A stretch of DNA of 61,867 nt from Lachnospiraceae bacterium (GTDB taxonomy: Bacteria; Bacillota; Clostridia; Lachnospirales; Lachnospiraceae), in contig JAGAQJ010000048.1 of the NCBI GenBank assembly GCA_017622845.1, positions 1 through 61,867 of the forward strand. Direction: 5' to 3'. The position numbers were made by a program, and so were the translations under genes. Under the pieces are notes generated by a model. That model saw nothing but the letters and a program-made list of their open reading frames with translations. It searched no databases and had not been told where the DNA came from. Positions 1-61,867 of the stretch are shown in pieces. Every line of letters starts with the position of its first letter. The stretch's first letter is position 1.

Positions 1-123
1 ACTCATCACAACCAAATCGCTATATCCGTTTTTGGTAATAAAAATAGGCTCCTGCTCCTTGTGTGCGATATTAGAAATCTCGGTTGTATTGCGTAAATCC
101 TTAATAGGCATAATGAGCGGCAT
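1..123 (-). CDS. Partial Phd/YefM-family antitoxin
   Basis: The first 41 codons are visible; the 3' end lies outside the window. The protein starts MPLIMPIKDLRNTTEIS and continues with a segment ending FITKNGYSDLVVMS, the usual N-terminal pattern of Phd/YefM antitoxins, which bind DNA and neutralise a RelE/ParE/Doc-type toxin. A Shine-Dalgarno sequence (GGAG) sits about 10 bases before the ATG. The toxin gene would be expected just downstream, outside the window. A second protein of this family lies at 54324-54584. Confidence 0.8.
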   Translation of the reverse strand, partial: MPLIMPIKDLRNTTEISNIAHKEQEPIFITKNGYSDLVVMS

Positions 124-149
124 AATGCTTCACTCCTTTCTTTGACACA

Positions 150-178
150 ATTATAGCATAATTATGCTCAAATAACAA
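150..178 (-). promoter_or_regulatory. Promoter and palindromic operator of the Phd-like gene
   Basis: On the minus strand TTGTTA (173-178) and TATAAT (150-155) are spaced by 17 bases. A perfect 14-bp palindrome AGCATAATTATGCT (155-168) fills most of the spacer. Phd/YefM antitoxins usually repress their own promoter through such palindromes, so this is a likely autoregulatory operator (inference). Confidence 0.6.
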
Positions 179-206
179 CCAAAAAAGCAACATGATGAAA
201 ATTTTA

Positions 207-342
207 GTAACAGTTCAGCCCAGAGGTTTGCACTCGCTGCAAACCTCGTAAGAAAACGCAGCGGATGAAAGACTCAAGGCCCCACGAAGTGGTTCTGCAT
301 GCCTTGAGTCATGTAACAGGAAGCCGAAGGCTGAACTGTTAC
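207..342. repeat. Dispersed palindromic element, copy 1
   Basis: A 136-bp non-coding element bounded by the perfect inverted pair GTAACAGTTCAGCC (207-220) and its complement (329-342). Inside are a 10-bp-stem hairpin (222-246) and a second one with arms GACTCAAGGC/GCCTTGAGTC enclosing the small hairpin CCACGAAGTGG. The same architecture recurs in opposite orientation at 12399-12532, and pieces occur at 17414-17446, 20553-20590 and 52861-52874. It resembles a MITE or REP-like family; no coding potential is seen. Confidence 0.75.
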
Positions 343-575
343 AAATTTTAATATATCATGATATCAGGGGCAAAAGGTCTAAACCCACATGAGCAAGTGT
401 AAGACCTTGAAACCCGCCCCGATATGAGCATAAAAGTGGGATGTATATCCCACGATATGCGAATAGCGAGCAGGAGTGTGGGAGTGCGCAGTACGGAACA
501 ATCCGCAGGCATCATAGTTAGGGCTTTTGACCCCAAAATCATGTCATAGAGTAATATAATTTACTGAAAAATTTC
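343..575. other. Intergenic region with nested inverted repeats, no gene recognised
   Basis: No convincing reading frame is present. Inverted pairs are GGGGC (367-371) with GCCCC (416-420), enclosing AAGGTCT (374-380) with AGACCTT (402-408), then GTGGGAT/ATCCCAC (436-453). The segment could be folded RNA or more of the neighbouring repeat element. It was not identified further. Confidence 0.4.
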
Positions 576-604
576 TTGACAGTTGGTCTGAGATAAGATA
601 TATT
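576..604 (+). promoter_or_regulatory. Promoter of the glycyl T-box leader
   Basis: TTGACA (576-581) and TATATT (599-604) are separated by 17 bases, a good sigma-A promoter directly before the T-box leader. Confidence 0.75.
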
Positions 605-610
605 ATTCAA

Positions 611-890
611 CAAACCCAAAGAGAAAATACTAAGAAAAGAAATAGTACATGTTTATCCGATTTCAGAGAGAGGGTGTGTGGTGCGAACCCTTATGAAGAA
701 AACATAGAAGGCGTCTTGGAGTAGCGGAGTGAATAAAGTAGCGTCCGACGGAAAATTCCACCGTTAAAAGGAATGTAGTATAAGATGTTAAATCCGTACT
801 ATGATAAAAGCGCAGATGGTTATCTGAATTTAGGTGGAACCGCGGTTATATTCGCCCTAAGTATATTAGTTTATACTTAGGGCTTTTTTA
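611..890 (+). ncRNA. T-box leader, glycine specificity
   Basis: The leader contains the T-box core AGGTGGAACCGCGG (832-845), a stem I region with the typical AGAGAG element near 665-672, and a rho-independent terminator of GCCCTAAGTATA (854-865) and its complement (872-883) followed by a T-run. A GGC triplet at 710-712 is the likely specifier codon for glycine, matching the glycyl-tRNA synthetase gene downstream. In this family uncharged tRNA pairs with the leader and prevents termination. The leader looks intact although the gene it controls is broken. Confidence 0.88.
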
Positions 891-998
891 TTTCTGCCCA
901 ACAGGGAATTAACGTCGGTGTACAGCAGCAACACGCTAAAGCTTCACAGGACAATTCTTTGTCATTTTCAAAAATAAAAGAAAGGTTAGGTAATTAAG

Positions 999-1925
999 AT
1001 GGAGAGACGGAATTTTTCAATGGACGAAGTAGTTTCATACTGCAATCAGTATGGTTTCATTTTCCAAGGAAGCGAGATTTATGGCGGACTCGCCAACACT
1101 TGGGATTACGGTCCTTTGGGAACACGATTGAAAAATCAGGTTAAAGATGCCTGGAGATATTATTTTATTCAGATGCGGGAAAACAGCTATGAAGTAGATG
1201 CGGATATCTTGATGAATCCAAGAGTTTGGGAAGCAAGCGGACATCTTGCTGGCTTTTCAGACCCGTTGCTTGACGGAATAGAATTTTTTTAAAGCCTTGG
1301 ATTACCTTCAGAAAAATTACGTTTTCATGACCATGACAAATTAGCGCATTATGCGAAAGAGGCTTGTGATATTGAATATCAATTTCCATTTGGATGGGGT
1401 GAAATTAACGGTACTCATAACAGAACTAATTTTGATCTCACACGTCATCAGGAATATTCCGGAAAATCAATGGAATACTTTGACGAAACTACAAAGGAAA
1501 AGTATATTCCATACATTATTGAATCAACTTATGGATTAGACCGGATTATATTGGCATTACTATTTGAAGGCTTACACGTTGAACAGATTAGTGATACAGA
1601 CAGCCGCATTGTTTTTAATATTAAGCCGGCTCTTGCGCCAATCAAAATCAATATACTGCCATTAATGAAAAAGAAACATGCCGAGAAAGCCAGGGAATTA
1701 TATGCAATGCTCGCTAAATATTGCATGGTACAGTATGAAGAGTCTGGAAGTATTGGAAAGAGATATCGCAGAGGAGATGCGATAGGTATTCCATATGCAA
1801 TTACAGTTGACGATACAACACTGGAACAAGATACTGTAACCGTCAGGGATAGAGATACTATGGAGCAGTGTGTAATTCCGGTAAGTGAATTCATTTCTTT
1901 TTTGGCGGAAAAATCTTTAATATAA
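999..1925 (+). pseudogene. glyQS: Glycyl-tRNA synthetase (single-chain type), internally deleted
   Basis: One reading frame carries both ends of a class II glycyl-tRNA synthetase. The first ~92 codons include the conserved [18 protein letters not shown] and [12 protein letters not shown] segments. Then comes an in-frame TAA (1290-1292), followed by the C-terminal half from SLGLPSEKLRFHDHDKLAHY through the anticodon-binding domain. A full protein of this family has about 460 residues; roughly 150 are missing, including the class II motif 2 region (the FRNE arginine). Deletion plus stop codon make catalysis very unlikely. A second, intact synthetase must exist elsewhere in the genome (inference). 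The intact T-box leader upstream shows that the gene was once glycine regulated. Confidence 0.88.
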
Positions 1926-1985
1926 TTTGTTTCGCTCCGATAAATGTTCTGACACAGAAAAATCGAAATTGATGTAAACCAAAGG

Positions 1986-2016
1986 GCAGTCTTATTAAAC
2001 CACAAGACTGCTTTTT
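1986..2016 (+). terminator. Rho-independent terminator after glyQS
   Basis: GCAGTCTT (1986-1993) and AAGACTGC (2004-2011) form an 8-bp stem followed by TTTTT. The stretch from here to 2138 holds no recognisable gene. Confidence 0.75.
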
Positions 2017-2138
2017 CGTTTACACCAGCTCCGCTTGTTTCCTTAACAATTTGTCACTTTCTTATTTTCTCCCCCGCTGCGGGTTTGGATTTTTTGTGCC
2101 ACTTCTTTTCTTCCTCTTGCTGAACTGCTTCTGCCATC

Positions 2139-3311
2139 CTACTTCAAAACCGCCGCATGATTGACAACAGCAGTGCTGTACAAAAACAGAATATCCGCCC
2201 CCTCAAAATCAACATATTCCCCAATCAGATCAGAACTGATATACCGAAGGTCTACCAGCGTAATCTCACGATATGCCTCCAGAAAAAGCGGCGCAAGGCT
2301 GCTTGTATAAGAATCTCTAAAAATAATAAGCCGTTTGTCTGTTGCTGCAAGAGGGCTTTGAATGACCTGAATCGACGACGCTCCGCCCAGAAACACGTCA
2401 TATTTATCCAGGCTCATTTCCTCTGTAAGTTTGTCAAGCCGGTAGACAGGTTTTAACACCGCACCTTTTTCCTCCGACATTGTAACCTTTCCATCCAAAA
2501 TATTTTCCTCAAGATTCCACACCGATGCTTTCTCAATCGTCTCATCCGTGAGATATATGATTGTGTCAGGCTTCATCGGAAGCGCTGCCTGACCATAATA
2601 CACACCGTAAAAGTTTTCAATTGCATGTTCTTCAAAATCTGCTTTTTGCAGCTTCAGATACTCACCAACGCCCAAAGCCTCGCCAATTTTTGCTGCTGTG
2701 TCAAAAAGCTGTTCCTGCCTCCAATGCGTGTCCGTCCGATAATAATCGCCGATATCAAGACTTGACGAGATATCCATATCATTCCAGTTCTGACCGCTGT
2801 CCTCAAGCTCCTGCATCAAAATTCCCGTCATCTGTGTATAATCAATCGACGGATATCCGTTTTGTTCTGCTAAAAAATAATTTTTATCCGGTACCATAGC
2901 ATACCATGTATTTTGATTTGGAAAATACTGATGTTTTAATGAAGTCATTTTTCCAGCCAGGCGTCTTACTGAAGCCCCGTCAAGCGGATATTCCAGCTTT
3001 GAGGCATATCCATCCACGACATAGATATCATTGTTTTCCTTTTGTCTTAACACATCATAAGCAAAATATGCCTTGATGCGCCTAAGCCCGTCCCGAAACG
3101 GGAAATGGTCAAGCAGATATGTTTCCATATCCTCCATAAAAGACTTATCAGTCAGACTGGCTGCTGTCAGCTTCGGCTTTTGGGCAAGCCGTCTTCTCTC
3201 AGACTCCGAAATCGTCTTTGAGGAACAGAGTGTGAACACCAGTACGATACCAGCCATATAAAAAAGCAGCGTCAAAATAATAACACGATGCTTCTGCCTG
3301 CCCTTCCTCAT
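2139..3311 (-). CDS. SGNH/DHHW-family protein, acyltransferase partner
   Basis: A 390-residue protein with one N-terminal membrane segment (about residues 9-28) and an extracytoplasmic AlgX/AlgJ-like SGNH domain. The family hallmark DHFPFRDGLR lies at residues 68-77, DTHW at 194-197 (DHHW in relatives) and the FRDSYTSS serine block at about 331-338. In known systems such proteins transfer an acyl group, handed over by a membrane-bound O-acyltransferase, to a secreted polymer. The MBOAT gene lies 41 bases upstream on the same strand, so the two probably form one acylation unit. The acceptor polymer is unknown. Start: a TGAG-rich region with a weak ribosome binding site precedes the ATG. Confidence 0.82.
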   Translation of the reverse strand: MRKGRQKHRVIILTLLFYMAGIVLVFTLCSSKTISESERRRLAQKPKLTAASLTDKSFMEDMETYLLDHFPFRDGLRRIKAYFAYDVLRQKENNDIYVVDGYASKLEYPLDGASVRRLAGKMTSLKHQYFPNQNTWYAMVPDKNYFLAEQNGYPSIDYTQMTGILMQELEDSGQNWNDMDISSSLDIGDYYRTDTHWRQEQLFDTAAKIGEALGVGEYLKLQKADFEEHAIENFYGVYYGQAALPMKPDTIIYLTDETIEKASVWNLEENILDGKVTMSEEKGAVLKPVYRLDKLTEEMSLDKYDVFLGGASSIQVIQSPLAATDKRLIIFRDSYTSSLAPLFLEAYREITLVDLRYISSDLIGEYVDFEGADILFLYSTAVVNHAAVLK

Positions 3312-3352
3312 AATCTCATCACCCCCTCTATATCAAACTCCCTGCCCGATTC

Positions 3353-4795
3353 CTAAAACCGAAAATACAAGAAAGGATTAAAGGAACCGTCAATCAGATA
3401 TGCGGTACACAGCAGCAAAAGCACTGCCGTAAAAAGAACTCTCAGCAGCCGCACCGCCGCAGCCCCGAATCTGATGCCATTCAACCGCTCCTGTGCCCTC
3501 TGCCACAGCCATAAAGGAACAGGCGTCGAACCAATCAGTCCGATACACAAAATTCCGATTCTGTTTCTCAGCAGATAAGCATCCATTTCAGGCTTCACTG
3601 CAGCATGACCGATACGGCTTCCGCAGCCTGCAAGCGCCTGTATATCTGCAAACGCGCCAGTCAGCGTGTCATTTTGGAAAATCAAAAAGCTTATGATAAT
3701 CACCGCTGCAACGTACAAATGCCGGAAAAAGCCCGCAATATATCGCGGAAAGCTGATATCTGCTCCTGCAGACAGCCTGCTGCATCCCTTTTCCATCACA
3801 AGGAGCACTGCAAACATCAGCCCCCATAATATAAAGTTCCATCCTGCTCCATGCCACAAACCAGTCAGGAACCAGACCGCAAATATGTTAAAAATCCATC
3901 TTATCATGCGGACTCTGTTTCCGCCCAGGGGAATATACACATAATCCCGAAACCACGCGCCCAATGTAATATGCCATCGCCGCCAAAACTCACTGATACT
4001 CTTTGAAATAAAAGGGTATCTGAAATTTTCAGGAAAATGAAAGCCAAAAATATTTCCCAAGCCAATTGCCATATCGGAATATCCCGAAAAGTCAAAGTAA
4101 ATCTGCAGCGACACGGCTATGGCATATGCCCATGAAAGCGCAATACCTCTCTGCTCAAGCGCCAAGACCTCCGCCGCAAACTCACCGATTACATTGGCAA
4201 TCAATACCTTTTTGCCAAGTCCGGCGGCAAAGCGTACGATTCCCTGTTCAAGGCTGCCGTACAGCTCCGAACTATCCATTCCTTTTACAAGTGTCTGCTC
4301 AATCTCGCTGTACCTGACAATCGGTCCTGCCACAAGCTGCGGAAACAGCGTGACATATGCAGCATAGGTAATAAAATTTTCCTGCCGTTTTACCCTCCCA
4401 TGCCAGACATCAATGCAATAGCTTGCAATCTGAAAGGTATAAAAAGAGATGCCGATTGGAAGCGCTGCTGTCTTTATCCGGATGCCGAATAGATTTTCCA
4501 TAAAAAAGTGAAAATACTTAAAATAAAACAATGCTGCAAACGGCAAAAGGACAGACAGCATATAAAATGCCCTGCCTGCCCTCTCCTCCCGAAAACGGTC
4601 CATTAACAGCACAAGTACAAACGATATCACAATCTGCATCAGCATCAGGAGGACATACACAGGCTCTCCCCATGCATAAAACAGAAGCGACATCACAAAA
4701 AGGATAAAATTCCTGCCCTTTTGCGGAACCATAAAATAGAAAAGAACTGCGCACGGCAGAAAAAAGTATAAGAATGTAATACTGGAAAAAAGCAT
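3353..4795 (-). CDS. MBOAT family O-acyltransferase (AlgI/DltB-like)
   Basis: A 480-residue polytopic membrane protein with all MBOAT signatures: LPIGISFYTFQ near residue 113, SGYSDMAIGLG near 238, SEFWRRWHITLGAWFRDYVY around 268-287 and the catalytic-histidine segment LTGLWHGAGWNF, with His at about residue 315. The family moves acyl groups across or at the membrane to polymers such as alginate or teichoic acid. It is followed by its SGNH partner and preceded by a DUF4358 lipoprotein gene with 18 bases between. A very similar cassette lies at 6828-9469. Confidence 0.93.
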   Translation of the reverse strand: MLFSSITFLYFFLPCAVLFYFMVPQKGRNFILFVMSLLFYAWGEPVYVLLMLMQIVISFVLVLLMDRFREERAGRAFYMLSVLLPFAALFYFKYFHFFMENLFGIRIKTAALPIGISFYTFQIASYCIDVWHGRVKRQENFITYAAYVTLFPQLVAGPIVRYSEIEQTLVKGMDSSELYGSLEQGIVRFAAGLGKKVLIANVIGEFAAEVLALEQRGIALSWAYAIAVSLQIYFDFSGYSDMAIGLGNIFGFHFPENFRYPFISKSISEFWRRWHITLGAWFRDYVYIPLGGNRVRMIRWIFNIFAVWFLTGLWHGAGWNFILWGLMFAVLLVMEKGCSRLSAGADISFPRYIAGFFRHLYVAAVIIISFLIFQNDTLTGAFADIQALAGCGSRIGHAAVKPEMDAYLLRNRIGILCIGLIGSTPVPLWLWQRAQERLNGIRFGAAAVRLLRVLFTAVLLLLCTAYLIDGSFNPFLYFRF

Positions 4796-4813
4796 AACCG
4801 CCTCGTCTATGAT

Positions 4814-5422
4814 TTATATTGGATTTGTCTTATCCAAGGTGTCAGATACTTTCATTTCTCTTGCTTTTGCCGCTTCAATTGCCTTTTCAAGCACAGCATC
4901 GGCTGTCTCCTGATATCCCATCACAAAAAAGATATCCTTACCCAAAATCACGGCGTACTGCTTCTCTGCAGTAACGCAAATCCACTTGGACGGGTCCACG
5001 CTGTCCATAATCTGCTGTCTTATCGCCTCCGCGTCAGCTTCCTCATTTGTTCTGATGTATATGGCGCTGTATGGCGTGGAAGTCATCATAGATTCTGACA
5101 AATACACACCCTCTATGCCATTGAGGTTTACAAGCCCTGTCTGATACTCGATCAAATCCTCGTCATTCAAGTCAAGCTCTGTCGTTGTGATATTGGAGGG
5201 AAGCAGGTCCTCTGCCACTCCTCCGTATACCTCCTCCATAAATGCCGATACTTCCTCTGCACTTTCCAGATGTACCATTCCTGCGGAATCCGCTGCCGCC
5301 TCCGTTGTCACTTCATCTGAACTTCTGCCGCTGTCATTGCCGCAGCCTGCGAGCATTGACACCGACAGCATGAAAGCTGCTGCCAAAATCCCTGCTTTAC
5401 TCATCATTGTTTTTTTCTTCAT
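4814..5422 (-). CDS. DUF4358-type lipoprotein
   Basis: A 202-residue protein with a lipoprotein signal peptide (hydrophobic core, lipobox LAGC near residue 26) followed by an Asp/Glu-rich linker and a small domain that I recognise as DUF4358 from its pattern (DLLPSNITTTELDLNDEDLIEYQTG). Its molecular function is not known. The ribosome binding site AAAGGAGG stands 10 bases before the ATG. It sits between the anti-sigma gene and the MBOAT gene, on the same strand, so it may belong to the envelope acylation unit. Confidence 0.75.
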   Translation of the reverse strand: MKKKTMMSKAGILAAAFMLSVSMLAGCGNDSGRSSDEVTTEAAADSAGMVHLESAEEVSAFMEEVYGGVAEDLLPSNITTTELDLNDEDLIEYQTGLVNLNGIEGVYLSESMMTSTPYSAIYIRTNEEADAEAIRQQIMDSVDPSKWICVTAEKQYAVILGKDIFFVMGYQETADAVLEKAIEAAKAREMKVSDTLDKTNPI

Positions 5423-5562
5423 AAGAAGCCATCCTCCTTTTACTACATGATTTCTTTGAATAACAGTAACAGTAATTCTATTATTACCCTATATTTCCAT
5501 CTCTATTCACGGACACAGAACACGCATGCAGGCAGCCGTGCACCGCTGCCCGTAATAATGCA

Positions 5563-6090
5563 TTATTCTGCTATCCTGTAAACCATACCCTCATCAAGCA
5601 TTTCTTCCAGCAGATTCAGAACATATGTTTGTCTTTCTTCCAACAGCGCCTCTCTGTCATCTGCAGGCGCATATATCTGAATCTCACTGTCTATTCGCAG
5701 TTCTGCATTATCTGTATCCAGTACCCTTGCCGTATAAACCGGTCCGCTGTTTCTTCTAACATCAGCCTCCAGTATCTCGACGGTTGCCGCAAAGCAGTAT
5801 CTTGCGTCCGCACCGCCTCTATCCATGCCTGATGCATCTATCCCTTCCGCTGCATATTCAGGTGCGGCTGCCATATCCATACCGCTTCCGCCGCTCAGCG
5901 CATTTCTCGTCTGAAAAGGCACTATTACTGCCACACACAGGCATGCTGCCGCTGCAGCCGCCCATGCCGCATAAGGAATATGCTTCCTGCTGCTCTTCTT
6001 TGTATCAAGCCCGGCTTCTATGCGCGCCCATAAATCCGGCGTCTCGCTGGCGGCAAGCTCCTTATATTCCTTCTCCAAATCCTTACTCAT
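5563..6090 (-). CDS. Probable membrane anti-sigma factor
   Basis: A 175-residue protein with a short cytoplasmic N-terminus, a transmembrane segment near residues 41-58 (alanine-rich, then VAVIVPF) and an extracytoplasmic C-terminal domain. The N-terminal motif ETPDLWARIEAGL is common in zinc-less anti-sigma factors of Clostridia. The gene overlaps the upstream ECF sigma gene by 8 bases, the classical sigma/anti-sigma arrangement. It presumably sequesters the sigma factor until an envelope signal is sensed (inference). The gap to the next gene (5423-5562) holds a GC-rich inverted repeat, GGCAGC with GCTGCC, without a T-run. Confidence 0.75.
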   Translation of the reverse strand: MSKDLEKEYKELAASETPDLWARIEAGLDTKKSSRKHIPYAAWAAAAAACLCVAVIVPFQTRNALSGGSGMDMAAAPEYAAEGIDASGMDRGGADARYCFAATVEILEADVRRNSGPVYTARVLDTDNAELRIDSEIQIYAPADDREALLEERQTYVLNLLEEMLDEGMVYRIAE

Positions 6091-6616
6091 AACCGCATCT
6101 CCTCAACTTCTTAACAGCATTCTGATACCGCCATGTGACTGTTCCCAAGGGAAGCTTCAATATATCTGCTATTTGCTGAAAAGTCATATCTCCCATAATT
6201 TTCAGGTTCACAATCTCACGCTCATTTGGTTTCAGCGTATCGAGAGCCTGCCTGAGATTCATGTCTGAGATGACCTGCTGCTCAATACATTCCTTAGAAG
6301 CATTTTCCTCGGAATAGTCCCCGAAATCCTCCGCCAGCACCTCGCGCTTCGTCTTTCTGAGAAGGTCTATCGCCATATTCCTGGCAATTGATGCCATCCA
6401 TGCCCTGTGACCATTTCCGCCATGATATGTATCTGCAAGCCTCCACAGCTTTATAAAAAACTCACTGGTCACATCCTCTGCATCTTCACGGTTTGCTGCA
6501 ATCTGATACACAATCGAATAAATGTATCCGACATATGCCTCATATATCTCATGCAGTGCATTTTTGTCACCCAGCTTCATGCGCTCCATGCATGCACTAA
6601 ACTGTTTTTCCTCCAC
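6083..6616 (-). CDS. ECF-type RNA polymerase sigma-70 factor
   Basis: A 177-residue protein with sigma region 2 (residues about 20-90, with REDAEDVTSEFFIKLWRLADTYHG) and region 4 (about 115-170, with LKPNEREIVNLKIMGDMTFQQIADIL and a helix-turn-helix). Start codon is GTG with GGGAG five bases upstream. It directs transcription of a small regulon, often including its own operon. The gene overlaps its putative anti-sigma gene. The genes downstream suggest a link with cell-surface polymer acylation (inference). Confidence 0.92.
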   Translation of the reverse strand: MEEKQFSACMERMKLGDKNALHEIYEAYVGYIYSIVYQIAANREDAEDVTSEFFIKLWRLADTYHGGNGHRAWMASIARNMAIDLLRKTKREVLAEDFGDYSEENASKECIEQQVISDMNLRQALDTLKPNEREIVNLKIMGDMTFQQIADILKLPLGTVTWRYQNAVKKLRRCGYE

Positions 6617-6694
6617 ATAAACTCCCTTCCGGAAAAATAGATAATACCTTTGTTCAAAAGCCTTAATATTCCCTCCAGCAGCCTCTTGATATCT

Positions 6695-6700
6695 ATTATA
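6695..6700 (-). promoter_or_regulatory. Possible -10 element upstream of the sigma gene
   Basis: TATAAT on the minus strand, about 80 bases before the sigma-factor start. No good -35 was found at the usual distance, so the call is weak. Confidence 0.3.
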
Positions 6701-6785
6701 CGTTTTTCCTCTGTATTTTTATGGCTAAGCTGTCATTTTTTTGATGATGCGGCATATTTCCTCTGCATGCTTAGAATCATAATAA

Positions 6786-6810
6786 GGGGAGCCTTTCCAA
6801 AAAGCTCCCC
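6786..6810 (-). terminator. Terminator after the second SGNH gene
   Basis: On the minus strand GGGGAGC and GCTCCCC (7-bp stem) are followed by a TTATTAT stretch, 17 bases after the stop codon of the gene at 6828-7961. Confidence 0.55.
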
Positions 6811-6827
6811 CAACTTCCATGCAGGAT

Positions 6828-7961
6828 TTACCGGGAAATGAGCGTCGGCTCCGCAAATACCTCACAATAACGCTCCGCACGCTCCCAGATAACGACATCG
6901 GGCTTGTACCGCTCATACATGCTGTACTGAAAATCCCTCGCATCCTCCCAGTAGACCTCTTTATAGTAGCCCTTGCACACTGCCGACAAAAATCCGCCAA
7001 AGGAATCACCTACATACAAGAGTACCTGGTCGTGATACTGCTCTTTATCGGCTGAATCCGTGTCAAATACATACACCGTATCAATTTTATACTTGTCAGC
7101 CAAACCTGCCATTCCTGCAAGGTCTCCCGCATAATCTGTAGCATCCACCCGGAATTTCACAGAGTCCAGCTCCGCATATGTTCCATATACCGTCTTAAAA
7201 AATTCCTGCATATTCACAAAGGCGCCCATCTGGTTGCTGTGTGAATCCGTGCTGTAATAAAGCTGTGCCTTCTCCTTGTTTGCCATCAGCGCGTCCTTGG
7301 GATAAACAAACACCAAATCCGTGTTCTCCTCAAGATAAGAAGCCAACTGCTCTCCCCTTGACATCTCATTCACTCTTGCTATGGTGTCCGGCATATTTTC
7401 CGGATAGATAATCTCCTTATTCGGTATGCACATCGTGTAAAATTCAATGCCCTTCTCTGCCAAATGCTCTCTTGTTGCAATGAGGTTGGCTGCAATTGCC
7501 GCCATTTCTTCTTCTGAGAAATGATTAATTCCCATGTAATCCCATATCGGATGACCGTCCAGCTCTGTCTTATAGAAAAACATGCTGTTTTTTCCCATCA
7601 ATACCTGCGTTGACTCAATATAAGTCCCTCCTGTAAGCAGTGAGGTCAGCTCTGTGTTGAACGCAATCAGCTTTGTCCTGCCGAACAGCCCGTCTGTAAA
7701 GGTATTGATACTGTTCTGCAGTCTGGTAAACAAAGGTTCTTTTACAGATGGCGCAGACGCCGCTTCATCCTCTTGTTCTTCGTCCTTCTGTATCTCACTG
7801 CCGTCTGTTATCGTTCCGTTATTTTCCAGAATAGCAAGTTCCTCCTCTGTAAGCTGCTGTTCCTGTTCCTTAGGTAGGAAACTTCTTACAATGCTCACAA
7901 ACGGTATCACCAATATGAATATAAGAAAAGCTATCGTAATCCATTTGTCCCTGTTCTTCAT
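6828..7961 (-). CDS. SGNH/AlgX-like protein, partner of the second MBOAT
   Basis: A 377-residue protein with an N-terminal membrane segment (residues 7-27), an acidic linker (about 35-75), and an SGNH-type domain. STDSHSNQMG (DSH at about 239-241) and VGDSFGG (about 317-323) correspond to the two catalytic blocks; the tryptophan of DHHW is replaced. The start at 7961 is preferred over one 12 codons upstream because AAGGAT is correctly spaced before it. The gene lies about 100 bases after the MBOAT gene at 8060-9469. It is only distantly similar to the SGNH protein at 2139-3311. Confidence 0.8.
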   Translation of the reverse strand: MKNRDKWITIAFLIFILVIPFVSIVRSFLPKEQEQQLTEEELAILENNGTITDGSEIQKDEEQEDEAASAPSVKEPLFTRLQNSINTFTDGLFGRTKLIAFNTELTSLLTGGTYIESTQVLMGKNSMFFYKTELDGHPIWDYMGINHFSEEEMAAIAANLIATREHLAEKGIEFYTMCIPNKEIIYPENMPDTIARVNEMSRGEQLASYLEENTDLVFVYPKDALMANKEKAQLYYSTDSHSNQMGAFVNMQEFFKTVYGTYAELDSVKFRVDATDYAGDLAGMAGLADKYKIDTVYVFDTDSADKEQYHDQVLLYVGDSFGGFLSAVCKGYYKEVYWEDARDFQYSMYERYKPDVVIWERAERYCEVFAEPTLISR

Positions 7962-8059
7962 TTTATATGTTATCCTTTCCAAGACCTGCCATAGCAATTT
8001 GGTCCTGCTGAACTATATGCATCAAACCATACAAAATCGCTTCGCAACGGTTTGATATA

Positions 8060-9469
8060 TTAAAAGTTAAAATAAATAAACGGACTGTAAGCGTTGTTGC
8101 TGATAAATGACACGCTGACCACCAGACAGATAACCACGCCTGCCGCATATACAAGCTGCCATACGCCGCTGTTCCTGAGCTTGCTGTCAATCCACGGAAC
8201 AATCGGAGCACACCCTATTATTGCAAATACAAAGTATAACCAATTCTGTGCAATGTATGCCCATACAGCCTTGTCGATAATTCCTTTTGCACCGATGCCA
8301 AACATTGCCTTGATGTACAAAAATGCATTTCCCATGCCGGTGGACCGGAAGATAACCCATCCGATAATGACAAGCACCATTGTATAGATATGTCCCCACC
8401 AATACTCCTTCTTGCTTAGTCCTGTCAGTTTTTCAAACGTAAGGATTACAAAATACATCAGTCCCCATGCGATAAAGGTCCAGTTTGCACCATGCCACAT
8501 TCCGGTCAGCAGCCATACCACAAACAGATTGAAAATCAGCCTTGGCTTGGAAACTCTGCTGCCGCCCAATGGGAAATAAACATAATCCCGAAACCATGTC
8601 TGCATGGAAATGTGCCATCTCCGCCAAAATTCCGATACCGTCTTAGAAATGTACGGATACCGGAAGTTCTCCTCAAAATGAAATCCAAACATCTGTCCCA
8701 AACCAATTGCCATATCCGAATATCCTGAAAAATCAAAGAAAATCTGAAGGGTATATGCGATTGCTCCAAGCCATGCCATACCAACCGACGCCTGAAATTC
8801 ACCATTGATAATCAGTCCAAATGCATTGTCAGCAATCACTGCCATATTGTTGGCAATCAATACCTTTTTACCAAGTCCGATGCAGAATCTTGTCACACCT
8901 GCCGAAAAATCCTTGAAATTCTCAACTCTGTGTTCTATCTGTTCTGCAATCGTCTCATATCGGACAATCGGACCTGCTATCAGCTGAGGAAACAGCGCGA
9001 TGTACAAGCCTACCTGAAGCGGATTCTTCTGCATCTTACCGCGGTTTCTGTACACATCAATCACGTATGACATTGCCTGAAAGGTATAGAATGAGATACC
9101 TATCGGAAGCGCAACAACAGGAACCGGAATATTGGTATGCAGGAAACGGTTAATCTGCAGCACTGTAAATTCACTGTACTTAAACCAGCCCAGTGTTCCG
9201 ATATTTACAACCACCAATAGTACAAACAGTATTCGTACTGCCGCCTTTTTGTCCCTGAGCCTGTCCACTGCGATACCAAAAAGCCAGTTGACAAGAATCG
9301 TTCCAATCATCAAAAATACATAAGTCGGCTCGCCCCACGCATAGAAAAAAAGGCTTACCAGCAATAAAAAAATATTTTTCAAATGCTTTGTTTTTCTCAA
9401 CAAAGCATAGTATATTACCAGCACAAACGGTAAAAACACAAATAAAAACACTTCACTTGGGAAAAGCAT
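8060..9469 (-). CDS. MBOAT family O-acyltransferase, second copy
   Basis: About 469 residues, polytopic. Signatures match the copy at 3353-4795: LPIGISFYTFQAMSYVIDVY, FSGYSDMAIGLGQMFGFHF, SEFWRRWHISMQTWFRDYVY and LTGMWHGANWTFIAWGL with the conserved histidine. An ATG at 9469 is preceded by GAGGAGG nine bases upstream; a TTG six codons earlier overlaps that ribosome binding site and is rejected. Forms a two-gene cassette with the SGNH protein downstream. Two related but diverged cassettes in 7.5 kb suggest two acyl modifications, or two acceptor polymers, rather than simple duplication (inference). Confidence 0.93.
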   Translation of the reverse strand: MLFPSEVFLFVFLPFVLVIYYALLRKTKHLKNIFLLLVSLFFYAWGEPTYVFLMIGTILVNWLFGIAVDRLRDKKAAVRILFVLLVVVNIGTLGWFKYSEFTVLQINRFLHTNIPVPVVALPIGISFYTFQAMSYVIDVYRNRGKMQKNPLQVGLYIALFPQLIAGPIVRYETIAEQIEHRVENFKDFSAGVTRFCIGLGKKVLIANNMAVIADNAFGLIINGEFQASVGMAWLGAIAYTLQIFFDFSGYSDMAIGLGQMFGFHFEENFRYPYISKTVSEFWRRWHISMQTWFRDYVYFPLGGSRVSKPRLIFNLFVVWLLTGMWHGANWTFIAWGLMYFVILTFEKLTGLSKKEYWWGHIYTMVLVIIGWVIFRSTGMGNAFLYIKAMFGIGAKGIIDKAVWAYIAQNWLYFVFAIIGCAPIVPWIDSKLRNSGVWQLVYAAGVVICLVVSVSFISNNAYSPFIYFNF

Positions 9470-9527
9470 CTCACATTTCCTCCTCAATTCATATCACATT
9501 GCAGCGCTAAATGCCTGAAACGGACTG

Positions 9528-10379
9528 TTATATCTCAATCTCACCCTCAAATACCGTCGCCGCCGGACCTGTCATATATACAAGATTCTCTGCTCTGTCC
9601 CACTCACACAAAATCTCTCCGCCTAATACCTTGACATTTACCTTTGTCTCAGTATGCCCATTGAGCACGCATGCTACAGTCGTCGCGCAGCACCCGGTTC
9701 CGCAGGCAAGCGTCTCGCCTGTGCCGCGTTCCCACACGCGCATCTGCACATTATTTTTATCGATAACCCTGACAAATTCCGTGTTTGATCTTTCCGGAAA
9801 ACGCTCATGGTTCTCAAAATACGGTCCGATTTGCGCGATATCAAAATCCTTCAAATCCGGCACATTCTCCACAAATACGACCGCGTGGGGATTTCCCATT
9901 GATACGCAGGTCATCCTGTAGACCTGACCATTTACTGTAATCTCCTCATTGATAACCTGCTCCTTGTCAGAACGCACAGGTATCTCATCTGCCTTTAATA
10001 TCGGAGCGCCCATATTTACTTTAGCCGTTGCCGACTTGCCGTCATCTCCAAGCGTAAGCTCCAGATATTTCACTTTTCCAAAGCTCTCAATCGTGATGCT
10101 TGTCTTATCCGTAAGATGGTTGTCATACACATATTTTGCCACACAGCGTATGCCGTTTCCGCACATCTGCGCACGTGTTCCGTCCGCATTGTACATCTCC
10201 ATCTCAAACTCAGCCGTCTTTCCCGGATTGATGAAAATCACTCCGTCTCCGCCGATGCCAAAATGTCTGTCGCTGAGTCTTCTCACAAGCCCGGGCTTTT
10301 CCTCAGCAGCGATATGCTCCTCAAAACCATTTACATAAATATAGTCGTTTCCACAGCCATGCATTTTTGTAAATTTCAT
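9528..10379 (-). CDS. dapF: Diaminopimelate epimerase
   Basis: About 283 residues. Converts LL- to meso-diaminopimelate for lysine and peptidoglycan synthesis in the cytosol. Both active-site cysteines are visible in their conserved contexts: ADGTRAQMCGNGIRCVAKY (near residue 75) and ETLACGTGCCATT (near 222). The N-terminus KFTKMHGCGNDYIYV is typical. Two ATGs in tandem occur; the second, at 10379, has the better spacing to GGAGG. It stands alone between the MBOAT cassette and the GDP-mannose pyrophosphorylase gene. Confidence 0.96.
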   Translation of the reverse strand: MKFTKMHGCGNDYIYVNGFEEHIAAEEKPGLVRRLSDRHFGIGGDGVIFINPGKTAEFEMEMYNADGTRAQMCGNGIRCVAKYVYDNHLTDKTSITIESFGKVKYLELTLGDDGKSATAKVNMGAPILKADEIPVRSDKEQVINEEITVNGQVYRMTCVSMGNPHAVVFVENVPDLKDFDIAQIGPYFENHERFPERSNTEFVRVIDKNNVQMRVWERGTGETLACGTGCCATTVACVLNGHTETKVNVKVLGGEILCEWDRAENLVYMTGPAATVFEGEIEI

Positions 10380-10458
10380 CATAAACCTCCATTCGCCTCA
10401 TTGCCGTATCATTTTATTTTATCAAATATATTTTATTTGAATGTAAATAAAACAGACC

Positions 10459-11787
10459 TTAATTTGCCCAACTCCAGCTAAGTACCTCTACATCGTCCTC
10501 GGCGACATCTTCGCCAATTTGTACGGATATCAGCTGCAAATCCTGGAATGCCCTGATTCCATGCTTCTGACCTCTCTTAATAGAAATGGTATCGCCGCAG
10601 GAAAGCTTCATCAGGCAGCCGTCTATCACAAGCTCACCGCATCCGTTCACTACTGTGATTACTTCATCTTTATAGCGGTGTACCTGATAATCCTGTGCAC
10701 AGCCTGCATTAATGGTAATGTGTTTGGTGAGGGATTTTGTTCCGTCAGCATACTGACTGTAGTCATATACTTTGTACTCTCCCCATCGTCTTTCCTCGTA
10801 CATCGGACGATTATTGAGATTTTCCACGTATGGCTTAATATAAGAGCTTTTATGCTTGTCTGATACAAGAATGCCGTCCTGACTTGCAGCAATCACAAGG
10901 TTCTGCGTACCAAGCGCGACAACAGGAATGGAAAGCTCGTTGATTACATGCGTGTTGACACATTCCTCTCCCATAATGGTATCTCCGATGCTCTCCTCCT
11001 TCATCTCCTCAGTCAGTGTGTTCCATGTACCAATATCCTTCCATGCGCCGTTATAGGGAACAACGGCAAGTGAATCTGCGTTCTCGACAACCTCATAGTC
11101 AAAGCTGTCTTTTTTTAGCTGTGTATAGTGATTTACAACATAGGAAAAATCCCTGCTGCTTACATATTTGTCAGCAATGCGCATCAAATATTTGAGCTTA
11201 AATGCAAACACACCTGCATTCCAGAGCGCGCCTTGCTCAATTAATCCGGCAGCAGCTTCCTCTGCCGGCTTCTCTTTAAAGCCGGTTACACTGCCTGCCT
11301 CTCCCTGTATAATGTATCCGTATTTTTCGGAAGGATAGGAAGGCTTAATACCCATAAGCACAATATCCGCATCCCCCTGCTGCACACGCTCGTCCATTTT
11401 CTTGAAGGTTTCAAAATACTCCACGTCAACATAAGGGTCGACCGGAAGCACGATTACGGTTTCCTCCGGGTCCATTTTCTTTCTTGATTCCAGATAAGAG
11501 GCGGCAAGTACAATTGCCGGAAATGTATTTCTCCGCTCCGGCTCCACAACGATATCCACATCATTTTGAAGCTGCCCCCGAATCGCTTCTACCTGTGTAG
11601 ACGAGGTCGCCACAACAATATCCGCATCAATGCCTGCCTGCACTATCTGCCGGTACACACGCTGCACCATGGACTCATGATTGCCCTCCCCGTCACATAA
11701 CAGCTTCAAAAACTGCTTTGACCTGACATCATTGGACAAGGGCCACAAACGTTTGCCCGATCCGCCCGATAATAAAACGATATTCAT
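10459..11787 (-). CDS. manC: Mannose-1-phosphate guanylyltransferase / mannose-6-phosphate isomerase type II
   Basis: A 442-residue protein. The N-terminal nucleotidyltransferase domain (residues 1-280) opens with the signature LLSGGSGKRLWPLS and contains GFKEKP and WNAGVFAF. The C-terminal cupin domain (about 330-440) has the pattern RRWGEYKVYDY, ITINAGCAQDYQVHRYKDEVITVVNG typical of bifunctional ManC/CpsB proteins. It makes GDP-mannose for capsule or exopolysaccharide. In this context it may supply the polymer modified by the neighbouring acyltransferases (inference). The canonical HRAEHW motif is changed, so isomerase activity is less certain than the transferase activity. Confidence 0.88.
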   Translation of the reverse strand: MNIVLLSGGSGKRLWPLSNDVRSKQFLKLLCDGEGNHESMVQRVYRQIVQAGIDADIVVATSSTQVEAIRGQLQNDVDIVVEPERRNTFPAIVLAASYLESRKKMDPEETVIVLPVDPYVDVEYFETFKKMDERVQQGDADIVLMGIKPSYPSEKYGYIIQGEAGSVTGFKEKPAEEAAAGLIEQGALWNAGVFAFKLKYLMRIADKYVSSRDFSYVVNHYTQLKKDSFDYEVVENADSLAVVPYNGAWKDIGTWNTLTEEMKEESIGDTIMGEECVNTHVINELSIPVVALGTQNLVIAASQDGILVSDKHKSSYIKPYVENLNNRPMYEERRWGEYKVYDYSQYADGTKSLTKHITINAGCAQDYQVHRYKDEVITVVNGCGELVIDGCLMKLSCGDTISIKRGQKHGIRAFQDLQLISVQIGEDVAEDDVEVLSWSWAN

Positions 11788-11806
11788 CTTCCTTATTCCT
11801 TTCTTA

Positions 11807-12349
11807 TTATTTCATCGCCAGCAGCATTTGTGCTGTCTCTACCATATTGGTACTGTTATCCATGCTGTGCTTCTGGATATAACGGTGAGCCTCCTCCTCT
11901 GTCATGTGATTTCTCTCCATCAGAAGATGTTTTGCACTGTCTATGACTGCAGCCTCCTCCTCATTGCGGACTCTTGGCTTTTCCTTCTGCTTCTTTCTGC
12001 GTCTGATAATTCCCTGAGACATCATGCTGATAGTATTTACCAGCTCATGCACTTTTAAGGGCATGGCAAGCCCCATTATTCCTGTTCCTGACACTTCTGT
12101 CAGAACCCTCTGTGATGCCATCACCACCATCTCAAAACCAACAGGCAGATTATCCTTTAACTCCAAACAGATCATATCCGCAAGCCTGTAGCCTGACAGG
12201 ATAATCCCGTCGTGAAATTCATCAGCACAGCTAAGCGCCTGCGCACCGGAGGTACAGACAGCAGTTACACCGAATCCATTCTTTACCAGTATATTCTTGA
12301 TGCTCTTTGCATCCTCAAGCCTGGCAAAGACCACAATAATATTTGTCAC
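11807..12349 (-). CDS. ANTAR-domain response regulator
   Basis: About 180 residues starting at a GTG that has GGAGG six bases upstream; an ATG nine codons earlier lacks a ribosome binding site. The N-terminal half is receiver-like but lacks an obvious phosphorylation site context. The C-terminal part (about 120-178) is an ANTAR helical RNA-binding domain with the pattern AKHLLMERNHMTEEEAHRYIQKHSMDN. ANTAR proteins act as antiterminators and in Clostridia are often encoded next to glutamine synthetase. The gene lies directly downstream of glnA on the same strand, with a palindromic element between. It may control glnA or other nitrogen genes (inference). Confidence 0.85.
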   Translation of the reverse strand: MTNIIVVFARLEDAKSIKNILVKNGFGVTAVCTSGAQALSCADEFHDGIILSGYRLADMICLELKDNLPVGFEMVVMASQRVLTEVSGTGIMGLAMPLKVHELVNTISMMSQGIIRRRKKQKEKPRVRNEEEAAVIDSAKHLLMERNHMTEEEAHRYIQKHSMDNSTNMVETAQMLLAMK

Positions 12350-12398
12350 TGTACACCTCCAAATCATGCCTTCCATATGATTTTCTAAAAAATATTTC

Positions 12399-12532
12399 GT
12401 AACGATTCAGTACCCTCATAGTTACGAGCATCAAGTCATGCAAAACCACTTCGTGGTGACTTGATGCCTGACGCAATTTACACATTCTCACGCACTCCGA
12501 AGCAAGTGCGCAGTGCCGTACTGAACCTTTAC
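12399..12532. repeat. Dispersed palindromic element, copy 2 (reverse orientation)
   Basis: Bounded by GTAACGATTCAGTAC (12399-12413) and an imperfect complement (12518-12532, 13 of 15). Inside are the hairpin arms GCATCAAGTC/GACTTGATGC (12428-12467) around CCACTTCGTGG, and a second hairpin CGCACT/AGTGCG near 12500. It has the same parts as the element at 207-342 in the reverse order. It fills most of the gap between glnA and the ANTAR gene. Confidence 0.7.
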
Positions 12533-12566
12533 AATATTTCCATGTTTTTTCTATTTAGAAATGTAC

Positions 12567-13898
12567 TTAAATCTTATATAAATATGACTCAATTTCCCAA
12601 TTTGTAACCTGAGAATCGTATTCCTTCCACGCTGCAATCTTGGAATCATAGTACTGCTCAAATACACGGTCTCCCAATAAGTCTCTCAGAAGCGGGTCCT
12701 TTTTCATCTCTCTGCATGCTTCGAGAAGGTCTGTCGGAAGCTTTTCGATCCCGTTCTTTGCAGCATCCTCTTCCGATAATGCATTGATATTATACCGCAC
12801 TTCAGTTTCCGGCTCTATTTGATTCCTGATACCGTCCAGACCTGCCATCAGGCAGGCTGCTATCGCAAGATACGGATTGGCTGACGGGTCAGGACTTCTA
12901 AGCTCAATCCTTGTGTGCTCTCCGCGCATATTGGGCACCCGAATCAGCGTATTTGCTCCAAGCGTACTCCATGCAATATATACAGGCGCTTCAAATCCGG
13001 GCTTCAATCTCTTGTAGGAATTGACAAGCGGATTTGTAACGGCGCAGATTCCCTTCACATGCTTCATGAGTCCCCCCATGAAATAATAGGCTTCCTTACT
13101 CAGTCCGTTTTCATCAGACGGGTCATCAAAAATATTTTTGCCGTCCTTGCTCATTGACATATTAATATGCATACCGGAACCGCTGAATTCCATTCTCGGC
13201 TTCGGCATAAAGGTTCCATGCAGACCGTGATGCTTTGCAATCGTCTTGACTGCAAGCTTAAAGGTCATGATATTATCGGCTGTTCTAAGCGCCTCATCAT
13301 ACCGGAAATCCACCTCATGCTGTGAGGGTGCCTTCTCATGATGAGAGGCTTCCACCTCAAATCCCATATCTTCAAGCGTCAGGACAATGTCACGCCTTGC
13401 ATTCTCTCCATTGTCCAAGGGCCCCATGTCAAAAAAGCCTGCCTGCTCATTGGTATTGGTAGTCGGTCTTCCGTTTTCATCTGCATTAAACAGGAAAAAT
13501 TCACACTCCGGTCCTACCTCGAAGGTATAGCCCATTTCAGCCGCCTCACGCAGCGCTTTCTTGAGAATATAGCGGCAGTCGCTTTCAAACGGAGTGCGGT
13601 CCGCACGGTATACATCACAGATAAAGCGCGCAACCTTTCCCTGCTGCGGTCTCCACGGAAAAATAGTAAAGGTATCGATGTCAGGATACAAAAACATATC
13701 TGCGTTGTCAGTCGGAAGCATCCCCTCCACAAGAGAACAGTCAAACATGCAGTCATTATTCAGCGCCTTTTCAAGCTGGCTTGAGGTAATCGCTACATTT
13801 TTGAAATTTCCCTCGATATCCGTAAACTGCATACGGATAAATTCTACGTCTTCCTCCTCTATCATATCGATGATATCCTGCTTTGTGTACTTTGCCAT
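12567..13898 (-). CDS. glnA: Glutamine synthetase, type I
   Basis: About 443 residues. ATP-dependent synthesis of glutamine from glutamate and ammonia. Conserved blocks: VGPECEFFLF, SHHEKAPSQHEVDFR, MPKPRMEFSGSGMHINMS, NSYKRLKPGFEAPVYIAWS and RIELRSPDPSANPYLA. The shorter GS-I-alpha type seems likely; no adenylylation-site pattern typical of GS-I-beta was noted. The ATG at 13898 gives the normal N-terminus (MAKYTKQDI), although AAGGA is 12 bases away; upstream in-frame ATG/GTG codons at 13907-13919 are alternatives. An ANTAR regulator is encoded downstream. Confidence 0.95.
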   Translation of the reverse strand: MAKYTKQDIIDMIEEEDVEFIRMQFTDIEGNFKNVAITSSQLEKALNNDCMFDCSLVEGMLPTDNADMFLYPDIDTFTIFPWRPQQGKVARFICDVYRADRTPFESDCRYILKKALREAAEMGYTFEVGPECEFFLFNADENGRPTTNTNEQAGFFDMGPLDNGENARRDIVLTLEDMGFEVEASHHEKAPSQHEVDFRYDEALRTADNIMTFKLAVKTIAKHHGLHGTFMPKPRMEFSGSGMHINMSMSKDGKNIFDDPSDENGLSKEAYYFMGGLMKHVKGICAVTNPLVNSYKRLKPGFEAPVYIAWSTLGANTLIRVPNMRGEHTRIELRSPDPSANPYLAIAACLMAGLDGIRNQIEPETEVRYNINALSEEDAAKNGIEKLPTDLLEACREMKKDPLLRDLLGDRVFEQYYDSKIAAWKEYDSQVTNWEIESYLYKI

Positions 13899-14056
13899 AT
13901 CCTGCACCATTCCTTTCACTTATTATCGAACAATATACCAAAAAACCAATTGATTCTAAGCTTTCCTTTCGCGCCTCTTTCTGCGAAACGCGGAATCCTT
14001 CCAATCTTTTTACAGTCAGCGCAGTAAATGCGCAGACCTGACGGACAATTACCTTC

Positions 14057-14085
14057 ACACTACTATTTATCAGACTTTTTGTCAA
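14057..14085 (-). promoter_or_regulatory. glnA promoter
   Basis: On the minus strand TTGACA (14080-14085) and TAGTGT (14057-14062) are 17 bases apart. It leaves an untranslated leader of about 150 bases (13899-14050) that contains inverted repeats such as GCGCA/TGCGC. A leader of this length could hold an ANTAR target, but I could not see the required pair of hexaloop hairpins. Confidence 0.6.
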
Positions 14086-14151
14086 CCCAAAAGCATATTC
14101 CCGGGCAGCCTCTCATACCTTTATAAAAAGAACAAAAACGGAGTCAGTCAC

Positions 14152-14700
14152 ATGAGTTCTAACACGAAAATCGTTGTACTTCGCTCTAAGGAATTAGTCT
14201 ATGCACTTGTGCTTTTGGTTGTGAGTGTACTTATCATAATGGTAGCCGTATCACTTTTCATGCCCTCGGGCATGTCTTCGGGAGACGATACCGCTACTCC
14301 GCCCGCTCAGACGACGGAAGAGCCTTCCTTAGAGGAGTCATCCGAAGCTGACACAGATACCAGCTCCCTGCCTGACACCTATGTGCCCGGTATCTACACA
14401 AGTACCTTACAGCTTGGAAACGCCAACGTTGAGCTGCAGATTACAGTGGATAAAAATCACATCAACTCTATCACGATGACAAACATCGATGAGTCCGTAG
14501 CCACGCTCTATCCCTTAATGAGTCCGACGCTTTCCGAGCTTTCTGCTGCCATCTTAGCACAGCAAAGTGTAGAGAATATCAGCTGCACAGACGAGAACCG
14601 GTACACCTCCATGCTCCTGATGCAGGTCATCACCACAACCTTAGACAAGGCGCGTGTATCAGAAAATGCCGACTCACCCGACACGGGGGTCATCTATTAA
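14152..14700 (+). CDS. Exported protein with FMN-binding-like domain, function unknown
   Basis: A 182-residue protein with a membrane anchor (about residues 15-38), a Ser/Thr/Glu-rich linker (about 45-72) and a C-terminal domain starting YVPGIYTSTLQLGNANVELQ. That opening resembles the FMN-binding fold of RnfG/NqrC-like proteins (YxPGTYT...), but the flavin-attachment Thr motif is not evident. GGAG precedes the ATG. The gene is divergent from glnA and convergent with hslO. The role is not known. Confidence 0.6.
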   Translation: MSSNTKIVVLRSKELVYALVLLVVSVLIIMVAVSLFMPSGMSSGDDTATPPAQTTEEPSLEESSEADTDTSSLPDTYVPGIYTSTLQLGNANVELQITVDKNHINSITMTNIDESVATLYPLMSPTLSELSAAILAQQSVENISCTDENRYTSMLLMQVITTTLDKARVSENADSPDTGVIY

Positions 14701-14708
14701 AAGCTTAT

Positions 14709-15590
14709 TTACTGTGTGCTTTGTGTCAGCATCTTTTTCAGGTCATCTATCTCGAAATGATAGACTTTGTCGCAAAACTGGCATCTCACTTCCACCTGCT
14801 TGCCATCGTCTATCATTTCCTGTATATCCTTTTTGCCGATGCTGATTATCGCACGTTCCACACGCTCATGGCTGCAGTCACAATGATACTTTGCCGGAAT
14901 CCTGTCATTGATCTCAAGTCCTAAGTCTCCGAGCAGCAGTTCCAAAAGCTGCTCGGGCGTATTTCCGTCATCAAGTATCTTCGTGACACTGTCCATTGTC
15001 TTTAGCTTTTCTTCCAAAGCGTTAATCGTCTCGTCCTCTGCAAACGGCATAAGCTGAAGGATGAAGCCGCCTGCCTGCTTCACTGTATTATCCTTTTCCA
15101 TCAGCACGCCAAGACCTACGGCTGACGGCACCTGCTCGGAGGTTGCAAAATAATAGGTCAAATCCTCTGCAATCTCACCGGTTTGAAGCTGCGTCTGCCC
15201 TACATATGGCTCTTTTAACCCCATATCCTTGATAACGCTTAAAATTCCGTTTCCTACCGCTCCGCCTACATCAAGCTTTCCAATGGAATTGGGCGGAAGC
15301 ATCACCTGCGGCTCAAGCGCTGCGCCTTTTACATTTGCCTTGGAATCCGCAGTGACCGTCAGTCCGCGCACTGGTCCGTCGCAGCGAATCTGCAATGTCA
15401 TCACATCGCTTTCTCCCTTTAACATGCTTCCCATCATCGCGCCTGCCGTCAGCAGTCTTCCAAGGCCTGCGGTAATAACCGGACTTAGGTTGTGGATACT
15501 CCTTGCCTGCTCGACAAGCTCTCTCGAAGTAATGGCAAAGGCACGAATCTGTGCATTTGCCGCGGTTGCCCTTACAATATAATCGCTCAT
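14709..15590 (-). CDS. hslO: Hsp33, redox-regulated chaperone
   Basis: A 293-residue protein of normal length for the family. Opening SDYIVRATAANAQIRAFAITSRELVE is typical. The C-terminal zinc module is complete: CDC near residue 237 and CQFC near residue 270. Oxidation of these cysteines releases zinc and activates the holdase in the cytosol. It forms a close pair with the methyltransferase gene upstream (35 bases). Confidence 0.95.
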   Translation of the reverse strand: MSDYIVRATAANAQIRAFAITSRELVEQARSIHNLSPVITAGLGRLLTAGAMMGSMLKGESDVMTLQIRCDGPVRGLTVTADSKANVKGAALEPQVMLPPNSIGKLDVGGAVGNGILSVIKDMGLKEPYVGQTQLQTGEIAEDLTYYFATSEQVPSAVGLGVLMEKDNTVKQAGGFILQLMPFAEDETINALEEKLKTMDSVTKILDDGNTPEQLLELLLGDLGLEINDRIPAKYHCDCSHERVERAIISIGKKDIQEMIDDGKQVEVRCQFCDKVYHFEIDDLKKMLTQSTQ

Positions 15591-15625
15591 TATGATTTTG
15601 TCCTTTCTCTATAGCCGCTTGATAT

Positions 15626-16396
15626 TTATTTTCCCTGCTCCTGCGCCACACAATAAATCCGCTCGCTCTGCGGCGTCACTTCCCCTAATGTATCTGCATC
15701 ATACGCCTTTAAAAATGTCATGCCTGACAGTCTGATAAATTGCTTCATCTCCTCAAGCGTATATCCCCGCTGCAGGTGAATCTCCTGAAAACGGGAAAAA
15801 AGCTCCTGCCCGTTTGCAGACGCTTCGTCATTTTTTACAAATACCGTCAGGTCATACTCATTGATGCCGCTCCCACTGTCGAAATCATTTTCCCAGATAA
15901 AGCTGCATTCCTCTCTGTTCTCAGCGATAACGCTGTCCCCGATAACCGTCTCATATTTGTATCTTGTATTAAAATCAAAGAAAAAAATCCCCTTGGGGTC
16001 AAGATAATTGTTTACCAGCTTAAAGCACGCAATTAAGTCCTCATCCTCAAGCAGATAGTTGAGACTGTCGCAGACACTTACAACAGCCCTCACTGTACCA
16101 TAAAGCTCAAACGCACGCATATCCTGATTGAGATAGAGAATCTCATGACCCGAACGTTCCCTTTTCTCACAGGCAATGTTGAGCATCTCATCTGCACTGT
16201 CCACGCCAATCATATCATAGCCCCTCGCGGCGAGAAGCTCTGTCATGCTTCCCGTACCGCAGCCAAGCTCCAGCAAAAGCCCATCCTCAATATGATGTGC
16301 CGTAAGCTCGCGCACAATATTTTCACACCACTGCTCATACGGCGTTTCGTCCATCAGTTGATCATACACATATGCAAAATCGGTATACGCTTCCAT
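15626..16396 (-). CDS. Class I SAM-dependent methyltransferase
   Basis: A 256-residue protein. The SAM-binding motif LLELGCGTGSMTELLAARGY lies near residues 40-60, followed by the acidic residue of motif II (GVDSADEML). Family of small cytosolic methyltransferases often annotated as YqeM-like in Firmicutes; the substrate cannot be told from the sequence. Located directly upstream of hslO. Confidence 0.88.
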   Translation of the reverse strand: MEAYTDFAYVYDQLMDETPYEQWCENIVRELTAHHIEDGLLLELGCGTGSMTELLAARGYDMIGVDSADEMLNIACEKRERSGHEILYLNQDMRAFELYGTVRAVVSVCDSLNYLLEDEDLIACFKLVNNYLDPKGIFFFDFNTRYKYETVIGDSVIAENREECSFIWENDFDSGSGINEYDLTVFVKNDEASANGQELFSRFQEIHLQRGYTLEEMKQFIRLSGMTFLKAYDADTLGEVTPQSERIYCVAQEQGK

Positions 16397-16521
16397 ATCT
16401 TTCTTCTGCTCCTAACCCTTCATAACAGCTCAGTGATATCCATTTATTCAGTGCCGGATTTTGAAGCCGTTATCATTTCTTAAAAACAGTCTGCTTCTGC
16501 ATTTCTATCTTATGTCCTGTT

Positions 16522-17382
16522 TTATGCGCCAAGCTTCAGGGAAATAAAGAAGCCTGCCACAAGCAGAATAACACCTGTTATAATCTCCGCCAAGCCTACT
16601 GTTCCGACCTCCATCATAATCAGAATCGCAAACGGCGACGCCACGATAAGTCCGATAATCGCCCAGTATGTCACCAGAGGGAACTTTTTTAACATAAACT
16701 CAATAAACTTTGCTACAGCCACAATCCCGATAACCACGCCGATTCCAAATGGTACCAGAATCACAAACGTGTCAAGCATTGCCGGAATATCAAATCCCTT
16801 CAAGGCATTGAGAAAGGCATTAATCGTATCAATAATCGTATTGTAATAGCCGAGAATCATCATAATCATGGAACCGCTGACTCCCGGAATCACCATTGTA
16901 GCCGCCGCAATAATGCCGACGCCGAAAAGCTTTAAGACATTCCCCACACTAAATGTAATATCGGCACTGGATTCTCCGCCCTCGCCAATGAGTGCAAAGC
17001 CTACTACCACCACAAAAAACAGCACAAATGCAATAATCTGCGGAAGACGGATGCTGTTTCCCTTTACCTTTCCATAGATAACAGGAAGGCCGCCAAGAAT
17101 CAATCCGATAAAAAACAAATTCGTCTGCAAGGGAAATTTCGGAAATAAAACCTCCGAAAACAGCTTCGCAAAGACTCCTATCGCAAGAAGCATGCCGACT
17201 GCTATCGGAACCAGAAGGGCAATTGCCTCTTTGATGCGCTTGATAAAGTGCGTCAGCACAAGAATCAGCTTATCGTAGATACCCATGGAAACCATCATGG
17301 TGCCTCCGCTGACTCCCGGAATTACATTTGCAATTCCGATTACCATACCTCTCAAAATGTTTATCACAAATTCTTTCATCAT
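16522..17382 (-). CDS. DUF368 family membrane protein, likely undecaprenyl-phosphate translocase (PopT type)
   Basis: A 286-residue protein with eight or more predicted membrane segments. It has the two diagnostic repeats NVIPGVSGGTMMV (near residue 20) and MVIPGVSGSMIMM (near 163). DUF368 proteins have been shown to recycle the C55 lipid carrier across the cytoplasmic membrane in other bacteria. Start: tandem ATG codons with AAGGA just before. It precedes nothing else in an operon; hisC is upstream on the same strand, separated by a short palindromic repeat. Confidence 0.9.
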   Translation of the reverse strand: MMKEFVINILRGMVIGIANVIPGVSGGTMMVSMGIYDKLILVLTHFIKRIKEAIALLVPIAVGMLLAIGVFAKLFSEVLFPKFPLQTNLFFIGLILGGLPVIYGKVKGNSIRLPQIIAFVLFFVVVVGFALIGEGGESSADITFSVGNVLKLFGVGIIAAATMVIPGVSGSMIMMILGYYNTIIDTINAFLNALKGFDIPAMLDTFVILVPFGIGVVIGIVAVAKFIEFMLKKFPLVTYWAIIGLIVASPFAILIMMEVGTVGLAEIITGVILLVAGFFISLKLGA

Positions 17383-17413
17383 TTCCTTGTCAAACCTTTC
17401 TGTTCAAATATTT

Positions 17414-17446
17414 TGTAACAGCTCTGCCTTACAGCTTCCTGTTACA
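17414..17446. repeat. Short palindromic element, end piece of the dispersed family
   Basis: TGTAACAG (17414-17421) and CTGTTACA (17439-17446) form a hairpin. On the minus strand, GTAACAGGAAGC followed by AAGGC and CTGTTAC closely match the right end of the element at 207-342. Here it may also serve as a terminator after hisC, because the minus strand continues with AATATTT. Confidence 0.5.
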
Positions 17447-17464
17447 AGACCCGATCATGCACCG

Positions 17465-18523
17465 CTAAACTGCTGCCAGATATTTCTCAAGAAAGCAAAT
17501 AACCTTCTCCATCTCCTCATCAGTGCCGATGGAAATACGCATATAATTGGAAATGCGCGGCTTATTCCAGTGCCTTACATAGATTTCCTCCGCCCTGAGC
17601 GCATCAAATATTTCCTGCGCCGGTACGGTCTTGTGCGCTGCGAAGATGAAGTTTGTCTTGGAATCCGGAAATACAAAGCCGAGTCTTGAAAGTTCATTCT
17701 TTGTGCGCTCTCTTGTCGCTACTACCTTTGCAACGGTGTCCTGAAAATACTCCTCGTCCTCCACTGAGGCTGTACCTGCTGCTATCGCTGCGGCATTCAT
17801 TGTATAGGAATTAAACGAAAACTTGACATTATTCAGGTAGCCGATAAGCTTCTCGCTGCCCATCGCGTAGCCGATGCGCATGCCCGCCATGGAACGGGAC
17901 TTTGAAAAAGTCTGCGTCACAAGCAGGTTCTCATATTTATCAATCAGGGGAACACAGCTTTCTCCGCCAAAGTCTACATACGCCTCGTCAATAATCACGA
18001 CAGAATCCGGATTTGCCTTGATAATCTCCTCAAGCATGGACACCTCCGCCAGAACTCCGGTCGGCGCATTGGGATTTGCTATAACGATACCGCCGTTTTC
18101 CTTGAAGTAGTCTTCCTTCCTGATGCGGAAATATTCATCCAACGGCTGGCATTCATACGGTATCCGGTGCAGCTCTGCCCATACATCGTAAAAGGAATAC
18201 GTAATATCAGGAAATAAAATGGGCTTTTTGGAATTGAAAAACGTCATAAATGCCATCGCAAGCACATCATCAGAGCCTACGCCTACAAACACCTGTCTGT
18301 CAGAAAGTCCGTGGCGCTTTGCAAGCGCATTGACAAGCAACGACACATCCGGGTCGGGATATTTGCGCAGTATATCATAATCAAAGCCATGAAGCACTGT
18401 CTCAACGCCCGGCGCCGGCGGATACGGACATTCGTTTGTGTTAAGCTTTATCACATTTTGTTTCCTGGGCTGCTCACCTGCCACATACGGCTCTACCCTT
18501 CGGACATTATTCTCCCAATTCAT
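17465..18523 (-). CDS. hisC: Histidinol-phosphate aminotransferase
   Basis: A 352-residue PLP enzyme of fold type I. Motifs: NTNECPYPP near residue 28, NPNAPTG near 149, DEAYVDFGG near 175 and the PLP lysine in TFSKSRSMAGMRIGYA near 207. Acts in histidine synthesis; related aromatic-amino-acid aminotransferases cannot be wholly excluded. It is not in a his operon here. Confidence 0.9.
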   Translation of the reverse strand: MNWENNVRRVEPYVAGEQPRKQNVIKLNTNECPYPPAPGVETVLHGFDYDILRKYPDPDVSLLVNALAKRHGLSDRQVFVGVGSDDVLAMAFMTFFNSKKPILFPDITYSFYDVWAELHRIPYECQPLDEYFRIRKEDYFKENGGIVIANPNAPTGVLAEVSMLEEIIKANPDSVVIIDEAYVDFGGESCVPLIDKYENLLVTQTFSKSRSMAGMRIGYAMGSEKLIGYLNNVKFSFNSYTMNAAAIAAGTASVEDEEYFQDTVAKVVATRERTKNELSRLGFVFPDSKTNFIFAAHKTVPAQEIFDALRAEEIYVRHWNKPRISNYMRISIGTDEEMEKVICFLEKYLAAV

Positions 18524-18682
18524 AACTTTCTCCTCATTCTTCCTTATGGCAGCAGTCCAAACTGCTGCACTTTATGTACTGTATCACTCATTTTCAGCGG
18601 AATCAAGCAATCCACTGCACTTCAATCATCAAATCGGTAACAGTAACATCATAGCAAACTTTCTAACTTTATGCAATGTATG

Positions 18683-18711
18683 TTGACTCCAAAAGAATTT
18701 CATTCTACTAT
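18683..18711 (+). promoter_or_regulatory. Promoter of the large membrane protein gene
   Basis: TTGACT (18683-18688) and TACTAT (18706-18711) are 17 bases apart, 60 bases before the start codon at 18772. Confidence 0.6.
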
Positions 18712-18771
18712 AAAATTATAGTATATTTTTCCAATAAATATGAAATGCTTATACAAGAGTGGAGGTTGAAT

Positions 18772-20532
18772 ATGTATCAGCTCAAGATTTTTGTTAAAAG
18801 TTTTTTGTCGCTTTTTGCAATCATGCGTCTGACCGGCATGTCCACAAGAAGTCCTGCTTCAATTATCATGTTTCTGGTTTTTTTGTATATTTTTGCAAAG
18901 CTGCACAGCGACAGCGTAGAAAGCCGTATCGCACCGTCAGATTTCACGCTTTCTTCTATATTAAGTATTCTTTTTAGTGTGTTTACACTCTCTGCAAGGT
19001 ATGAGGTGATTCTCGGCGATATGACAAGCCGGCTGTTTTGTGCCGGCATCCTCATTATCACGGCGGCCGGACTTCTGCTGATCTACTTCTACCTGACAAT
19101 ATGGCTTCTGCAGGCAGCCTCCGGGCTAAAGCTTATCGGTACCGGCTACTCCTACGCATGGATTCCGTATCTGACAGCAGCTGTGTGCATTTTGTGCTGG
19201 CTTCCTTACTTTTTATATGAATATCCCGGCGTTATGACTCCGGACAGCATCAATCAGTATGCACAGGTTGTAGGAGCTTATGAGTTCAGCAATCACCATT
19301 CGATTGTCCACACCGGCATTATCGGTCTGTTTGTCAGCATCGGCTCTGCACTTACGGGAGATGTCCATACCGGACTTGCATTATATACCTTTGCCCAGAT
19401 GCTCTTTATGGCGTTTGTGGCAGGCTATGTGGTGCGGACTATGCAGAAGGCAGATGCCGCCACACCCGTACTTGTCATTACCACCTGCTTTTATGCCCTG
19501 ATGCCATACCACGGCGCCTATGCTGTTACCATCTGGAAGGATATTCCCTTTGCAGGCTGTATGACGCTTTTTGCCGCGGCGCTGATGCGGTTTTTGCTGC
19601 GCGGAAATGCCTCCGCCTCTGCGGATGCTATCCCCAAGCTGACTGTAATCGAGTATTTTACGCTGGTGCTCCCCTACATCCTATCCGGCGTACTGCTGTG
19701 CCTGCTTCGGACAAACGGCTGGTATGCATTTGTCGTGTGTGTTCCGTTTATTTTAATCGTTTACCGCAAATGCCCCAAGGTGATGCTCCCTGTGCATCTC
19801 ACCATATTAGTTCTGGTACTTTTTATCAAATTCCCTGTCATGAATATTTATGATATCCGGCAGGCTGATTTCGTGGAATCTCTGTCCGTTCCCGTACAAC
19901 AGATTGCACGTGTTGTTGCAAACGGTGAACAGCTCACGGAAAATCAGGCCGAATTTCTCGGACAGATTATGGATTTGGAACAGGTTCCTGCCTTATATCA
20001 GCCTGATGTATCGGATAACATCAAAAATCTGATACGCCAAAGCGGAAATGCCTATCTGGAATCCCATAAGGGAACCTTTATGAAGATGTGGTTCTTGATT
20101 GGGTTGCAGCACCCCAAGACTTATTTTGATGCTTATGCAGCACAGACCTGCGGCTACTGGTACCCTGATGTGAGCTGTGAAGCCGGACTTGCCGACGGCA
20201 TTTATCCGAATGAGTTTGGACTTTCCTGGCAGCCTGTCATCAAAGGAACTGCCATCACAAAAGCAAAGGAAATACTGTTCAAGCTTCCTGAGCAGATTCC
20301 CCTCTATGGACTGTTTTGGAGTATGGGCTTTATGCTGTGGCTGGTTCTTCTGCTTGCCGCTTTAAGCCTGCGCACGAAAAAAACTGCTAACGCACTGATT
20401 TGTCTGCCCTTTATCCTTTTGGCAGTTACCTTATGGTTTGCTGCTCCGGTTGCTGCTGAATTTCGCTATGCATACCCTCTGTTTTATGCGCTGCCCTTGC
20501 TGGTTCTGTCACCTTTTGTGCAGGGCAAATAG
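18772..20532 (+). CDS. Large polytopic membrane protein, DUF6020-like
   Basis: A 586-residue protein with about 12 hydrophobic segments. The ATG at 18772 has GGAGG six bases upstream; an in-frame ATG 32 codons earlier has none. The conserved block YEYPGVMTPDSINQY, then HHSIVHTGIIG and AVTIWKDIPFA matches a family I recall as DUF6020, possibly related to GT-C membrane glycosyltransferases (inference; the DxD-like TPDS after the second helix region fits that idea). The substrate is unknown. It is monocistronic. Confidence 0.65.
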   Translation: MYQLKIFVKSFLSLFAIMRLTGMSTRSPASIIMFLVFLYIFAKLHSDSVESRIAPSDFTLSSILSILFSVFTLSARYEVILGDMTSRLFCAGILIITAAGLLLIYFYLTIWLLQAASGLKLIGTGYSYAWIPYLTAAVCILCWLPYFLYEYPGVMTPDSINQYAQVVGAYEFSNHHSIVHTGIIGLFVSIGSALTGDVHTGLALYTFAQMLFMAFVAGYVVRTMQKADAATPVLVITTCFYALMPYHGAYAVTIWKDIPFAGCMTLFAAALMRFLLRGNASASADAIPKLTVIEYFTLVLPYILSGVLLCLLRTNGWYAFVVCVPFILIVYRKCPKVMLPVHLTILVLVLFIKFPVMNIYDIRQADFVESLSVPVQQIARVVANGEQLTENQAEFLGQIMDLEQVPALYQPDVSDNIKNLIRQSGNAYLESHKGTFMKMWFLIGLQHPKTYFDAYAAQTCGYWYPDVSCEAGLADGIYPNEFGLSWQPVIKGTAITKAKEILFKLPEQIPLYGLFWSMGFMLWLVLLLAALSLRTKKTANALICLPFILLAVTLWFAAPVAAEFRYAYPLFYALPLLVLSPFVQGK

Positions 20533-20552
20533 AGAGCGCATCCATCGTATCA

Positions 20553-20590
20553 GGCATCAAACCGCCACGAAGTGGTTTTGCCATAACAAT
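20553..20590. repeat. Fragment of the dispersed palindromic element
   Basis: GCATCAAACCG then CCACGAAGTGG (20565-20575) and GTTTTGC repeat the inner hairpin of the elements at 207-342 and 12399-12532. The outer arms are degenerate. Confidence 0.5.
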
Positions 20591-20624
20591 CAAGGCACTG
20601 AGTCATTACAACACGGCAAAAACG

Positions 20625-21704
20625 CTAGTAAATGACCTGCACATTTTCTATTTTGTTATCTATTACGTCGAAGGCTATGATATTTTGGTTGGTTCTGTGA
20701 TGTGCCATATAATATCTGCCTTCGATTTCTGTGATATAATAGGGCGTTCCGCCTGATATTCCAAACTGACCATAGATATCTTCATATATTCCGTTTGACA
20801 GCTTCTCAAGCCGGTCTGTCCTGATAATCGTAGCATAGTCCTGATTTTCCTGATTATCTGTCGATATCGTGATATAATAAAAATCATCAATTTTTGTCAG
20901 CTGCACCATTCCGGCTATTTTATCTGATATGGGATACTCTGCTGTGATATCAAATCCGTCGCCGCTGTCATTTACTACCGCCTTAATAATCTTTTGATTA
21001 TTATGCCCTGACACAAAGTAAATCCCATCCTCCATAATAGTGAAAGACCTTACATATACGCCATATAATTCATCAATTTTCAAGACTTTTTCTATATAAA
21101 GAGGATATATTCCGTTTTCTCCTGCCTGTGCTGCACGCTTAATAAAAAACATTTCCCCTGTAATAGAGCTCCACACCATAAATACCTGATTTTCAGCGTC
21201 ATACTGTACATAGTGCGGCTTCATGCCGATTCCATCAAGCGTCTGCGTGTGCACATATCCGGCTTCTGTTTTCTGAAATACCATGAGACGGTTGTTTTCC
21301 GTATCATCTATCAAAAGCATGGTTCCGTCGGAAGCAATCGTGTGTGCGTAATGAACTTCGTCGGTCAATACGTTCCACTGGTTTAACGGGTCGCTCAGGT
21401 TATCATGATAAATAATCTGATTGTGGTAGCAGTCCGAGATAAAATATGTATCACCTATCTTTGTCACATAAGTCGCTACATTCAAAGTGTCATATGCATT
21501 TTTCTGTCCGGCAGTCTCCAAATCAGATACCATTCCTTGATATGATATGCTTATTTCCGTGCTGCTCTCACCCATGTTTTCCTCTTGAGCAGTCATCGCC
21601 GTAATTGCTTCTGATTTTGTATCCTGCATGTTTCCGCAGGCTGACAGCATTGCTGATAAAATTACAATGCTGCCTATTGTTAAACGTTGTTTCTTTTGAT
21701 TCAT
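20625..21704 (-). CDS. Lipoprotein with predicted beta-propeller
   Basis: About 359 residues with a lipoprotein signal (lipobox LSAC near residue 23) and repeated blade-like strands such as KIGDTYFISDCYHNQIIYHD, NRLMVFQKTEAGYVHTQTLD and GIYFVSGHNNQKIIKA. These suggest an NHL/six-bladed propeller on the cell surface (inference). The start at 21704 is chosen because the signal peptide begins there; no clear ribosome binding site is visible. Its target is unknown. Confidence 0.6.
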   Translation of the reverse strand: MNQKKQRLTIGSIVILSAMLSACGNMQDTKSEAITAMTAQEENMGESSTEISISYQGMVSDLETAGQKNAYDTLNVATYVTKIGDTYFISDCYHNQIIYHDNLSDPLNQWNVLTDEVHYAHTIASDGTMLLIDDTENNRLMVFQKTEAGYVHTQTLDGIGMKPHYVQYDAENQVFMVWSSITGEMFFIKRAAQAGENGIYPLYIEKVLKIDELYGVYVRSFTIMEDGIYFVSGHNNQKIIKAVVNDSGDGFDITAEYPISDKIAGMVQLTKIDDFYYITISTDNQENQDYATIIRTDRLEKLSNGIYEDIYGQFGISGGTPYYITEIEGRYYMAHHRTNQNIIAFDVIDNKIENVQVIY

Positions 21705-21719
21705 TGCTGCACCGCGCAT

Positions 21720-21953
21720 ACCCAGACGATGTTTCTTATGTCTGCGCTGCTTCCCTTCTTGAAATTTTCACCCTTTCCGCCTTAATGCTGTATGTTGGAT
21801 GTCTTGACTGCTTCCGCTCGCTAACGCTCATTCATTTATAAGCTTCATTCCTGAACGCCTTTCGCCGCTCGTCAATTGTACAGGCATGCTGACTGGCTCA
21901 GCTTACTTGCAAAAGCAGGAAGTATGAACGATACAATATATATTGGTTGCCAT
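21720..21953. other. Intergenic region, nothing recognised
   Basis: No gene is seen. An inverted pair ACTGGCTCAG (21893-21902) and CTGAGCCAGT (21969-21978) spans the end of the YwqG-like gene; it has no T-run. Confidence 0.4.
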
Positions 21954-22877
21954 TCAACTACAAGCCCACTGAGCCAGTACTTGGGAAAAATCCCGATTTT
22001 TCAAATCTTCTTTGCGAATTAAAAAATTCAGTGTTCCACCGTTTAGGTTGAAGTCCATCCCACCAACGTCTCCTGCGGGGAATGTAAAAGTATCATCATC
22101 TAATTGGAATAGCAGGGTATCCCATTCCTCCAAAGGTTTGCCGCATTCCTCGCTATATAACCGGGGATCGTCTTGCGTATAACGCGGATATCCGCCGATT
22201 TTGCATCCACCAATTTCAATCTGTTTTCGGATTTTGTTCAAAAGCTCCCGTTCATCAGATGTATCATCACGCAACCCATAAGGCATATACTCTTTCGGAT
22301 TTGCACCAGGCAGACAATATGTCAGAGCAGAGGCAAAAAAAGAATCAAATCGGAAATCATTGTGATTGATTTTCTCTTGTCCAATAGGAAGAAACATCAT
22401 TTTGAGAGGTTTGTCAGGCGTGCGCCATGACTTTGCGCCATCCTCCCATGAGCAGGGCATTTTCTCCCTGCATTCTTCCTCTGTGACGTTTTCATCTACA
22501 GATGGGTAATAAAGTAATCGCCACTGGCGTTGAATTGTACTATCTTCTTCACTGTAAAGACCGAACCCACCGTCATAATTAAACTCGGACAGGAAGATTT
22601 GCAAAATACCTTCATCGGGAAATTCATCCATTCGCGGCATTTGTGAAAAATTGATTTGAGCACATAGCCATAGCATTTGACCATCAGCTCCCATTGGGTA
22701 TTTTTGATTGTGTGGTAAGTAAGGGATTCCACCCAAATGGCTGTCCAAAATATTAAAAGGCTCTCTGTTAAATTGTAAATGGCATACAGGCTGTTGATTC
22801 TTCGCTTGAATATCCTCTACAATCCTTTGGCAACAACGAATTTTTTCCATGTTTGTCTGCTCATTTTCAAAACTCAT
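21954..22877 (-). CDS. YwqG-like protein (DUF1963)
   Basis: A 307-residue soluble protein. Conserved family pattern: HLGGIPYLPHNQKYP, LWLCAQINFSQMP, DEGILQIFLS, and near the C-terminus KIGGYPRYTQDDPR followed by LLFQLDDD. The function of this family is unknown; members are often found in polymorphic-toxin immunity contexts. The ATG at 22877 has GGAGG eight bases upstream. Confidence 0.85.
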   Translation of the reverse strand: MSFENEQTNMEKIRCCQRIVEDIQAKNQQPVCHLQFNREPFNILDSHLGGIPYLPHNQKYPMGADGQMLWLCAQINFSQMPRMDEFPDEGILQIFLSEFNYDGGFGLYSEEDSTIQRQWRLLYYPSVDENVTEEECREKMPCSWEDGAKSWRTPDKPLKMMFLPIGQEKINHNDFRFDSFFASALTYCLPGANPKEYMPYGLRDDTSDERELLNKIRKQIEIGGCKIGGYPRYTQDDPRLYSEECGKPLEEWDTLLFQLDDDTFTFPAGDVGGMDFNLNGGTLNFLIRKEDLKNRDFSQVLAQWACS

Positions 22878-22925
22878 TATTCTTTCCTCCATAATCTCAT
22901 TCTGCTTTTAAAGAAATACATAATG

Positions 22926-23129
22926 CTACTTTTCAGCCTGTCCAATCATCTTCTTCATCAACTGTAGGAATTGGCAGGCGGCTTCCTCGTCCAGCGGCAT
23001 GACTTTTCCAATCTGTTACATAACTAACGCTGTCACATCGTCCATTATGTGAAGTTCCTGCTTCTGCTCCGTAGCAGCGTTCTGAATGTTTCGGAACATG
23101 GCGGCGGAAGGGATTGAGGATTTCCACAT
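22926..23129 (-). pseudogene. Degenerate gene remnant
   Basis: One minus-strand frame reads MWKSSIPSAAMFRNIQ and continues to a TAA at 23016-23018, then QIGKVMPLDEEAACQFLQLM and an end at TAG (22926-22928). The composition after the stop looks like a real protein C-terminus (amphipathic, KMIGQAEK). I do not recognise the family. The stretch 23130-23440 contains no gene I can support. Confidence 0.4.
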
Positions 23130-23452
23130 CTACCACTTCGTTGCAAGGGTCTGTTATCCTCTATCCGCTTGTTCTGGGCAAAGTTGTAGATACGAACCTG
23201 CTCCGTATGCTTCCATTATACAGGATATGTGCAGAAATGCAATTTCAAAAGGATAGACTTGGGGGAAAACACGGGGCGGTCTGCAGCAGTGGATTCGTTC
23301 CAAAATCCGACTGGGCAAAATCACATACTTTAAGGTATTTTCGACATAAACTTCCCTTTCTTATTGGTAATTTTGACATTATTTGTGAACGAATTGTGAA
23401 CGATTGGTAAATATAAAGTAAATATAAAATGAATAAATTTTTCAATTTTCTA

Positions 23453-23480
23453 TTGACCTTCTGAAAAATTTATGTATAAT
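23453..23480 (+). promoter_or_regulatory. Promoter of the acidic repeat lipoprotein
   Basis: TTGACC (23453-23458) and TATAAT (23475-23480) are 16 bases apart in an AT-rich region, about 110 bases before the start codon. Confidence 0.65.
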
Positions 23481-23590
23481 AAAGAACTTGTAAGGAACAA
23501 CAGGAATAACAAAACAAAAATAATTTATTCCTGAAATATGTTTTGGCACTACATAGTGCAGCGCAATCGCGCAAATGGAGGAGAAAAATT

Positions 23591-23944
23591 ATGAAGAAGA
23601 GAATTTTAGCAACAATTATGACACTTACATTAGGCGCAGCAATGCTTACAGCTTGCGGTTCATCAGCAGATGAGACTACAGTTGAGACAGCAGTAGTTGA
23701 GGAGACTGACGTAGTTGCTACAGAGACAGCTGCAGTTGAGACTGAGGCTGCTGACGCTACTGAGACTGAGACAGCTGTTGAGACAACTGAGGCTGTTGAA
23801 ACTGAGACAGTTGCTGAGACAACTGAGGTTGCTGAGACTGAGACAGCTGTTGAGACAACTGAGGCTGTTGAAACTGAGACAGCTACAGAGACAACTGAAG
23901 ATGTTGAAACTGAGACAGCTGCTACCGAGGCTGCAGCTAACTAA
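23591..23944 (+). CDS. Small lipoprotein with acidic Glu/Thr tandem repeats
   Basis: A 117-residue protein. Lipoprotein signal with lipobox LTAC near residue 22, then a tail composed almost only of Ala, Glu, Thr and Val. Four 12-residue units of the type TAVETTEAVETE lie at about residues 60-110 and are also repeated in the DNA (36-bp period). There is no basic residue after the signal peptide. GGAGGAG precedes the ATG at 23591. It has its own promoter and a strong terminator. A spacer or surface-charge role is possible; the function is unknown. Confidence 0.7.
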   Translation: MKKRILATIMTLTLGAAMLTACGSSADETTVETAVVEETDVVATETAAVETEAADATETETAVETTEAVETETVAETTEVAETETAVETTEAVETETATETTEDVETETAATEAAAN

Positions 23945-24039
23945 TCAATATGCAGTAATAAAGCAGGCTTTGTTCTGCTTGCGGTATCCGGTTTATGGAG
24001 GAATGTTGTTGTTTTCTTTATAAGCCTGCATGCATGAAA

Positions 24040-24071
24040 ATCCCACCAATTTTGTTTGGTGGGATTTTTTT
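24040..24071 (+). terminator. Terminator after the repeat lipoprotein
   Basis: ATCCCACCAA and TTGGTGGGAT form a 10-bp stem with a short loop, followed by seven T. Confidence 0.85.
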
Positions 24072-24136
24072 ACAGATAATTATTTCATTATTGGTATTGT
24101 CATTTCTATAGAAAGATGGCTTGCAGGACTTCTTAA

Positions 24137-24994
24137 TCATGAATTCGGTATCTGTCTCCCCTCATGATTCATTTGGTAATTATCCCTGATAATCAGCTCA
24201 GAAAGAGGAACGAAGGTATATCCTTTGTCTTTGAGGGTGGTTATCATCGTGTCAAGAGCTTGAGCTGTATACTTCGCTCCATTATGGCATAAGATTATGG
24301 AACCATTTCCAAGATGCTTGTGCTCTGTGACGGTTTTGATGATAGAGTCCACGCCATAATCTTTCCAGTCTAAGGAGTCCACATCCCACTGAATCGCATA
24401 ATATCCGCATTTTTTCGCCACTTTTATAACTGCAGAATCATAGTCTCCGTAGGGCGGTCTGAACAGGAACATATCATAGCCTGTAAGTTCTTTTACTTTA
24501 TTGTGGACGGTCATAAGCTCGCTTTCCTTTTCGGAATCGGAAAGCTGACTCATATTTTTGTGGTTCTGGCTGTGGTTTCCAAGGTCATGACCTTCTGCAA
24601 GTATCATTTTCACATCATCGGGATAGGATTCCACCCATCCGCCTGTCATGAAAAAGGTCACCTTAACATCATGCTTTTTCAGTATTTCCATAATTTGTTT
24701 GGTGTCCTCATTTCCCCAAGCCGCATCGAATGTCAGCGCAATTTTAGGTTCCTCTGTCTGCACGCAGTATATCGGAAGTTCTTTGCCTCCTGCTGCCGCA
24801 CTTGTAGGAAGCAGGCTTCCTTCACTGCGGTATCGGACTCCTAACAGACCAGCAAGTACCAGAACTGCTGCTCCCAATGTTACCGCTTTTCCTGAAATAT
24901 TTTTTTCATGCAGATATGCATTCATATCCCTCATATGCTGTGTCAATGCAGCTTTTGCCTTCTTCCTGCTGTCTCTATTTTTTCTGCCCCACAT
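24137..24994 (-). CDS. Polysaccharide deacetylase (NodB fold)
   Basis: A 285-residue protein with an N-terminal membrane anchor (about residues 36-50) and a NodB domain (about 85-275). Motif 1 reads TFDAAWGNEDT (the AAWG variant typical of PdaA/PdaB-like sporulation enzymes, with the catalytic Asp). Motif 2 HDLGNHSQNHKNM supplies the metal histidines, and motif 3 is RPPYGDYD. The C-terminal LCHNGAKYTAQAL is also conserved. It probably removes N-acetyl groups from peptidoglycan or sits in spore formation (inference). Its own ribosome binding site (GGGG) is weak. Confidence 0.9.
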   Translation of the reverse strand: MWGRKNRDSRKKAKAALTQHMRDMNAYLHEKNISGKAVTLGAAVLVLAGLLGVRYRSEGSLLPTSAAAGGKELPIYCVQTEEPKIALTFDAAWGNEDTKQIMEILKKHDVKVTFFMTGGWVESYPDDVKMILAEGHDLGNHSQNHKNMSQLSDSEKESELMTVHNKVKELTGYDMFLFRPPYGDYDSAVIKVAKKCGYYAIQWDVDSLDWKDYGVDSIIKTVTEHKHLGNGSIILCHNGAKYTAQALDTMITTLKDKGYTFVPLSELIIRDNYQMNHEGRQIPNS

Positions 24995-25084
24995 GAATTT
25001 ACCCCGGACTCTTTTTAATTAAATATATTTAAAAATTCGTAATTATATGACATTCCCAGTGTATTGACACACTCATTTCTAAAT

Positions 25085-25385
25085 GAACAGCGCTGGATAT
25101 TTTGTTACTCTGCAAGGCGGATTGTATCATAGCTGCTGCTATGCTTTTTCGAAATGCCCCCTGTGAGACCTCCCCACATAAGGTATGGGCTCTTTCTCCT
25201 CATATATCTGCCGAATCTACTGCGCTTCTACAAATGTGATAGCCATTAGACTTTGCTTTGTTTTGCAAGCTTATTTCTCGAAGAACAGCCTTATGTGATA
25301 CACCCTTGCGGTTCGGCTATATGTTTCCCGTTATCCGGGCACGTTTGGGACTTTCACCCTTAAGGGCCCGCCCATGGCGGCATAC
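25085..25385 (-). ncRNA. Group II intron remnant, 5' (domain I) part
   Basis: The minus strand begins GTATGCCGCC at 25385 and continues with GGGTGAAAGTCCC, a CGGGAAACATATAGCCGAAC block, AAGGCTGTTCTTCGAG, ATTTGTAGAAGC and GGGGAGGTCTCAC. These are strings typical of domain I of bacterial group II introns. No reverse transcriptase/maturase frame or domain V is present before the deacetylase gene, so only the 5' part remains. It starts directly behind the T-run of the galactanase terminator, the insertion preference known for class C introns. The left limit is approximate. Confidence 0.65.
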
Positions 25386-25413
25386 AAAAACAGGAGCAGC
25401 CAAGCTGCCCCTG
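25386..25413 (-). terminator. Terminator of the galactanase gene
   Basis: On the minus strand CAGGGGCAGC, a TTG loop and GCTGCTCCTG are followed by TTTTT, 12 bases after the galactanase stop codon. Confidence 0.85.
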
Positions 25414-25424
25414 CCAAAAAAGGA

Positions 25425-28400
25425 TTATTGTTCTATAATTGCATATGTACCAATACCTGCCTGCACTTCAAATGTAACTGTTGAAGCTTCGGTATCCTGA
25501 TCCTCAAGAATGGTAAGCACACCGCCCGGCTGTACACATACCACAAAATGTGTCTTTGTCAGGTCTGCATCCTTTGGAAGACCTACTACAAGAGCAGCAC
25601 TGCCGCTGGATAAGGTCACCCACTTATTGTTCTCTTTAGCGCCCAACTCAACATTTAAGGTCGCTACCAGCTTGGCGTTCAGCGCATCTGCTGCAGCATT
25701 CACGCAGTCCATTGCCAAATGGCTCTTCTTTGCATCAGTGTCAAAAATCATAATATACGGCTTCTGGCTTGCCGTCAGTCCAAGACTTGCCTTGAGTTGG
25801 GCAAGCGGCGTCCTGACTGCTGTGCCGTTAACTGTTTTTGCAGTATATGCTCCTGCAATTGTCGTTTGAACAACACTTTGTGCCACAGTCATCTGCGCAC
25901 CTGCATTGTAGGTTTCAACAGATGCAGCAGCATTGCTTGTTGAACTGTCTGATTCTCCCGAAGTTGACGGAGTCTCTGGATTTTCCGGTGTTGACGGGTC
26001 TTCTGGTATTGATGGGTCTTCCGGCGTTGACGGGTCTTCCGGCGTTGACGGGTCTTCCGGCGTTGACGGGTCTTCCGGCGTTGACGGGTCTTCCGGCGTT
26101 GACGGGTCTTCCGGCGTTGACGGAGTTTCTGAAGACTGAACATGCAGATATAAAGAATCAGCTGTTCCCCATCCGCCTGCCTGCATATCAACCTGAATCT
26201 GAAGCCGGATTGCCGTTTCTTCGTCTAATGTAAAGGTAATTTCCGGTGTCTGCCAATCATTCCAGCTTGTCATTACTGCTGGAGTTCCTGCAAATAATAC
26301 CTGTCCTTCTTCATCAAGGATATTTAAGGAAACCTGATCTCCACCATATCCCTGCGCTTTAGCCTCAAAAGTATATGTTCCTGCTTCCAGCGTAATCAGC
26401 TCGTTGTAAGTCACTTTACTTGTTGTGGCTGTTTCCAAATACCAATGCATGCCATTATTGCCTTCATATGGGTCTTCAGCATTCGGAAAGCTCTTAATTC
26501 CCTCTCCCTCAACAGTAAAGTAATTGCCGCACTCTCCTTCAAAGCCTGCTGCGTCCGCATTGGTAATTAAATTTTCATTTTTGATTGTCAGAGTATATAC
26601 TGCATCGCCTGTTGTTTCACCTGCGTATTTACCTGTATTGACTTCCTTTGAGAAGGTTACTGTACCATTAATGACATAAGTGCCTGCTGTTGTCAAATCA
26701 ACCGCTGCAATATCCTGCTCACTCCATACAACCGGCTCTGCCACCTCTCCGCTGTTATAGGTTACCTCAATCGTTTCCGGCAATGTATAGCTTCCGTTTT
26801 TCCATATTACATCACCTGCTGAAGCAATTTCATCTACTGATATGCTGTTGCTCACAGCGCCTGTCTTCACATAATCCCATACATGGAGGGCTGCTGTCGG
26901 CGTTCCATCCGGATAAAACATTGCTTCTGAATCAACAGCAGAACCGCCGAAGTATTTTCCTTCATCGTCTCCGTATTCTGATGCATAGCTTGATGCCCAG
27001 CCGGAACCATATTTCTCCCATTTTTCCTTATTGGCATTGACCTGCTTGTCATAAGCATCTCCGCTTAATCCGGTCGTATCGCCAACAGTAATCCATGCCG
27101 GCTCCCAATAGAACACGCCAAGACCACCTGCTTCATTGACTGTTGCCATGAGATTGCGGATTGCATTTGCCTGTCCCTGTACTGAGAAAGGCTGCAATAA
27201 ATTTGCCCCAGTATCATTAGTGCCTTCACGAACCGTATTATTATGTCCGTCCGTATCTTCTAAGGTATATGCATAGCTGGTCTCAGCAACCATGACATCT
27301 TTTCCATAGGTATCTCTTACTGTCTCAAATTCTGACTTTATGTTAGACAGCGAACCATGCCAATATGGATAATAGCTGGTTGCAAGAATATCATAGTCCA
27401 CGTTATAATCACTCAGATTCTTTGCCCAGGCTGTCACATTGCCTTGTTCCGGATTGGTAACATGAATCACAACTTTCACATCAGAATTGTAACTCTTTAC
27501 TGCTGATGCTCCTGCCTCGAACAGTGTGCACATATCTGCTGTGTTATACACACCGATAAAACCGCCTGTTGTCTCATTGCCGACCTGAACCATTGCAACC
27601 GTATCCTTATTGGGGTCAATCGTGTTCAGGGAAGCGCTGATAAAATCGCTGACAGCCGTCTGCTTCTGCGCTAAGGAATAGCTTTCCCATGCTTTTGGCG
27701 CCCTCTGCTTGCTGGGGTCAGCCCAAAGGTCAGAGCAATGGAAATCCACTAACACCTTGAGTCCTGCTGCACGGCAGCCTTCCGTGATTTTTCTTGCGGT
27801 TTCTACATCGTTATTACCGCCGCCATATCCGTTGCCGTCTGCGTCATACGGGTCATTCCATACCCTGATTCTGATATGGGTAACACCGCTTTCTTTCAGC
27901 AGCCTGCAGAAATCCGTGATGTTGTCAATTGTATTTCCATCCCAGTCTTTATATGTGACTCCGCTTGCAAACTCAGACATCACAGAGGAAATATCCATGC
28001 CCATGATAAAGTCGGAAGGAAGATCATTTATTTTTTCAACATTAATTTCACCTGTGACATAGCCTTCCTTGTCCGGTGCTTCTGCGGTAATGACTGTATA
28101 GACCACATCTATTTCGTTGCCATCTGAATCCTTTAACTGAGCAGCGATATAATAAGTTCCTTCGCTTGGTACTGTTACATCCGCGGTAAGGGAATGACCG
28201 CTGTTGTCATCATAATTGGTGAATACTGCGTCCTCTTCTCCGTCAGCATGTCCTTCTGCCCAAATATCATAATACCACCATACATAGTAGCCTGCTTCTT
28301 CCAAATCTTCTACTGTTACCAGATTGCCATCTTCATTCTCAATTTTGACTATAGCAGTCAATGTAACAGATTCTCCTGCCTTGACAGTTGTCTCACTGGG

Positions 28401-29144
28401 GGTTACTTTGATTGGAGAGGCATCCTCTGTTACGGTAATTGTAGTATAAACTATTCCAAGCCTTACTTTATTGGAATCCTGCAATTCGCCTGCTATGTAA
28501 TACGTTCCGGCACTTGGTGTTGTCACATCCGCCGTAAGGGAATATCCGCTGTTATTATCATAATTACTATACTCAGCGTCATCTTTTCCATCAGCATGTT
28601 CTTCTGCCCATGTATCCGTCCACCACCATAATTGCAAGCCTGCTTCTTCCAAATCTGTTATCTCGTTGCCATCTTGATCAAGAATTGTTGCTGCAAGGCT
28701 TACTGTCTCTCCCTCAGTAACGGTCTTTGATTCCGGTTCAACCGAAACCGTATAACTTGCTGTACTGTCATCTTCAACACTCACTGCAGCCGGTTCTGAT
28801 GTCTGATTTACTGCGTTTGTTAATACAGTACTCGGCTCTGCAGTATTGTTTTTGTCCGTCGTATCATCTTTTGCATCATCGGTTTTTTCATTCGTTGATG
28901 ACGTTTCTGTCGAGTCCTCTGTTACATCATCGGTTTCTTCGTCCGTTGATGACGTTTCTGTCGAGTTCTCTGTTACGTCATCGGTTTCTTCATCCGTTGA
29001 TGACGTTTCTGTCGAGTCCTCTGTTATGTCATCAGCTTCTTCGGCGTAAACTGTCCCCCCAAAGCTGCTGATTGGAGGAAGTCCGAAGCACATTGCTGCG
29101 CTCAGCACAATTGCTGCCGCGCGTTGTAACCATTTCTTTTTCAT
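25425..29144 (-). CDS. Secreted multidomain endo-beta-1,4-galactanase (GH53)
   Basis: A 1239-residue exported enzyme. Order: signal peptide (1-34); three 17-residue Thr/Ser/Glu repeats (36-86); two similar Ig-like modules (about 133-240 and 245-353), each with an LEEAG, W-rich and NNSG/DNSG..LTADV..GTYYIA pattern; GH53 catalytic domain (about 375-760) with acid/base Glu in VGNETTGG (E524) and nucleophile in AETSYAY (E621); a bacterial Ig-like module (about 775-855); a CBM61-like carbohydrate-binding module (about 858-1010); nine PSTPED-type repeats; and a C-terminal domain of about 150 residues I cannot name. It cleaves pectic galactan side chains outside the cell. No sortase motif is seen. 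A LacI-type operator lies upstream. Confidence 0.93.
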   Translation of the reverse strand: MKKKWLQRAAAIVLSAAMCFGLPPISSFGGTVYAEEADDITEDSTETSSTDEETDDVTENSTETSSTDEETDDVTEDSTETSSTNEKTDDAKDDTTDKNNTAEPSTVLTNAVNQTSEPAAVSVEDDSTASYTVSVEPESKTVTEGETVSLAATILDQDGNEITDLEEAGLQLWWWTDTWAEEHADGKDDAEYSNYDNNSGYSLTADVTTPSAGTYYIAGELQDSNKVRLGIVYTTITVTEDASPIKVTPSETTVKAGESVTLTAIVKIENEDGNLVTVEDLEEAGYYVWWYYDIWAEGHADGEEDAVFTNYDDNSGHSLTADVTVPSEGTYYIAAQLKDSDGNEIDVVYTVITAEAPDKEGYVTGEINVEKINDLPSDFIMGMDISSVMSEFASGVTYKDWDGNTIDNITDFCRLLKESGVTHIRIRVWNDPYDADGNGYGGGNNDVETARKITEGCRAAGLKVLVDFHCSDLWADPSKQRAPKAWESYSLAQKQTAVSDFISASLNTIDPNKDTVAMVQVGNETTGGFIGVYNTADMCTLFEAGASAVKSYNSDVKVVIHVTNPEQGNVTAWAKNLSDYNVDYDILATSYYPYWHGSLSNIKSEFETVRDTYGKDVMVAETSYAYTLEDTDGHNNTVREGTNDTGANLLQPFSVQGQANAIRNLMATVNEAGGLGVFYWEPAWITVGDTTGLSGDAYDKQVNANKEKWEKYGSGWASSYASEYGDDEGKYFGGSAVDSEAMFYPDGTPTAALHVWDYVKTGAVSNSISVDEIASAGDVIWKNGSYTLPETIEVTYNSGEVAEPVVWSEQDIAAVDLTTAGTYVINGTVTFSKEVNTGKYAGETTGDAVYTLTIKNENLITNADAAGFEGECGNYFTVEGEGIKSFPNAEDPYEGNNGMHWYLETATTSKVTYNELITLEAGTYTFEAKAQGYGGDQVSLNILDEEGQVLFAGTPAVMTSWNDWQTPEITFTLDEETAIRLQIQVDMQAGGWGTADSLYLHVQSSETPSTPEDPSTPEDPSTPEDPSTPEDPSTPEDPSTPEDPSIPEDPSTPENPETPSTSGESDSSTSNAAASVETYNAGAQMTVAQSVVQTTIAGAYTAKTVNGTAVRTPLAQLKASLGLTASQKPYIMIFDTDAKKSHLAMDCVNAAADALNAKLVATLNVELGAKENNKWVTLSSGSAALVVGLPKDADLTKTHFVVCVQPGGVLTILEDQDTEASTVTFEVQAGIGTYAIIEQ
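25970..26125. repeat. 18-bp tandem repeats encoding PSTPED linker
   Basis: About nine 18-bp units inside the galactanase gene, the central ones almost identical, encoding a proline/acid linker between the carbohydrate-binding module and the C-terminal domain. Copy number is expected to vary between strains. Confidence 0.85.
28887..29039. repeat. 51-bp tandem repeats near the galactanase N-terminus
   Basis: Three 51-bp units encode ETDDVTENSTETSSTDE-like peptides (residues 36-86) directly behind the signal peptide. Confidence 0.8.
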
Positions 29145-29197
29145 TTGTCCATTTTCCCTTCCTTTCCATTAATTAAATTTTCTTACCGTTTTTAGCT

Positions 29198-29217
29198 TTG
29201 CGCAAACGGTTACGCAA
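29198..29217. promoter_or_regulatory. LacI/GalR-type operator at the galactanase promoter
   Basis: TTGCGCAAACGGTTACGCAA is an imperfect 20-bp palindrome (8 of 10 positions match) with a central CG, the hallmark of LacI-family operators. It lies just downstream of the likely transcription start, so repressor binding would block galactanase expression. The repressor gene is not in the window. Confidence 0.65.
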
Positions 29218-29228
29218 TCTACTTTTTA

Positions 29229-29257
29229 AGTTTACTCCCATCGCAGGAATTATGCAA
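29229..29257 (-). promoter_or_regulatory. Galactanase promoter
   Basis: On the minus strand TTGCAT (29252-29257) and TAAACT (29229-29234) are 17 bases apart, about 85 bases upstream of the ATG at 29144. Confidence 0.55.
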
Positions 29258-29350
29258 TTGTTACACTTTTCTAAAGATTTTTTTCGTTTTATAGAACTAT
29301 TTACCAATTTTGAGATGCACTGCGCAACATTTCGCCCTTCCTCTCGTATC

Positions 29351-29448
29351 TTGTACTCTCCCGCGTTTTCGTGTTATACTGATATAAGTGTACTGATACC
29401 TTTGCCGACGGCAGCCCTGAAATGAGCTGAACAGATTTCACGACTGCC
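29351..29448 (+). promoter_or_regulatory. Promoter and leader hairpin of the lipase-like gene
   Basis: TTGTAC (29351-29356) and TATACT (29375-29380) are 18 bases apart. In the leader, GGCAG (29410-29414) with GCCCTGAAAT pairs with ATTTC and CTGCC (29444-29448), followed by TTTT. The hairpin could be a weak attenuator before the ribosome binding site AGGAGAGG. Confidence 0.45.
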
Positions 29449-29482
29449 TTTTCGGATTGCATACAGGAGAGGATTGGATATT

Positions 29483-30823
29483 ATGAAGAACAAACTGATT
29501 AACACATTGAATTACACACTTTTTTCACTGCTGATATTTACAGCATCAAACTTTTTTATCTTTAAGGAACGAATGCCTTATTTTTGGATTTTCATTATTT
29601 TATATGTTATCATCAATATTTTTCCGGTATTTGTGCTGCCGGAAACCAAACGGCTTAAAACCTGCGCAAGGGGAAATGGTCTGCTGATTGAATTTCTCGG
29701 CTCCACGGCACTGTCGGTTCTCCTGTTTCTGCTTAGCTTCACAAAGCTGCTGCCGGTTGACAATATCTTTCAAAATCCTAAGCTATGGGTAGTAAACACC
29801 CTGATTGCTATTTTGTTCGAAGCGACTGTATTTTGGAACGGCATGCTGCGCGTATTTTTTTCATCAGAACAGCTTGGCGTAACCATTCGCGTCAAGGCTC
29901 TTGTGTGCGGCATGATACCGATTGTCCACCTGATTGTATTGGGACAGATTATTAAAATTGCTGCATATGAAATTGAATTTGAAAATCAAAAGCTTATCAC
30001 AGACAGGGAACGTCAGTCCCAACAGATATGTGCCACCAAGTACCCGATTCTGATGGTGCATGGTGTTTTCTTCCGCGACTTTCGGTACTTCAATTACTGG
30101 GGGCGCATTCCAAAAGCGCTTGAGGCAAACGGTGCAAGAATATTTTACGGAAATCATCAGTCTGCCGCTTCTGTTGAGACAAGCGCCCACGAGATTGCCG
30201 AGAGAATCTTAAAAATAGCAGCCGAGACCGGCTGCGGAAAAGTAAATATCATTGCTCACTCCAAAGGAGGGCTGGATTGCAGAAATGCACTTCACCTTCC
30301 GGGCATCGCGGAGCATGTGGCTACACTCACTACAATTAATACACCGCACAGAGGATGCGAATTTGCTGACTATCTGCTCTCAAAAATTCCGCAGGCGGAA
30401 CAGGACACTGTTGCAAAAACCTACAATGCCGCATTGAAAAAGCTCGGAGACCCGAACCCGGACTTTCTTGCAGCAGTAAACAACCTGACTGCATCATTTT
30501 GTAAGCAGTTTAATGAAACATTTTATGATGTTCCCGGAGTCGTTTATCAAAGTGTCGGCTCAAAGCTGAACAAAGCAGCAGGCGGACGTTTTCCACTGAA
30601 TTTTACCTACCATCTTGCCAAATATTTCGACGGCGCAAATGATGGTCTGGTGGGTGAAAACTCCTTCCCATGGGGCAGCTCCTATCAGATGCTTACGGTA
30701 AATGGAGACCGCGGCATCTCACATGGTGATATGATTGATTTAAATCGTCAAAATATCCCTGCTTTTGATGTCCGGGAATTTTATGTCCAGCTTGCAGCCA
30801 ATCTGAAATACCGCGGTTTTTAA
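29483..30823 (+). CDS. Membrane-anchored alpha/beta hydrolase, lipase-like
   Basis: A 446-residue protein with four to five N-terminal membrane segments (residues 1-160) and a lipase-type hydrolase domain (about 185-440). The domain opens with YPILMVHGVFFRD, the oxyanion HG motif. The nucleophile is in AHSKGGLDCR (near residue 260), the acid is in DGANDGLV (near 395) and the histidine in GISHGDMIDL (near 416). It resembles triacylglycerol lipases of Firmicutes but with an unusual multi-pass anchor. The active site presumably faces the cytosol or the membrane surface; the substrate is not known. Confidence 0.8.
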   Translation: MKNKLINTLNYTLFSLLIFTASNFFIFKERMPYFWIFIILYVIINIFPVFVLPETKRLKTCARGNGLLIEFLGSTALSVLLFLLSFTKLLPVDNIFQNPKLWVVNTLIAILFEATVFWNGMLRVFFSSEQLGVTIRVKALVCGMIPIVHLIVLGQIIKIAAYEIEFENQKLITDRERQSQQICATKYPILMVHGVFFRDFRYFNYWGRIPKALEANGARIFYGNHQSAASVETSAHEIAERILKIAAETGCGKVNIIAHSKGGLDCRNALHLPGIAEHVATLTTINTPHRGCEFADYLLSKIPQAEQDTVAKTYNAALKKLGDPNPDFLAAVNNLTASFCKQFNETFYDVPGVVYQSVGSKLNKAAGGRFPLNFTYHLAKYFDGANDGLVGENSFPWGSSYQMLTVNGDRGISHGDMIDLNRQNIPAFDVREFYVQLAANLKYRGF

Positions 30824-30846
30824 TGTACACCCAATAGCAGCCGCTT

Positions 30847-32151
30847 TCAGCATGTACACAGCTTTTCAAGGACCTCAAAGTATTCCTCAAAGGTTTTCCT
30901 GCAGCACATAGGGTCTGCTATCTCTATGCCTTCTGTCCGCAGTCCAATCAGTGCAAATGCCATAGCCATGCGGTGGTCGTCGTAAGTCTGAATCACCGCA
31001 GGTTTTGGCGTTCCCGGATAGATGGTGACAGCGTCCTCCTCCTCCTCACAGCTTACCCCAATTCTTGTCAATTCCGTGACAATTGCATGAATACGGTCCG
31101 ACTCCTGAAGTCTGATATGACCGATATTTTCAATCCGCACTGTCTCATCTGCATACGGCGCAAGCGCTGCAAGCGTCATCGCCTGATCAGAAAAATCTTT
31201 CATATCCACGGTAATTCCTTTCAGCCTGCCGCCTTCAGCACCCTGAACCGCCAGACCTTCCGGTGTCATGCCCGCATGACAGCCCATCTGCTCTAACAGT
31301 TTGATAAACTTTAAGTCTCCCTGCATACACTCCCATGTTACATTTTTAACAATCGTCCGTCCTCCTGTCAGCGCCGCCGCCGCATAAAAATAACATGCCG
31401 CTGACACATCCGGCTCTATCTGATAGCTTCCGCAGGTATATGCGATACCACTTTCCATCGTGTAGCATGTACCGTCAAAATCAACCCTTGCGCCAAGCTG
31501 TTCCATCATTCTGCGCGTGATGCGTATATAGGAACCATCCTTCCGTTCACTTGTAATTTCTATATGGAGTCCCTGTTTTATCATCGGTGATACGAGCATA
31601 AGCGCGCTTAAAAATTGTGTGCTTTTGCTGATATCAAGCTTTACATGACGCATTTCATGTTCAGGCATTCTGCCGCCGATTCCTTTTATTCTGACCGGCA
31701 AAAACCCTTCACTTTCAAGACAGGTAATCTCCGCACCCATGTCTGTCAGCACATCAAAAAGCGGTTTCATCGGACGCTTCTTCATCTGCTCTGAGGCATT
31801 GACAACAAAGCTTCCCTCTGCCATTGCCAGCATGGCTGTCAAAAACCTTGCGGCAGTGCCGGCGCTTCCGACATATATTTCACCCTCTGTGACAGGTATT
31901 TTTCCGTTTAAACCTGTCACAGATACCATCCTTGCCCCCTCATCAATATCTACTGCAAAGCCAAGCGACTTGAGAGAGCCAAGAAAATTTCTTGAATCAT
32001 CGCTAAAGAGCACACCCTTTAACGTCGTCCTTCCATCAGCCAGCGCTGCCATTAAAAGCGCCCTGTTTGTCATACTTTTGGACCCCGGCACCTCAACAAT
32101 CCAGTCAACCGGCTTGTCAAGCTTATGCACCTTATATCTGTTATCTGTCAT
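30847..32151 (-). CDS. aroA: 3-phosphoshikimate 1-carboxyvinyltransferase (EPSP synthase)
   Basis: About 434 residues. Joins PEP to shikimate-3-phosphate in the shikimate pathway. Seen motifs: VPGSKSMTNRALLMAALADG near the N-terminus, VGSAGTAARFLTAMLA (the PEP/glyphosate region), SKSTQFLSAL and the C-terminal LRLQESDRI-like RLQESDRIHAI and YDDHRMAMAFAL. The start at 32151 is chosen for AAAGGAT upstream and for the normal N-terminus; a longer frame to 32247 lacks support. It is convergent with the lipase gene (23 bases). Confidence 0.95.
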   Translation of the reverse strand: MTDNRYKVHKLDKPVDWIVEVPGSKSMTNRALLMAALADGRTTLKGVLFSDDSRNFLGSLKSLGFAVDIDEGARMVSVTGLNGKIPVTEGEIYVGSAGTAARFLTAMLAMAEGSFVVNASEQMKKRPMKPLFDVLTDMGAEITCLESEGFLPVRIKGIGGRMPEHEMRHVKLDISKSTQFLSALMLVSPMIKQGLHIEITSERKDGSYIRITRRMMEQLGARVDFDGTCYTMESGIAYTCGSYQIEPDVSAACYFYAAAALTGGRTIVKNVTWECMQGDLKFIKLLEQMGCHAGMTPEGLAVQGAEGGRLKGITVDMKDFSDQAMTLAALAPYADETVRIENIGHIRLQESDRIHAIVTELTRIGVSCEEEEDAVTIYPGTPKPAVIQTYDDHRMAMAFALIGLRTEGIEIADPMCCRKTFEEYFEVLEKLCTC

Positions 32152-32359
32152 GATCATCAATCCTTTCAAACTGCCTTGTGCCTGCTTACCTTTCCCTTTG
32201 CAGACCTGCCAACTCTGTACCGCCATCGTATCTGCACATTTCTGCAAGCAGTATTACAGCATGGCTTGATTCTTGTAACTATAATCCGTTCAATCGTTAC
32301 GAAAAAAGTTTACCACATCTGCCGGCGTTTCACAACAGTATACAGTTTACTGAATATTA

Positions 32360-34426
32360 CTAACGAATCACAAACAGCTCATGTAAAGCTCTCGTAGCAG
32401 CTACATACAAAAGCTTTGCAAGCTTCGGATTGTCCCTGCAGCCTTTCATGTCAGGCTTCCACAACAGCACGCAGTCAAACTCAAGTCCCTTTGTCTCCGG
32501 CACAGTCAGCACCATAACTCCTTTGCTAAAGCCGCTTTTATCCGCGTCAGTAAGCTGCATCTGACGGCTAAGCCGTCTTGTAATCTCGTCTTTCTCCACG
32601 TCGGAAAAGCATATCAGCGCCATTGTCTCATACCCCTTTTGCTGCATGTCCGATATGATATCAGCAGACCTTCCGACTGCCTCTTCTATAGAAATATTAT
32701 CCACAAAATGCACCGGCTCTCCGTGTCTTATAACCGGTTCGATTTTATATGCTCCCTTGGAAGCGCTGCTTAATATCTTTCCTGCAAAATCAGAGATTTC
32801 AATCGTATTGCGGTAGCTCTTTGCCAGCACGCGAAAGCAGTCTGAGCTGTCGCAGAATATCTTTTGCCTCATATCGTTCCACTCGTTCATGCCGCATTCA
32901 TAGTTCACATTCTGAGATACATCTCCCATAATGGTAAAGTAGCACTTCGGAAGCACCGTTCGAAGCGCATAGTACACAATCGGTCCGAAATCCTGTGCTT
33001 CATCAATAAAAATCTGCCCGAACTCTTCATCAGGCTTCCTCTGCAGGGCTCTATAGTATATCAGCAGCATGGCTGCAATATCATAAACATCAAAAATACC
33101 GCATGAGACTTTCTCCTTCACCTGTGTCATATCAATATAGTATGCATTGCCGTATGCCTCCAGGAAGCCAAGGTACAAATTGACCACACTTCCCTTATAG
33201 CAGTAACTTGAGAAATAATTTTTATACTGCGCAAGCTTTTTCTTACAGATGCCTATCTCCTCGCGTCCTGCGCACTGCAGCTTAATGCGCGCCCGAAGCC
33301 GCTCGTCAAGCGTGATTAGAAGTCTGTTGATAGAATAATCCGGATTTTCTTTCATAAAAGTAGCATTATTTTTCTGTGACAGCAGCATTCCGATATCCTC
33401 GTCACACACCACGCTGTTTCCAAGAATCCGGTCTCGGAGCCTTTGGAGATACTGCTCTAATTCCACTGCAAACAGCATCTTGCTTTTCCATGCCTGTTTT
33501 GGCGAAGGCGCTGCTATTTTGTACTTTTTCTTCCACTCTCTTTTCAGCAGATATGCCAGAAGTTCGTCCATGCGCATATGCTTTACATCATACACATCAA
33601 GCTCCGGAAGCCCTCCTGTAATATAATCAATCAGGATATCGCTCCCTCCAACAATACAAAATTCATTGGAGGTAAAGCGCTCCTTGTAATTGTACATAAT
33701 GTAAGAAATCCGGTGGATTGCGACGGTCGTCTTGCCGCTTCCTGCCACGCCCTGAACCAAAATATTATGAAACGGGCTTTCTCGTATAATTTCGTTCTGT
33801 TCCTTCTGTATGGTTGCTATAATGTCGCCTAATACGGCATCTCTGTTTTTGCTTAAGTATTTGACCAGCAGCTCATCATTTGCTGCCACATCACTGTCAT
33901 AAAATCCCTGAAGCGCTCCATCCTCAATGTCAAACGTGCGCTTGAGGCTTAAGTCAATTTGATATTCCCGTCCCTTCCCGTCGCTTTTACTGTCTGGGAT
34001 ACTGTAGGTTCCCCGTCCAAGCTCATTTTCGTAGTACACCGTCGATATCGGGGCGCGCCAGTCCACGACCTCCACCTCCGTTTTATCCTTTAAAACACCA
34101 TGCTTTCCGATATATACGGATTCGAAAAGCCTTTCATCAAGATTGCTGTAATCAATTCTTCCAAAAAACGGCTTCTCATATGCTGCCTGATTTTTAGATA
34201 ACTGATGAAAGCTGTGCTCCTCCAGGCTTTTCGACGCCACCATCTGATCATACAGCTCGACATTGCCGCTTTGTACCTCGTCAAATAATGCTTTTGTTTC
34301 CTTGCGGCGTTCCTCAAGCTGCCTTGTATACATGTCAATGTTGGAAGCTATTAACGCCCTGCACTCTTTTAAATGTTCTTTCTCTCTCTGCCACTCCTTG
34401 TTTTTCTGCTGTCTGTTTTCTGACAT
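32360..34426 (-). CDS. HelD-like superfamily I helicase/ATPase
   Basis: A 688-residue protein with a long N-terminal coiled coil (about 5-60), a Walker A motif VQGVAGSGKTTVAIHRI near residue 228, Walker B FIDEAQDFGPIVY near 478, and helicase motifs YRNTIEIS and VPETKGLEFDCVLLW followed by AATRALHELFV. The arrangement matches HelD/HelR ATPases, which release stalled RNA polymerase from DNA; a UvrD-type repair helicase is the alternative. The gene follows an unusual structured leader (34440-34600). Confidence 0.88.
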   Translation of the reverse strand: MSENRQQKNKEWQREKEHLKECRALIASNIDMYTRQLEERRKETKALFDEVQSGNVELYDQMVASKSLEEHSFHQLSKNQAAYEKPFFGRIDYSNLDERLFESVYIGKHGVLKDKTEVEVVDWRAPISTVYYENELGRGTYSIPDSKSDGKGREYQIDLSLKRTFDIEDGALQGFYDSDVAANDELLVKYLSKNRDAVLGDIIATIQKEQNEIIRESPFHNILVQGVAGSGKTTVAIHRISYIMYNYKERFTSNEFCIVGGSDILIDYITGGLPELDVYDVKHMRMDELLAYLLKREWKKKYKIAAPSPKQAWKSKMLFAVELEQYLQRLRDRILGNSVVCDEDIGMLLSQKNNATFMKENPDYSINRLLITLDERLRARIKLQCAGREEIGICKKKLAQYKNYFSSYCYKGSVVNLYLGFLEAYGNAYYIDMTQVKEKVSCGIFDVYDIAAMLLIYYRALQRKPDEEFGQIFIDEAQDFGPIVYYALRTVLPKCYFTIMGDVSQNVNYECGMNEWNDMRQKIFCDSSDCFRVLAKSYRNTIEISDFAGKILSSASKGAYKIEPVIRHGEPVHFVDNISIEEAVGRSADIISDMQQKGYETMALICFSDVEKDEITRRLSRQMQLTDADKSGFSKGVMVLTVPETKGLEFDCVLLWKPDMKGCRDNPKLAKLLYVAATRALHELFVIR

Positions 34427-34439
34427 CTTTACCTTACCT

Positions 34440-34600
34440 TTCCAGGGAGCTTTTCATACAACGGCATCTTCCTGTCCGCACTGCTCCCTTACCCACATCT
34501 GTGGGTTTGCACACGTACTTCCCATTTCCGGACTTGTATCCCAACCGGACAGTCTGCACACCGGGGTTGCGTGATATGAATCAATCATTATGTTACAATA
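34440..34600 (-). other. Structured non-coding segment upstream of the helicase gene
   Basis: On the minus strand several inverted pairs follow each other: ACTGTCCGG with CCGG, ACCCACAGATGTGGGT and GGGAGC with GCTCCC. No reading frame was recognised. It may be an untranslated regulatory leader or the worn end of a mobile element; I could not assign it to a known RNA family. Confidence 0.35.
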
Positions 34601-34675
34601 TTAGTATAATTTCCTGCTGAAAAAATACTAGACTTATATTTTCTGTTGTGATATAGTGTTGTATAGAGTAGTAAT

Positions 34676-34708
34676 AAAAAAACACTTTAGTCAGCTAAAG
34701 TGTTTTTT
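34676..34708. terminator. Bidirectional terminator
   Basis: AACACTTTAG, TCAG loop and CTAAAGTGTT (10-bp perfect stem, 34681-34704) are flanked by an A-run and a T-run. It ends the EAL gene on the minus strand. Confidence 0.88.
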
Positions 34709-34725
34709 TATTTACTCAATATCTC

Positions 34726-36624
34726 TTAAGCATTCTTTAATTTCAAAAATTCGATAAAGTGCCTTTCTGCAATAGGTTTTGAAAAATAATAACCTTGTAT
34801 GTAATCAATTCCCAGCCTCTCCAGCTCCCTGAGCTGCTCTGCCGTCTCCACGCCCTCTGCTACAACCTTCAGCTCAAGTCCCTGAATCATATCCGTAGCT
34901 GCCTGCAATACGTACTTTGCCTTCTCGCTTTCAAAATATGCCTGCGTCATATCCTTATCAAATTTCACGATATGCACCGGCATATCCACAATATAATTCA
35001 GGTTTGACTCTCCATTTCCAAAGTCATCCAGTGAAAAGGTTACGCCGTAGTCAATCAGCGTTTTCATATTTTCGAGCAGCGTTTTTTTCATAATGATAGA
35101 AGCAGTTTCTGTAATTTCCAAATTGATAAATGCAGGATTAATTTTATATTTATCCATGATATCTATGTATGCTTTCGCCAGCGCCTTATTTTCACACTGT
35201 ATCACAGACAGGTTCACTTCAATATACTTCAGACCATACTGCTCCGGTTTGTTATTTTTGATAAACCGGCAGGTCTTTTCGAATACCCGCTCTCCAAGCT
35301 TTGCAATCAGTCCGGTTTCCTCTGCCACCGGAATAAACAGACCGGGAGGAATAATTCCTCCATCCTCTTTCCGAATGCGTACAAGCGCTTCAGCGCACAC
35401 GAATTTTCGCTCACGCGTTGAGAAAATCGGCTGGAAGAATATCTCTACCCGATCCTCCTCCATCGCAGCGATAATCATGTCAAGCATCTCTTCTCTCGCC
35501 CGTTTCTTTGCCACATTGCCCTCATCTATGATAATGACATGATTTTCAGGATTATCCATGATATGTACCCTGAAATATCTGAGAAGCCCCAACAGCTCAT
35601 CCGCATTGCGCGCTACGCTTCCGGACGGCACCATGACATAGTACGGCTGAAGGATAATCGGCGCCATATTATCCATTCCTTCCAGCCATTCCCTCTGAAA
35701 ACGGTCCTCAATCATAGCATATGCCCTGTCCATCTTCTCTGTGCTGTCAAATATTAATGCATACTCCGTTTCATCTGTCTTAAACTTCTTTGCCTCAGGA
35801 ATTCTTCTGAAAAACTCTGCCATTTCTATCATGACATCCTCTACCTGCTCCGACTGCAGGTTATTTGTCTGCGTGCTTTCAAGCGATACAAGCATGCCGC
35901 AGCTGTTTATCTCTCCATTATACCTTTGTCTGATGAAATCCGTAAACGCCCTTGCATTAAAAAATCCTGTTTTCCTGTCAATATTTGCCTCGGGATTTTC
36001 CAGCTCAAAGAAAAGTATTACAATCCCCATTGCACTGGCAAACCCAACCACTAAAAGCTGGCTGTTGAAAAACTGTATGAGCGCCGCTGCCATCCACATG
36101 ACCATCCATATCCTGATTGCCCTTCTTCTTCTTGGATTCATCCTCTGCCCCTTCTGAACAACATAGAACAAGGTCACAAGAATCAGGCACACAGCCCCTA
36201 TATATGTCGCAATGCATGCCGGTCCGTATGTATATACAACATTTCCTTCACAAAAAATTTGAACCGGCAGCAGAAAAATAACAAGACTAATAGCTCCCAC
36301 GGCAAATCCGAATATTCTGACAAACCGGTTAGCCCTGGTAATGCGGAATGCATCTGCACAGGCATACTCCAGCGCTGTATATCCTGTCCAGACCAGGGAC
36401 ACCAGATACATTTTACATTCTGCCTTTACAAGCCATTCCGGAAGCATTTCCCTGTTTACAATAAGAATAATTGACAAAATATCAAGCGACAGACAGGCGA
36501 TACCCACATATAATGCACGTTTAAATAAAATCTCCGTAAAAAGTCCCACTGTGTCCTGTCTATGATAAAAATAAAAAATCAGAATTAAAATAATCAGTCC
36601 ACAGACTTGCATTTGAATATTCAT
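34726..36624 (-). CDS. Membrane protein with degenerate GGDEF and EAL domain
   Basis: About 632 residues: seven or so membrane segments (residues 1-215), a GGDEF-like domain (about 225-350) that opens with DRKTGFFNARAF but has no GGDEF signature, and a complete EAL domain (about 370-630) with AEALVRI, NLEITETAS, SLDDFGNGESN, KFDKDM and VAEGVE. It probably hydrolyses cyclic di-GMP at the membrane, with the degenerate domain regulatory (inference). An ATG at 36624 is preferred over a TTG 11 codons upstream. Confidence 0.9.
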   Translation of the reverse strand: MNIQMQVCGLIILILIFYFYHRQDTVGLFTEILFKRALYVGIACLSLDILSIILIVNREMLPEWLVKAECKMYLVSLVWTGYTALEYACADAFRITRANRFVRIFGFAVGAISLVIFLLPVQIFCEGNVVYTYGPACIATYIGAVCLILVTLFYVVQKGQRMNPRRRRAIRIWMVMWMAAALIQFFNSQLLVVGFASAMGIVILFFELENPEANIDRKTGFFNARAFTDFIRQRYNGEINSCGMLVSLESTQTNNLQSEQVEDVMIEMAEFFRRIPEAKKFKTDETEYALIFDSTEKMDRAYAMIEDRFQREWLEGMDNMAPIILQPYYVMVPSGSVARNADELLGLLRYFRVHIMDNPENHVIIIDEGNVAKKRAREEMLDMIIAAMEEDRVEIFFQPIFSTRERKFVCAEALVRIRKEDGGIIPPGLFIPVAEETGLIAKLGERVFEKTCRFIKNNKPEQYGLKYIEVNLSVIQCENKALAKAYIDIMDKYKINPAFINLEITETASIIMKKTLLENMKTLIDYGVTFSLDDFGNGESNLNYIVDMPVHIVKFDKDMTQAYFESEKAKYVLQAATDMIQGLELKVVAEGVETAEQLRELERLGIDYIQGYYFSKPIAERHFIEFLKLKNA

Positions 36625-36846
36625 TTCCCCACTTCTCTCCTCTCTGTTTTCTATCAATTGAGCAAGGGAGCATTCTTATCCGCTACCCGTATGCAGGGCA
36701 CATGCTGTCCATATGCATTCAAAAATCCGTCAAGCCATCTGCAAATATCAGCCTGTGATGGTTTGACCAGTCTATTTCCTTTACTTATAGTATAGACTAT
36801 ACCGGCTAAAACTACAAGATGTGAAAAAATATCCAATCAAAAGGAT

Positions 36847-37506
36847 TCAGGACCTCCCCGACAAAATCCGGTTCAGAGGCATACTGAATTTCCTTGTGAA
36901 AAATTTCACGACAATTCCTGTCAGCAGGGCAGCAATCACTGTTCCTTCTCTTGTTCCTACAAGCGTGAAATCAAAAAACACAAGCGACAGAACCACTGCC
37001 AATACAACACAGCTCACATCAAATGCAATTTTTACATTGCCGAATTCTTTGCGGCTTTTATCTGAAACTGCTTTTACAAATGCCTCACCGGAATTCATGA
37101 TCACATTCGCTATGACGGAAAGAGAAATCCCAAACCCAAGAATGACAGTGCCCAGAAACACCAGTCCCAGACGAACCGGATAAGAATCTGCCGGAATAAA
37201 AGCTGCCAGCCGCATTCCAAAATCCGTAAACCAGCCGAAAAGAAACGATAACGGCACCTGCAGGAGCTGTATCGGCTGAAATGCCTTGCGCAGAATCACT
37301 ATCTGCCCGATAATCAACACACAATTCCAGATGATAAGCCACGTCCCAAGTGAAAAAAACGAAAACTTACAGCTCAAAACATTTGCAGCAGAAGAAATCG
37401 GTGAGACACCAAGCTCACCATGCTTTGTTACTGCCACTCCCAAAGCGGAAAAAAACAAGCTTATGATAAACAGTACATAACGTTTTGCAATTTCAGACTT
37501 CGTCAT
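36847..37506 (-). CDS. YczE/YyaS/YitT-like membrane protein
   Basis: A 219-residue protein with five membrane segments. The pattern SLFFSALGVAVTKHGELGVSPISSAANVLS and later SGEAFVKAVSDK is typical of the YczE/YitT group (DUF6198-like), whose function is unknown. Its start overlaps the end of the upstream MarR gene by 14 bases, so both are translated from one mRNA and the MarR protein presumably controls it. Confidence 0.8.
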   Translation of the reverse strand: MTKSEIAKRYVLFIISLFFSALGVAVTKHGELGVSPISSAANVLSCKFSFFSLGTWLIIWNCVLIIGQIVILRKAFQPIQLLQVPLSFLFGWFTDFGMRLAAFIPADSYPVRLGLVFLGTVILGFGISLSVIANVIMNSGEAFVKAVSDKSRKEFGNVKIAFDVSCVVLAVVLSLVFFDFTLVGTREGTVIAALLTGIVVKFFTRKFSMPLNRILSGRS

Positions 37507-37936
37507 TATCCATCTCTCCTTTATCCCTCATATTTTCATTCACCCTTGTCAGAAAGGCAGTCAGCGCTTCCTTTTCCTGCTCCGTAAATCCCAAAAGAGC
37601 ATTTTCTTCAATTGTTTCAAACTCCGCTTCAACGCGCTTTGCAAACGCCTTTCCTTTATCTGTCAGATACACATACAGGCTGCGGCGGTTGCCGTTGTGC
37701 ATCTTACGGGTAATCAGCTCCTTGTTTTCCATACCAAGCAGAACCGAAGTCAGTGTTGCAGGCTCGATATGGCACGCCGCCGCGATTTCCTTCTGCACTG
37801 CTCCATCATGATTTTTAAGATAATCCAGTACCTTAGGCTGACCGGAGGTCAGTCCGGTGTCCTTAATTCCTGTAAGCAGCGTCTTTTGAAAAATCAAATG
37901 ATCTGCCATAAGCAGGTAATGAAGTGTTTCTTTCAT
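37493..37936 (-). CDS. MarR family transcriptional regulator
   Basis: A 147-residue winged-helix protein with the MarR pattern LTSGQPKVLDYL, GAVQKEIAAACHIEPATLTSVL (recognition helix) and ENKELITRKMHNGNRRSLYVYLT (wing). GGGAGG stands before the ATG. It represses, probably, its own two-gene operon with the membrane protein downstream; a 44-bp palindrome lies in the promoter. Confidence 0.92.
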   Translation of the reverse strand: MKETLHYLLMADHLIFQKTLLTGIKDTGLTSGQPKVLDYLKNHDGAVQKEIAAACHIEPATLTSVLLGMENKELITRKMHNGNRRSLYVYLTDKGKAFAKRVEAEFETIEENALLGFTEQEKEALTAFLTRVNENMRDKGEMDNDEV

Positions 37937-37953
37937 GATTTCCTCCCAAAATA

Positions 37954-37997
37954 ATAATAATGCTAATAATTAGATTTCTAATTATTAGCATTATTAT
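37954..37997. promoter_or_regulatory. 44-bp near-perfect palindrome, likely MarR operator
   Basis: Arms of 20 identical bases (37954-37973 and 37978-37997, inverse) with an ATTT centre, 17 bases upstream of the marR start. The arm contains TAATAATTAG, the AT-rich kind of half-site MarR proteins bind. The length allows two dimers to bind side by side (inference). Confidence 0.8.
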
Positions 37998-38135
37998 ATC
38001 TCTTCTGAAAATGCCCGTCAAGCAATGTCGTGCTGCACGCTGCGTCTGATGCAGCGCTTACCCCATGCCTGACCTCATGCGGAGCAATCACCATCCATGA
38101 AATACTGCATATATGTAACTGTACCTGCCGCTAAG

Positions 38136-38285
38136 CTACGTTGTTTTATCATCCGGACCGCTGTCCGTCTTTGTAAGCCCTCTCTGCCTGTTATAATACA
38201 AATCAACGAACGCTTCCGTGATGCGCTGCTCACTTCCTTCTGTGAACTCTACTGTGCATGTAAAATCATCATTTGCTTTTGCCAT
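38136..38285 (-). CDS. Small protein of 49 residues, divergent from the recombinase
   Basis: Starts MAKANDDFTCTVEF and ends GPDDKTT. GGAGG lies seven bases before the ATG. The composition (acidic, with an EFTEGSEQRITEAFVDLYY helix) and its place divergent to a large serine recombinase suggest a small accessory protein of a mobile element. I do not recognise a family. The stretch 37998-38135 is otherwise empty. Confidence 0.65.
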   Translation of the reverse strand: MAKANDDFTCTVEFTEGSEQRITEAFVDLYYNRQRGLTKTDSGPDDKTT

Positions 38286-38454
38286 GCCATCACCTCCGTT
38301 AAATCTTTATGTGGCAATGGTTGTACAATATTAGCGTTCCTGTGTGATAGTATCTTTGTATCTATGCTGTGCTCCTTATATGTAATAAATTGCGATTCAT
38401 GCATTGGATGTATTTTTTATCCCCAAAAATCATAAGATTATCAGGAGGTGCTGT

Positions 38455-40005
38455 ATGATAATAGGAATATACCCGCGTAAATCCGTCTACAGAGACAACA
38501 GCGACTCTGTAGCGGTTCAAATCGAACTTTGCAAGGAATACGCCGCTATTATTTTTAAAGGACAGGAAATCGTTTTTAGAGTGTATGACAGGGATGAAGG
38601 GTTCAGCGGAAAGAATACGAAACGCCCATCCTTTCAGGAGTTGATGCGCGACGTAAAGAAAAACGAGCTTGATGTAGTAATGGTCTATAAGCTTGACCGT
38701 ATCAGCAGGAATGTCCGGGAGTTTTCGGCGATGTATGAAACTTTTGAGGAACATGGTGTCGCATTTGTATCTGTCAAGGAGTCGTTTGATACCTCTACAC
38801 CAATTGGACGAACCGTCATGTACATATTGGCTGCCTTTGCCCAGTTAGAGCGTGAGAACACGTCTGAACGTGTCACAGACAATATGCTTGCCCTTGCGGA
38901 ACAGGGGCGCTGGACAGGCGGAAACTGTCCGGCAGGAATGAAATCCGTCCGTAAAAAGACAGGCGATAAGGAACATTCTTTTCTTGATGTGGACAAGGAT
39001 TCCATATGGCGTGTGAAGCTATTATACAAGCTGCTTTTAAATGGCTATACCATCACCGGGCTTGAACGCTACTGCAAAAGTCACGGGATAAAAAGTCAGG
39101 GCGGTGCATTTCTCAATTCGTCACAGATTTATACGATTGTCACAAATCCTGTTTACTGTCAAAATTCACTTGAAGCCTATTCCTACTTTCAGGAACTCGG
39201 CTGCAAATTAGCTCCCAGGGAACTGTTTGACAGCAGTCATGGCTGCATACGCTATGGCAGAACGAAAACAGGCCGGGAAAAACAGACAGCACAGACTCAT
39301 GAACACTGGACAATTGCTGTTGGGCTGCATGATTATGTTGTATCTGCATCCGACTTTATCGCTGCACAGAAGCGCTTGGGCATCAACAAAACGTTTCGAT
39401 CAGGAAAACATCCGGCAGGTATTCTAAAAGGTGTTCTGACTTGCAAATGCGGCGCCAAAATGACAGCGCGAACTTATGTAAAAAACGGTATTCAATTCTC
39501 TTATTATTACTGTGACAAACGTGTCCGTCAGGGGAAAGAATATTGTGATTCCAAATATGTCCGTGTAGATATCATTGATGAGCTTTTTTTAAAACAGCTA
39601 AGGAATATTAGAATCAATCCGGATTTTATAAAAATACAAATCATGGATACCAATGAAGCAGATGTCGATACGATGTACGCTGAACTAAATGCGATAAACA
39701 TACAGCTTGGCAACCTCGCAAAGGCATTATCCGAAAATTCTTCTTCGTCCGCTGCCAAATATATCATAGCACAGATGGAGGAGCTGGACAAACAGCAGGC
39801 AGCATTAAAAGCCTCAACAGCCAAAGCTGAGCTGATGGCAGAAAACAAAAAAACGGCTGTCAACAACAGGCAGCTTGTGTATGAAAATGTCTGCTATCTT
39901 GTTGACAACCTTGATCAATTATCGTATTCTGAAAAAAACGAATTAGTCCGCAGGACTGTCAAATCCTGCAGCCTGCAAGGAAAGAACCTGAGCATCATCT
40001 TCTGA
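38455..40005 (+). CDS. Large serine recombinase
   Basis: A 516-residue protein. N-terminal resolvase domain with catalytic Ser in IYPRKSVYRDNSDS (about residue 8) and arginines in LDRISRNVREF; middle Recombinase domain; zinc-ribbon TCKCGAKMTART with YYCDKRVRQGKEYCDS (about 323-366); C-terminal coiled coil (about 400-475). The ATG at 38455 has GGAGG six bases upstream. It normally integrates and excises a mobile element. Here no cargo is seen apart from the small divergent gene, and its 3' end abuts a truncated peptidase gene. Confidence 0.93.
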   Translation: MIIGIYPRKSVYRDNSDSVAVQIELCKEYAAIIFKGQEIVFRVYDRDEGFSGKNTKRPSFQELMRDVKKNELDVVMVYKLDRISRNVREFSAMYETFEEHGVAFVSVKESFDTSTPIGRTVMYILAAFAQLERENTSERVTDNMLALAEQGRWTGGNCPAGMKSVRKKTGDKEHSFLDVDKDSIWRVKLLYKLLLNGYTITGLERYCKSHGIKSQGGAFLNSSQIYTIVTNPVYCQNSLEAYSYFQELGCKLAPRELFDSSHGCIRYGRTKTGREKQTAQTHEHWTIAVGLHDYVVSASDFIAAQKRLGINKTFRSGKHPAGILKGVLTCKCGAKMTARTYVKNGIQFSYYYCDKRVRQGKEYCDSKYVRVDIIDELFLKQLRNIRINPDFIKIQIMDTNEADVDTMYAELNAINIQLGNLAKALSENSSSSAAKYIIAQMEELDKQQAALKASTAKAELMAENKKTAVNNRQLVYENVCYLVDNLDQLSYSEKNELVRRTVKSCSLQGKNLSIIF

Positions 40006-40017
40006 TGCTCAGGTTCT
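39983..40017 (+). terminator. Hairpin at the end of the recombinase gene
   Basis: A 15-bp perfect stem (39983-39997 with 40003-40017) that covers the stop codon. The following T-run is weak (GCTTTATA). Located between two convergent genes, it may terminate both. Confidence 0.65.
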
Positions 40018-40020
40018 GCT

Positions 40021-40611
40021 TTATATTCTTGTCGGCGTGCCGATAAGCCCCATCATATCGTGACCGAGGTGCTGCCTCTTGAAGCCAAAGCTTCTTGATA
40101 CGCCAAAATCGTCATAGTCCTGATATGCAAACCCTTTCGCAATCGGAGAAAAGGCTTTCAGACCATATTTTTTCTCATATTCTCCAGTTTCATTTTCTAT
40201 CTCATATTCTCCGAGCATACCGCCAAGCACAGCCGAGTAGGCTTCATAATAATACGAAAAGTATTGATATTTTTCCCCAAGGTCCTGACTTGTAAGCTCT
40301 CCATCTGACAATTGCCCTGCAATATCCTCGATGTAAGTAAGGGACTTACTGTCAAACCTTCCGCCTCCGCGCACAGCGGCATAGGCAAGCAACGTTATCC
40401 AGTCCAGATGTACCTCGTTCTCATAACTTTCCACATCCAAAAGGCACGCCTTTTTCAATGCTTCGCTTGACACGTTAAAATCCACCCACTTAATGTAATC
40501 TCCTGAGGTCTGGACCGCTGTAATGCCCTCTGTCCTGCTTTCATACAGGTAAATGCCTGCTGCCAATATCAAAGCGCTGAGCATCAGGCAAATCATCAGC
40601 CTATTTTTCAA
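40021..40611 (-). pseudogene. M23-type peptidase gene, truncated at its 3' end
   Basis: The protein has a membrane segment (LMICLMLSALILAAGIYLY) and a conserved pre-domain (GDYIKWVDFNVSSEALKKAC, LDWITLLAYAAVRGGGRF). It then starts the M23 domain with SFGFKRQHLGHDMMGLIGTP and stops two to three codons later. Intact relatives continue for about 120 residues with the rest of the metal-binding site (HLHFG). The truncation falls 16 bases from the end of the serine recombinase gene, which suggests that insertion of the recombinase element split the gene. TTG at 40611 with GGTGATGA upstream is the likely start. The missing part is not in the window. Confidence 0.78.
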
Positions 40612-40666
40612 ATCATCACCACATCTATTGATATATTCTATGTAATATATGATGTTTTCTGCCGTT

Positions 40667-40855
40667 TTAAGCACCTTCTCCGGGTAAAACAGGAAAATGT
40701 TTCCGTATTAACCATAACCGTTTGCAAAGATAATGCTGTAAAAAAATCAATAATATCCCCGCGGCCGGCAAAACAGTAAAAAAGCCTTCCGCAATACCTG
40801 CTGTGCAGTCTGCCCGTCTCTTTGCCCGTATATTTCCCCACACAAATCTGCGCAT
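40667..40855 (-). CDS. Possible small membrane protein
   Basis: A 62-codon frame with one hydrophobic stretch (GFFTVLPAAGILLIFLQHYLC). No ribosome binding site is visible and it starts within the hpf terminator. It could be real or chance. Confidence 0.25.
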   Translation of the reverse strand: MRRFVWGNIRAKRRADCTAGIAEGFFTVLPAAGILLIFLQHYLCKRLWLIRKHFPVLPGEGA

Positions 40856-40861
40856 AAAACA

Positions 40862-40882
40862 GGCACCGGAATGCTCCGGTGC
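40862..40882 (-). terminator. hpf terminator
   Basis: GGCACCGGA and TCCGGTGCC form a 9-bp stem followed on the minus strand by TGTTTTAT. Confidence 0.75.
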
Positions 40883-40899
40883 CCGCTAAAGCTTTGTAT

Positions 40900-41433
40900 T
40901 TAATTTTCCGGTTCTATCAAACCATAGGTATTTCCTTTTCGTTTGTAAACTACATTTACCTCGTCCGTCTCTGCATTGCAGAATACAAAGAAGTCATGTC
41001 CAAGAAGTTCCATCTGAATGCATGCGTCTTCCGCATACATCGGCTTAATATCAAATTTCTTGGTACGAACGATCCGGATTTCCTCCTCATCTTCCTCGTA
41101 ATCCTTCTCAATAAAGTCTGTTCTTAAGCTTGCCGCACCTGCCTGCTGGTCTGCTCTGAATTTATTCCTGTATTTCTTTAACTGGCGCTCTATCACCTCT
41201 GCTGCAAGGTCAACTGATACATACATATCATTGCTTACCTGCTCGGAACGAATAATGTTTCCCTTCATAGGAATGGTGACCTCAATCTTTTGTCTCTCCT
41301 TCTCAACACTTAGTGTTGCGTGTACCTCCGTTTCTGGCGTGAAATATTTCTCAAGCTTGCCGATTTTGTCCTCAACTGCTGCTTTTAAGCCGGGCGTAAC
41401 GTCGATGTTCTTACCGCTGATAATAAATTTCAT
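40900..41433 (-). CDS. hpf: Ribosome hibernation promoting factor, long form
   Basis: A 177-residue protein. N-terminal ribosome-binding domain (1-100: MKFIISGKNIDVTPGLKAAVEDKIGKLEKYF) and C-terminal dimerisation domain (about 120-177: IRIVRTKKFDIKPMYAEDACIQMELLGHDFFVF). The long form dimerises 70S ribosomes in stationary phase. The start at 41433 gives the usual N-terminus; 12 extra codons upstream are unlikely to be translated. Confidence 0.96.
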   Translation of the reverse strand: MKFIISGKNIDVTPGLKAAVEDKIGKLEKYFTPETEVHATLSVEKERQKIEVTIPMKGNIIRSEQVSNDMYVSVDLAAEVIERQLKKYRNKFRADQQAGAASLRTDFIEKDYEEDEEEIRIVRTKKFDIKPMYAEDACIQMELLGHDFFVFCNAETDEVNVVYKRKGNTYGLIEPEN

Positions 41434-41469
41434 TATGTCCACATCCCTTCGTACTGAATTGGCAATCAT

Positions 41470-41993
41470 TCAGCATCTATAAATCAATGCTAAACTTCAC
41501 CTTAATTGTATAATTATTATAACACATTAACTTATTTTTTCAATATTTTTTGTAATTTATTATAATGTTTTGCAGCATTTGCTATTGTTTCCCTTTTGCC
41601 ATTACTCGGCATAATAATACTTTTTTTCAGCCATACAGCAGCATTTTTGACAGCAAAATCTGATTTTGTTTCTGATTCATTTCATACTTTTTGCACAAAA
41701 CAAATGTTTGAATTTTGCTCTCCCTGTTTCCACAAGAAAACCTGTTCATAGATGTGGATATTGTGGATAAATCGGTGTATAACTCAATTTATCGCAATTT
41801 TTTCCATTTTTCTCTGTGGATAAAATGTGAATGTATAAAAAAATGACTGTTGTGTCATAAACAAAGAGCAATATTTTTTTGTGCATTATTTCTAACACTC
41901 CGGCGGAATTTTTCTCTGCAGGGGTCTGTATATAAAAGAGGGCAGATAAGCCTGTTATCCACCCCCAAATAATTCTCCTGATTTTATAATGTA
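41470..41993. other. AT-rich intergenic region with DnaA-box cluster
   Basis: Holds no gene. Perfect DnaA boxes (TGTGGATAA) lie at 41762-41770 and 41815-41823, with near matches at 41753-41761 and 41955-41963. A hpf promoter probably lies near 41500-41530 (TTATAATAATT), but the -35 is unclear. Confidence 0.6.
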
Positions 41994-43625
41994 TTAGAAA
42001 ATTCTTCTGACTGATAAAATTGAACGGTATGATGCATTTGAAACAATAATTCCCGTCTTTGATGTGCTGGCATGAACGATCTGTCCGTTCCCCACATAAA
42101 GACCCACATGACCGGAATAGCACACGATGTCACCAGGCTGAGCATTCTCCAACCCTCCAACATCATACCCCTGACTTCTCAAAGCGGAAGACGAATGCGG
42201 CAGGCTTACACCAAAGTTTGAATAAACACTCATTACAAATCCTGAACAGTCTGTACCATTTGTAAGGCTTGAACCGCCATATACATACGGATTGCCTACA
42301 AACTGTGTCGCATAATCGATAACCGCTTTTCCCATCTCGCTTCCTTCTGATGAAGCGGCGGTACTCTGTGCTGCTGCTATGACTGCCTGATTTTCTGCTG
42401 ATTTTTGTGTCTCCTGAGCCTGTGCTGCTGCCTGGTTAGCTGCCCTTGAAGCTTCCGATGCTGCGGCTGCGGCTCTTGCTTCCTCGCGCGCTTTTGCTTC
42501 CTTAGCAAGTCTTGCTTCTTCTTCTTCCCTTGACTCTGCACGCACGAAATCTGTTCTAAGCGTTACATAATCTCTTGAAACGTAGCCGTCACCTTCCTCA
42601 ATGGCAATCTTTACCCAGCCGTCAAGCTCCTCAACTACAACTAATTCCTCTTCAATCGGCACAAGTCCAAGTACGGAAGACTCTGTACTTGCTTCCTGAC
42701 GCACCTTAAGTGTTGTGGTATTTACAATTGCATAGGTAGTTCCTACTTCCTTGGCAAGCGCTTCTGCCTCTTCGCCTACCACGCAGTATTCACCCTTAAC
42801 GTATCCGGTGCAGCTGCCGGAAGTAATCTTATACCAACCGTCCTTTTCCTCAATAAACTCACCAACAGATTTATCATAAAGCTTTCCGACAATCTCACCT
42901 TCCTCGCTCGGCATGCTTCTGACATTGACATAATTGCTTACTCTTGCAATAACCAGCCCCGAGAAATCCTGAGCATCCTCCTGTGTCTCAGTCTCAGCTT
43001 CCTCTGTTGTCTCTTCCTCTGTTTCTATCCCAGTGCCAGTCTCCTCCTCTGTCTCTGCCTCATCATAGATTTCTGTAGAAGGAAATCCGACGCTTGTCTG
43101 AAAGTCTTCTTCTGTCTCTGTGCTTTCTTCTGTCTCGATGACCTGTGTTGTCTCTTCTGTATCATCTGATTCCGCTATGTCGTCTGACGCTTCTGTATTA
43201 TTTGTTTCTTCTGTTGATGTTGTCTGTACAGCTTCTTCTTTTTCTTCTTCCTCTGTGCTTATAGTCTCAGCAAGCTCTGTCTCAGACTCATTGACTGCAT
43301 CCACAAACTCCTGCACCAATGTTTTGTCCGCAGTTTTATGATTCATTCCCATGACATTCACCGGCGAATCTGCCAATGCTATTTTTTCCGATGCCAATAC
43401 AATATTCGGCTGTAAGCCTGATGCACTCTCAAGATAAGCTATGTTCTGAACAACCTCCACCTGAAGATCCTGTATGGTACTGCCTTCATCCAATACCACA
43501 GCAATTCCTGCTGCAGGTACACTAGATGCGTTATTAATTCTGGCCTCAAGCGTCATCTGATATCCGGATAACGAAAGTGTCCCTGCAAGAGCACATGCCG
43601 CAACCTTCATGCCGTATTTGTTCAT
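41994..43625 (-). CDS. Secreted SH3 plus NlpC/P60 cell-wall hydrolase
   Basis: A 543-residue exported protein. Signal peptide (1-25), a Glu/Thr-rich segment (about 105-220), two bacterial SH3 domains (about 225-285, NYVNVRSMPSEEGEIVGKLY; and about 295-355, TTLKVRQEASTESSVLGLV), an Ala-rich coiled linker, and a C-terminal NlpC/P60 domain (about 425-543). The catalytic Cys is in TDCSGFVMSVY and the His residues in SGHVGLYVG and QIVHAST. Cleaves peptidoglycan stem peptides outside the cell; the SH3 domains bind the wall. DnaA boxes flank the gene on both sides. Confidence 0.94.
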   Translation of the reverse strand: MNKYGMKVAACALAGTLSLSGYQMTLEARINNASSVPAAGIAVVLDEGSTIQDLQVEVVQNIAYLESASGLQPNIVLASEKIALADSPVNVMGMNHKTADKTLVQEFVDAVNESETELAETISTEEEEKEEAVQTTSTEETNNTEASDDIAESDDTEETTQVIETEESTETEEDFQTSVGFPSTEIYDEAETEEETGTGIETEEETTEEAETETQEDAQDFSGLVIARVSNYVNVRSMPSEEGEIVGKLYDKSVGEFIEEKDGWYKITSGSCTGYVKGEYCVVGEEAEALAKEVGTTYAIVNTTTLKVRQEASTESSVLGLVPIEEELVVVEELDGWVKIAIEEGDGYVSRDYVTLRTDFVRAESREEEEARLAKEAKAREEARAAAAASEASRAANQAAAQAQETQKSAENQAVIAAAQSTAASSEGSEMGKAVIDYATQFVGNPYVYGGSSLTNGTDCSGFVMSVYSNFGVSLPHSSSALRSQGYDVGGLENAQPGDIVCYSGHVGLYVGNGQIVHASTSKTGIIVSNASYRSILSVRRIF

Positions 43626-44176
43626 ATCTCAATCCTCCAAAAATGGTGTCAATAATTCTTATTAATATGTTTCAATTTATTTCCAATTATTACAAAATTG
43701 TTACACCCATGAAATAAATTATCACAAATTCTTATAGTTGTCAAGATATCTTATAAACAAACAGTTCTGAAAGATAAATTCTTTTTTGTCTGTCCTTTTT
43801 AGAGAAAATTCGTTTTTCACATTTTTTATGAAACCGCCTGCAGTTATCCACATCCTCTGGCTGTGCTTTGCCACTGGAAACTTTCCGGGCATATTTCGTT
43901 CATTTCATTCTTCGCAGGCATCACTTCCTTTGTGATACTCAGGTCAATTAAATGACTTGTTGTTTTCTTGAACTTTGGATATGTCTTCTGCTTTTGTTTT
44001 CAGTCAAAGTCACTCGCACAGCTGCTTTATCATATCTGATATCTGCTGCATCAGGTAATGCTTCTTCATTGCTGCGGCATCAAAACTACAGGCATGGGTA
44101 ATATCAATGATTGACAAATAGACAAATCATAAACAGACACTCATAATTGATTAAAAACAAAGGAGAGTGCCTGCTT
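43626..44176. other. Intergenic region before the tyrosine recombinase
   Basis: No gene recognised. Contains a perfect DnaA box TTATCCACA (43844-43852), a TTGACA (44111-44116) without a well-placed -10, and a change to lower GC, which marks the left limit of the accessory island. Confidence 0.45.
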
Positions 44177-45109
44177 ATGAATACTTTAAATGACTATATT
44201 ACAGAATATCTTGAATATTGTGAGTACCGAAAACGCTTAGATTCCAAGACTCTAAAAGCTTATAAAACAGATTTAAAACAATACAATACATATTCCTGTG
44301 ATTTGCATGAATGCTTATCAAGGAATACGGTAGATATCTTTATTACCGAACTGCATAAGCAATACAAACCTAAAACTGTTAAGAGAAAAATTGCAAGTCT
44401 AAAAGCTTTTTTTCATTACATGGAATATAAGGATTTGCTGGAGGAAAACCCTTTCACCAAACTGGATGTACATTTTCGAGAAGCAAAGCTTCTCCCTAAG
44501 ACGATTCCTTTTCACTCCATACAAAAGTTTTTATCGGTGCTTTATGAGCAGAAAAAACAGGCAGCATCCGAATATCAGCTCCGCTGCAGTATCCGGGATA
44601 TTGCCGTTATTGAACTGCTTTTTGCTACAGGCATGCGCATATCTGAACTATGCTCCCTGAAACCATCGGATATCGACTTAGAAAGTAATACTGTATTGAT
44701 TTACGGAAAAGGGGCAAAGGAAAGAATCTTACAAATCGGAAATCCGGAGGTGATTTCTGCCTTAATTTTATACCAGGACACCTTTAAAGAAGACATCAAT
44801 GCCTGCGGATATTTTTTTGTAAATAAGCTAAAACACAAATTATCTGACCAGTCTGTCCGTTTTATGATAAACCGATACGCAGAGCTTGCCGGTATTGAGC
44901 AGCATCTTACACCCCATATGTTCCGGCACTCCTTTGCTACGCTTCTCCTGGAACAGGATGTAGATATACGTTATATTCAGAAAATGCTCGGACATAGCTC
45001 GATTAGTACAACGGAAATTTATACGCATGTATCGAATAATAAGCAGAAGGATATTCTTGTAAATAAGCACCCCCGGAACCTGATGACCCCAATGAAGGAT
45101 AATATATGA
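44177..45109 (+). CDS. Tyrosine recombinase (Xer/phage integrase type)
   Basis: A 310-residue protein with an N-terminal core-binding domain (about 1-95) and a catalytic domain with all expected residues: Arg in ATGMRISELCSL, Lys in GKGAKERI, HMFRHSFATLLLE (His and Arg), GHSSISTTEIYTH (His and the nucleophile Tyr). GGAGAG lies nine bases before the ATG at 44177. The stop codon and last codons lie within a 24-bp sequence repeated in inverse orientation at 50558-50581. This is the arrangement of an invertase next to the DNA it flips. Confidence 0.93.
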   Translation: MNTLNDYITEYLEYCEYRKRLDSKTLKAYKTDLKQYNTYSCDLHECLSRNTVDIFITELHKQYKPKTVKRKIASLKAFFHYMEYKDLLEENPFTKLDVHFREAKLLPKTIPFHSIQKFLSVLYEQKKQAASEYQLRCSIRDIAVIELLFATGMRISELCSLKPSDIDLESNTVLIYGKGAKERILQIGNPEVISALILYQDTFKEDINACGYFFVNKLKHKLSDQSVRFMINRYAELAGIEQHLTPHMFRHSFATLLLEQDVDIRYIQKMLGHSSISTTEIYTHVSNNKQKDILVNKHPRNLMTPMKDNI

Positions 45110-45114
45110 TTATC
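45091..45114 (+). repeat. 24-bp inverted repeat, left copy (putative inversion site)
   Basis: Perfectly matches the complement of 50558-50581; flanking bases differ on both sides. It contains a core of GATAAT, a 5-bp centre ATATG and ATTATC, the symmetric arms expected of a tyrosine recombinase crossover site. It overlaps the last codons and the stop codon of the recombinase, so inversion would leave that gene intact. Confidence 0.88.
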
Positions 45115-45116
45115 CT

Positions 45117-46346
45117 CTACTCATTTACTAAGCTCCCATCCTTAGACAGAATAATTTTTTTCCCTTCCCACGTTTCAAAAAGGATATTTCCGTCAGAGAG
45201 TTCTTGATAATTCCGATAATTTAAGGGAATTTTTCCTGCCCCACGCGGAGCATTTAAAACATAAGTAGGAATTGCTAAACCGGAGGTATTTCCTCTTAGA
45301 TGTTTCATTATATCTAGTCCTGTTTGAATAGATGTTCGAAAATGGGTAGTCCCTATTATATTTTTTGCATGAAAAATGTAATAAGGTCGGATACGAATTT
45401 TTAATAAGTTTTGATTTAGCAGCTGAACGACATATTTGTCATCATTTATACCGTTTAGCAATACCATTTGATTTCCAAGTACAAAGCCGTTATCCGCAAG
45501 CAGATTGCATGCATAAGTTGATTGTGGCGTAATCTCCTGTGGATGATTGAATTGCATATTGATATAAATCGGATGATATTGTTTTAATCCGTTAACTAAG
45601 TCTTCCGTGATTCGTTGTGGAACAACTACTGGCATGCGAGTTCCTATTCGTATAATTTCAACATGAGGAATGGAGCGTATTTCGGCAACAATTTTTATTA
45701 ATACATCATCTTCAAGGGTTAGTGGGTCACCTCCGGTAATAAGAACATCGCGGATTTCTGTATGCTCTTTTATGTATTGGATAGACTGCGCTATTTTATC
45801 CTGTCCGGTAACAAAATCCTGTGTACCGATATTGCGTCTCCGTTGACAGTGACGGCAATAGGAACCACAGGCATTTGTTACATTGATAATTAAACGATCG
45901 GGATATCTTCTTGTAATAGCTCCGGTCGGATTATGTCCTGCTTCATCCATAGGATCAAATTCGCCGTCAGCGGATAGCTCTTTTATGTCAGGGATAGCTA
46001 TTTTGCGAATTGGATCCTGTGGATTTTGGGGATTAATCAGCGAAATATAGTATGGGGAAATTGCCCAGCGAAAGTAAGATTCTACTTTTTTTATGCATTG
46101 AATTTCATTATCTGACAATGGTAGAATCTGTGAGAGTGTTTGAACGGAACAAATTCGGTTATTAATTTGCCAATGCCAGTTGTTCCATAAATTTTCATCC
46201 GCATGAAAAAGGTTAAGAATTTTTTCCTGCTGTTTTTTAGCTAAAATCGTTTGCAAATGGTTTGTTCCTACAGGAATATCCTTTTGGGCATTTACAAAAT
46301 TGCATGTGTAAGATTGTAATTGCATATCACGTTGTTTATTTTTCAT
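45117..46346 (-). CDS. KamA-family radical SAM aminomutase
   Basis: A 409-residue protein. The radical SAM cluster motif is CGSYCRHC (Cys about 160, 164, 167). Also GGDPLTLEDD, RIGTRMPVVVPQRI, and a PLP-binding lysine region in APRGAGKIPLNYRN. These match lysine/glutamate 2,3-aminomutases, which use SAM and PLP to move an amino group from alpha to beta. The substrate cannot be assigned. AAGGAG lies nine bases before the ATG. Only 35 bases separate its start from the divergent TIR gene. It may supply a beta-amino acid to the ATP-grasp ligase in the same invertible segment (inference). Confidence 0.9.
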   Translation of the reverse strand: MKNKQRDMQLQSYTCNFVNAQKDIPVGTNHLQTILAKKQQEKILNLFHADENLWNNWHWQINNRICSVQTLSQILPLSDNEIQCIKKVESYFRWAISPYYISLINPQNPQDPIRKIAIPDIKELSADGEFDPMDEAGHNPTGAITRRYPDRLIINVTNACGSYCRHCQRRRNIGTQDFVTGQDKIAQSIQYIKEHTEIRDVLITGGDPLTLEDDVLIKIVAEIRSIPHVEIIRIGTRMPVVVPQRITEDLVNGLKQYHPIYINMQFNHPQEITPQSTYACNLLADNGFVLGNQMVLLNGINDDKYVVQLLNQNLLKIRIRPYYIFHAKNIIGTTHFRTSIQTGLDIMKHLRGNTSGLAIPTYVLNAPRGAGKIPLNYRNYQELSDGNILFETWEGKKIILSKDGSLVNE

Positions 46347-46381
46347 TTTATTTTTCTCCTTAAGATATGAGAGGTTGGATT

Positions 46382-47161
46382 ATGTGTAAAACATTATTTG
46401 ATGTAGCTTTTTCATTTTCAGGCAAAGAAAGAGATTTTGTCAGGCAGGTAAAAGACTATTTGGAACAAAGGAGTATCTCTGTTTTTATGGACGAAGATCA
46501 TTCCATTACAATTTGGGGTAACGACCTTGAGAAAACCTTTGAATATCTGTATGGCGGTCGCGCCAAATATTACATTATATTTGTTTCGGAAAATTACATA
46601 AAAAGCCTAAACACAGTCTTCGAATTTTCTGCTATGTTAAAAAATCTTCATGAAAAAGGAACCTCCAATATTCTTCAAATTTTTTTGGACGATACAACAT
46701 TGAATTTATTACCTCCTATTGGTGCAATTAAAATTAATGATTATGACAGCCAGCGAGCTGGCGAGCTGATTGTAAAAAAAATACAAGGTGAATCGCTGGA
46801 CAAGGTTTTTCAGTATCTGATTCAGCGACTGGATGAAGAATGTAACAATAAATATTCGAATAAAATATTATGCAGTAAAAAGCAGGAAGGCATTTATTGT
46901 TTCTCAAACTCTCACAATCCAAAACGTTGTTACAGAATACAAATCCAGTATATGTGTATTAATGATTTTGAAAAAATCCTTGTATATGACAGTTTTTCAG
47001 AAACTGGAAATACTATGACATTTCCAACCGGCGAAGTATACAAAGATAATGGCAAAATGTTATTTTTAAATTACGGTTTTTGTTGTGACAACTATCAATT
47101 CGAAATAACGTCAAAGCAATTGCTACAGCTTATAAATGAAAAAATTATACAAATAAAATGA
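46382..47161 (+). CDS. TIR-domain protein
   Basis: A 259-residue protein. An N-terminal TIR domain (about 1-135) starts LFDVAFSFSGKERDFVRQVKDYL and contains a DEDHSITIWGNDL loop, YYIIFVSENYIKS and the candidate catalytic Glu in NTVFEFSAM (about residue 81). Bacterial TIR domains split NAD or make cyclic ADP-ribose-type signals in phage defence. The C-terminal half is not recognised. The start at 46382 has GAGAGG upstream; a frame starting five codons earlier is less likely. The gene is coupled to the STAND-like gene downstream (8-base gap), whose ribosome binding site GAGG overlaps this stop codon. Confidence 0.82.
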   Translation: MCKTLFDVAFSFSGKERDFVRQVKDYLEQRSISVFMDEDHSITIWGNDLEKTFEYLYGGRAKYYIIFVSENYIKSLNTVFEFSAMLKNLHEKGTSNILQIFLDDTTLNLLPPIGAIKINDYDSQRAGELIVKKIQGESLDKVFQYLIQRLDEECNNKYSNKILCSKKQEGIYCFSNSHNPKRCYRIQIQYMCINDFEKILVYDSFSETGNTMTFPTGEVYKDNGKMLFLNYGFCCDNYQFEITSKQLLQLINEKIIQIK

Positions 47162-47169
47162 GGTGCAGA

Positions 47170-49563
47170 ATGGTGTTTTCAAATCAGAAAAGCTGTCAAA
47201 CAAAGTTAACAAATTTTTATGAAAACTGTACTACAACAACTATGGTATTAGTCCAAGGACATAAAGGAACAGGAAAATCTGCCGCTATATTAAATTTTTT
47301 AAAAAAGAAAGAGAACATTATTACTTTTCATTCCACTGGTTTTGAACAATCTAAGCTGCAGGTAATTGAAAATGCTTTAAGAAACTATGCCAGAAACAAT
47401 TTGGACAATCATAATCACTTTGAAGATGACGGATTAACATATGATGAAAAGCTCATCAGATGGATGCTTAAAGTTGCAAGTGAAAATGACATTATTTTTT
47501 ATTTTGAAAACATAAATAAATGGAATTTAGCTTTGTTGTCATTTGTACAGCATTTTCTTGATTTACTTACAGGAGAATATACATTTCATAAAACATTTCT
47601 TATTTTCAAATTAGATAATGACGATGATGAATATCTGAAAATGCAGGACGACTTTCGAGAATTTTTTGCTGCAATTCCAGATTTGAAATTTATTAATTTT
47701 AAGAAAATCCCAAACCCAGAGTTAAGGGATTATTTACCTGTATTGCTGGGAGGCGAACAGAAAATAAGCCAGAAGCAAATTAACTGTATTGTTGAAGCTG
47801 CATCAGGTAATATTGCATTACTCAGACTGATTATTATTTATCTGCAGCAGGCAGAATATCTCATGTGTGATGATAACAATGTATGGACATGCCGCGAAAT
47901 TTCTGCCAGAGTGTTACTGGAAGCAGTAAAAAACCATATCCAACGCCGATATAGTAAATTAGAGCAAACTCTTAAAGATACCTTAAAAATTTCTACTCTT
48001 TTGGGAATAGAAATCAATCCTGATATTCTGGAAGAATCATTTCAATTAATTAACGCCCAGGATAATCTGGAATTAATTGAAAAGCTTTCAAATCTGTTAA
48101 TTAAATCTCAGGAGACCGACCAATATAAATTTGAAAATACGGAAGTATATTATTATATCAAAAATAAATTATCCAATGATGAAAAATTGCGCTGGTGTCA
48201 AACTCTATTAAAATATTATCAGGCTCAGCGTAAAGAATTATCGGGCTCAAAAAAACATTCCATATACACAGATTATGATTTGAATGCTCTCGAAATCTCA
48301 ATGATGGAGGTCAGTTCCATAGGTGGGTGCTTTGAAGAATCTTTGCAAATACTGATGTCCTTAAGCACACGCTGTATCAATATTCTTAATTTTGAACAGG
48401 CACTGGAACTTTTGGAAAAATACAAATTTGTTTATAATATCATCAATATTGATCGTTCTATACAGTGCACTTTTCTTACTCAAAAAGCATATTGTATGGA
48501 ATCATTGGGGCAATACGAAAATGCAAAAAAGGTATATGAGGAATGTATCGAAAAATATAGCAATAAGTTTTTAACCTTTTTTGAAGAGTATTATCAATAT
48601 AAAATTGCATATTGTACATATTACATGAGCGATGTAAATGCTGCTTTCTCGCTGGCTGACAATGTATATCAAAGGTTAAGCGCGAATAGACAGACACATT
48701 TATTATATTTCCAGACTGCTTCTCTTCTTGCCACTCTTTACAAAGAAAAAGGCGATTATGACAATGCCCTGGCTTTTTTTAACAACACGTTGCAATGCTG
48801 TATAAAAAATGGATATGAAGAGGAATACTATGTTCAACTCAGGAAATCCTGTCTTGTTATAGAAATGGAAATGGCCATTCCCATGCTCCGGAAAAGCGTA
48901 GATTACTTTCAGGAAAAGCAAAATATTAAAGAACTTGCCAAAGCGTGCCATAACCTTGGAAGTAATTATCTTTATACAAACGAAAAAAATCAAGCTTTTG
49001 AAATGCTTAACAATGCCCTTAAAAATTTTAAATCATTTGGTAGTAATGATGTCGTGGTGCCAATCAATAACTTAGGTATTTGGTATGCCATGTATGAAGA
49101 TAATATCGCTGAAGCCTTGAAACTTTTTCAGCAGGCCCTTACGTATAAGCTTAATAGTTATAAGCAACTAACTATCTTATCTAATGTTGCAATATGCTAT
49201 TTGATTCAGCAGGATTACGACAACTTTCGGGAAATTTTGCGTCAAATTGAGGGTAATTCAGGAATATCTGTCAATAAAGCTATCCCTTACTACCAAACAG
49301 TATCGGATTTATTAAAAGCGTTAGCTGATTATCATTATGGCAATCTGCCTGCTGCCGCCAATGGTTTTATAAAAATATTGAATAATCGGGTTACTAACCG
49401 CCAGCGATTTTTGTTATCGAATTTCATAACTGATATAAATCAGATAACTCCTGTTATGGTTCCGACTGAAATAACAGAGTGGAAAAATATTGCGCCCAAT
49501 TATTTATTTCAGCTATATTATCAAAGAAGAATAATGTTTCGTACACTGCGTTTTGTTGAGTGA
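47170..49563 (+). CDS. STAND-like P-loop ATPase with TPR-type repeats
   Basis: About 797 residues. Walker A GHKGTGKSA near residue 30, a Walker B-like IIFYFENINK near 110, and helical modules of AAA/STAND type to about 360. The rest (about 400-797) is a long helical array with TPR signatures, for example LGQYENAKKVYEECIEKY, KGDYDNALAFFNNTLQCC and ACHNLGSNYLYTNEKNQAFEML. STAND ATPases with repeat arrays act as sensors that oligomerise after target recognition. Here the effector could be the TIR protein encoded just upstream (inference). ATG 47170 has GAGG six bases before; an ATG at 47158 overlapping the TIR stop is the alternative. Confidence 0.82.
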   Translation: MVFSNQKSCQTKLTNFYENCTTTTMVLVQGHKGTGKSAAILNFLKKKENIITFHSTGFEQSKLQVIENALRNYARNNLDNHNHFEDDGLTYDEKLIRWMLKVASENDIIFYFENINKWNLALLSFVQHFLDLLTGEYTFHKTFLIFKLDNDDDEYLKMQDDFREFFAAIPDLKFINFKKIPNPELRDYLPVLLGGEQKISQKQINCIVEAASGNIALLRLIIIYLQQAEYLMCDDNNVWTCREISARVLLEAVKNHIQRRYSKLEQTLKDTLKISTLLGIEINPDILEESFQLINAQDNLELIEKLSNLLIKSQETDQYKFENTEVYYYIKNKLSNDEKLRWCQTLLKYYQAQRKELSGSKKHSIYTDYDLNALEISMMEVSSIGGCFEESLQILMSLSTRCINILNFEQALELLEKYKFVYNIINIDRSIQCTFLTQKAYCMESLGQYENAKKVYEECIEKYSNKFLTFFEEYYQYKIAYCTYYMSDVNAAFSLADNVYQRLSANRQTHLLYFQTASLLATLYKEKGDYDNALAFFNNTLQCCIKNGYEEEYYVQLRKSCLVIEMEMAIPMLRKSVDYFQEKQNIKELAKACHNLGSNYLYTNEKNQAFEMLNNALKNFKSFGSNDVVVPINNLGIWYAMYEDNIAEALKLFQQALTYKLNSYKQLTILSNVAICYLIQQDYDNFREILRQIEGNSGISVNKAIPYYQTVSDLLKALADYHYGNLPAAANGFIKILNNRVTNRQRFLLSNFITDINQITPVMVPTEITEWKNIAPNYLFQLYYQRRIMFRTLRFVE

Positions 49564-50529
49564 TTATTTTTGGCGTTTCATGGCACTTGCTACTATTCTA
49601 TCTAATATCGTGCTGCTGCTGATATCTGACAGTTTACAGCATGTATGAAAAGAACCGCCTGGTTGTAAGGATGGTAGTGGTGCCATTTCCAAAAAGAAAA
49701 TCTCGTTTTCGGATGTGAGTCGGAAATCTGCCCTGCCAAAATCATTACATTCTAAATAGCGAAAAAGCGTTTCGGCATATGTGCCTAATTGGTGCGCAAC
49801 ATCTTCCGGAATATCAGCCAATTTTTTGCTTACCATATGAGTATGTTTTAACTTTGCATCATACAATGCAACAGGACTTCCATCCGGCATAGTTGTCTCT
49901 AAAATATTTACTGCATGTACGCCGTTTTCATCAGCCAATAACGGAACCTGTATTTCTCTTCCTCTGATATATTTTTCACACAATACGGGTTCGTGGTATT
50001 CCGTTAACAGATGCTTAATTGCTTTTTCTGCTTCTGCCATATTTTTAGCCAAATACACACCCATGCTGCTTCCTTCTGCTCTCGGCTTTAATACAACTGG
50101 AAAAGGAAATGGAAAATCAGCCGGAAAATCCGTTTCACTGGAAATTTCTATGTACATTGGTGTGGGGATATTTAAGTATGTCGCTGTTAATTTTGTTTGA
50201 AGCTTGTCCAGACAAAGAGAGCATCCATACGCATCTGAACCGGTAAAGGGGATACCAAATGCTTCCAATAACGCAGCCATTAATCCCTCCCTGTTGCGTC
50301 CTTTAAATCCCCATGACATATTGAAAACTAAATCAGGGGCCTTATTCCCATTACATAAATATTGGATAACCTGATTACAGTTTCCGAGTAAGAAGACGGA
50401 ATGCCCCATTTCTTCTAAAGTGTTTTTCAAAAAACTTACTTCTGACGCAGATATAAAATCGCAATGCTGCACATCAAAATCTTCGAAACCATATTCGTTT
50501 TGTATATCATAGGTAAGTCCTATTCTCAT
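49564..50529 (-). CDS. ATP-grasp ligase, D-Ala-D-Ala ligase-like
   Basis: A 321-residue protein. The N-terminal pre-ATP domain leads to VFNMSWGFKGRNREGLMAALLEAFGIPFTGSDAY (family HGxxGEDG region altered). Then come PVVLKPRAEGSSMGVYL, KYIRGREIQVPLL and a C-terminal metal site in FGRADFRL with EIFFLEMAPLPSL. Similar to D-alanine-D-alanine ligases, but the missing canonical HG(P/C)xGED suggests another amino substrate. Convergent with the STAND gene with no gap. In the same segment as KamA; joining of a beta-amino acid to a second amino acid is plausible (inference). Confidence 0.85.
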   Translation of the reverse strand: MRIGLTYDIQNEYGFEDFDVQHCDFISASEVSFLKNTLEEMGHSVFLLGNCNQVIQYLCNGNKAPDLVFNMSWGFKGRNREGLMAALLEAFGIPFTGSDAYGCSLCLDKLQTKLTATYLNIPTPMYIEISSETDFPADFPFPFPVVLKPRAEGSSMGVYLAKNMAEAEKAIKHLLTEYHEPVLCEKYIRGREIQVPLLADENGVHAVNILETTMPDGSPVALYDAKLKHTHMVSKKLADIPEDVAHQLGTYAETLFRYLECNDFGRADFRLTSENEIFFLEMAPLPSLQPGGSFHTCCKLSDISSSTILDRIVASAMKRQK

Positions 50530-50557
50530 AATTTAATTATATCCCCCTTTATTTACC

Positions 50558-50581
50558 GATAATCATATATTATCCTTCATT
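50558..50581 (-). repeat. 24-bp inverted repeat, right copy (putative inversion site)
   Basis: The exact reverse complement of 45091-45114, in the gap between the ATP-grasp gene (start 50529) and the TIR-SLOG gene (end 50671). A TATAAT-like sequence follows on the minus strand directly before the ATP-grasp start, so the junction may matter for its expression. Confidence 0.88.
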
Positions 50582-50670
50582 AATTTTCCATCTATTCCAC
50601 ATAAACCCTATTGCTGCACCTCTCAACCAATTCCATCGCTAAAGAATAAATCCACAATCCTTATCCTTTA

Positions 50671-52509
50671 TCATTCTATTTCATTGAGTAAACGTCTAAT
50701 CATCAGCCTATGATTCACATTGTAGAATAAGTTTTCATTTAATCCCTTATCCCAAGAGTTTAAATCAGACCAATTATTATTTGTTATCTTTTCATATGCA
50801 TACTCACTGGAACGTCCGCCTACTGTACCAACTAAAGCAACTGGAATATTGACACTTCTTGCCAGCTCAATCTCTGTATCTACGCCTTGCTGACCTTTAT
50901 CTTTTTTTATTTTTCCTCCCAGACAAATTAACAACTCGCTTTTTTCCCTGCATATCATTCTTTCACGCATCTCCTGCAATCCATCAGATAACACAAGCGT
51001 ACACTTTTCTTCAAGTTCCCTCAAATCATATTCCCCGATATATGCCCTATCCATATGCATCTCAATGGAATATTTTACATCAGAAGAATATAATTTTCCT
51101 ATGTCAAATATAAGTTTTTGAAAAGTCGGATGTGCGCCGAAAACCAAAATATATCCATTTTTAATTATTTCGCGGGCATATATTGAGACTGCTTCTAATA
51201 ATGAATTTTTGTAAATTTCATCATAATCCGGAAATGCTCCTGAAAGAATAATTCTCTTATTACGTTTGGGTCTCTTAATGCCTGATACATTTTCAAGGTT
51301 CATAATGTAATCATCAAAGTTTTCTTCTATTACCTTAATATCTCCAATCGGCTTTTCTCTTTGTCCGTGATTAGAAAGCAGAAATATTCTATCGCTTTTT
51401 TCATATGTTTCTTCTTTTTTTACTTTTTGAATAAGCTTTTCTATGTCTTCCTTTTGGGGTGTCCTTCCAAAGCATTGTATATAATGTCTTCTGAGCCCCT
51501 TATCATATATATCTTTTGTATTCTCTACATATTCTACCTCATATGCCAATGCAGCCTTCTTATCCCCAATTAATTTAATCTTATCCGCATCACTCAAATC
51601 CCTCAAATATTCAATATACGAATATACTTGATTAGAAGAATTCATAATAAGCTGAAAACATTTTTCTTCTATCTCATCCACAATTTCGCTCAATCTATCC
51701 TGGCAATCAAACTCTTCACTACCATAGCTAAGCATAGGGTGTTCCCCCGGATGGATTTCCATGCTTGAGTAAGATGCATTATCAATTTGAATCCACAAAA
51801 TAGGAATATCATAAATCAGTGCATAGCATAATTCTTTCATAATATATGATGAATTCTGCGCTTCCTCTGTTTGTAAAAATATCAGCACATCACTCATCGC
51901 TAAATTTTTATCGATTTCTTTTTGTGCATCATCTCCTACTTCAACATTCACAACATCCCGATACACATTTCTTTCTCTTGTTAAATTTCTCAATTCATCC
52001 GCAAGCTTTGCAGCGATGTGTTCTCCATCACTACGCCGATGACTGATAAAATATAAAACTTCATCCCGGTATAATGGCGATAATGTCTGTGCGACAATTT
52101 TTCTGGCAAAAATCTGTGCAATCGCCCTCATATTGTTCTTCATTGGATTTCTATTTTCATGCCGGCATGACACATCGAAACTCTGTTTATCTGTTACCGG
52201 CTCCGGCGGACGCCTGCATTCCGGATTTCTTTCCATGGCTATTGCCCATACCCTGCTCTGAGCATCATTATATTTTTTTATCAGCCTAAGAAACTTATTC
52301 TCATACCTGCCATCTTCTGCATTAAAAAACACAAAAATGTCATTCGTATCAGCATTGCCTGCTAATAAGTGGTCAACTTGAAAAAAAGATGAAATATATG
52401 ATATATTGGTTACATATGTATTCAAGATTTCACAACACGATTTGAAAAATAAATTCGCATTATCCATTTTTTTCATTGTCAAATTGGGCGCACAAAAAAT
52501 TATCTCCAT
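50671..52509 (-). CDS. TIR-SLOG fusion protein
   Basis: A 612-residue soluble protein. Residues 1-140 resemble an additional alpha/beta domain (NDIFVFFNAEDGRYENKFL). A TIR domain spans about 149-245: VLYFISHRRSDGEHIAAKLADEL, DVVNVEVGDD, SDVLIFLQTEEAQNSSYIMKELCYAL, with the catalytic Glu at about 226. The C-terminal part (about 418-580) is Rossmann-like and fits the SLOG group: RIILSGAFPDYDEIYK, GYILVFGAHPTFQKLIFDIG, SELLICLGGKIKKDKG, VPVALVGTVGG-like IPVALVGTVGGRSSE. SLOG domains bind nucleotide signals such as cyclic ADP-ribose isomers in Thoeris. Here signal producer and sensor may sit in one chain (inference). It lies outside the right inverted repeat. Confidence 0.8.
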   Translation of the reverse strand: MEIIFCAPNLTMKKMDNANLFFKSCCEILNTYVTNISYISSFFQVDHLLAGNADTNDIFVFFNAEDGRYENKFLRLIKKYNDAQSRVWAIAMERNPECRRPPEPVTDKQSFDVSCRHENRNPMKNNMRAIAQIFARKIVAQTLSPLYRDEVLYFISHRRSDGEHIAAKLADELRNLTRERNVYRDVVNVEVGDDAQKEIDKNLAMSDVLIFLQTEEAQNSSYIMKELCYALIYDIPILWIQIDNASYSSMEIHPGEHPMLSYGSEEFDCQDRLSEIVDEIEEKCFQLIMNSSNQVYSYIEYLRDLSDADKIKLIGDKKAALAYEVEYVENTKDIYDKGLRRHYIQCFGRTPQKEDIEKLIQKVKKEETYEKSDRIFLLSNHGQREKPIGDIKVIEENFDDYIMNLENVSGIKRPKRNKRIILSGAFPDYDEIYKNSLLEAVSIYAREIIKNGYILVFGAHPTFQKLIFDIGKLYSSDVKYSIEMHMDRAYIGEYDLRELEEKCTLVLSDGLQEMRERMICREKSELLICLGGKIKKDKGQQGVDTEIELARSVNIPVALVGTVGGRSSEYAYEKITNNNWSDLNSWDKGLNENLFYNVNHRLMIRRLLNEIE

Positions 52510-52827
52510 TAATTTCCTCCATAATGAATAAATATACCATTTTTTCTGCTATTTTCAACCAGCTAAATTATGTCCATGTTCAGTCAATCTTCCTCCCTGG
52601 CTCCTTGTAAAATCAACTACGATTCTTTTGCCAATTTCTGCTGCTGTTTTTATTTCCCAATCTGCATTATCACTTTTACTGTATCTTTTCCAATGAGGAC
52701 AATCGCTGTTCTATTTTATCAGTGTCATTACCTTGCTGCAGTCAAAAATATTTTTCGTTTCATCTGACATCTATATATTCTCGCCTTTCATCATTTTCTT
52801 ATATTATATCGCTACTACGCTTGTATT
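52510..52827. other. Intergenic region, no gene recognised
   Basis: AT-rich, without a convincing reading frame or RNA. It separates the TIR-SLOG gene from the GIY-YIG remnant. Confidence 0.4.
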
Positions 52828-53105
52828 TCAATATATTCTCCCATTATTTACCAATTTTTTGTAACAGTTCAGCCATTTCCAGCCTTCCTTAATCGGCAAT
52901 ATTCCATTATGCTTTTTAAATCTTTCTGCCAAATCTCCCACGAAACCAATATACAATATTGCCTCCGCATAATAATCCCAAAACAATAGATTCTTGCTGA
53001 AGCCCAACCATGATTATCCTTCGGCGAACATAAATCATCAATTGCATTTACCATTTCCGTAGCTTCTTCTTTTCTATAAGCATCTATAATAACAGTTCCA
53101 AACAT
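52828..53105 (-). pseudogene. GIY-YIG nuclease-like gene with frameshift
   Basis: The first frame reads to SARIYCF, the second continues FWDYYAEAILYIGFVGDLAERF, ending at a TGA at 52828-52830. Joining both by one extra T in the run near 52980 gives a normal GIY-YIG core (RIY in place of GIY, then YIG). The end of the gene contains the 14-base end of the dispersed palindromic repeat (52861-52874). Probably inactive, unless the frameshift is a sequencing error. Confidence 0.65.
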
Positions 53106-53140
53106 AATATTCCTTCCACGCTAAACCCAGCCTTCTTCCG

Positions 53141-54067
53141 CTACCGTGAAGTAGGCAACTGTTTTACAACTCTTAGTCCGTCAACATAATAATCTGTCTC
53201 CTCTGAACCAGCCCCGCATCCAGTATCATTACCGCCATGTCTTTCATTTAAAATAGCAATGCAGGCATTAAATGTTTCCCAATAACCGGGCATTGAACCA
53301 ACACTGTTTACGCCGTCCCATAAGCAATAAAAATATACGTTGTCACCGCCTTCATCAATGACTGTGTATAAGGCATACGGGCATTCTCCGCTATTACTGC
53401 TTGAAACTGTTGCACTTGTATCAGAAGCTGTCGTACCGGTGCTGCTTTCCGTCTGTGTCTCAATCTGATTATCCACTAAGTAACTGTCGCTCACATATGC
53501 TGTGTTTCCGTCAAGCTCAATGCGATACCACCCTGTTTCATTGCACTGCCCCGTAACAGCAACCTCTTGATTCATGGATAACGAACCGACTTTCTCCCCG
53601 TCTGTGTCAGGCAGATTTCTCACAGTCACGGTTGACTTTGCATACTTTGCAGCTGACATGTCGTGAAAGGTGTATGTCAGTATTGTACCCTCTGCGGTTC
53701 TGGTGTCTGTCTCGCCGCAGTTGTCACATTTGGCTGTCTCTGTTCCGTCCGCTGTGTAAGCAGCATCCTCATTATAGACATAGTTTGTGAAGCTGTGACC
53801 TGTCGCCGGAATTGCTTCTGTATAGCTGTCCCCACATTCACAGCTAAAGGTCTTTACCCCGTCTGTCTCACAGGCTGCTTCTGCTGTAACAGCTTCGGTG
53901 TAGGTGTGTTCGTGTGGTGCTTCGGTGGGTTCGGGGGATTGTGCTTCTGCAACGCTTACGGTTTCCTCTGTGCTTTCTGTCAGATTTGTCGTTGCAGTTC
54001 CGCAAGCGGTAAACAAGCTCGTGGTTAATACCGAGACTATTAAGCCTGATACTACTTTCCTTTTCAT
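53141..54067 (-). CDS. Lipoprotein with SH3 domain
   Basis: About 308 residues. Lipobox FTAC near residue 22; a cysteine-bearing middle region with repeats like HSFTNYVYNEDAAYTADGTETAKCDNCGETDTRTAEGT (two CxxC pairs); a bacterial SH3 domain (about 160-210: KSTVTVRNLPDTDGEKVGSLS); a Ser/Thr linker and a C-terminal domain with ECPYALYTV and CGAGSEETDYYV. Surface protein, role unknown. GAGGAC precedes the ATG at 54067. Confidence 0.75.
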   Translation of the reverse strand: MKRKVVSGLIVSVLTTSLFTACGTATTNLTESTEETVSVAEAQSPEPTEAPHEHTYTEAVTAEAACETDGVKTFSCECGDSYTEAIPATGHSFTNYVYNEDAAYTADGTETAKCDNCGETDTRTAEGTILTYTFHDMSAAKYAKSTVTVRNLPDTDGEKVGSLSMNQEVAVTGQCNETGWYRIELDGNTAYVSDSYLVDNQIETQTESSTGTTASDTSATVSSSNSGECPYALYTVIDEGGDNVYFYCLWDGVNSVGSMPGYWETFNACIAILNERHGGNDTGCGAGSEETDYYVDGLRVVKQLPTSR

Positions 54068-54216
54068 AATCTTTTGTCCTCTTTCTTCCTTATTTGGATA
54101 ATACAAATCCTATCGTATTTAATATTAGCATTATTTATTAGTGGTGTCTATTTTAAATATCTTATGATAATGCAATATCTTCCTGTTTATCTTACTTTAT
54201 CATTGAGGTGGTGAAT

Positions 54217-54354
54217 ATGATTTCAGAAAAAATCAAATTTCTAAGAGAACAAAAAGAACTGGCACAATCTGATTTAGCAAAAAAATTGAATATCAACCGT
54301 TCTAGCGTTAATGCCTGGGAAATATGCCTAATATTAAGCCTATTTCAGATTTGA
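54217..54354 (+). pseudogene. XRE-family regulator, truncated
   Basis: A 45-residue frame reads MISEKIKFLREQKELAQ, then DLAKKLNINRSSVNAWE, the complete helix-turn-helix start. It is then cut at about 54320 and runs into the following gene in another frame. Intact members have 60 or more further residues. The junction with the antitoxin gene points to an old deletion. Confidence 0.7.
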
Positions 54355-54584
54355 GAAATTATACAGCAGTTATAAATGAGGTCACATACGGCAACAGAGT
54401 TTATTTAACCCGTAACGGACATGGACAGTGCGCCATCATAGATATGAAAGAATTAGACGAGCTTGACAAACAGAAAGCCCTTTATCAGCTTATGAGCAAA
54501 TTAAATGAGGCGGAAATCTCCATCCGTGAAGAAGGAACGGTATCCGCCGATGAGCTGGAAAAAGAATTGGGGGTATCGGTTTGA
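54324..54584 (+). CDS. Phd/YefM-family antitoxin
   Basis: An 86-residue protein, MPNIKPISDLRNYTAVINEV, then GNRVYLTRNGHGQCAIIDMKELDELDKQ, with a variable acidic C-terminus that binds the toxin. It overlaps the toxin gene by four bases (TTGA) and is thus translationally coupled. It is related to the partial protein at 1-123. It begins inside the truncated XRE frame. Confidence 0.88.
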   Translation: MPNIKPISDLRNYTAVINEVTYGNRVYLTRNGHGQCAIIDMKELDELDKQKALYQLMSKLNEAEISIREEGTVSADELEKELGVSV

Positions 54585-54928
54585 AAAAACTCGAATATTC
54601 ACAAATTGTTAGGCGCAAGCTGAAGGCGCTGAGGGTACGGCTGACAGATGAATTTGGTTCGGAAGCGGCAGGAAAAGCATTGAAGAGGATTACAGATGCA
54701 GCAAGGGGGCTTGAAGATTTTGCAGAAAAAGGTGTTTCTGTATCTTCGATGTATGATATTGACTGTGATTACAGATACCTTTATGCAGGACATAATTACC
54801 TGTTTTACAGAACAGAAAAGGACAAGATTATTATTGTTGAAATGTTCGATGAAAGGAAAGATTTTATGTATAAGCTGTTTGGTATCAGCTCAGTATCTCA
54901 GGAGTCCCGTGATTATTGGAATGAGTAA
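54581..54928 (+). CDS. RelE/ParE-family toxin
   Basis: A 115-residue protein starting at a TTG that overlaps the antitoxin stop. The pattern IVRRKLKALRVRLTDEFGSEAA then YDIDCDYRYLYAGHNYLFYRTEKDKIIIVEMFDERKDFMYKLFG is typical of RelE/ParE toxins (mRNA interferase or gyrase poison). It is controlled by the antitoxin upstream. Confidence 0.88.
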   Translation: MKKLEYSQIVRRKLKALRVRLTDEFGSEAAGKALKRITDAARGLEDFAEKGVSVSSMYDIDCDYRYLYAGHNYLFYRTEKDKIIIVEMFDERKDFMYKLFGISSVSQESRDYWNE

Positions 54929-54963
54929 CAGAAAAGGAAAATTAAACAGGCGGTAAGAAAAAC

Positions 54964-54996
54964 AACATCAGGCTGGTTCAGGTCTGGTGTTTTTTG
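54964..54996 (+). terminator. Terminator after the toxin gene
   Basis: AACATCAG and CTGGTGTT (8 bp, one G-T pair) followed by a T-run. Confidence 0.65.
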
Positions 54997-55009
54997 TTAC
55001 TGCAACGAG

Positions 55010-55320
55010 AAAAACGGACATTGTGCCTGCACAAATGGACGTTTGACGACTGCTACACAGCCGGGCGGATTTTCTGCCTGGCTGTGTTTAAGGAGGTGGT
55101 TAAAGCACAACGTGTCAGGGAAAGCCTGACTATCATTATTCCGGGAATATTCCCGTTTTTATAGATAACAAATAACAAGACAGACAGGAATGCAGACTCA
55201 TTGAACCGCTAATGTTCAATGAAATGTATCATTCCATTCGGAGAATAAGCCGGATCGGAATGATACAGATTCCTTTCTGCCTTAGTCTCCGTTATCTGTC
55301 ACAAAACAGAAAAGGAGATT
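55010..55320 (+). other. Non-coding region with several hairpins, remnant of a conjugative element
   Basis: Contains a 14-bp stem ACACAGCCGGGCGG/CTGCCTGGCTGTGT (55055-55087), a terminator-like CGGGAATATTCCCG plus T-run (55142-55160), TTGAAC/GTTCAA (55200-55219) and GTATCATTCC/GGAATGATAC (55228-55266). The style matches regulatory and transfer-origin regions of Tn916/Tn1549-like elements (inference). Confidence 0.4.
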
Positions 55321-55325
55321 ATTTT

Positions 55326-55394
55326 ATGCGTAGAACAGAAGTAGCAGTAAAGGATCGGGAGAATAAGAAGGGCTTAGTAAGACTGTTTTCATAA
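55326..55394 (+). pseudogene. 5' fragment of a mobile-element gene
   Basis: A 22-codon frame, MRRTEVAVKDRENKKGLVRL, with a good AGGAG ribosome binding site eight bases upstream, ending abruptly where the minus-strand YobI-like fragment begins. Likely the start of an element gene cut by rearrangement. Confidence 0.4.
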
Positions 55395-55633
55395 AAAAAT
55401 GTCATATAATCATTATAGGATTCATCTATATAACCATTCCATATAAGATATTTTAGCAATGCGAAATATTCATTCGCATTTATCTCTTTATACTCAATAA
55501 TATCCCCTATTTCATTTTGGTCTGTAATCCGGAATGTCTCGTCTACATTCTCTCTTGTAATAGTCTCATGCAATGCTTTATTTTCGATAATACTATACTC
55601 TTCCTGCAACAGTGACAGTTCTTTATAAAATCA
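55385..55633 (-). pseudogene. Fragment of a YobI-like P-loop NTPase gene
   Basis: The frame reads FYKELSLLQEEYSIIENKALHE, then GYIDESYNDYMTFFYENSL, a pattern I recall from YobI-type giant NTPases. Neither a start nor the end of the gene is present; both sides stop at junctions. It is a leftover of a larger, probably defence-related, gene. Confidence 0.45.
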
Positions 55634-55689
55634 AAACACCCTCTCTTCCTTTCCTTCTATCTTACTTATAGTGAAAGATATTTTCGTTT

Positions 55690-57072
55690 TTAATCAACAT
55701 CTGGATCAATCCTAATATCAAATTCTCCTGCTGCCAATTCTTTCACAGTTTCATATGTAAAATCCACATTAGTTATGTCGAATCCATCTTCTGGTTCTCT
55801 TGTTATATCTTCGAAACTAATTGCCATGTCAACTATCACAGTTCCTTCAATACAAAAATCTACACTTCCAATATGACTTACACCCCTATTTACATATTCT
55901 GAAACTTCCACACTTCCATAAATTGCATACTCAGCCTCCAGATAAAATAATCCTAATGCTCTGTCATATTCAAATTTAATCGGTGCTGTTATATTTTCAT
56001 AGGTTATATCCAAATCATCTACACCTTCAAATGTTCCTCCGAAAATGTAAAAACCCGAATCATAAAATACTCTATATATGCTGTCCAATTCGTTGAAATG
56101 TTCGTCTATTTGCTGAATTAATATATCATCTTTCTTTTCATCAATATACTTTAATACTGCTTTCTCAAATTTTAGCTTCTCTATCAAATCATTTATCCTT
56201 GCTTCCAGTAATCCCATTGCTTCTCCATAATGCTCTAGAAAAGCCAAAAAATTACAAACCTCAATTTTGCCCAGAGCATTTGTTGCCTGATCATACTCTT
56301 CATACAGCACTGGAGCTAATTTTTTACCGCCTCTTTCACTAAACCAGTCTTTCTTTTTCTCATCCTCGATAAAAAGTGTATTGATTTTGGTGCCGGTTAC
56401 TCTTCTTAATAACTCTTTCCATATAATCAAATCACCATATTTTCTATAAAAATCGCCACCATCAAAATCAGATTTCTTTTCTTCATCTGTAAATCCCGGT
56501 GCTATTTTGTATTTATAACGTATTTCTCCTTCCTCACATATTTGTGCTTTTTCCATAATTGTGAAATCCTTGGTTTGCGAATTTTCATATATCTCATCAA
56601 CAAGTTCACTTACAATATCTTCTTCACAAATAACTGCCAGTTCTTCTGTATAGATTCTTTCTAACTCTTCATATCCATTTTTAAATTTCTGAATAACTGC
56701 CTGAAAATCACTTAAAATAGAACTTTTAAGTTCTTCTCCATCGGTCCGTTGTTTGCGTCTAAAATTTTCAAATGTCTGTCCTACAATGTCCTTTGTTCTT
56801 TCCAATTCCTTAATACAATTTATACGAGCATTTTTATAATATTCAATTACCTCATCCTTCTTGCTTTTGGCATTTCTAGAAAACTCTCTATATACTTGAT
56901 TGGGTATCCAAAATTGTTCTTTATTTTCTCTGTTTTTTTCAACAATTTCTATCAATGCCAAGGGATGAATTGTGTATAGATTCAGCCAGACATTCGAATC
57001 CATTACAACCAATGTATCATCACTGTTAAATGCAATTGTTAATTCATAATCCACTTCTCTTTTGTCCGCCAT
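55690..57072 (-). CDS. PIN-like domain protein, putative nuclease
   Basis: A 460-residue protein. N-terminal PIN-like domain (about 20-250): TLVVMDSNVWLNLY with Asp 25, FWIPNQVYREFSRNAKSKKDE, and later acidic blocks DGGDFYRKYGDLIIWKELLRRV and TLFIEDEKKKDWF that complete a metal site. The middle is helical; the C-terminal part is rich in strands. PIN-like proteins of this type are predicted RNases of conflict systems. It is the last gene of a minus-strand cluster, 25 bases after the ATP-binding regulator. Confidence 0.78.
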   Translation of the reverse strand: MADKREVDYELTIAFNSDDTLVVMDSNVWLNLYTIHPLALIEIVEKNRENKEQFWIPNQVYREFSRNAKSKKDEVIEYYKNARINCIKELERTKDIVGQTFENFRRKQRTDGEELKSSILSDFQAVIQKFKNGYEELERIYTEELAVICEEDIVSELVDEIYENSQTKDFTIMEKAQICEEGEIRYKYKIAPGFTDEEKKSDFDGGDFYRKYGDLIIWKELLRRVTGTKINTLFIEDEKKKDWFSERGGKKLAPVLYEEYDQATNALGKIEVCNFLAFLEHYGEAMGLLEARINDLIEKLKFEKAVLKYIDEKKDDILIQQIDEHFNELDSIYRVFYDSGFYIFGGTFEGVDDLDITYENITAPIKFEYDRALGLFYLEAEYAIYGSVEVSEYVNRGVSHIGSVDFCIEGTVIVDMAISFEDITREPEDGFDITNVDFTYETVKELAAGEFDIRIDPDVD

Positions 57073-57097
57073 AATCTATACCTCTTTTTAAGCCCCT

Positions 57098-58531
57098 TTA
57101 TTTATCTTTTACTTGCCAATAACCACCTTTATTAGCACCAACTCGCACTAATATTCCAATATTCACAATTTCTTTCATGCTCTTCTTAACTGCACTTATG
57201 GAAATATTTAATTGCTCTGCAATTTCTGCCTGTGTTACCCTCGGCTCTTTCAAAATAATATCTACAATTTTCTGCTGTGTTTTATTAAGATTTTTTAGTA
57301 CACTTTTTGGTTCACTTTCTGGTGCACTTTTCGGTACATTTTGATAAATTTCATTATAAGATGGTCTATATAAATTCACCCTAAAGCTGTCACCAATCTC
57401 CAACAATTCCGGCTCTCTGATACCATATTCCTTGCAGGAGCTAAACATTCTCTTAATACCAGTTCCCCAGCTTTCGATAATTTTCATCCTGCTAAACACT
57501 TCTGCAATACATCTGTTGCGAATTTTGGAACCACCTTCCTTAATCTGCTCTATTGTCAGACCTCCATAAAGCATTCCCGGAGAAGTCACTTCTACTCTGT
57601 CATCATACACTGCTACCTGCACACAAGCTCTGTCTAAAAAATTTCTATGCGTTATGGCATTTACAATAGCTTCTCTGATGGCCTCCGTTGGTATTTCGTA
57701 TGCATCAGTTCTTACAAGACCATTTATCTCTGCTCCCAAATTGATATGCTTCAATACAAATTCATAGGCTTCTTCAATCTGCTCATAAAGCGGACCTTCA
57801 AAGTCTCTTTTGTCAATAAATACAACCCTTTCAGTACCTTTAAATAATGCACACTGAATTTTTGCAAATGGGAATGTATTATCCGTCAATAAAACAAATG
57901 CATTCGTCGGCACCAATGTTCCATCCATATTTTTAAGAACACCCCAATTAACCAGATTTTGTATTGTGACATCTTTTACTTTCTCTTTATCACTTTTCGT
58001 TCTTGCTGCTTCTACCATATAGTTTTTAATAGCAGCACACAATTCTTCTGCCTTCTCCGCATCATACTTCTGCTTTACACAGACCATCTCATCAAAAGAA
58101 TGATTAGTCCCCTGCAATTCTAAATCCTTCAAAATTGCTTCATCGTCAGGTCTTGATGTTCCGGACACTCTGATATAAGTACCTGATTCTTTTCCAAGTG
58201 ATTTGATATAGTATGGTCTACTTGCCCCTGGATATATTTCAACCACAATCACGCTCTTGCCATCAAGAGTATCTACCCCAATATTGGGAAATATCTGAGG
58301 ATAGCACATGTCTGAAATGGTATTGGTGATGTTGTCCATAATCTTAAAAACTTCATCCTTATCAACACCTACTATTTCATGTGTTTCATCATCCACGCCA
58401 ATAATAATCTTGCCACCTGCTGTGTTAGCAAATGCAATGACACTCTTTATATACTTTTCGCTTATCTTAGGAACTTCAACCTTAAACTCGATATTGGTTG
58501 ATTCCCCTGCCCTAATTTCATCTGCTAACAT
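57098..58531 (-). CDS. AlbA/Schlafen-type ATP-binding regulator with winged helix
   Basis: A 477-residue protein. N-terminal AlbA_2 domain (about 1-130: ESTNIEFKVEVPKISEKYIKSVIAFANTAGGKIIIGVDDE). Middle ATP-binding (HATPase_c_4-like) part with EAIREAIVNAITHRNFLDR and the GGSKIRNRCIAEVFSRMKIIESWGTGIKRM block. C-terminal winged helix (about 415-470: VTQAEIAEQLNISISAVKKSMKEIV). These proteins act as transcription regulators or parts of defence modules. It lies 25 bases from its neighbours on both sides. Confidence 0.9.
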   Translation of the reverse strand: MLADEIRAGESTNIEFKVEVPKISEKYIKSVIAFANTAGGKIIIGVDDETHEIVGVDKDEVFKIMDNITNTISDMCYPQIFPNIGVDTLDGKSVIVVEIYPGASRPYYIKSLGKESGTYIRVSGTSRPDDEAILKDLELQGTNHSFDEMVCVKQKYDAEKAEELCAAIKNYMVEAARTKSDKEKVKDVTIQNLVNWGVLKNMDGTLVPTNAFVLLTDNTFPFAKIQCALFKGTERVVFIDKRDFEGPLYEQIEEAYEFVLKHINLGAEINGLVRTDAYEIPTEAIREAIVNAITHRNFLDRACVQVAVYDDRVEVTSPGMLYGGLTIEQIKEGGSKIRNRCIAEVFSRMKIIESWGTGIKRMFSSCKEYGIREPELLEIGDSFRVNLYRPSYNEIYQNVPKSAPESEPKSVLKNLNKTQQKIVDIILKEPRVTQAEIAEQLNISISAVKKSMKEIVNIGILVRVGANKGGYWQVKDK

Positions 58532-58556
58532 CCTCTATTTCCTCCTCATTTTTATT

Positions 58557-59792
58557 TTAGTAGAAAACTATGTCTTTGCCTTGTAATAAATAATCTGGTA
58601 TATCTACACCTTTTGCTAATGGATGCCCCATAAACAATATTCTTATTGCTCTTATCGCCCTGTATGTATTTATCATCAGTTCTTTTTGCTTTTCATAAAC
58701 ATGCATATCATACTTATTATCTGTTAATTCATGCGCTGGCACCTGTCTAATCTTCCTAATATATTTTATCGGATTAACAATAATCTCGTCCATATCAAAA
58801 TCAGATCTAACATTCTTTTTGAGCCATTCTTGCAGCATAACTATGCTTCCCTTGTCTCTTCCGTCTTCATCTTTACGTTCTATTTTTGCAATTAACAGCG
58901 AATCCTTTTGGAATGTTTTAATTGAAATATTATGCACCACCAGCTTTTCCATTACCAAAACAAAATCGCAGTAATTCTTAAGTGTTGGCAACAAAATACT
59001 TCTATAACCTTCTGGCATTTCATTATAACCTGTATCATATACATGTGCAAAAAGTTCCGGCAACTCCATCTTTTTACATTGTTCATTAATAACTTTCATT
59101 TCATCTAAAAGTGCGTGAAAAATCCAGTGTTGTGTTACCCAACGTCCTTCAAGCAAATTCTTTACAAATCCATCATTTATCTTACAAGACTCCTGATTCT
59201 CTAGTTCAAACCCTTTCCACAACATTTGAATACGAGGTGCCAATCTTGCCAAATCTATTACAAATACACCGATTGCCCTATTTAATTTATTCCCATCAAT
59301 ATAGGCCATTCCATAATCCTTAATATATTCATTTTCGCCAGATTCATCATAAAACTCATCTTTAATGGAAATGCATCCTCTATATCCATTGTCCATTATT
59401 AAAAACTTAGGATTATTGTTATATCTTTCCAATATTTCCACATCAAAAAATATTATATCAAACTGTGCCTTTCCATTCTGCATAAGAGCAGTATATGGAC
59501 GTTGATAATCTATTTTAACCTTCTCTAATGCCTTATCAGTCGGATAGAAGCAGGTATGTGAATCTACATCCTTAGCATTCTCTATTTGATGCTCTTTTGA
59601 TAACCCCAACTCAAATCCTTTAATATGTGGATTCAAAACATCTTTCTCAGATATTGTCTCCACCATTCCTTCGTTGATTAACTCTACCATTGCCCCTACA
59701 TCATAATCATCTATATCATAAATGGGCAATCCGTTAAATCTGCTGGAACCCAAATAAAAGTTTATTATTTCATTTAACAACTTCTCTTTCAT
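58557..59792 (-). CDS. Unknown protein with possible HEPN-like C-terminus
   Basis: A 411-residue protein. N-terminal part suggests a winged helix followed by a DVLNPHIKGFELGLSKEHQIEN motif. The C-terminal segment KYIRKIRQVPAHELTDNKYD fits the HEPN motif R-x4-H (RQVPAH) in a long-helix context. No further family is recognised. The start at 59792 is preferred because AAAGGA is spaced before it. It sits between the HEPN-like gene and the AlbA gene. Confidence 0.55.
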   Translation of the reverse strand: MKEKLLNEIINFYLGSSRFNGLPIYDIDDYDVGAMVELINEGMVETISEKDVLNPHIKGFELGLSKEHQIENAKDVDSHTCFYPTDKALEKVKIDYQRPYTALMQNGKAQFDIIFFDVEILERYNNNPKFLIMDNGYRGCISIKDEFYDESGENEYIKDYGMAYIDGNKLNRAIGVFVIDLARLAPRIQMLWKGFELENQESCKINDGFVKNLLEGRWVTQHWIFHALLDEMKVINEQCKKMELPELFAHVYDTGYNEMPEGYRSILLPTLKNYCDFVLVMEKLVVHNISIKTFQKDSLLIAKIERKDEDGRDKGSIVMLQEWLKKNVRSDFDMDEIIVNPIKYIRKIRQVPAHELTDNKYDMHVYEKQKELMINTYRAIRAIRILFMGHPLAKGVDIPDYLLQGKDIVFY

Positions 59793-59847
59793 CGCCTTCA
59801 TCCTTTACAAAACTAAAATGCCTATTCTTTGAAGCCCCTTTTCTATA

Positions 59848-60868
59848 CTACCTCAACAAACCTCTCGTTTGTAGTGTATTGATTCGTGCCAACAAACCTA
59901 TCACATATTCTCTCTTTATACCTTTAAATGTTTTATCGGCAATACTGCCATATTGATTTTTTGCAAAAGAAATAAAATTCTGTATCATTTCTCTTACAGC
60001 ACAACGCAGTTCTCTTAACTCTTCTTTTGTGATATTTAAATTATTTCCTTCATGCGTTTCATTGGAACGTTCTTTATACATTCTCAGTGCTTTATCATGC
60101 ATAGACTGCACATCTGCATCTTGTGCAATTGCGGCTGCCAATCGATTCGCAAACTTTTCTTTTTTTCCACCGCTTTTGTCATTTGAATTGTAACCTATCA
60201 GGATAATTTCAGCCAGAGTCACAAGATTCTTATATGCATCATCATATCTAGAAGCACTATATCCTCTTCCAAAACGCTCCATAATATCTTTCAATTCAGC
60301 TATTAATGCTTCCGGTAGCCCTACCATGTTCTCAAAACAAGTCAAATTATCATTATTCCACTCATATAGGTCATCATATACACTAATAGGATTATCTTGA
60401 GAAGACACCCCTCTTCTGTTAATATTATTGCACTTATAATTTGCCTTCATTTTATAAATTTTATCAGCAATTTCTATGTTTCCCTCTTGGGTTAATCTTA
60501 ACATAGACAATATACAAAAAAATCTCTTCATTCCATTTAGCAGTAATTGTGTCGAAATACTCCCCAGCCTTCTCAGTTCCTCCTAACATCTCCCCTATTG
60601 AAAAGTATTCTAATGGCATTGAATTATTTTCGGTTTTATACAAAAAGATAAACTCCGGGGTGGCTTCATCGGCAAGATTACTTGCTATATACTTAATATC
60701 CAAGTTACCCCTTGCATTTACTACTTCATCATATAGAGGAGTATCATTGAGTTTCAAACGTTTCAGCTCATAACCATACGGCATTTCCAAAATTAATAAT
60801 GCATCTGTAGCACCTAACACAACTGCCCATAATTCTATATTCACAGAGCCAACTATAGCCATAACCAA
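59848..60868 (-). pseudogene. HEPN-like gene with frameshift
   Basis: Two overlapping frames form one protein of about 338 residues. The first reads from 60868 to about TAKWNEEIF; the second continues CILSMLRLTQEGNIEIADKI. The change occurs in a run of seven T near 60515; six T would restore the frame. The C-terminal part has MYKERSNETHEGNNLNI, a HEPN RNase motif (R-x4-H), followed by typical helices (ELRELRCAVREMI). It would be the first gene of the minus-strand cluster. The frameshift may be real, a phase-variable slippage site, or a sequencing error. Confidence 0.6.
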
Positions 60869-61009
60869 TCCCCTTTACATCTGCTTCGTTCTTATGTAAA
60901 TAAGCACATTTATTATACCATTTCCCACATAAAAAGAATACCACATTATTTACATCCCCTACATAATTTGGCCACTCTGTGTGTCATCCCTGCCTTTTTC
61001 TTAGTCATA

Positions 61010-61628
61010 TCAGATTTCCTGTTCCATGACGACTCCCGACTGAAACTGGATGATCTGTTTCTCAGCAGAGACTACTTTAACGCTTGCAATCAGCCTTCTG
61101 ACAAGGTCATTATCAAATTCCGGTATCTGACAAGTGCTTTGGCTTATAAAAGCGTCCATGTCCTTTACCCTCTGTTCATAACTTTCTGCCAGTCTTTTCT
61201 TCTTTCTGGTCTCTGTCTACTCCCTCTTTAAGTTTTCTATTTCCTCTGTAATGCTCCAATAGCGTTCATCAAATTCCTGCGTGTAGTGTAGGAGTCTGTC
61301 TTTGCGTTCTCGGCAATCAGAGCCACCATTTCTTGCTGTTTTGCTTTCATCTTGTCCCCATATTCATCCGACTCCTGCTCCTTTCCGTGGCTACCGATCA
61401 CCCGTATGACATTGTGTCGGAAAGCTCCTACGAAATCTCCATCATTTCTGGTAATCCGGTGGATGGTCTCCATGACCACCCTGTTTAATGCTTCCTCTTC
61501 CAGTGTCTCAGAGTCGCCGCACTTCTTCACTCCATTGGTCAGTCGATTCGAGCATCTCCAAACAATCTTCTTTTTGCCGTCTCTCGCCCATGTGACTCTT
61601 CGGTATTCCTGTACTCATTTTCCACACA
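61010..61628 (-). pseudogene. Large serine recombinase, decayed 3' part
   Basis: The minus strand encodes EYRRVTWARDGKKKIVWRCSN, then ALNRVVMETIHRITRNDGDF, a frameshift near 61285, NLKRE with an in-frame stop, then SYEQRVKDMDAFISQSTCQ and VRRLIASVKVVSAEKQIIQ ending at TGA (61010-61012). This is the zinc-ribbon and C-terminal part of a recombinase of conjugative or mobilisable elements. The N-terminal part is missing, cut by the IS3-like element at about 61628. Confidence 0.8.
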
Positions 61629-61647
61629 GTGAAGTGCTATAATAAAG

Positions 61648-61677
61648 TTGTAACAGGAGTGGTTAATAAGATATAAT
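61648..61677 (+). promoter_or_regulatory. Promoter of the IS3-like transposase
   Basis: TTGTAA (61648-61653) and TATAAT (61672-61677) are 18 bases apart, 29 bases before the start codon. Confidence 0.6.
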
Positions 61678-61705
61678 AACATTACAAAGAAAAGAGGTAC
61701 TTATT

Positions 61706-61867
61706 ATGCCGCGAAGTTACACACCTGAATTAAAAAAGAAAATTGTCCGCCTCCATTTAGAAGAAGGACGCACTATCAAAAGTCTCATGACAGAGTATGG
61801 CGTTTCCAAGACCAGCGTTTCTAAATGGTGTGCAGAATTCAGCAAAGAATGCCAGACTCAAGCCATC
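61706..61867 (+). mobile_element. IS3-family element, orfA (partial)
   Basis: The first 54 codons of an IS3-type OrfA: PRSYTPELKKKIVRLHLEEG, then TEYGVSKTSVSKWCAEFS (helix-turn-helix). AAGAGG precedes the ATG. The element continues beyond the window; its left end is near 61628, inside the recombinase remnant. Confidence 0.85.

Follow-up and report, generated by a model that had tools for sequence, protein, structure and literature searches.

A putative recombinase-driven inverton

A 5.4-kb segment in the window (the whole 61,867-nucleotide contig stretch analysed, from a Lachnospiraceae bacterium) is best read as a recombinase-driven inverton that switches which of two gene units is read by outer promoters, an interpretation to which we give a probability of roughly 0.78. 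In the mechanism we propose, the adjacent tyrosine recombinase would exchange strands at two inverted AATRAAG-GATAAT-n5-ATTATC-like sites and flip the 5.4-kb block, itself staying intact with one site built into the end of its gene. The block carries an immune-like TIR and STAND unit on one strand and, on the opposite strand, a glutamate-2,3-aminomutase-like KamA with a D-Ala-D-Ala-ligase-like ATP-grasp enzyme. Transcription would come mostly from outside the block. On the left its source would be the recombinase side; on the right, either a promoter pointing inward or the gene for TIR-SLOG. Each flip would exchange the unit read by each outer promoter, and clonal cells would thereby fall into two expression states. 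The features concerned are as follows.

44119..44147, + strand: promoter-like site TAGACA-17-CATAAT, candidate left outer promoter (10/12 consensus matches, upstream of the recombinase)
44183..45109, + strand: tyrosine recombinase, XerC/XerD-like (308 aa from ATG; ORF opens at 44147)
45091..45114, + strand: left arm, predicted recombination site (core GATAAT-ATATG-ATTATC at 45098-45114)
45117..46346, - strand: KamA-family radical SAM enzyme, enzyme unit (Pfam Radical_SAM and LAM_C)
46367..47161, + strand: TIR-domain protein, immune unit (TIR_2 5.1e-11)
47158..49563, + strand: STAND-like P-loop ATPase with TPR repeats, immune unit (TPR_12 1.7e-13; AAA_16 7e-4, under cut-off)
49564..50529, - strand: D-Ala-D-Ala-ligase-like ATP-grasp enzyme, enzyme unit (Dala_Dala_lig_C 3e-27)
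50558..50581, - strand: right arm, predicted recombination site (core at 50558-50574)
50671..52509, - strand: TIR-SLOG (STALD) protein, outside the segment and reading toward it (TIR_2 1.5e-8)

Each arm (45091-45114 and 50558-50581) spans 24 nt; the two are 100% complementary and separated by 5443 nt, bearing out the preliminary description of a perfect 24-bp inverted repeat that encloses 5.4 kb next to a tyrosine recombinase. They form the sole perfect pair among the 25 longest of 108 inverted pairs in 40000-56000, the others being 70-90% complementary. The symmetric core GATAAT-ATATG-ATTATC that had been described for each arm is present in both with 12/12 arm bases, as GATAATATATGATTATC (45098-45114; reverse complement 50558-50574). 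No further site scoring at least 11 of 12 occurs anywhere in the 61.9-kb window, for which a first-order Markov simulation (20 runs) gives an expectation of 0.5 sites at that score. On the single perfect arm pair and the rarity of the core in the window we reject chance repeats. Across the whole assembly, GATAATNNNNNRTTATC has one extra match, on another contig and with a different spacer. The stop codon of the recombinase, TGA at 45107-45109, lies within the left arm, so the gene stays whole after inversion, as had been anticipated from the arm covering its last codons.

The recombinase matches Pfam Phage_integrase at 1.3e-43. Residues R154, K178, H247, R250, H273 and Y282 (numbered by the first row of the alignment) are invariant in 16 aligned family recombinases, and we take them to be the catalytic residues. 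Identity as a housekeeping XerC or XerD was rejected, the NCBIfam scores being 242 bits for XerD (cut-off 329.6) and 238 bits for XerC (cut-off 335.2). A second recombinase, 33% identical, is encoded elsewhere in the same genome. We infer that the adjacent enzyme catalyses the exchange and that the window's own copy of the segment flips.

A family of recombinase-linked sites

Comparison with related genomes places the segment in a family that has a common core and spacers specific to each locus. Relatives were the best 80 of 587 in a genome-contig scan, together with the first 3 of 9 viral loci; most records are labelled Lachnospiraceae, and L and G numbers below denote loci and genomes or MAGs, respectively. 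The 110 loci became 107 after removal of 3 duplicates and 101 without partial or <45% recombinases, and leaving out 11 with <30 bp downstream gave the 90 used for site counts. A core was counted when it matched GATAAT-n5-ATTATC with no more than one mismatch in the 12 arm bases. Among the matches listed, 55 of the 90 family loci have such a core at the stop codon of the recombinase; the corresponding counts are 8 in 1680 for random upstream windows and 0 in 13 for Xer-like control recombinases. Within 39 of 67 site pairs the two 5-bp spacers are identical in inverted orientation, compared with 0.065 expected, the pairs being partly non-independent.

A site pair is present in 30 of the 51 loci that have at least 6 kb downstream (among the matches listed), and no pair was seen in the other 21; a re-check found a variant-site pair in one locus, L161, beyond the 30. 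Placement varies. Two of the 30 (L121, L166) have the pair upstream of the recombinase, and in L112 and L173 it begins 1.6-2.6 kb downstream. L209 has a pair with a recombinase about 8.5 kb away, and L095 has one, yet no family recombinase within 20 kb.

Both orientations among relatives

Sequence alignment also reveals both orientations of homologous cargo. In L155 (Rec> ATPgrasp> <STAND <TIR KamA>) the four genes of the window stand in exactly the reverse arrangement, and between L108 and L270 the cargo is flipped across 4917 bp at 81% nucleotide identity. The search for a reversed segment in related genomes, which had been suggested as a check, was thus successful, the opposite orientations coming from relatives of other species than the window's. 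Homologous cargo is opposite in six locus pairs, partly non-independent in that L136, L150 and L164 are one module kind, and in the same orientation in one (L136/L164). The alignments include 28 on the same strand, 26 of them outside paired segments or in pairless loci and 2 from L136/L164. Modules with homologues of the TIR/STAND and ATP-grasp genes of the window have either unit beside the recombinase: the immune one in the window, L108 and L140, the ATP-grasp one in L155, L270 and L271.

Contig breaks at the sites

Assemblies tend to break at the sites. Among the matches listed, 28 of 101 loci have a contig end <200 bp past the stop of the recombinase gene, compared with 2 of 101 in which it falls <200 bp before the start (p=9e-7). 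In G085 the two flank contigs share 23 bp, and both stop with the final base of the site. In two MAGs, G108 (locus L148) and G109 (locus L174), the contigs of both flanks finish with a common 141-bp stretch, made up of the site and a cargo gene start. Ten contig-end comparisons in all match flipping in natural populations, short of proof; the same pattern could arise from repeats that exceed the k-mer length or from strains that differ in cargo.

Insertion or exchange of cassettes in either orientation at a symmetric-ended site, with no in-place regulatory flipping, is an alternative that we regard as unlikely. In its favour, cargo differs between flanks that are homologous by alignment: the right flanks of L069 and L112 are 96% identical from the site onward, and the window, L123, L142 and L108 have a homologous TIR-SLOG-side flank, with different cargo in each comparison. 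L100 resembles a cargo-less allele of L117, and the cargo of L108 recurs in L270 between sites with a different spacer. However, G108 and G109 each have one cargo end after both flanks in the same bin, and inversion is expected anyway from identical inverted sites beside a recombinase.

Cargo and strand layout

Segments of the family span 1.9-7 kb and have two gene units between the sites. In 28 of 34 segments the two units are strictly convergent, the count covering pairs that lie downstream of a recombinase. Typical cargo sets TIR, STAND, SIR2 or pentapeptide proteins opposite ATP-grasp, radical-SAM or glycosyltransferase enzymes. The Pfam scan covered 56 of 109 cargo proteins (50, plus 2, plus the window's 4); for 9 of those 50 Pfam gave nothing at E 0.01, and several of the hits lie under the curated cut-off. 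KamA and ATP-grasp lie on one strand in 4/4 invertible segments holding both (the window, L108, L155 and L270), with a gene order that differs among them despite the common strand. The slots of other loci hold other unit pairs, which argues that the cargo is exchangeable.

Pfam agrees with the initial assignment of the window's cargo as KamA (-), TIR (+), STAND/TPR (+) and ATP-grasp (-), with AAA_16 below its cut-off. The closest model to KamA is glutamate 2,3-aminomutase (TIGR04368, 560.7 bits, under the cut-off of 650), and TIGR00238 matches at 305 bits, over its cut-off. Glu86 of the TIR protein, presumably catalytic, is invariant in an alignment of 7. The translation of the STAND-like ATPase has a Walker A-like GHKGTGKS, and the ATP-grasp start codon lies 28 bp inward of the right site.

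Outside the segment, the TIR-SLOG protein matches STALD at 3.8e-5, slightly under its cut-off. It scores 4.4e-15 against the type III Thoeris ThcB4 model (55 bits; cut-off 220) and 24.5 bits against ThcA (cut-off 110), with weak PADLOC matches to ThsB (1.2e-9) and ThsA (4e-5). The TIR protein at 46367..47161 matched no Thoeris model. Thoeris identity for this TIR-SLOG and TIR pair was rejected, the ThcA/ThcB models being below cut-off or unmatched. TIR-SLOG is a recurrent neighbour of related segments, always reading toward them: a homologue adjoins the site in L123 (82%), and others lie about 2.6-2.8 kb beyond it in L108 (81.5%), L142 (70.5%) and L140 (37%).

Four loci are Thoeris-like. L136 has a full-length ThsA match (5.8e-59), the TIR of L150 matches ThsB (2.4e-12), and L144 and L164 were grouped with them by clustering. 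In all four the two halves lie on opposite strands. Thoeris requires both halves, so strict either/or expression is doubtful. The blocks might be small-molecule signalling or immune circuits with the maker on one strand and the receiver on the other, inversion generating producers and responders within a clone. Under this unlikely reading, the maker strand would be ATP-grasp/KamA, radical SAM or a ThsB-like TIR, making or modifying a small molecule, and the receiver strand a receptor or killer, STAND or SIR2-SLOG ThsA.

Promoters and remaining alternatives

For the inverton reading that we favour, we infer where transcription starts and that expression changes on flipping. A sigma-70 scan of the window region gave 44 promoter-like sites against 41.3 expected, which is chance level, so the left promoter candidate is at most suggestive. 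Over 34 segments, promoter scores upstream of the recombinase were no better than antisense (p=0.23), and right-side scores differed between the inward and outward directions (p=0.004). In the 30 bp just beyond the site, an exact TATAAT points inward in 15 of 54 flanks and outward in 4 of 54; 8 of these flanks are from pairs not downstream of a recombinase, and some rows are related. The window has no inward exact TATAAT within 30 bp outside its sites, and inspection of the flanks by eye gave no consistent -35 for the site as a -10 element. A start codon lies within 60 bp of a site at just 27 of 67 segment ends, so internal promoters may also contribute.

An integron-like element, with promoterless cassettes captured by the recombinase at a site adjoining its gene, is very unlikely. 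As in integrons, the recombinase has a site at its own gene and interchangeable cargo, and there is weak similarity to integron integrase models. However, these score far under cut-off (TIGR02249, 115 bits against 265; NF011946, 83 bits against 435), and integron sites are direct whereas those of the family are inverted, spacer matches being inverted in 39 and direct in 2 (L080, L108) of 67 pairs; on both grounds we reject membership. That the arms are operator or terminator-like palindromes regulating flanking genes, with no recombination role, is suggested by the short symmetric core with its -10-like hexamers, but is extremely unlikely and is rejected on the spacer, which varies across loci yet is identical within pairs; orientation changes also cover the stretch between the arms.

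Comparison with known systems

DNA inversion is well known for surface-gene promoters; here it appears to govern exchangeable two-unit cassettes, one unit with immune-type genes and the other with small-molecule enzymes. Should the switch operate as proposed, anti-phage readiness would be a bet-hedged trait of the clone, both heritable and reversible, and the halves of Thoeris-like pairs would be uncoupled in some loci. The split-circuit reading, if true, would mean a division of labour in bacterial immunity that is set genetically. The recombinase with paired GATAAT-n5-ATTATC-like sites provides a genomic handle for new immune-type/enzyme gene pairs, and the natural variety of spacers is material for testing the site rules of the recombinase family.

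Invertons usually flip a short promoter segment, often before surface genes, unlike the long two-unit blocks described here. Hin and Gin are serine recombinases and R64 is a multi-segment pilus shufflon, whereas here an XerC/D-like recombinase serves a single slot with immune-type genes against enzymes. We found no description of this family in open-licence PMC papers. Closest are the tyrosine-recombinase invertons of gut bacteria, including C. difficile RecV, which likewise join short inverted repeats and a tyrosine recombinase to reversible inversion as phase variation (PMC5386303, PMC7446863, PMC10939037, PMC11892184); a term search of PMC11892184 gave no match for Lachno, ATP-grasp or TIR domain, and one of PMC7159879 gave a single passage without relevance here. 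In Hin/Gin-type inversion and the R64 shufflon, inversion joins alternative genes to one promoter (PMC8987985). As in the hsdS phasevarion of S. pneumoniae, inversion at a defence-type locus would produce population heterogeneity (PMC4948785); hsdS inversion shuffles the genes of one specificity subunit, whereas unrelated units would be swapped here. In E. coli, inversion by the recombinase PinQ is reported to change phage resistance (PMC12529663). Unlike the family here, PinQ is a serine recombinase acting on cryptic prophage DNA. Known Thoeris systems (ThsA SIR2-STALD and ThsB TIR) are co-directional operons, whereas in the Thoeris-like loci described here the halves are convergent, on opposite strands of a putatively invertible block.

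Layout of the window segment

By inverted-repeat search, the 24-bp arms flanking the window segment match exactly, and no further site with at least 11 of 12 arm matches to the core, GATAAT-n5-ATTATC, occurs anywhere in the window. The cargo genes were assigned by Pfam.

44183–45109, + strand: XerC/D-like tyrosine recombinase, its end overlapped by the left core
45091–45114: left arm
Between the arms, in order: KamA (−), TIR (+), STAND/TPR (+), ATP-grasp (−)
50558–50581: right arm
50671–52509, − strand: TIR-SLOG gene, directed toward the segment

The window's own copy, on one assembled contig, is seen in a single orientation. A large serine recombinase (38404–40005) on one side of the segment and PIN_8 and SLFN_AlbA_2 proteins (55690–58531) on the other suggest a wider defence or mobile region. 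A Phd/YefM-like antitoxin (below cut-off) and a ParE-like toxin form a pair at 54324–54928.

A recombinase family with a site at its stop codon

We searched with the window recombinase against 98 related genomes, a genome collection (best 80 of 587 relatives) and viral contigs (3 of 9 loci used), adding regions around matches. This gave at least 110 loci (L-numbers), 107 once duplicates were removed; the comparison set held one genome per species. Among the matches listed, records are titled mainly Lachnospiraceae, with a few Treponema. Counting cores with at least 11 of 12 arm positions between −30 and +300 of the recombinase stop, we found a site in 55 of the 90 loci having downstream sequence, in 8 of 1680 random upstream windows and beside none of 13 Xer-like control recombinases. 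The core begins 4 bp before the end of the stop codon in 34/107 loci, and 11 bp before it in L108, as in the window, so that the site overlaps the stop codon.

Some segments are remote from a family recombinase (none within 20 kb of L095; about 8.5 kb off in L209). In two genomes the recombinase matches as two pieces (L090, 13148–14022, two adjacent open frames; L091, 137–1020); the gene may be broken, or the enzyme may consist of two parts. In three genomes a similar small gene, HTH-like by eye, stands ahead of the site: L209 (4094–4426), L210 (4118–4453) and L211 (9068–9403). In L074 (6839–12922), an ABC-three-component-like set (MComp1/AAA_23, weak trypsin, metallo-beta-lactamase fold) adjoins a family recombinase, with a site at the contig end.

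Paired sites often share their spacer

Of the 51 loci whose contigs run 6 kb or more past the recombinase, 30 have a pair of sites with inverted-identical spacers, placed upstream of the recombinase in two cases (L121, L166); one extra locus, L161, has a variant site, and a pair was looked for and not found in the remaining 20. The central five bases differ among loci. Among 67 site pairs 0.3–9 kb apart, those inside nested loci not being independent, the spacers are inverted-identical in 39 and direct in 2 (0.065 expected). A crossover region identical inside each pair and variable from locus to locus is the pattern predicted by site-specific recombination.

Nested double sites occur in L097, L106, L110, L125, L094 and L271, where two different-spacer sites stand in tandem at both segment ends and thus make longer inverted repeats. 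L080 carries a perfect inverted duplication of 1977 bp (between +258 and +7338 relative to the recombinase stop); it includes a gene of the pentapeptide-repeat cluster, and sites lie at the copies. In L108, the cargo end and the 3′ end of the recombinase, including its site, are partly duplicated at +56 to +280 and +746 to +814 past the stop, perhaps a relic of failed exchange.

Related cargo lies in both orientations

The window order, Rec> <KamA TIR> STAND> <ATPgrasp, is exactly flipped in L155, Rec> ATPgrasp> <STAND <TIR KamA> (protein identities: ATP-grasp 47%, STAND 29%, TIR 21%, KamA 50%). By nucleotide comparison, cargo lies opposite ways in six locus pairs: L096/L126 (3344 bp), L150/L164 (2216 bp), L136/L150, L123/L142, L090/L168 and L155/window; it lies the same way in one, L136/L164.

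An ATP-grasp alignment search of 397 genomes of the family returned eight homologues beyond the window's: two in invertible modules adjoining a recombinase (L270, L271), two on partial contigs with a site (L272, L273) and four without a site (L274–L277). The cargo of L108 is flipped in L270 over 4917 bp at 81% identity, and recombinase and spacer differ; L271 has ATP-grasp first. Across the six recombinase-adjacent modules of the TIR/STAND plus ATP-grasp kind, the immune unit is nearest the recombinase in three (window, L108, L140) and the enzyme unit in three (L155, L270, L271).

Contig ends as possible signs of flipping

Contigs stop within 200 bp after the recombinase stop in 28/101 loci and within 200 bp before its start in 2/101. 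Second contigs ending at a same-spacer site were located by pattern matching in sets of 12 and 13 genomes, and ends were compared for ten pairs from nine genomes. In genome G085, two flank contigs both terminate on the final base of the site and share 23 bp; usual assembly k-mers are longer than this, and may not be those of that assembly. In G108 and G109, both MAGs, an identical 141 bp (the site plus a cargo gene start) ends two flank contigs, which places a single cargo end after both flanks. Shared ends measure 127 bp in G026 and 75 bp in G106; assemblers use k-mer sizes of 141 and 127. The 75–141-bp shared ends could also arise from long inverted repeats, and the exact-end cases from strains that differ in cargo. 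We read the contig-end pattern as compatible with flipping in natural populations.

Two opposed gene blocks and a proposed switching model

Two convergent gene blocks make up 28 of 34 segments. The exceptions are L103, L110, L112, L155, L176 and the window, though the window and L155 retain one gene class per strand. In our reading of profile scans and clusters, one unit is typically of sensor or effector type (TIR, SIR2-STALD/ThsA, STAND or NACHT ATPases, pentapeptide proteins) and the opposing one consists of enzymes (ATP-grasp, KamA, radical SAM, glycosyltransferase, methyltransferase, SHMT-like, aminotransferase). Departures include TIR paired with a small P-loop protein in L123 and L142, TIR facing SIR2-STALD in four loci (two SIR2-STALD ORFs in L144), and polyprenyl synthase plus FAD enzyme against an unknown protein (L103). 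Nine of 50 scanned cargo proteins lack a Pfam match. Thoeris-like halves (SIR2-STALD ThsA-like and TIR) converge on opposite strands of invertible segments in L136, L144, L150 and L164, in both orientations.

At 27 of 67 segment ends the start codon is no more than 60 bp from the site, and at the others mostly within 180 bp, leaving no room for a promoter at many ends; internal promoters are possible. An exact TATAAT within 30 bp outside the site points inward in 15/54 flanks and outward in 4/54, an excess that makes an inward distal promoter likely in a subset of segments. We favour promoter exchange, in which one strand would be read from the recombinase side and its opposite from the distal side, the two being swapped by inversion. 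In the window, the recombinase promoter could feed the TIR/STAND strand and TIR-SLOG the ATP-grasp strand.

Cargo is exchangeable between flanks

TIR-SLOG homologues directed at the segment adjoin the site in L123 (82%) and lie about 2.6–2.8 kb past it in L108 (81.5%), L142 (70.5%) and L140 (37%); the segments beside them hold differing cargo. L069 and L112 share a right flank, 96% identical, that starts at the site; their cargo and spacers differ. L100 has a half-site followed by the flank of L117, apparently a cargo-less allele.

In four genomes (L274–L277), KamA and ATP-grasp also sit side by side in the same direction with no sites, an arrangement that supports a functional pairing of the two. 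Large membrane proteins follow the two genes in L274 (7448–14623) and L275 (7658–15368); a SpoIIE phosphatase lies beside the L274 pair and an HATPase_c_2 protein near that of L275.

Relation to known systems

In searches of open-licence papers we found no description of the family. By sequence, the family has the features expected of an inverton, and the recombinase-linked segment is predicted to work like one. The apparent novelty lies in the unit, a slot with exchangeable contents that carries two oppositely oriented gene programmes.
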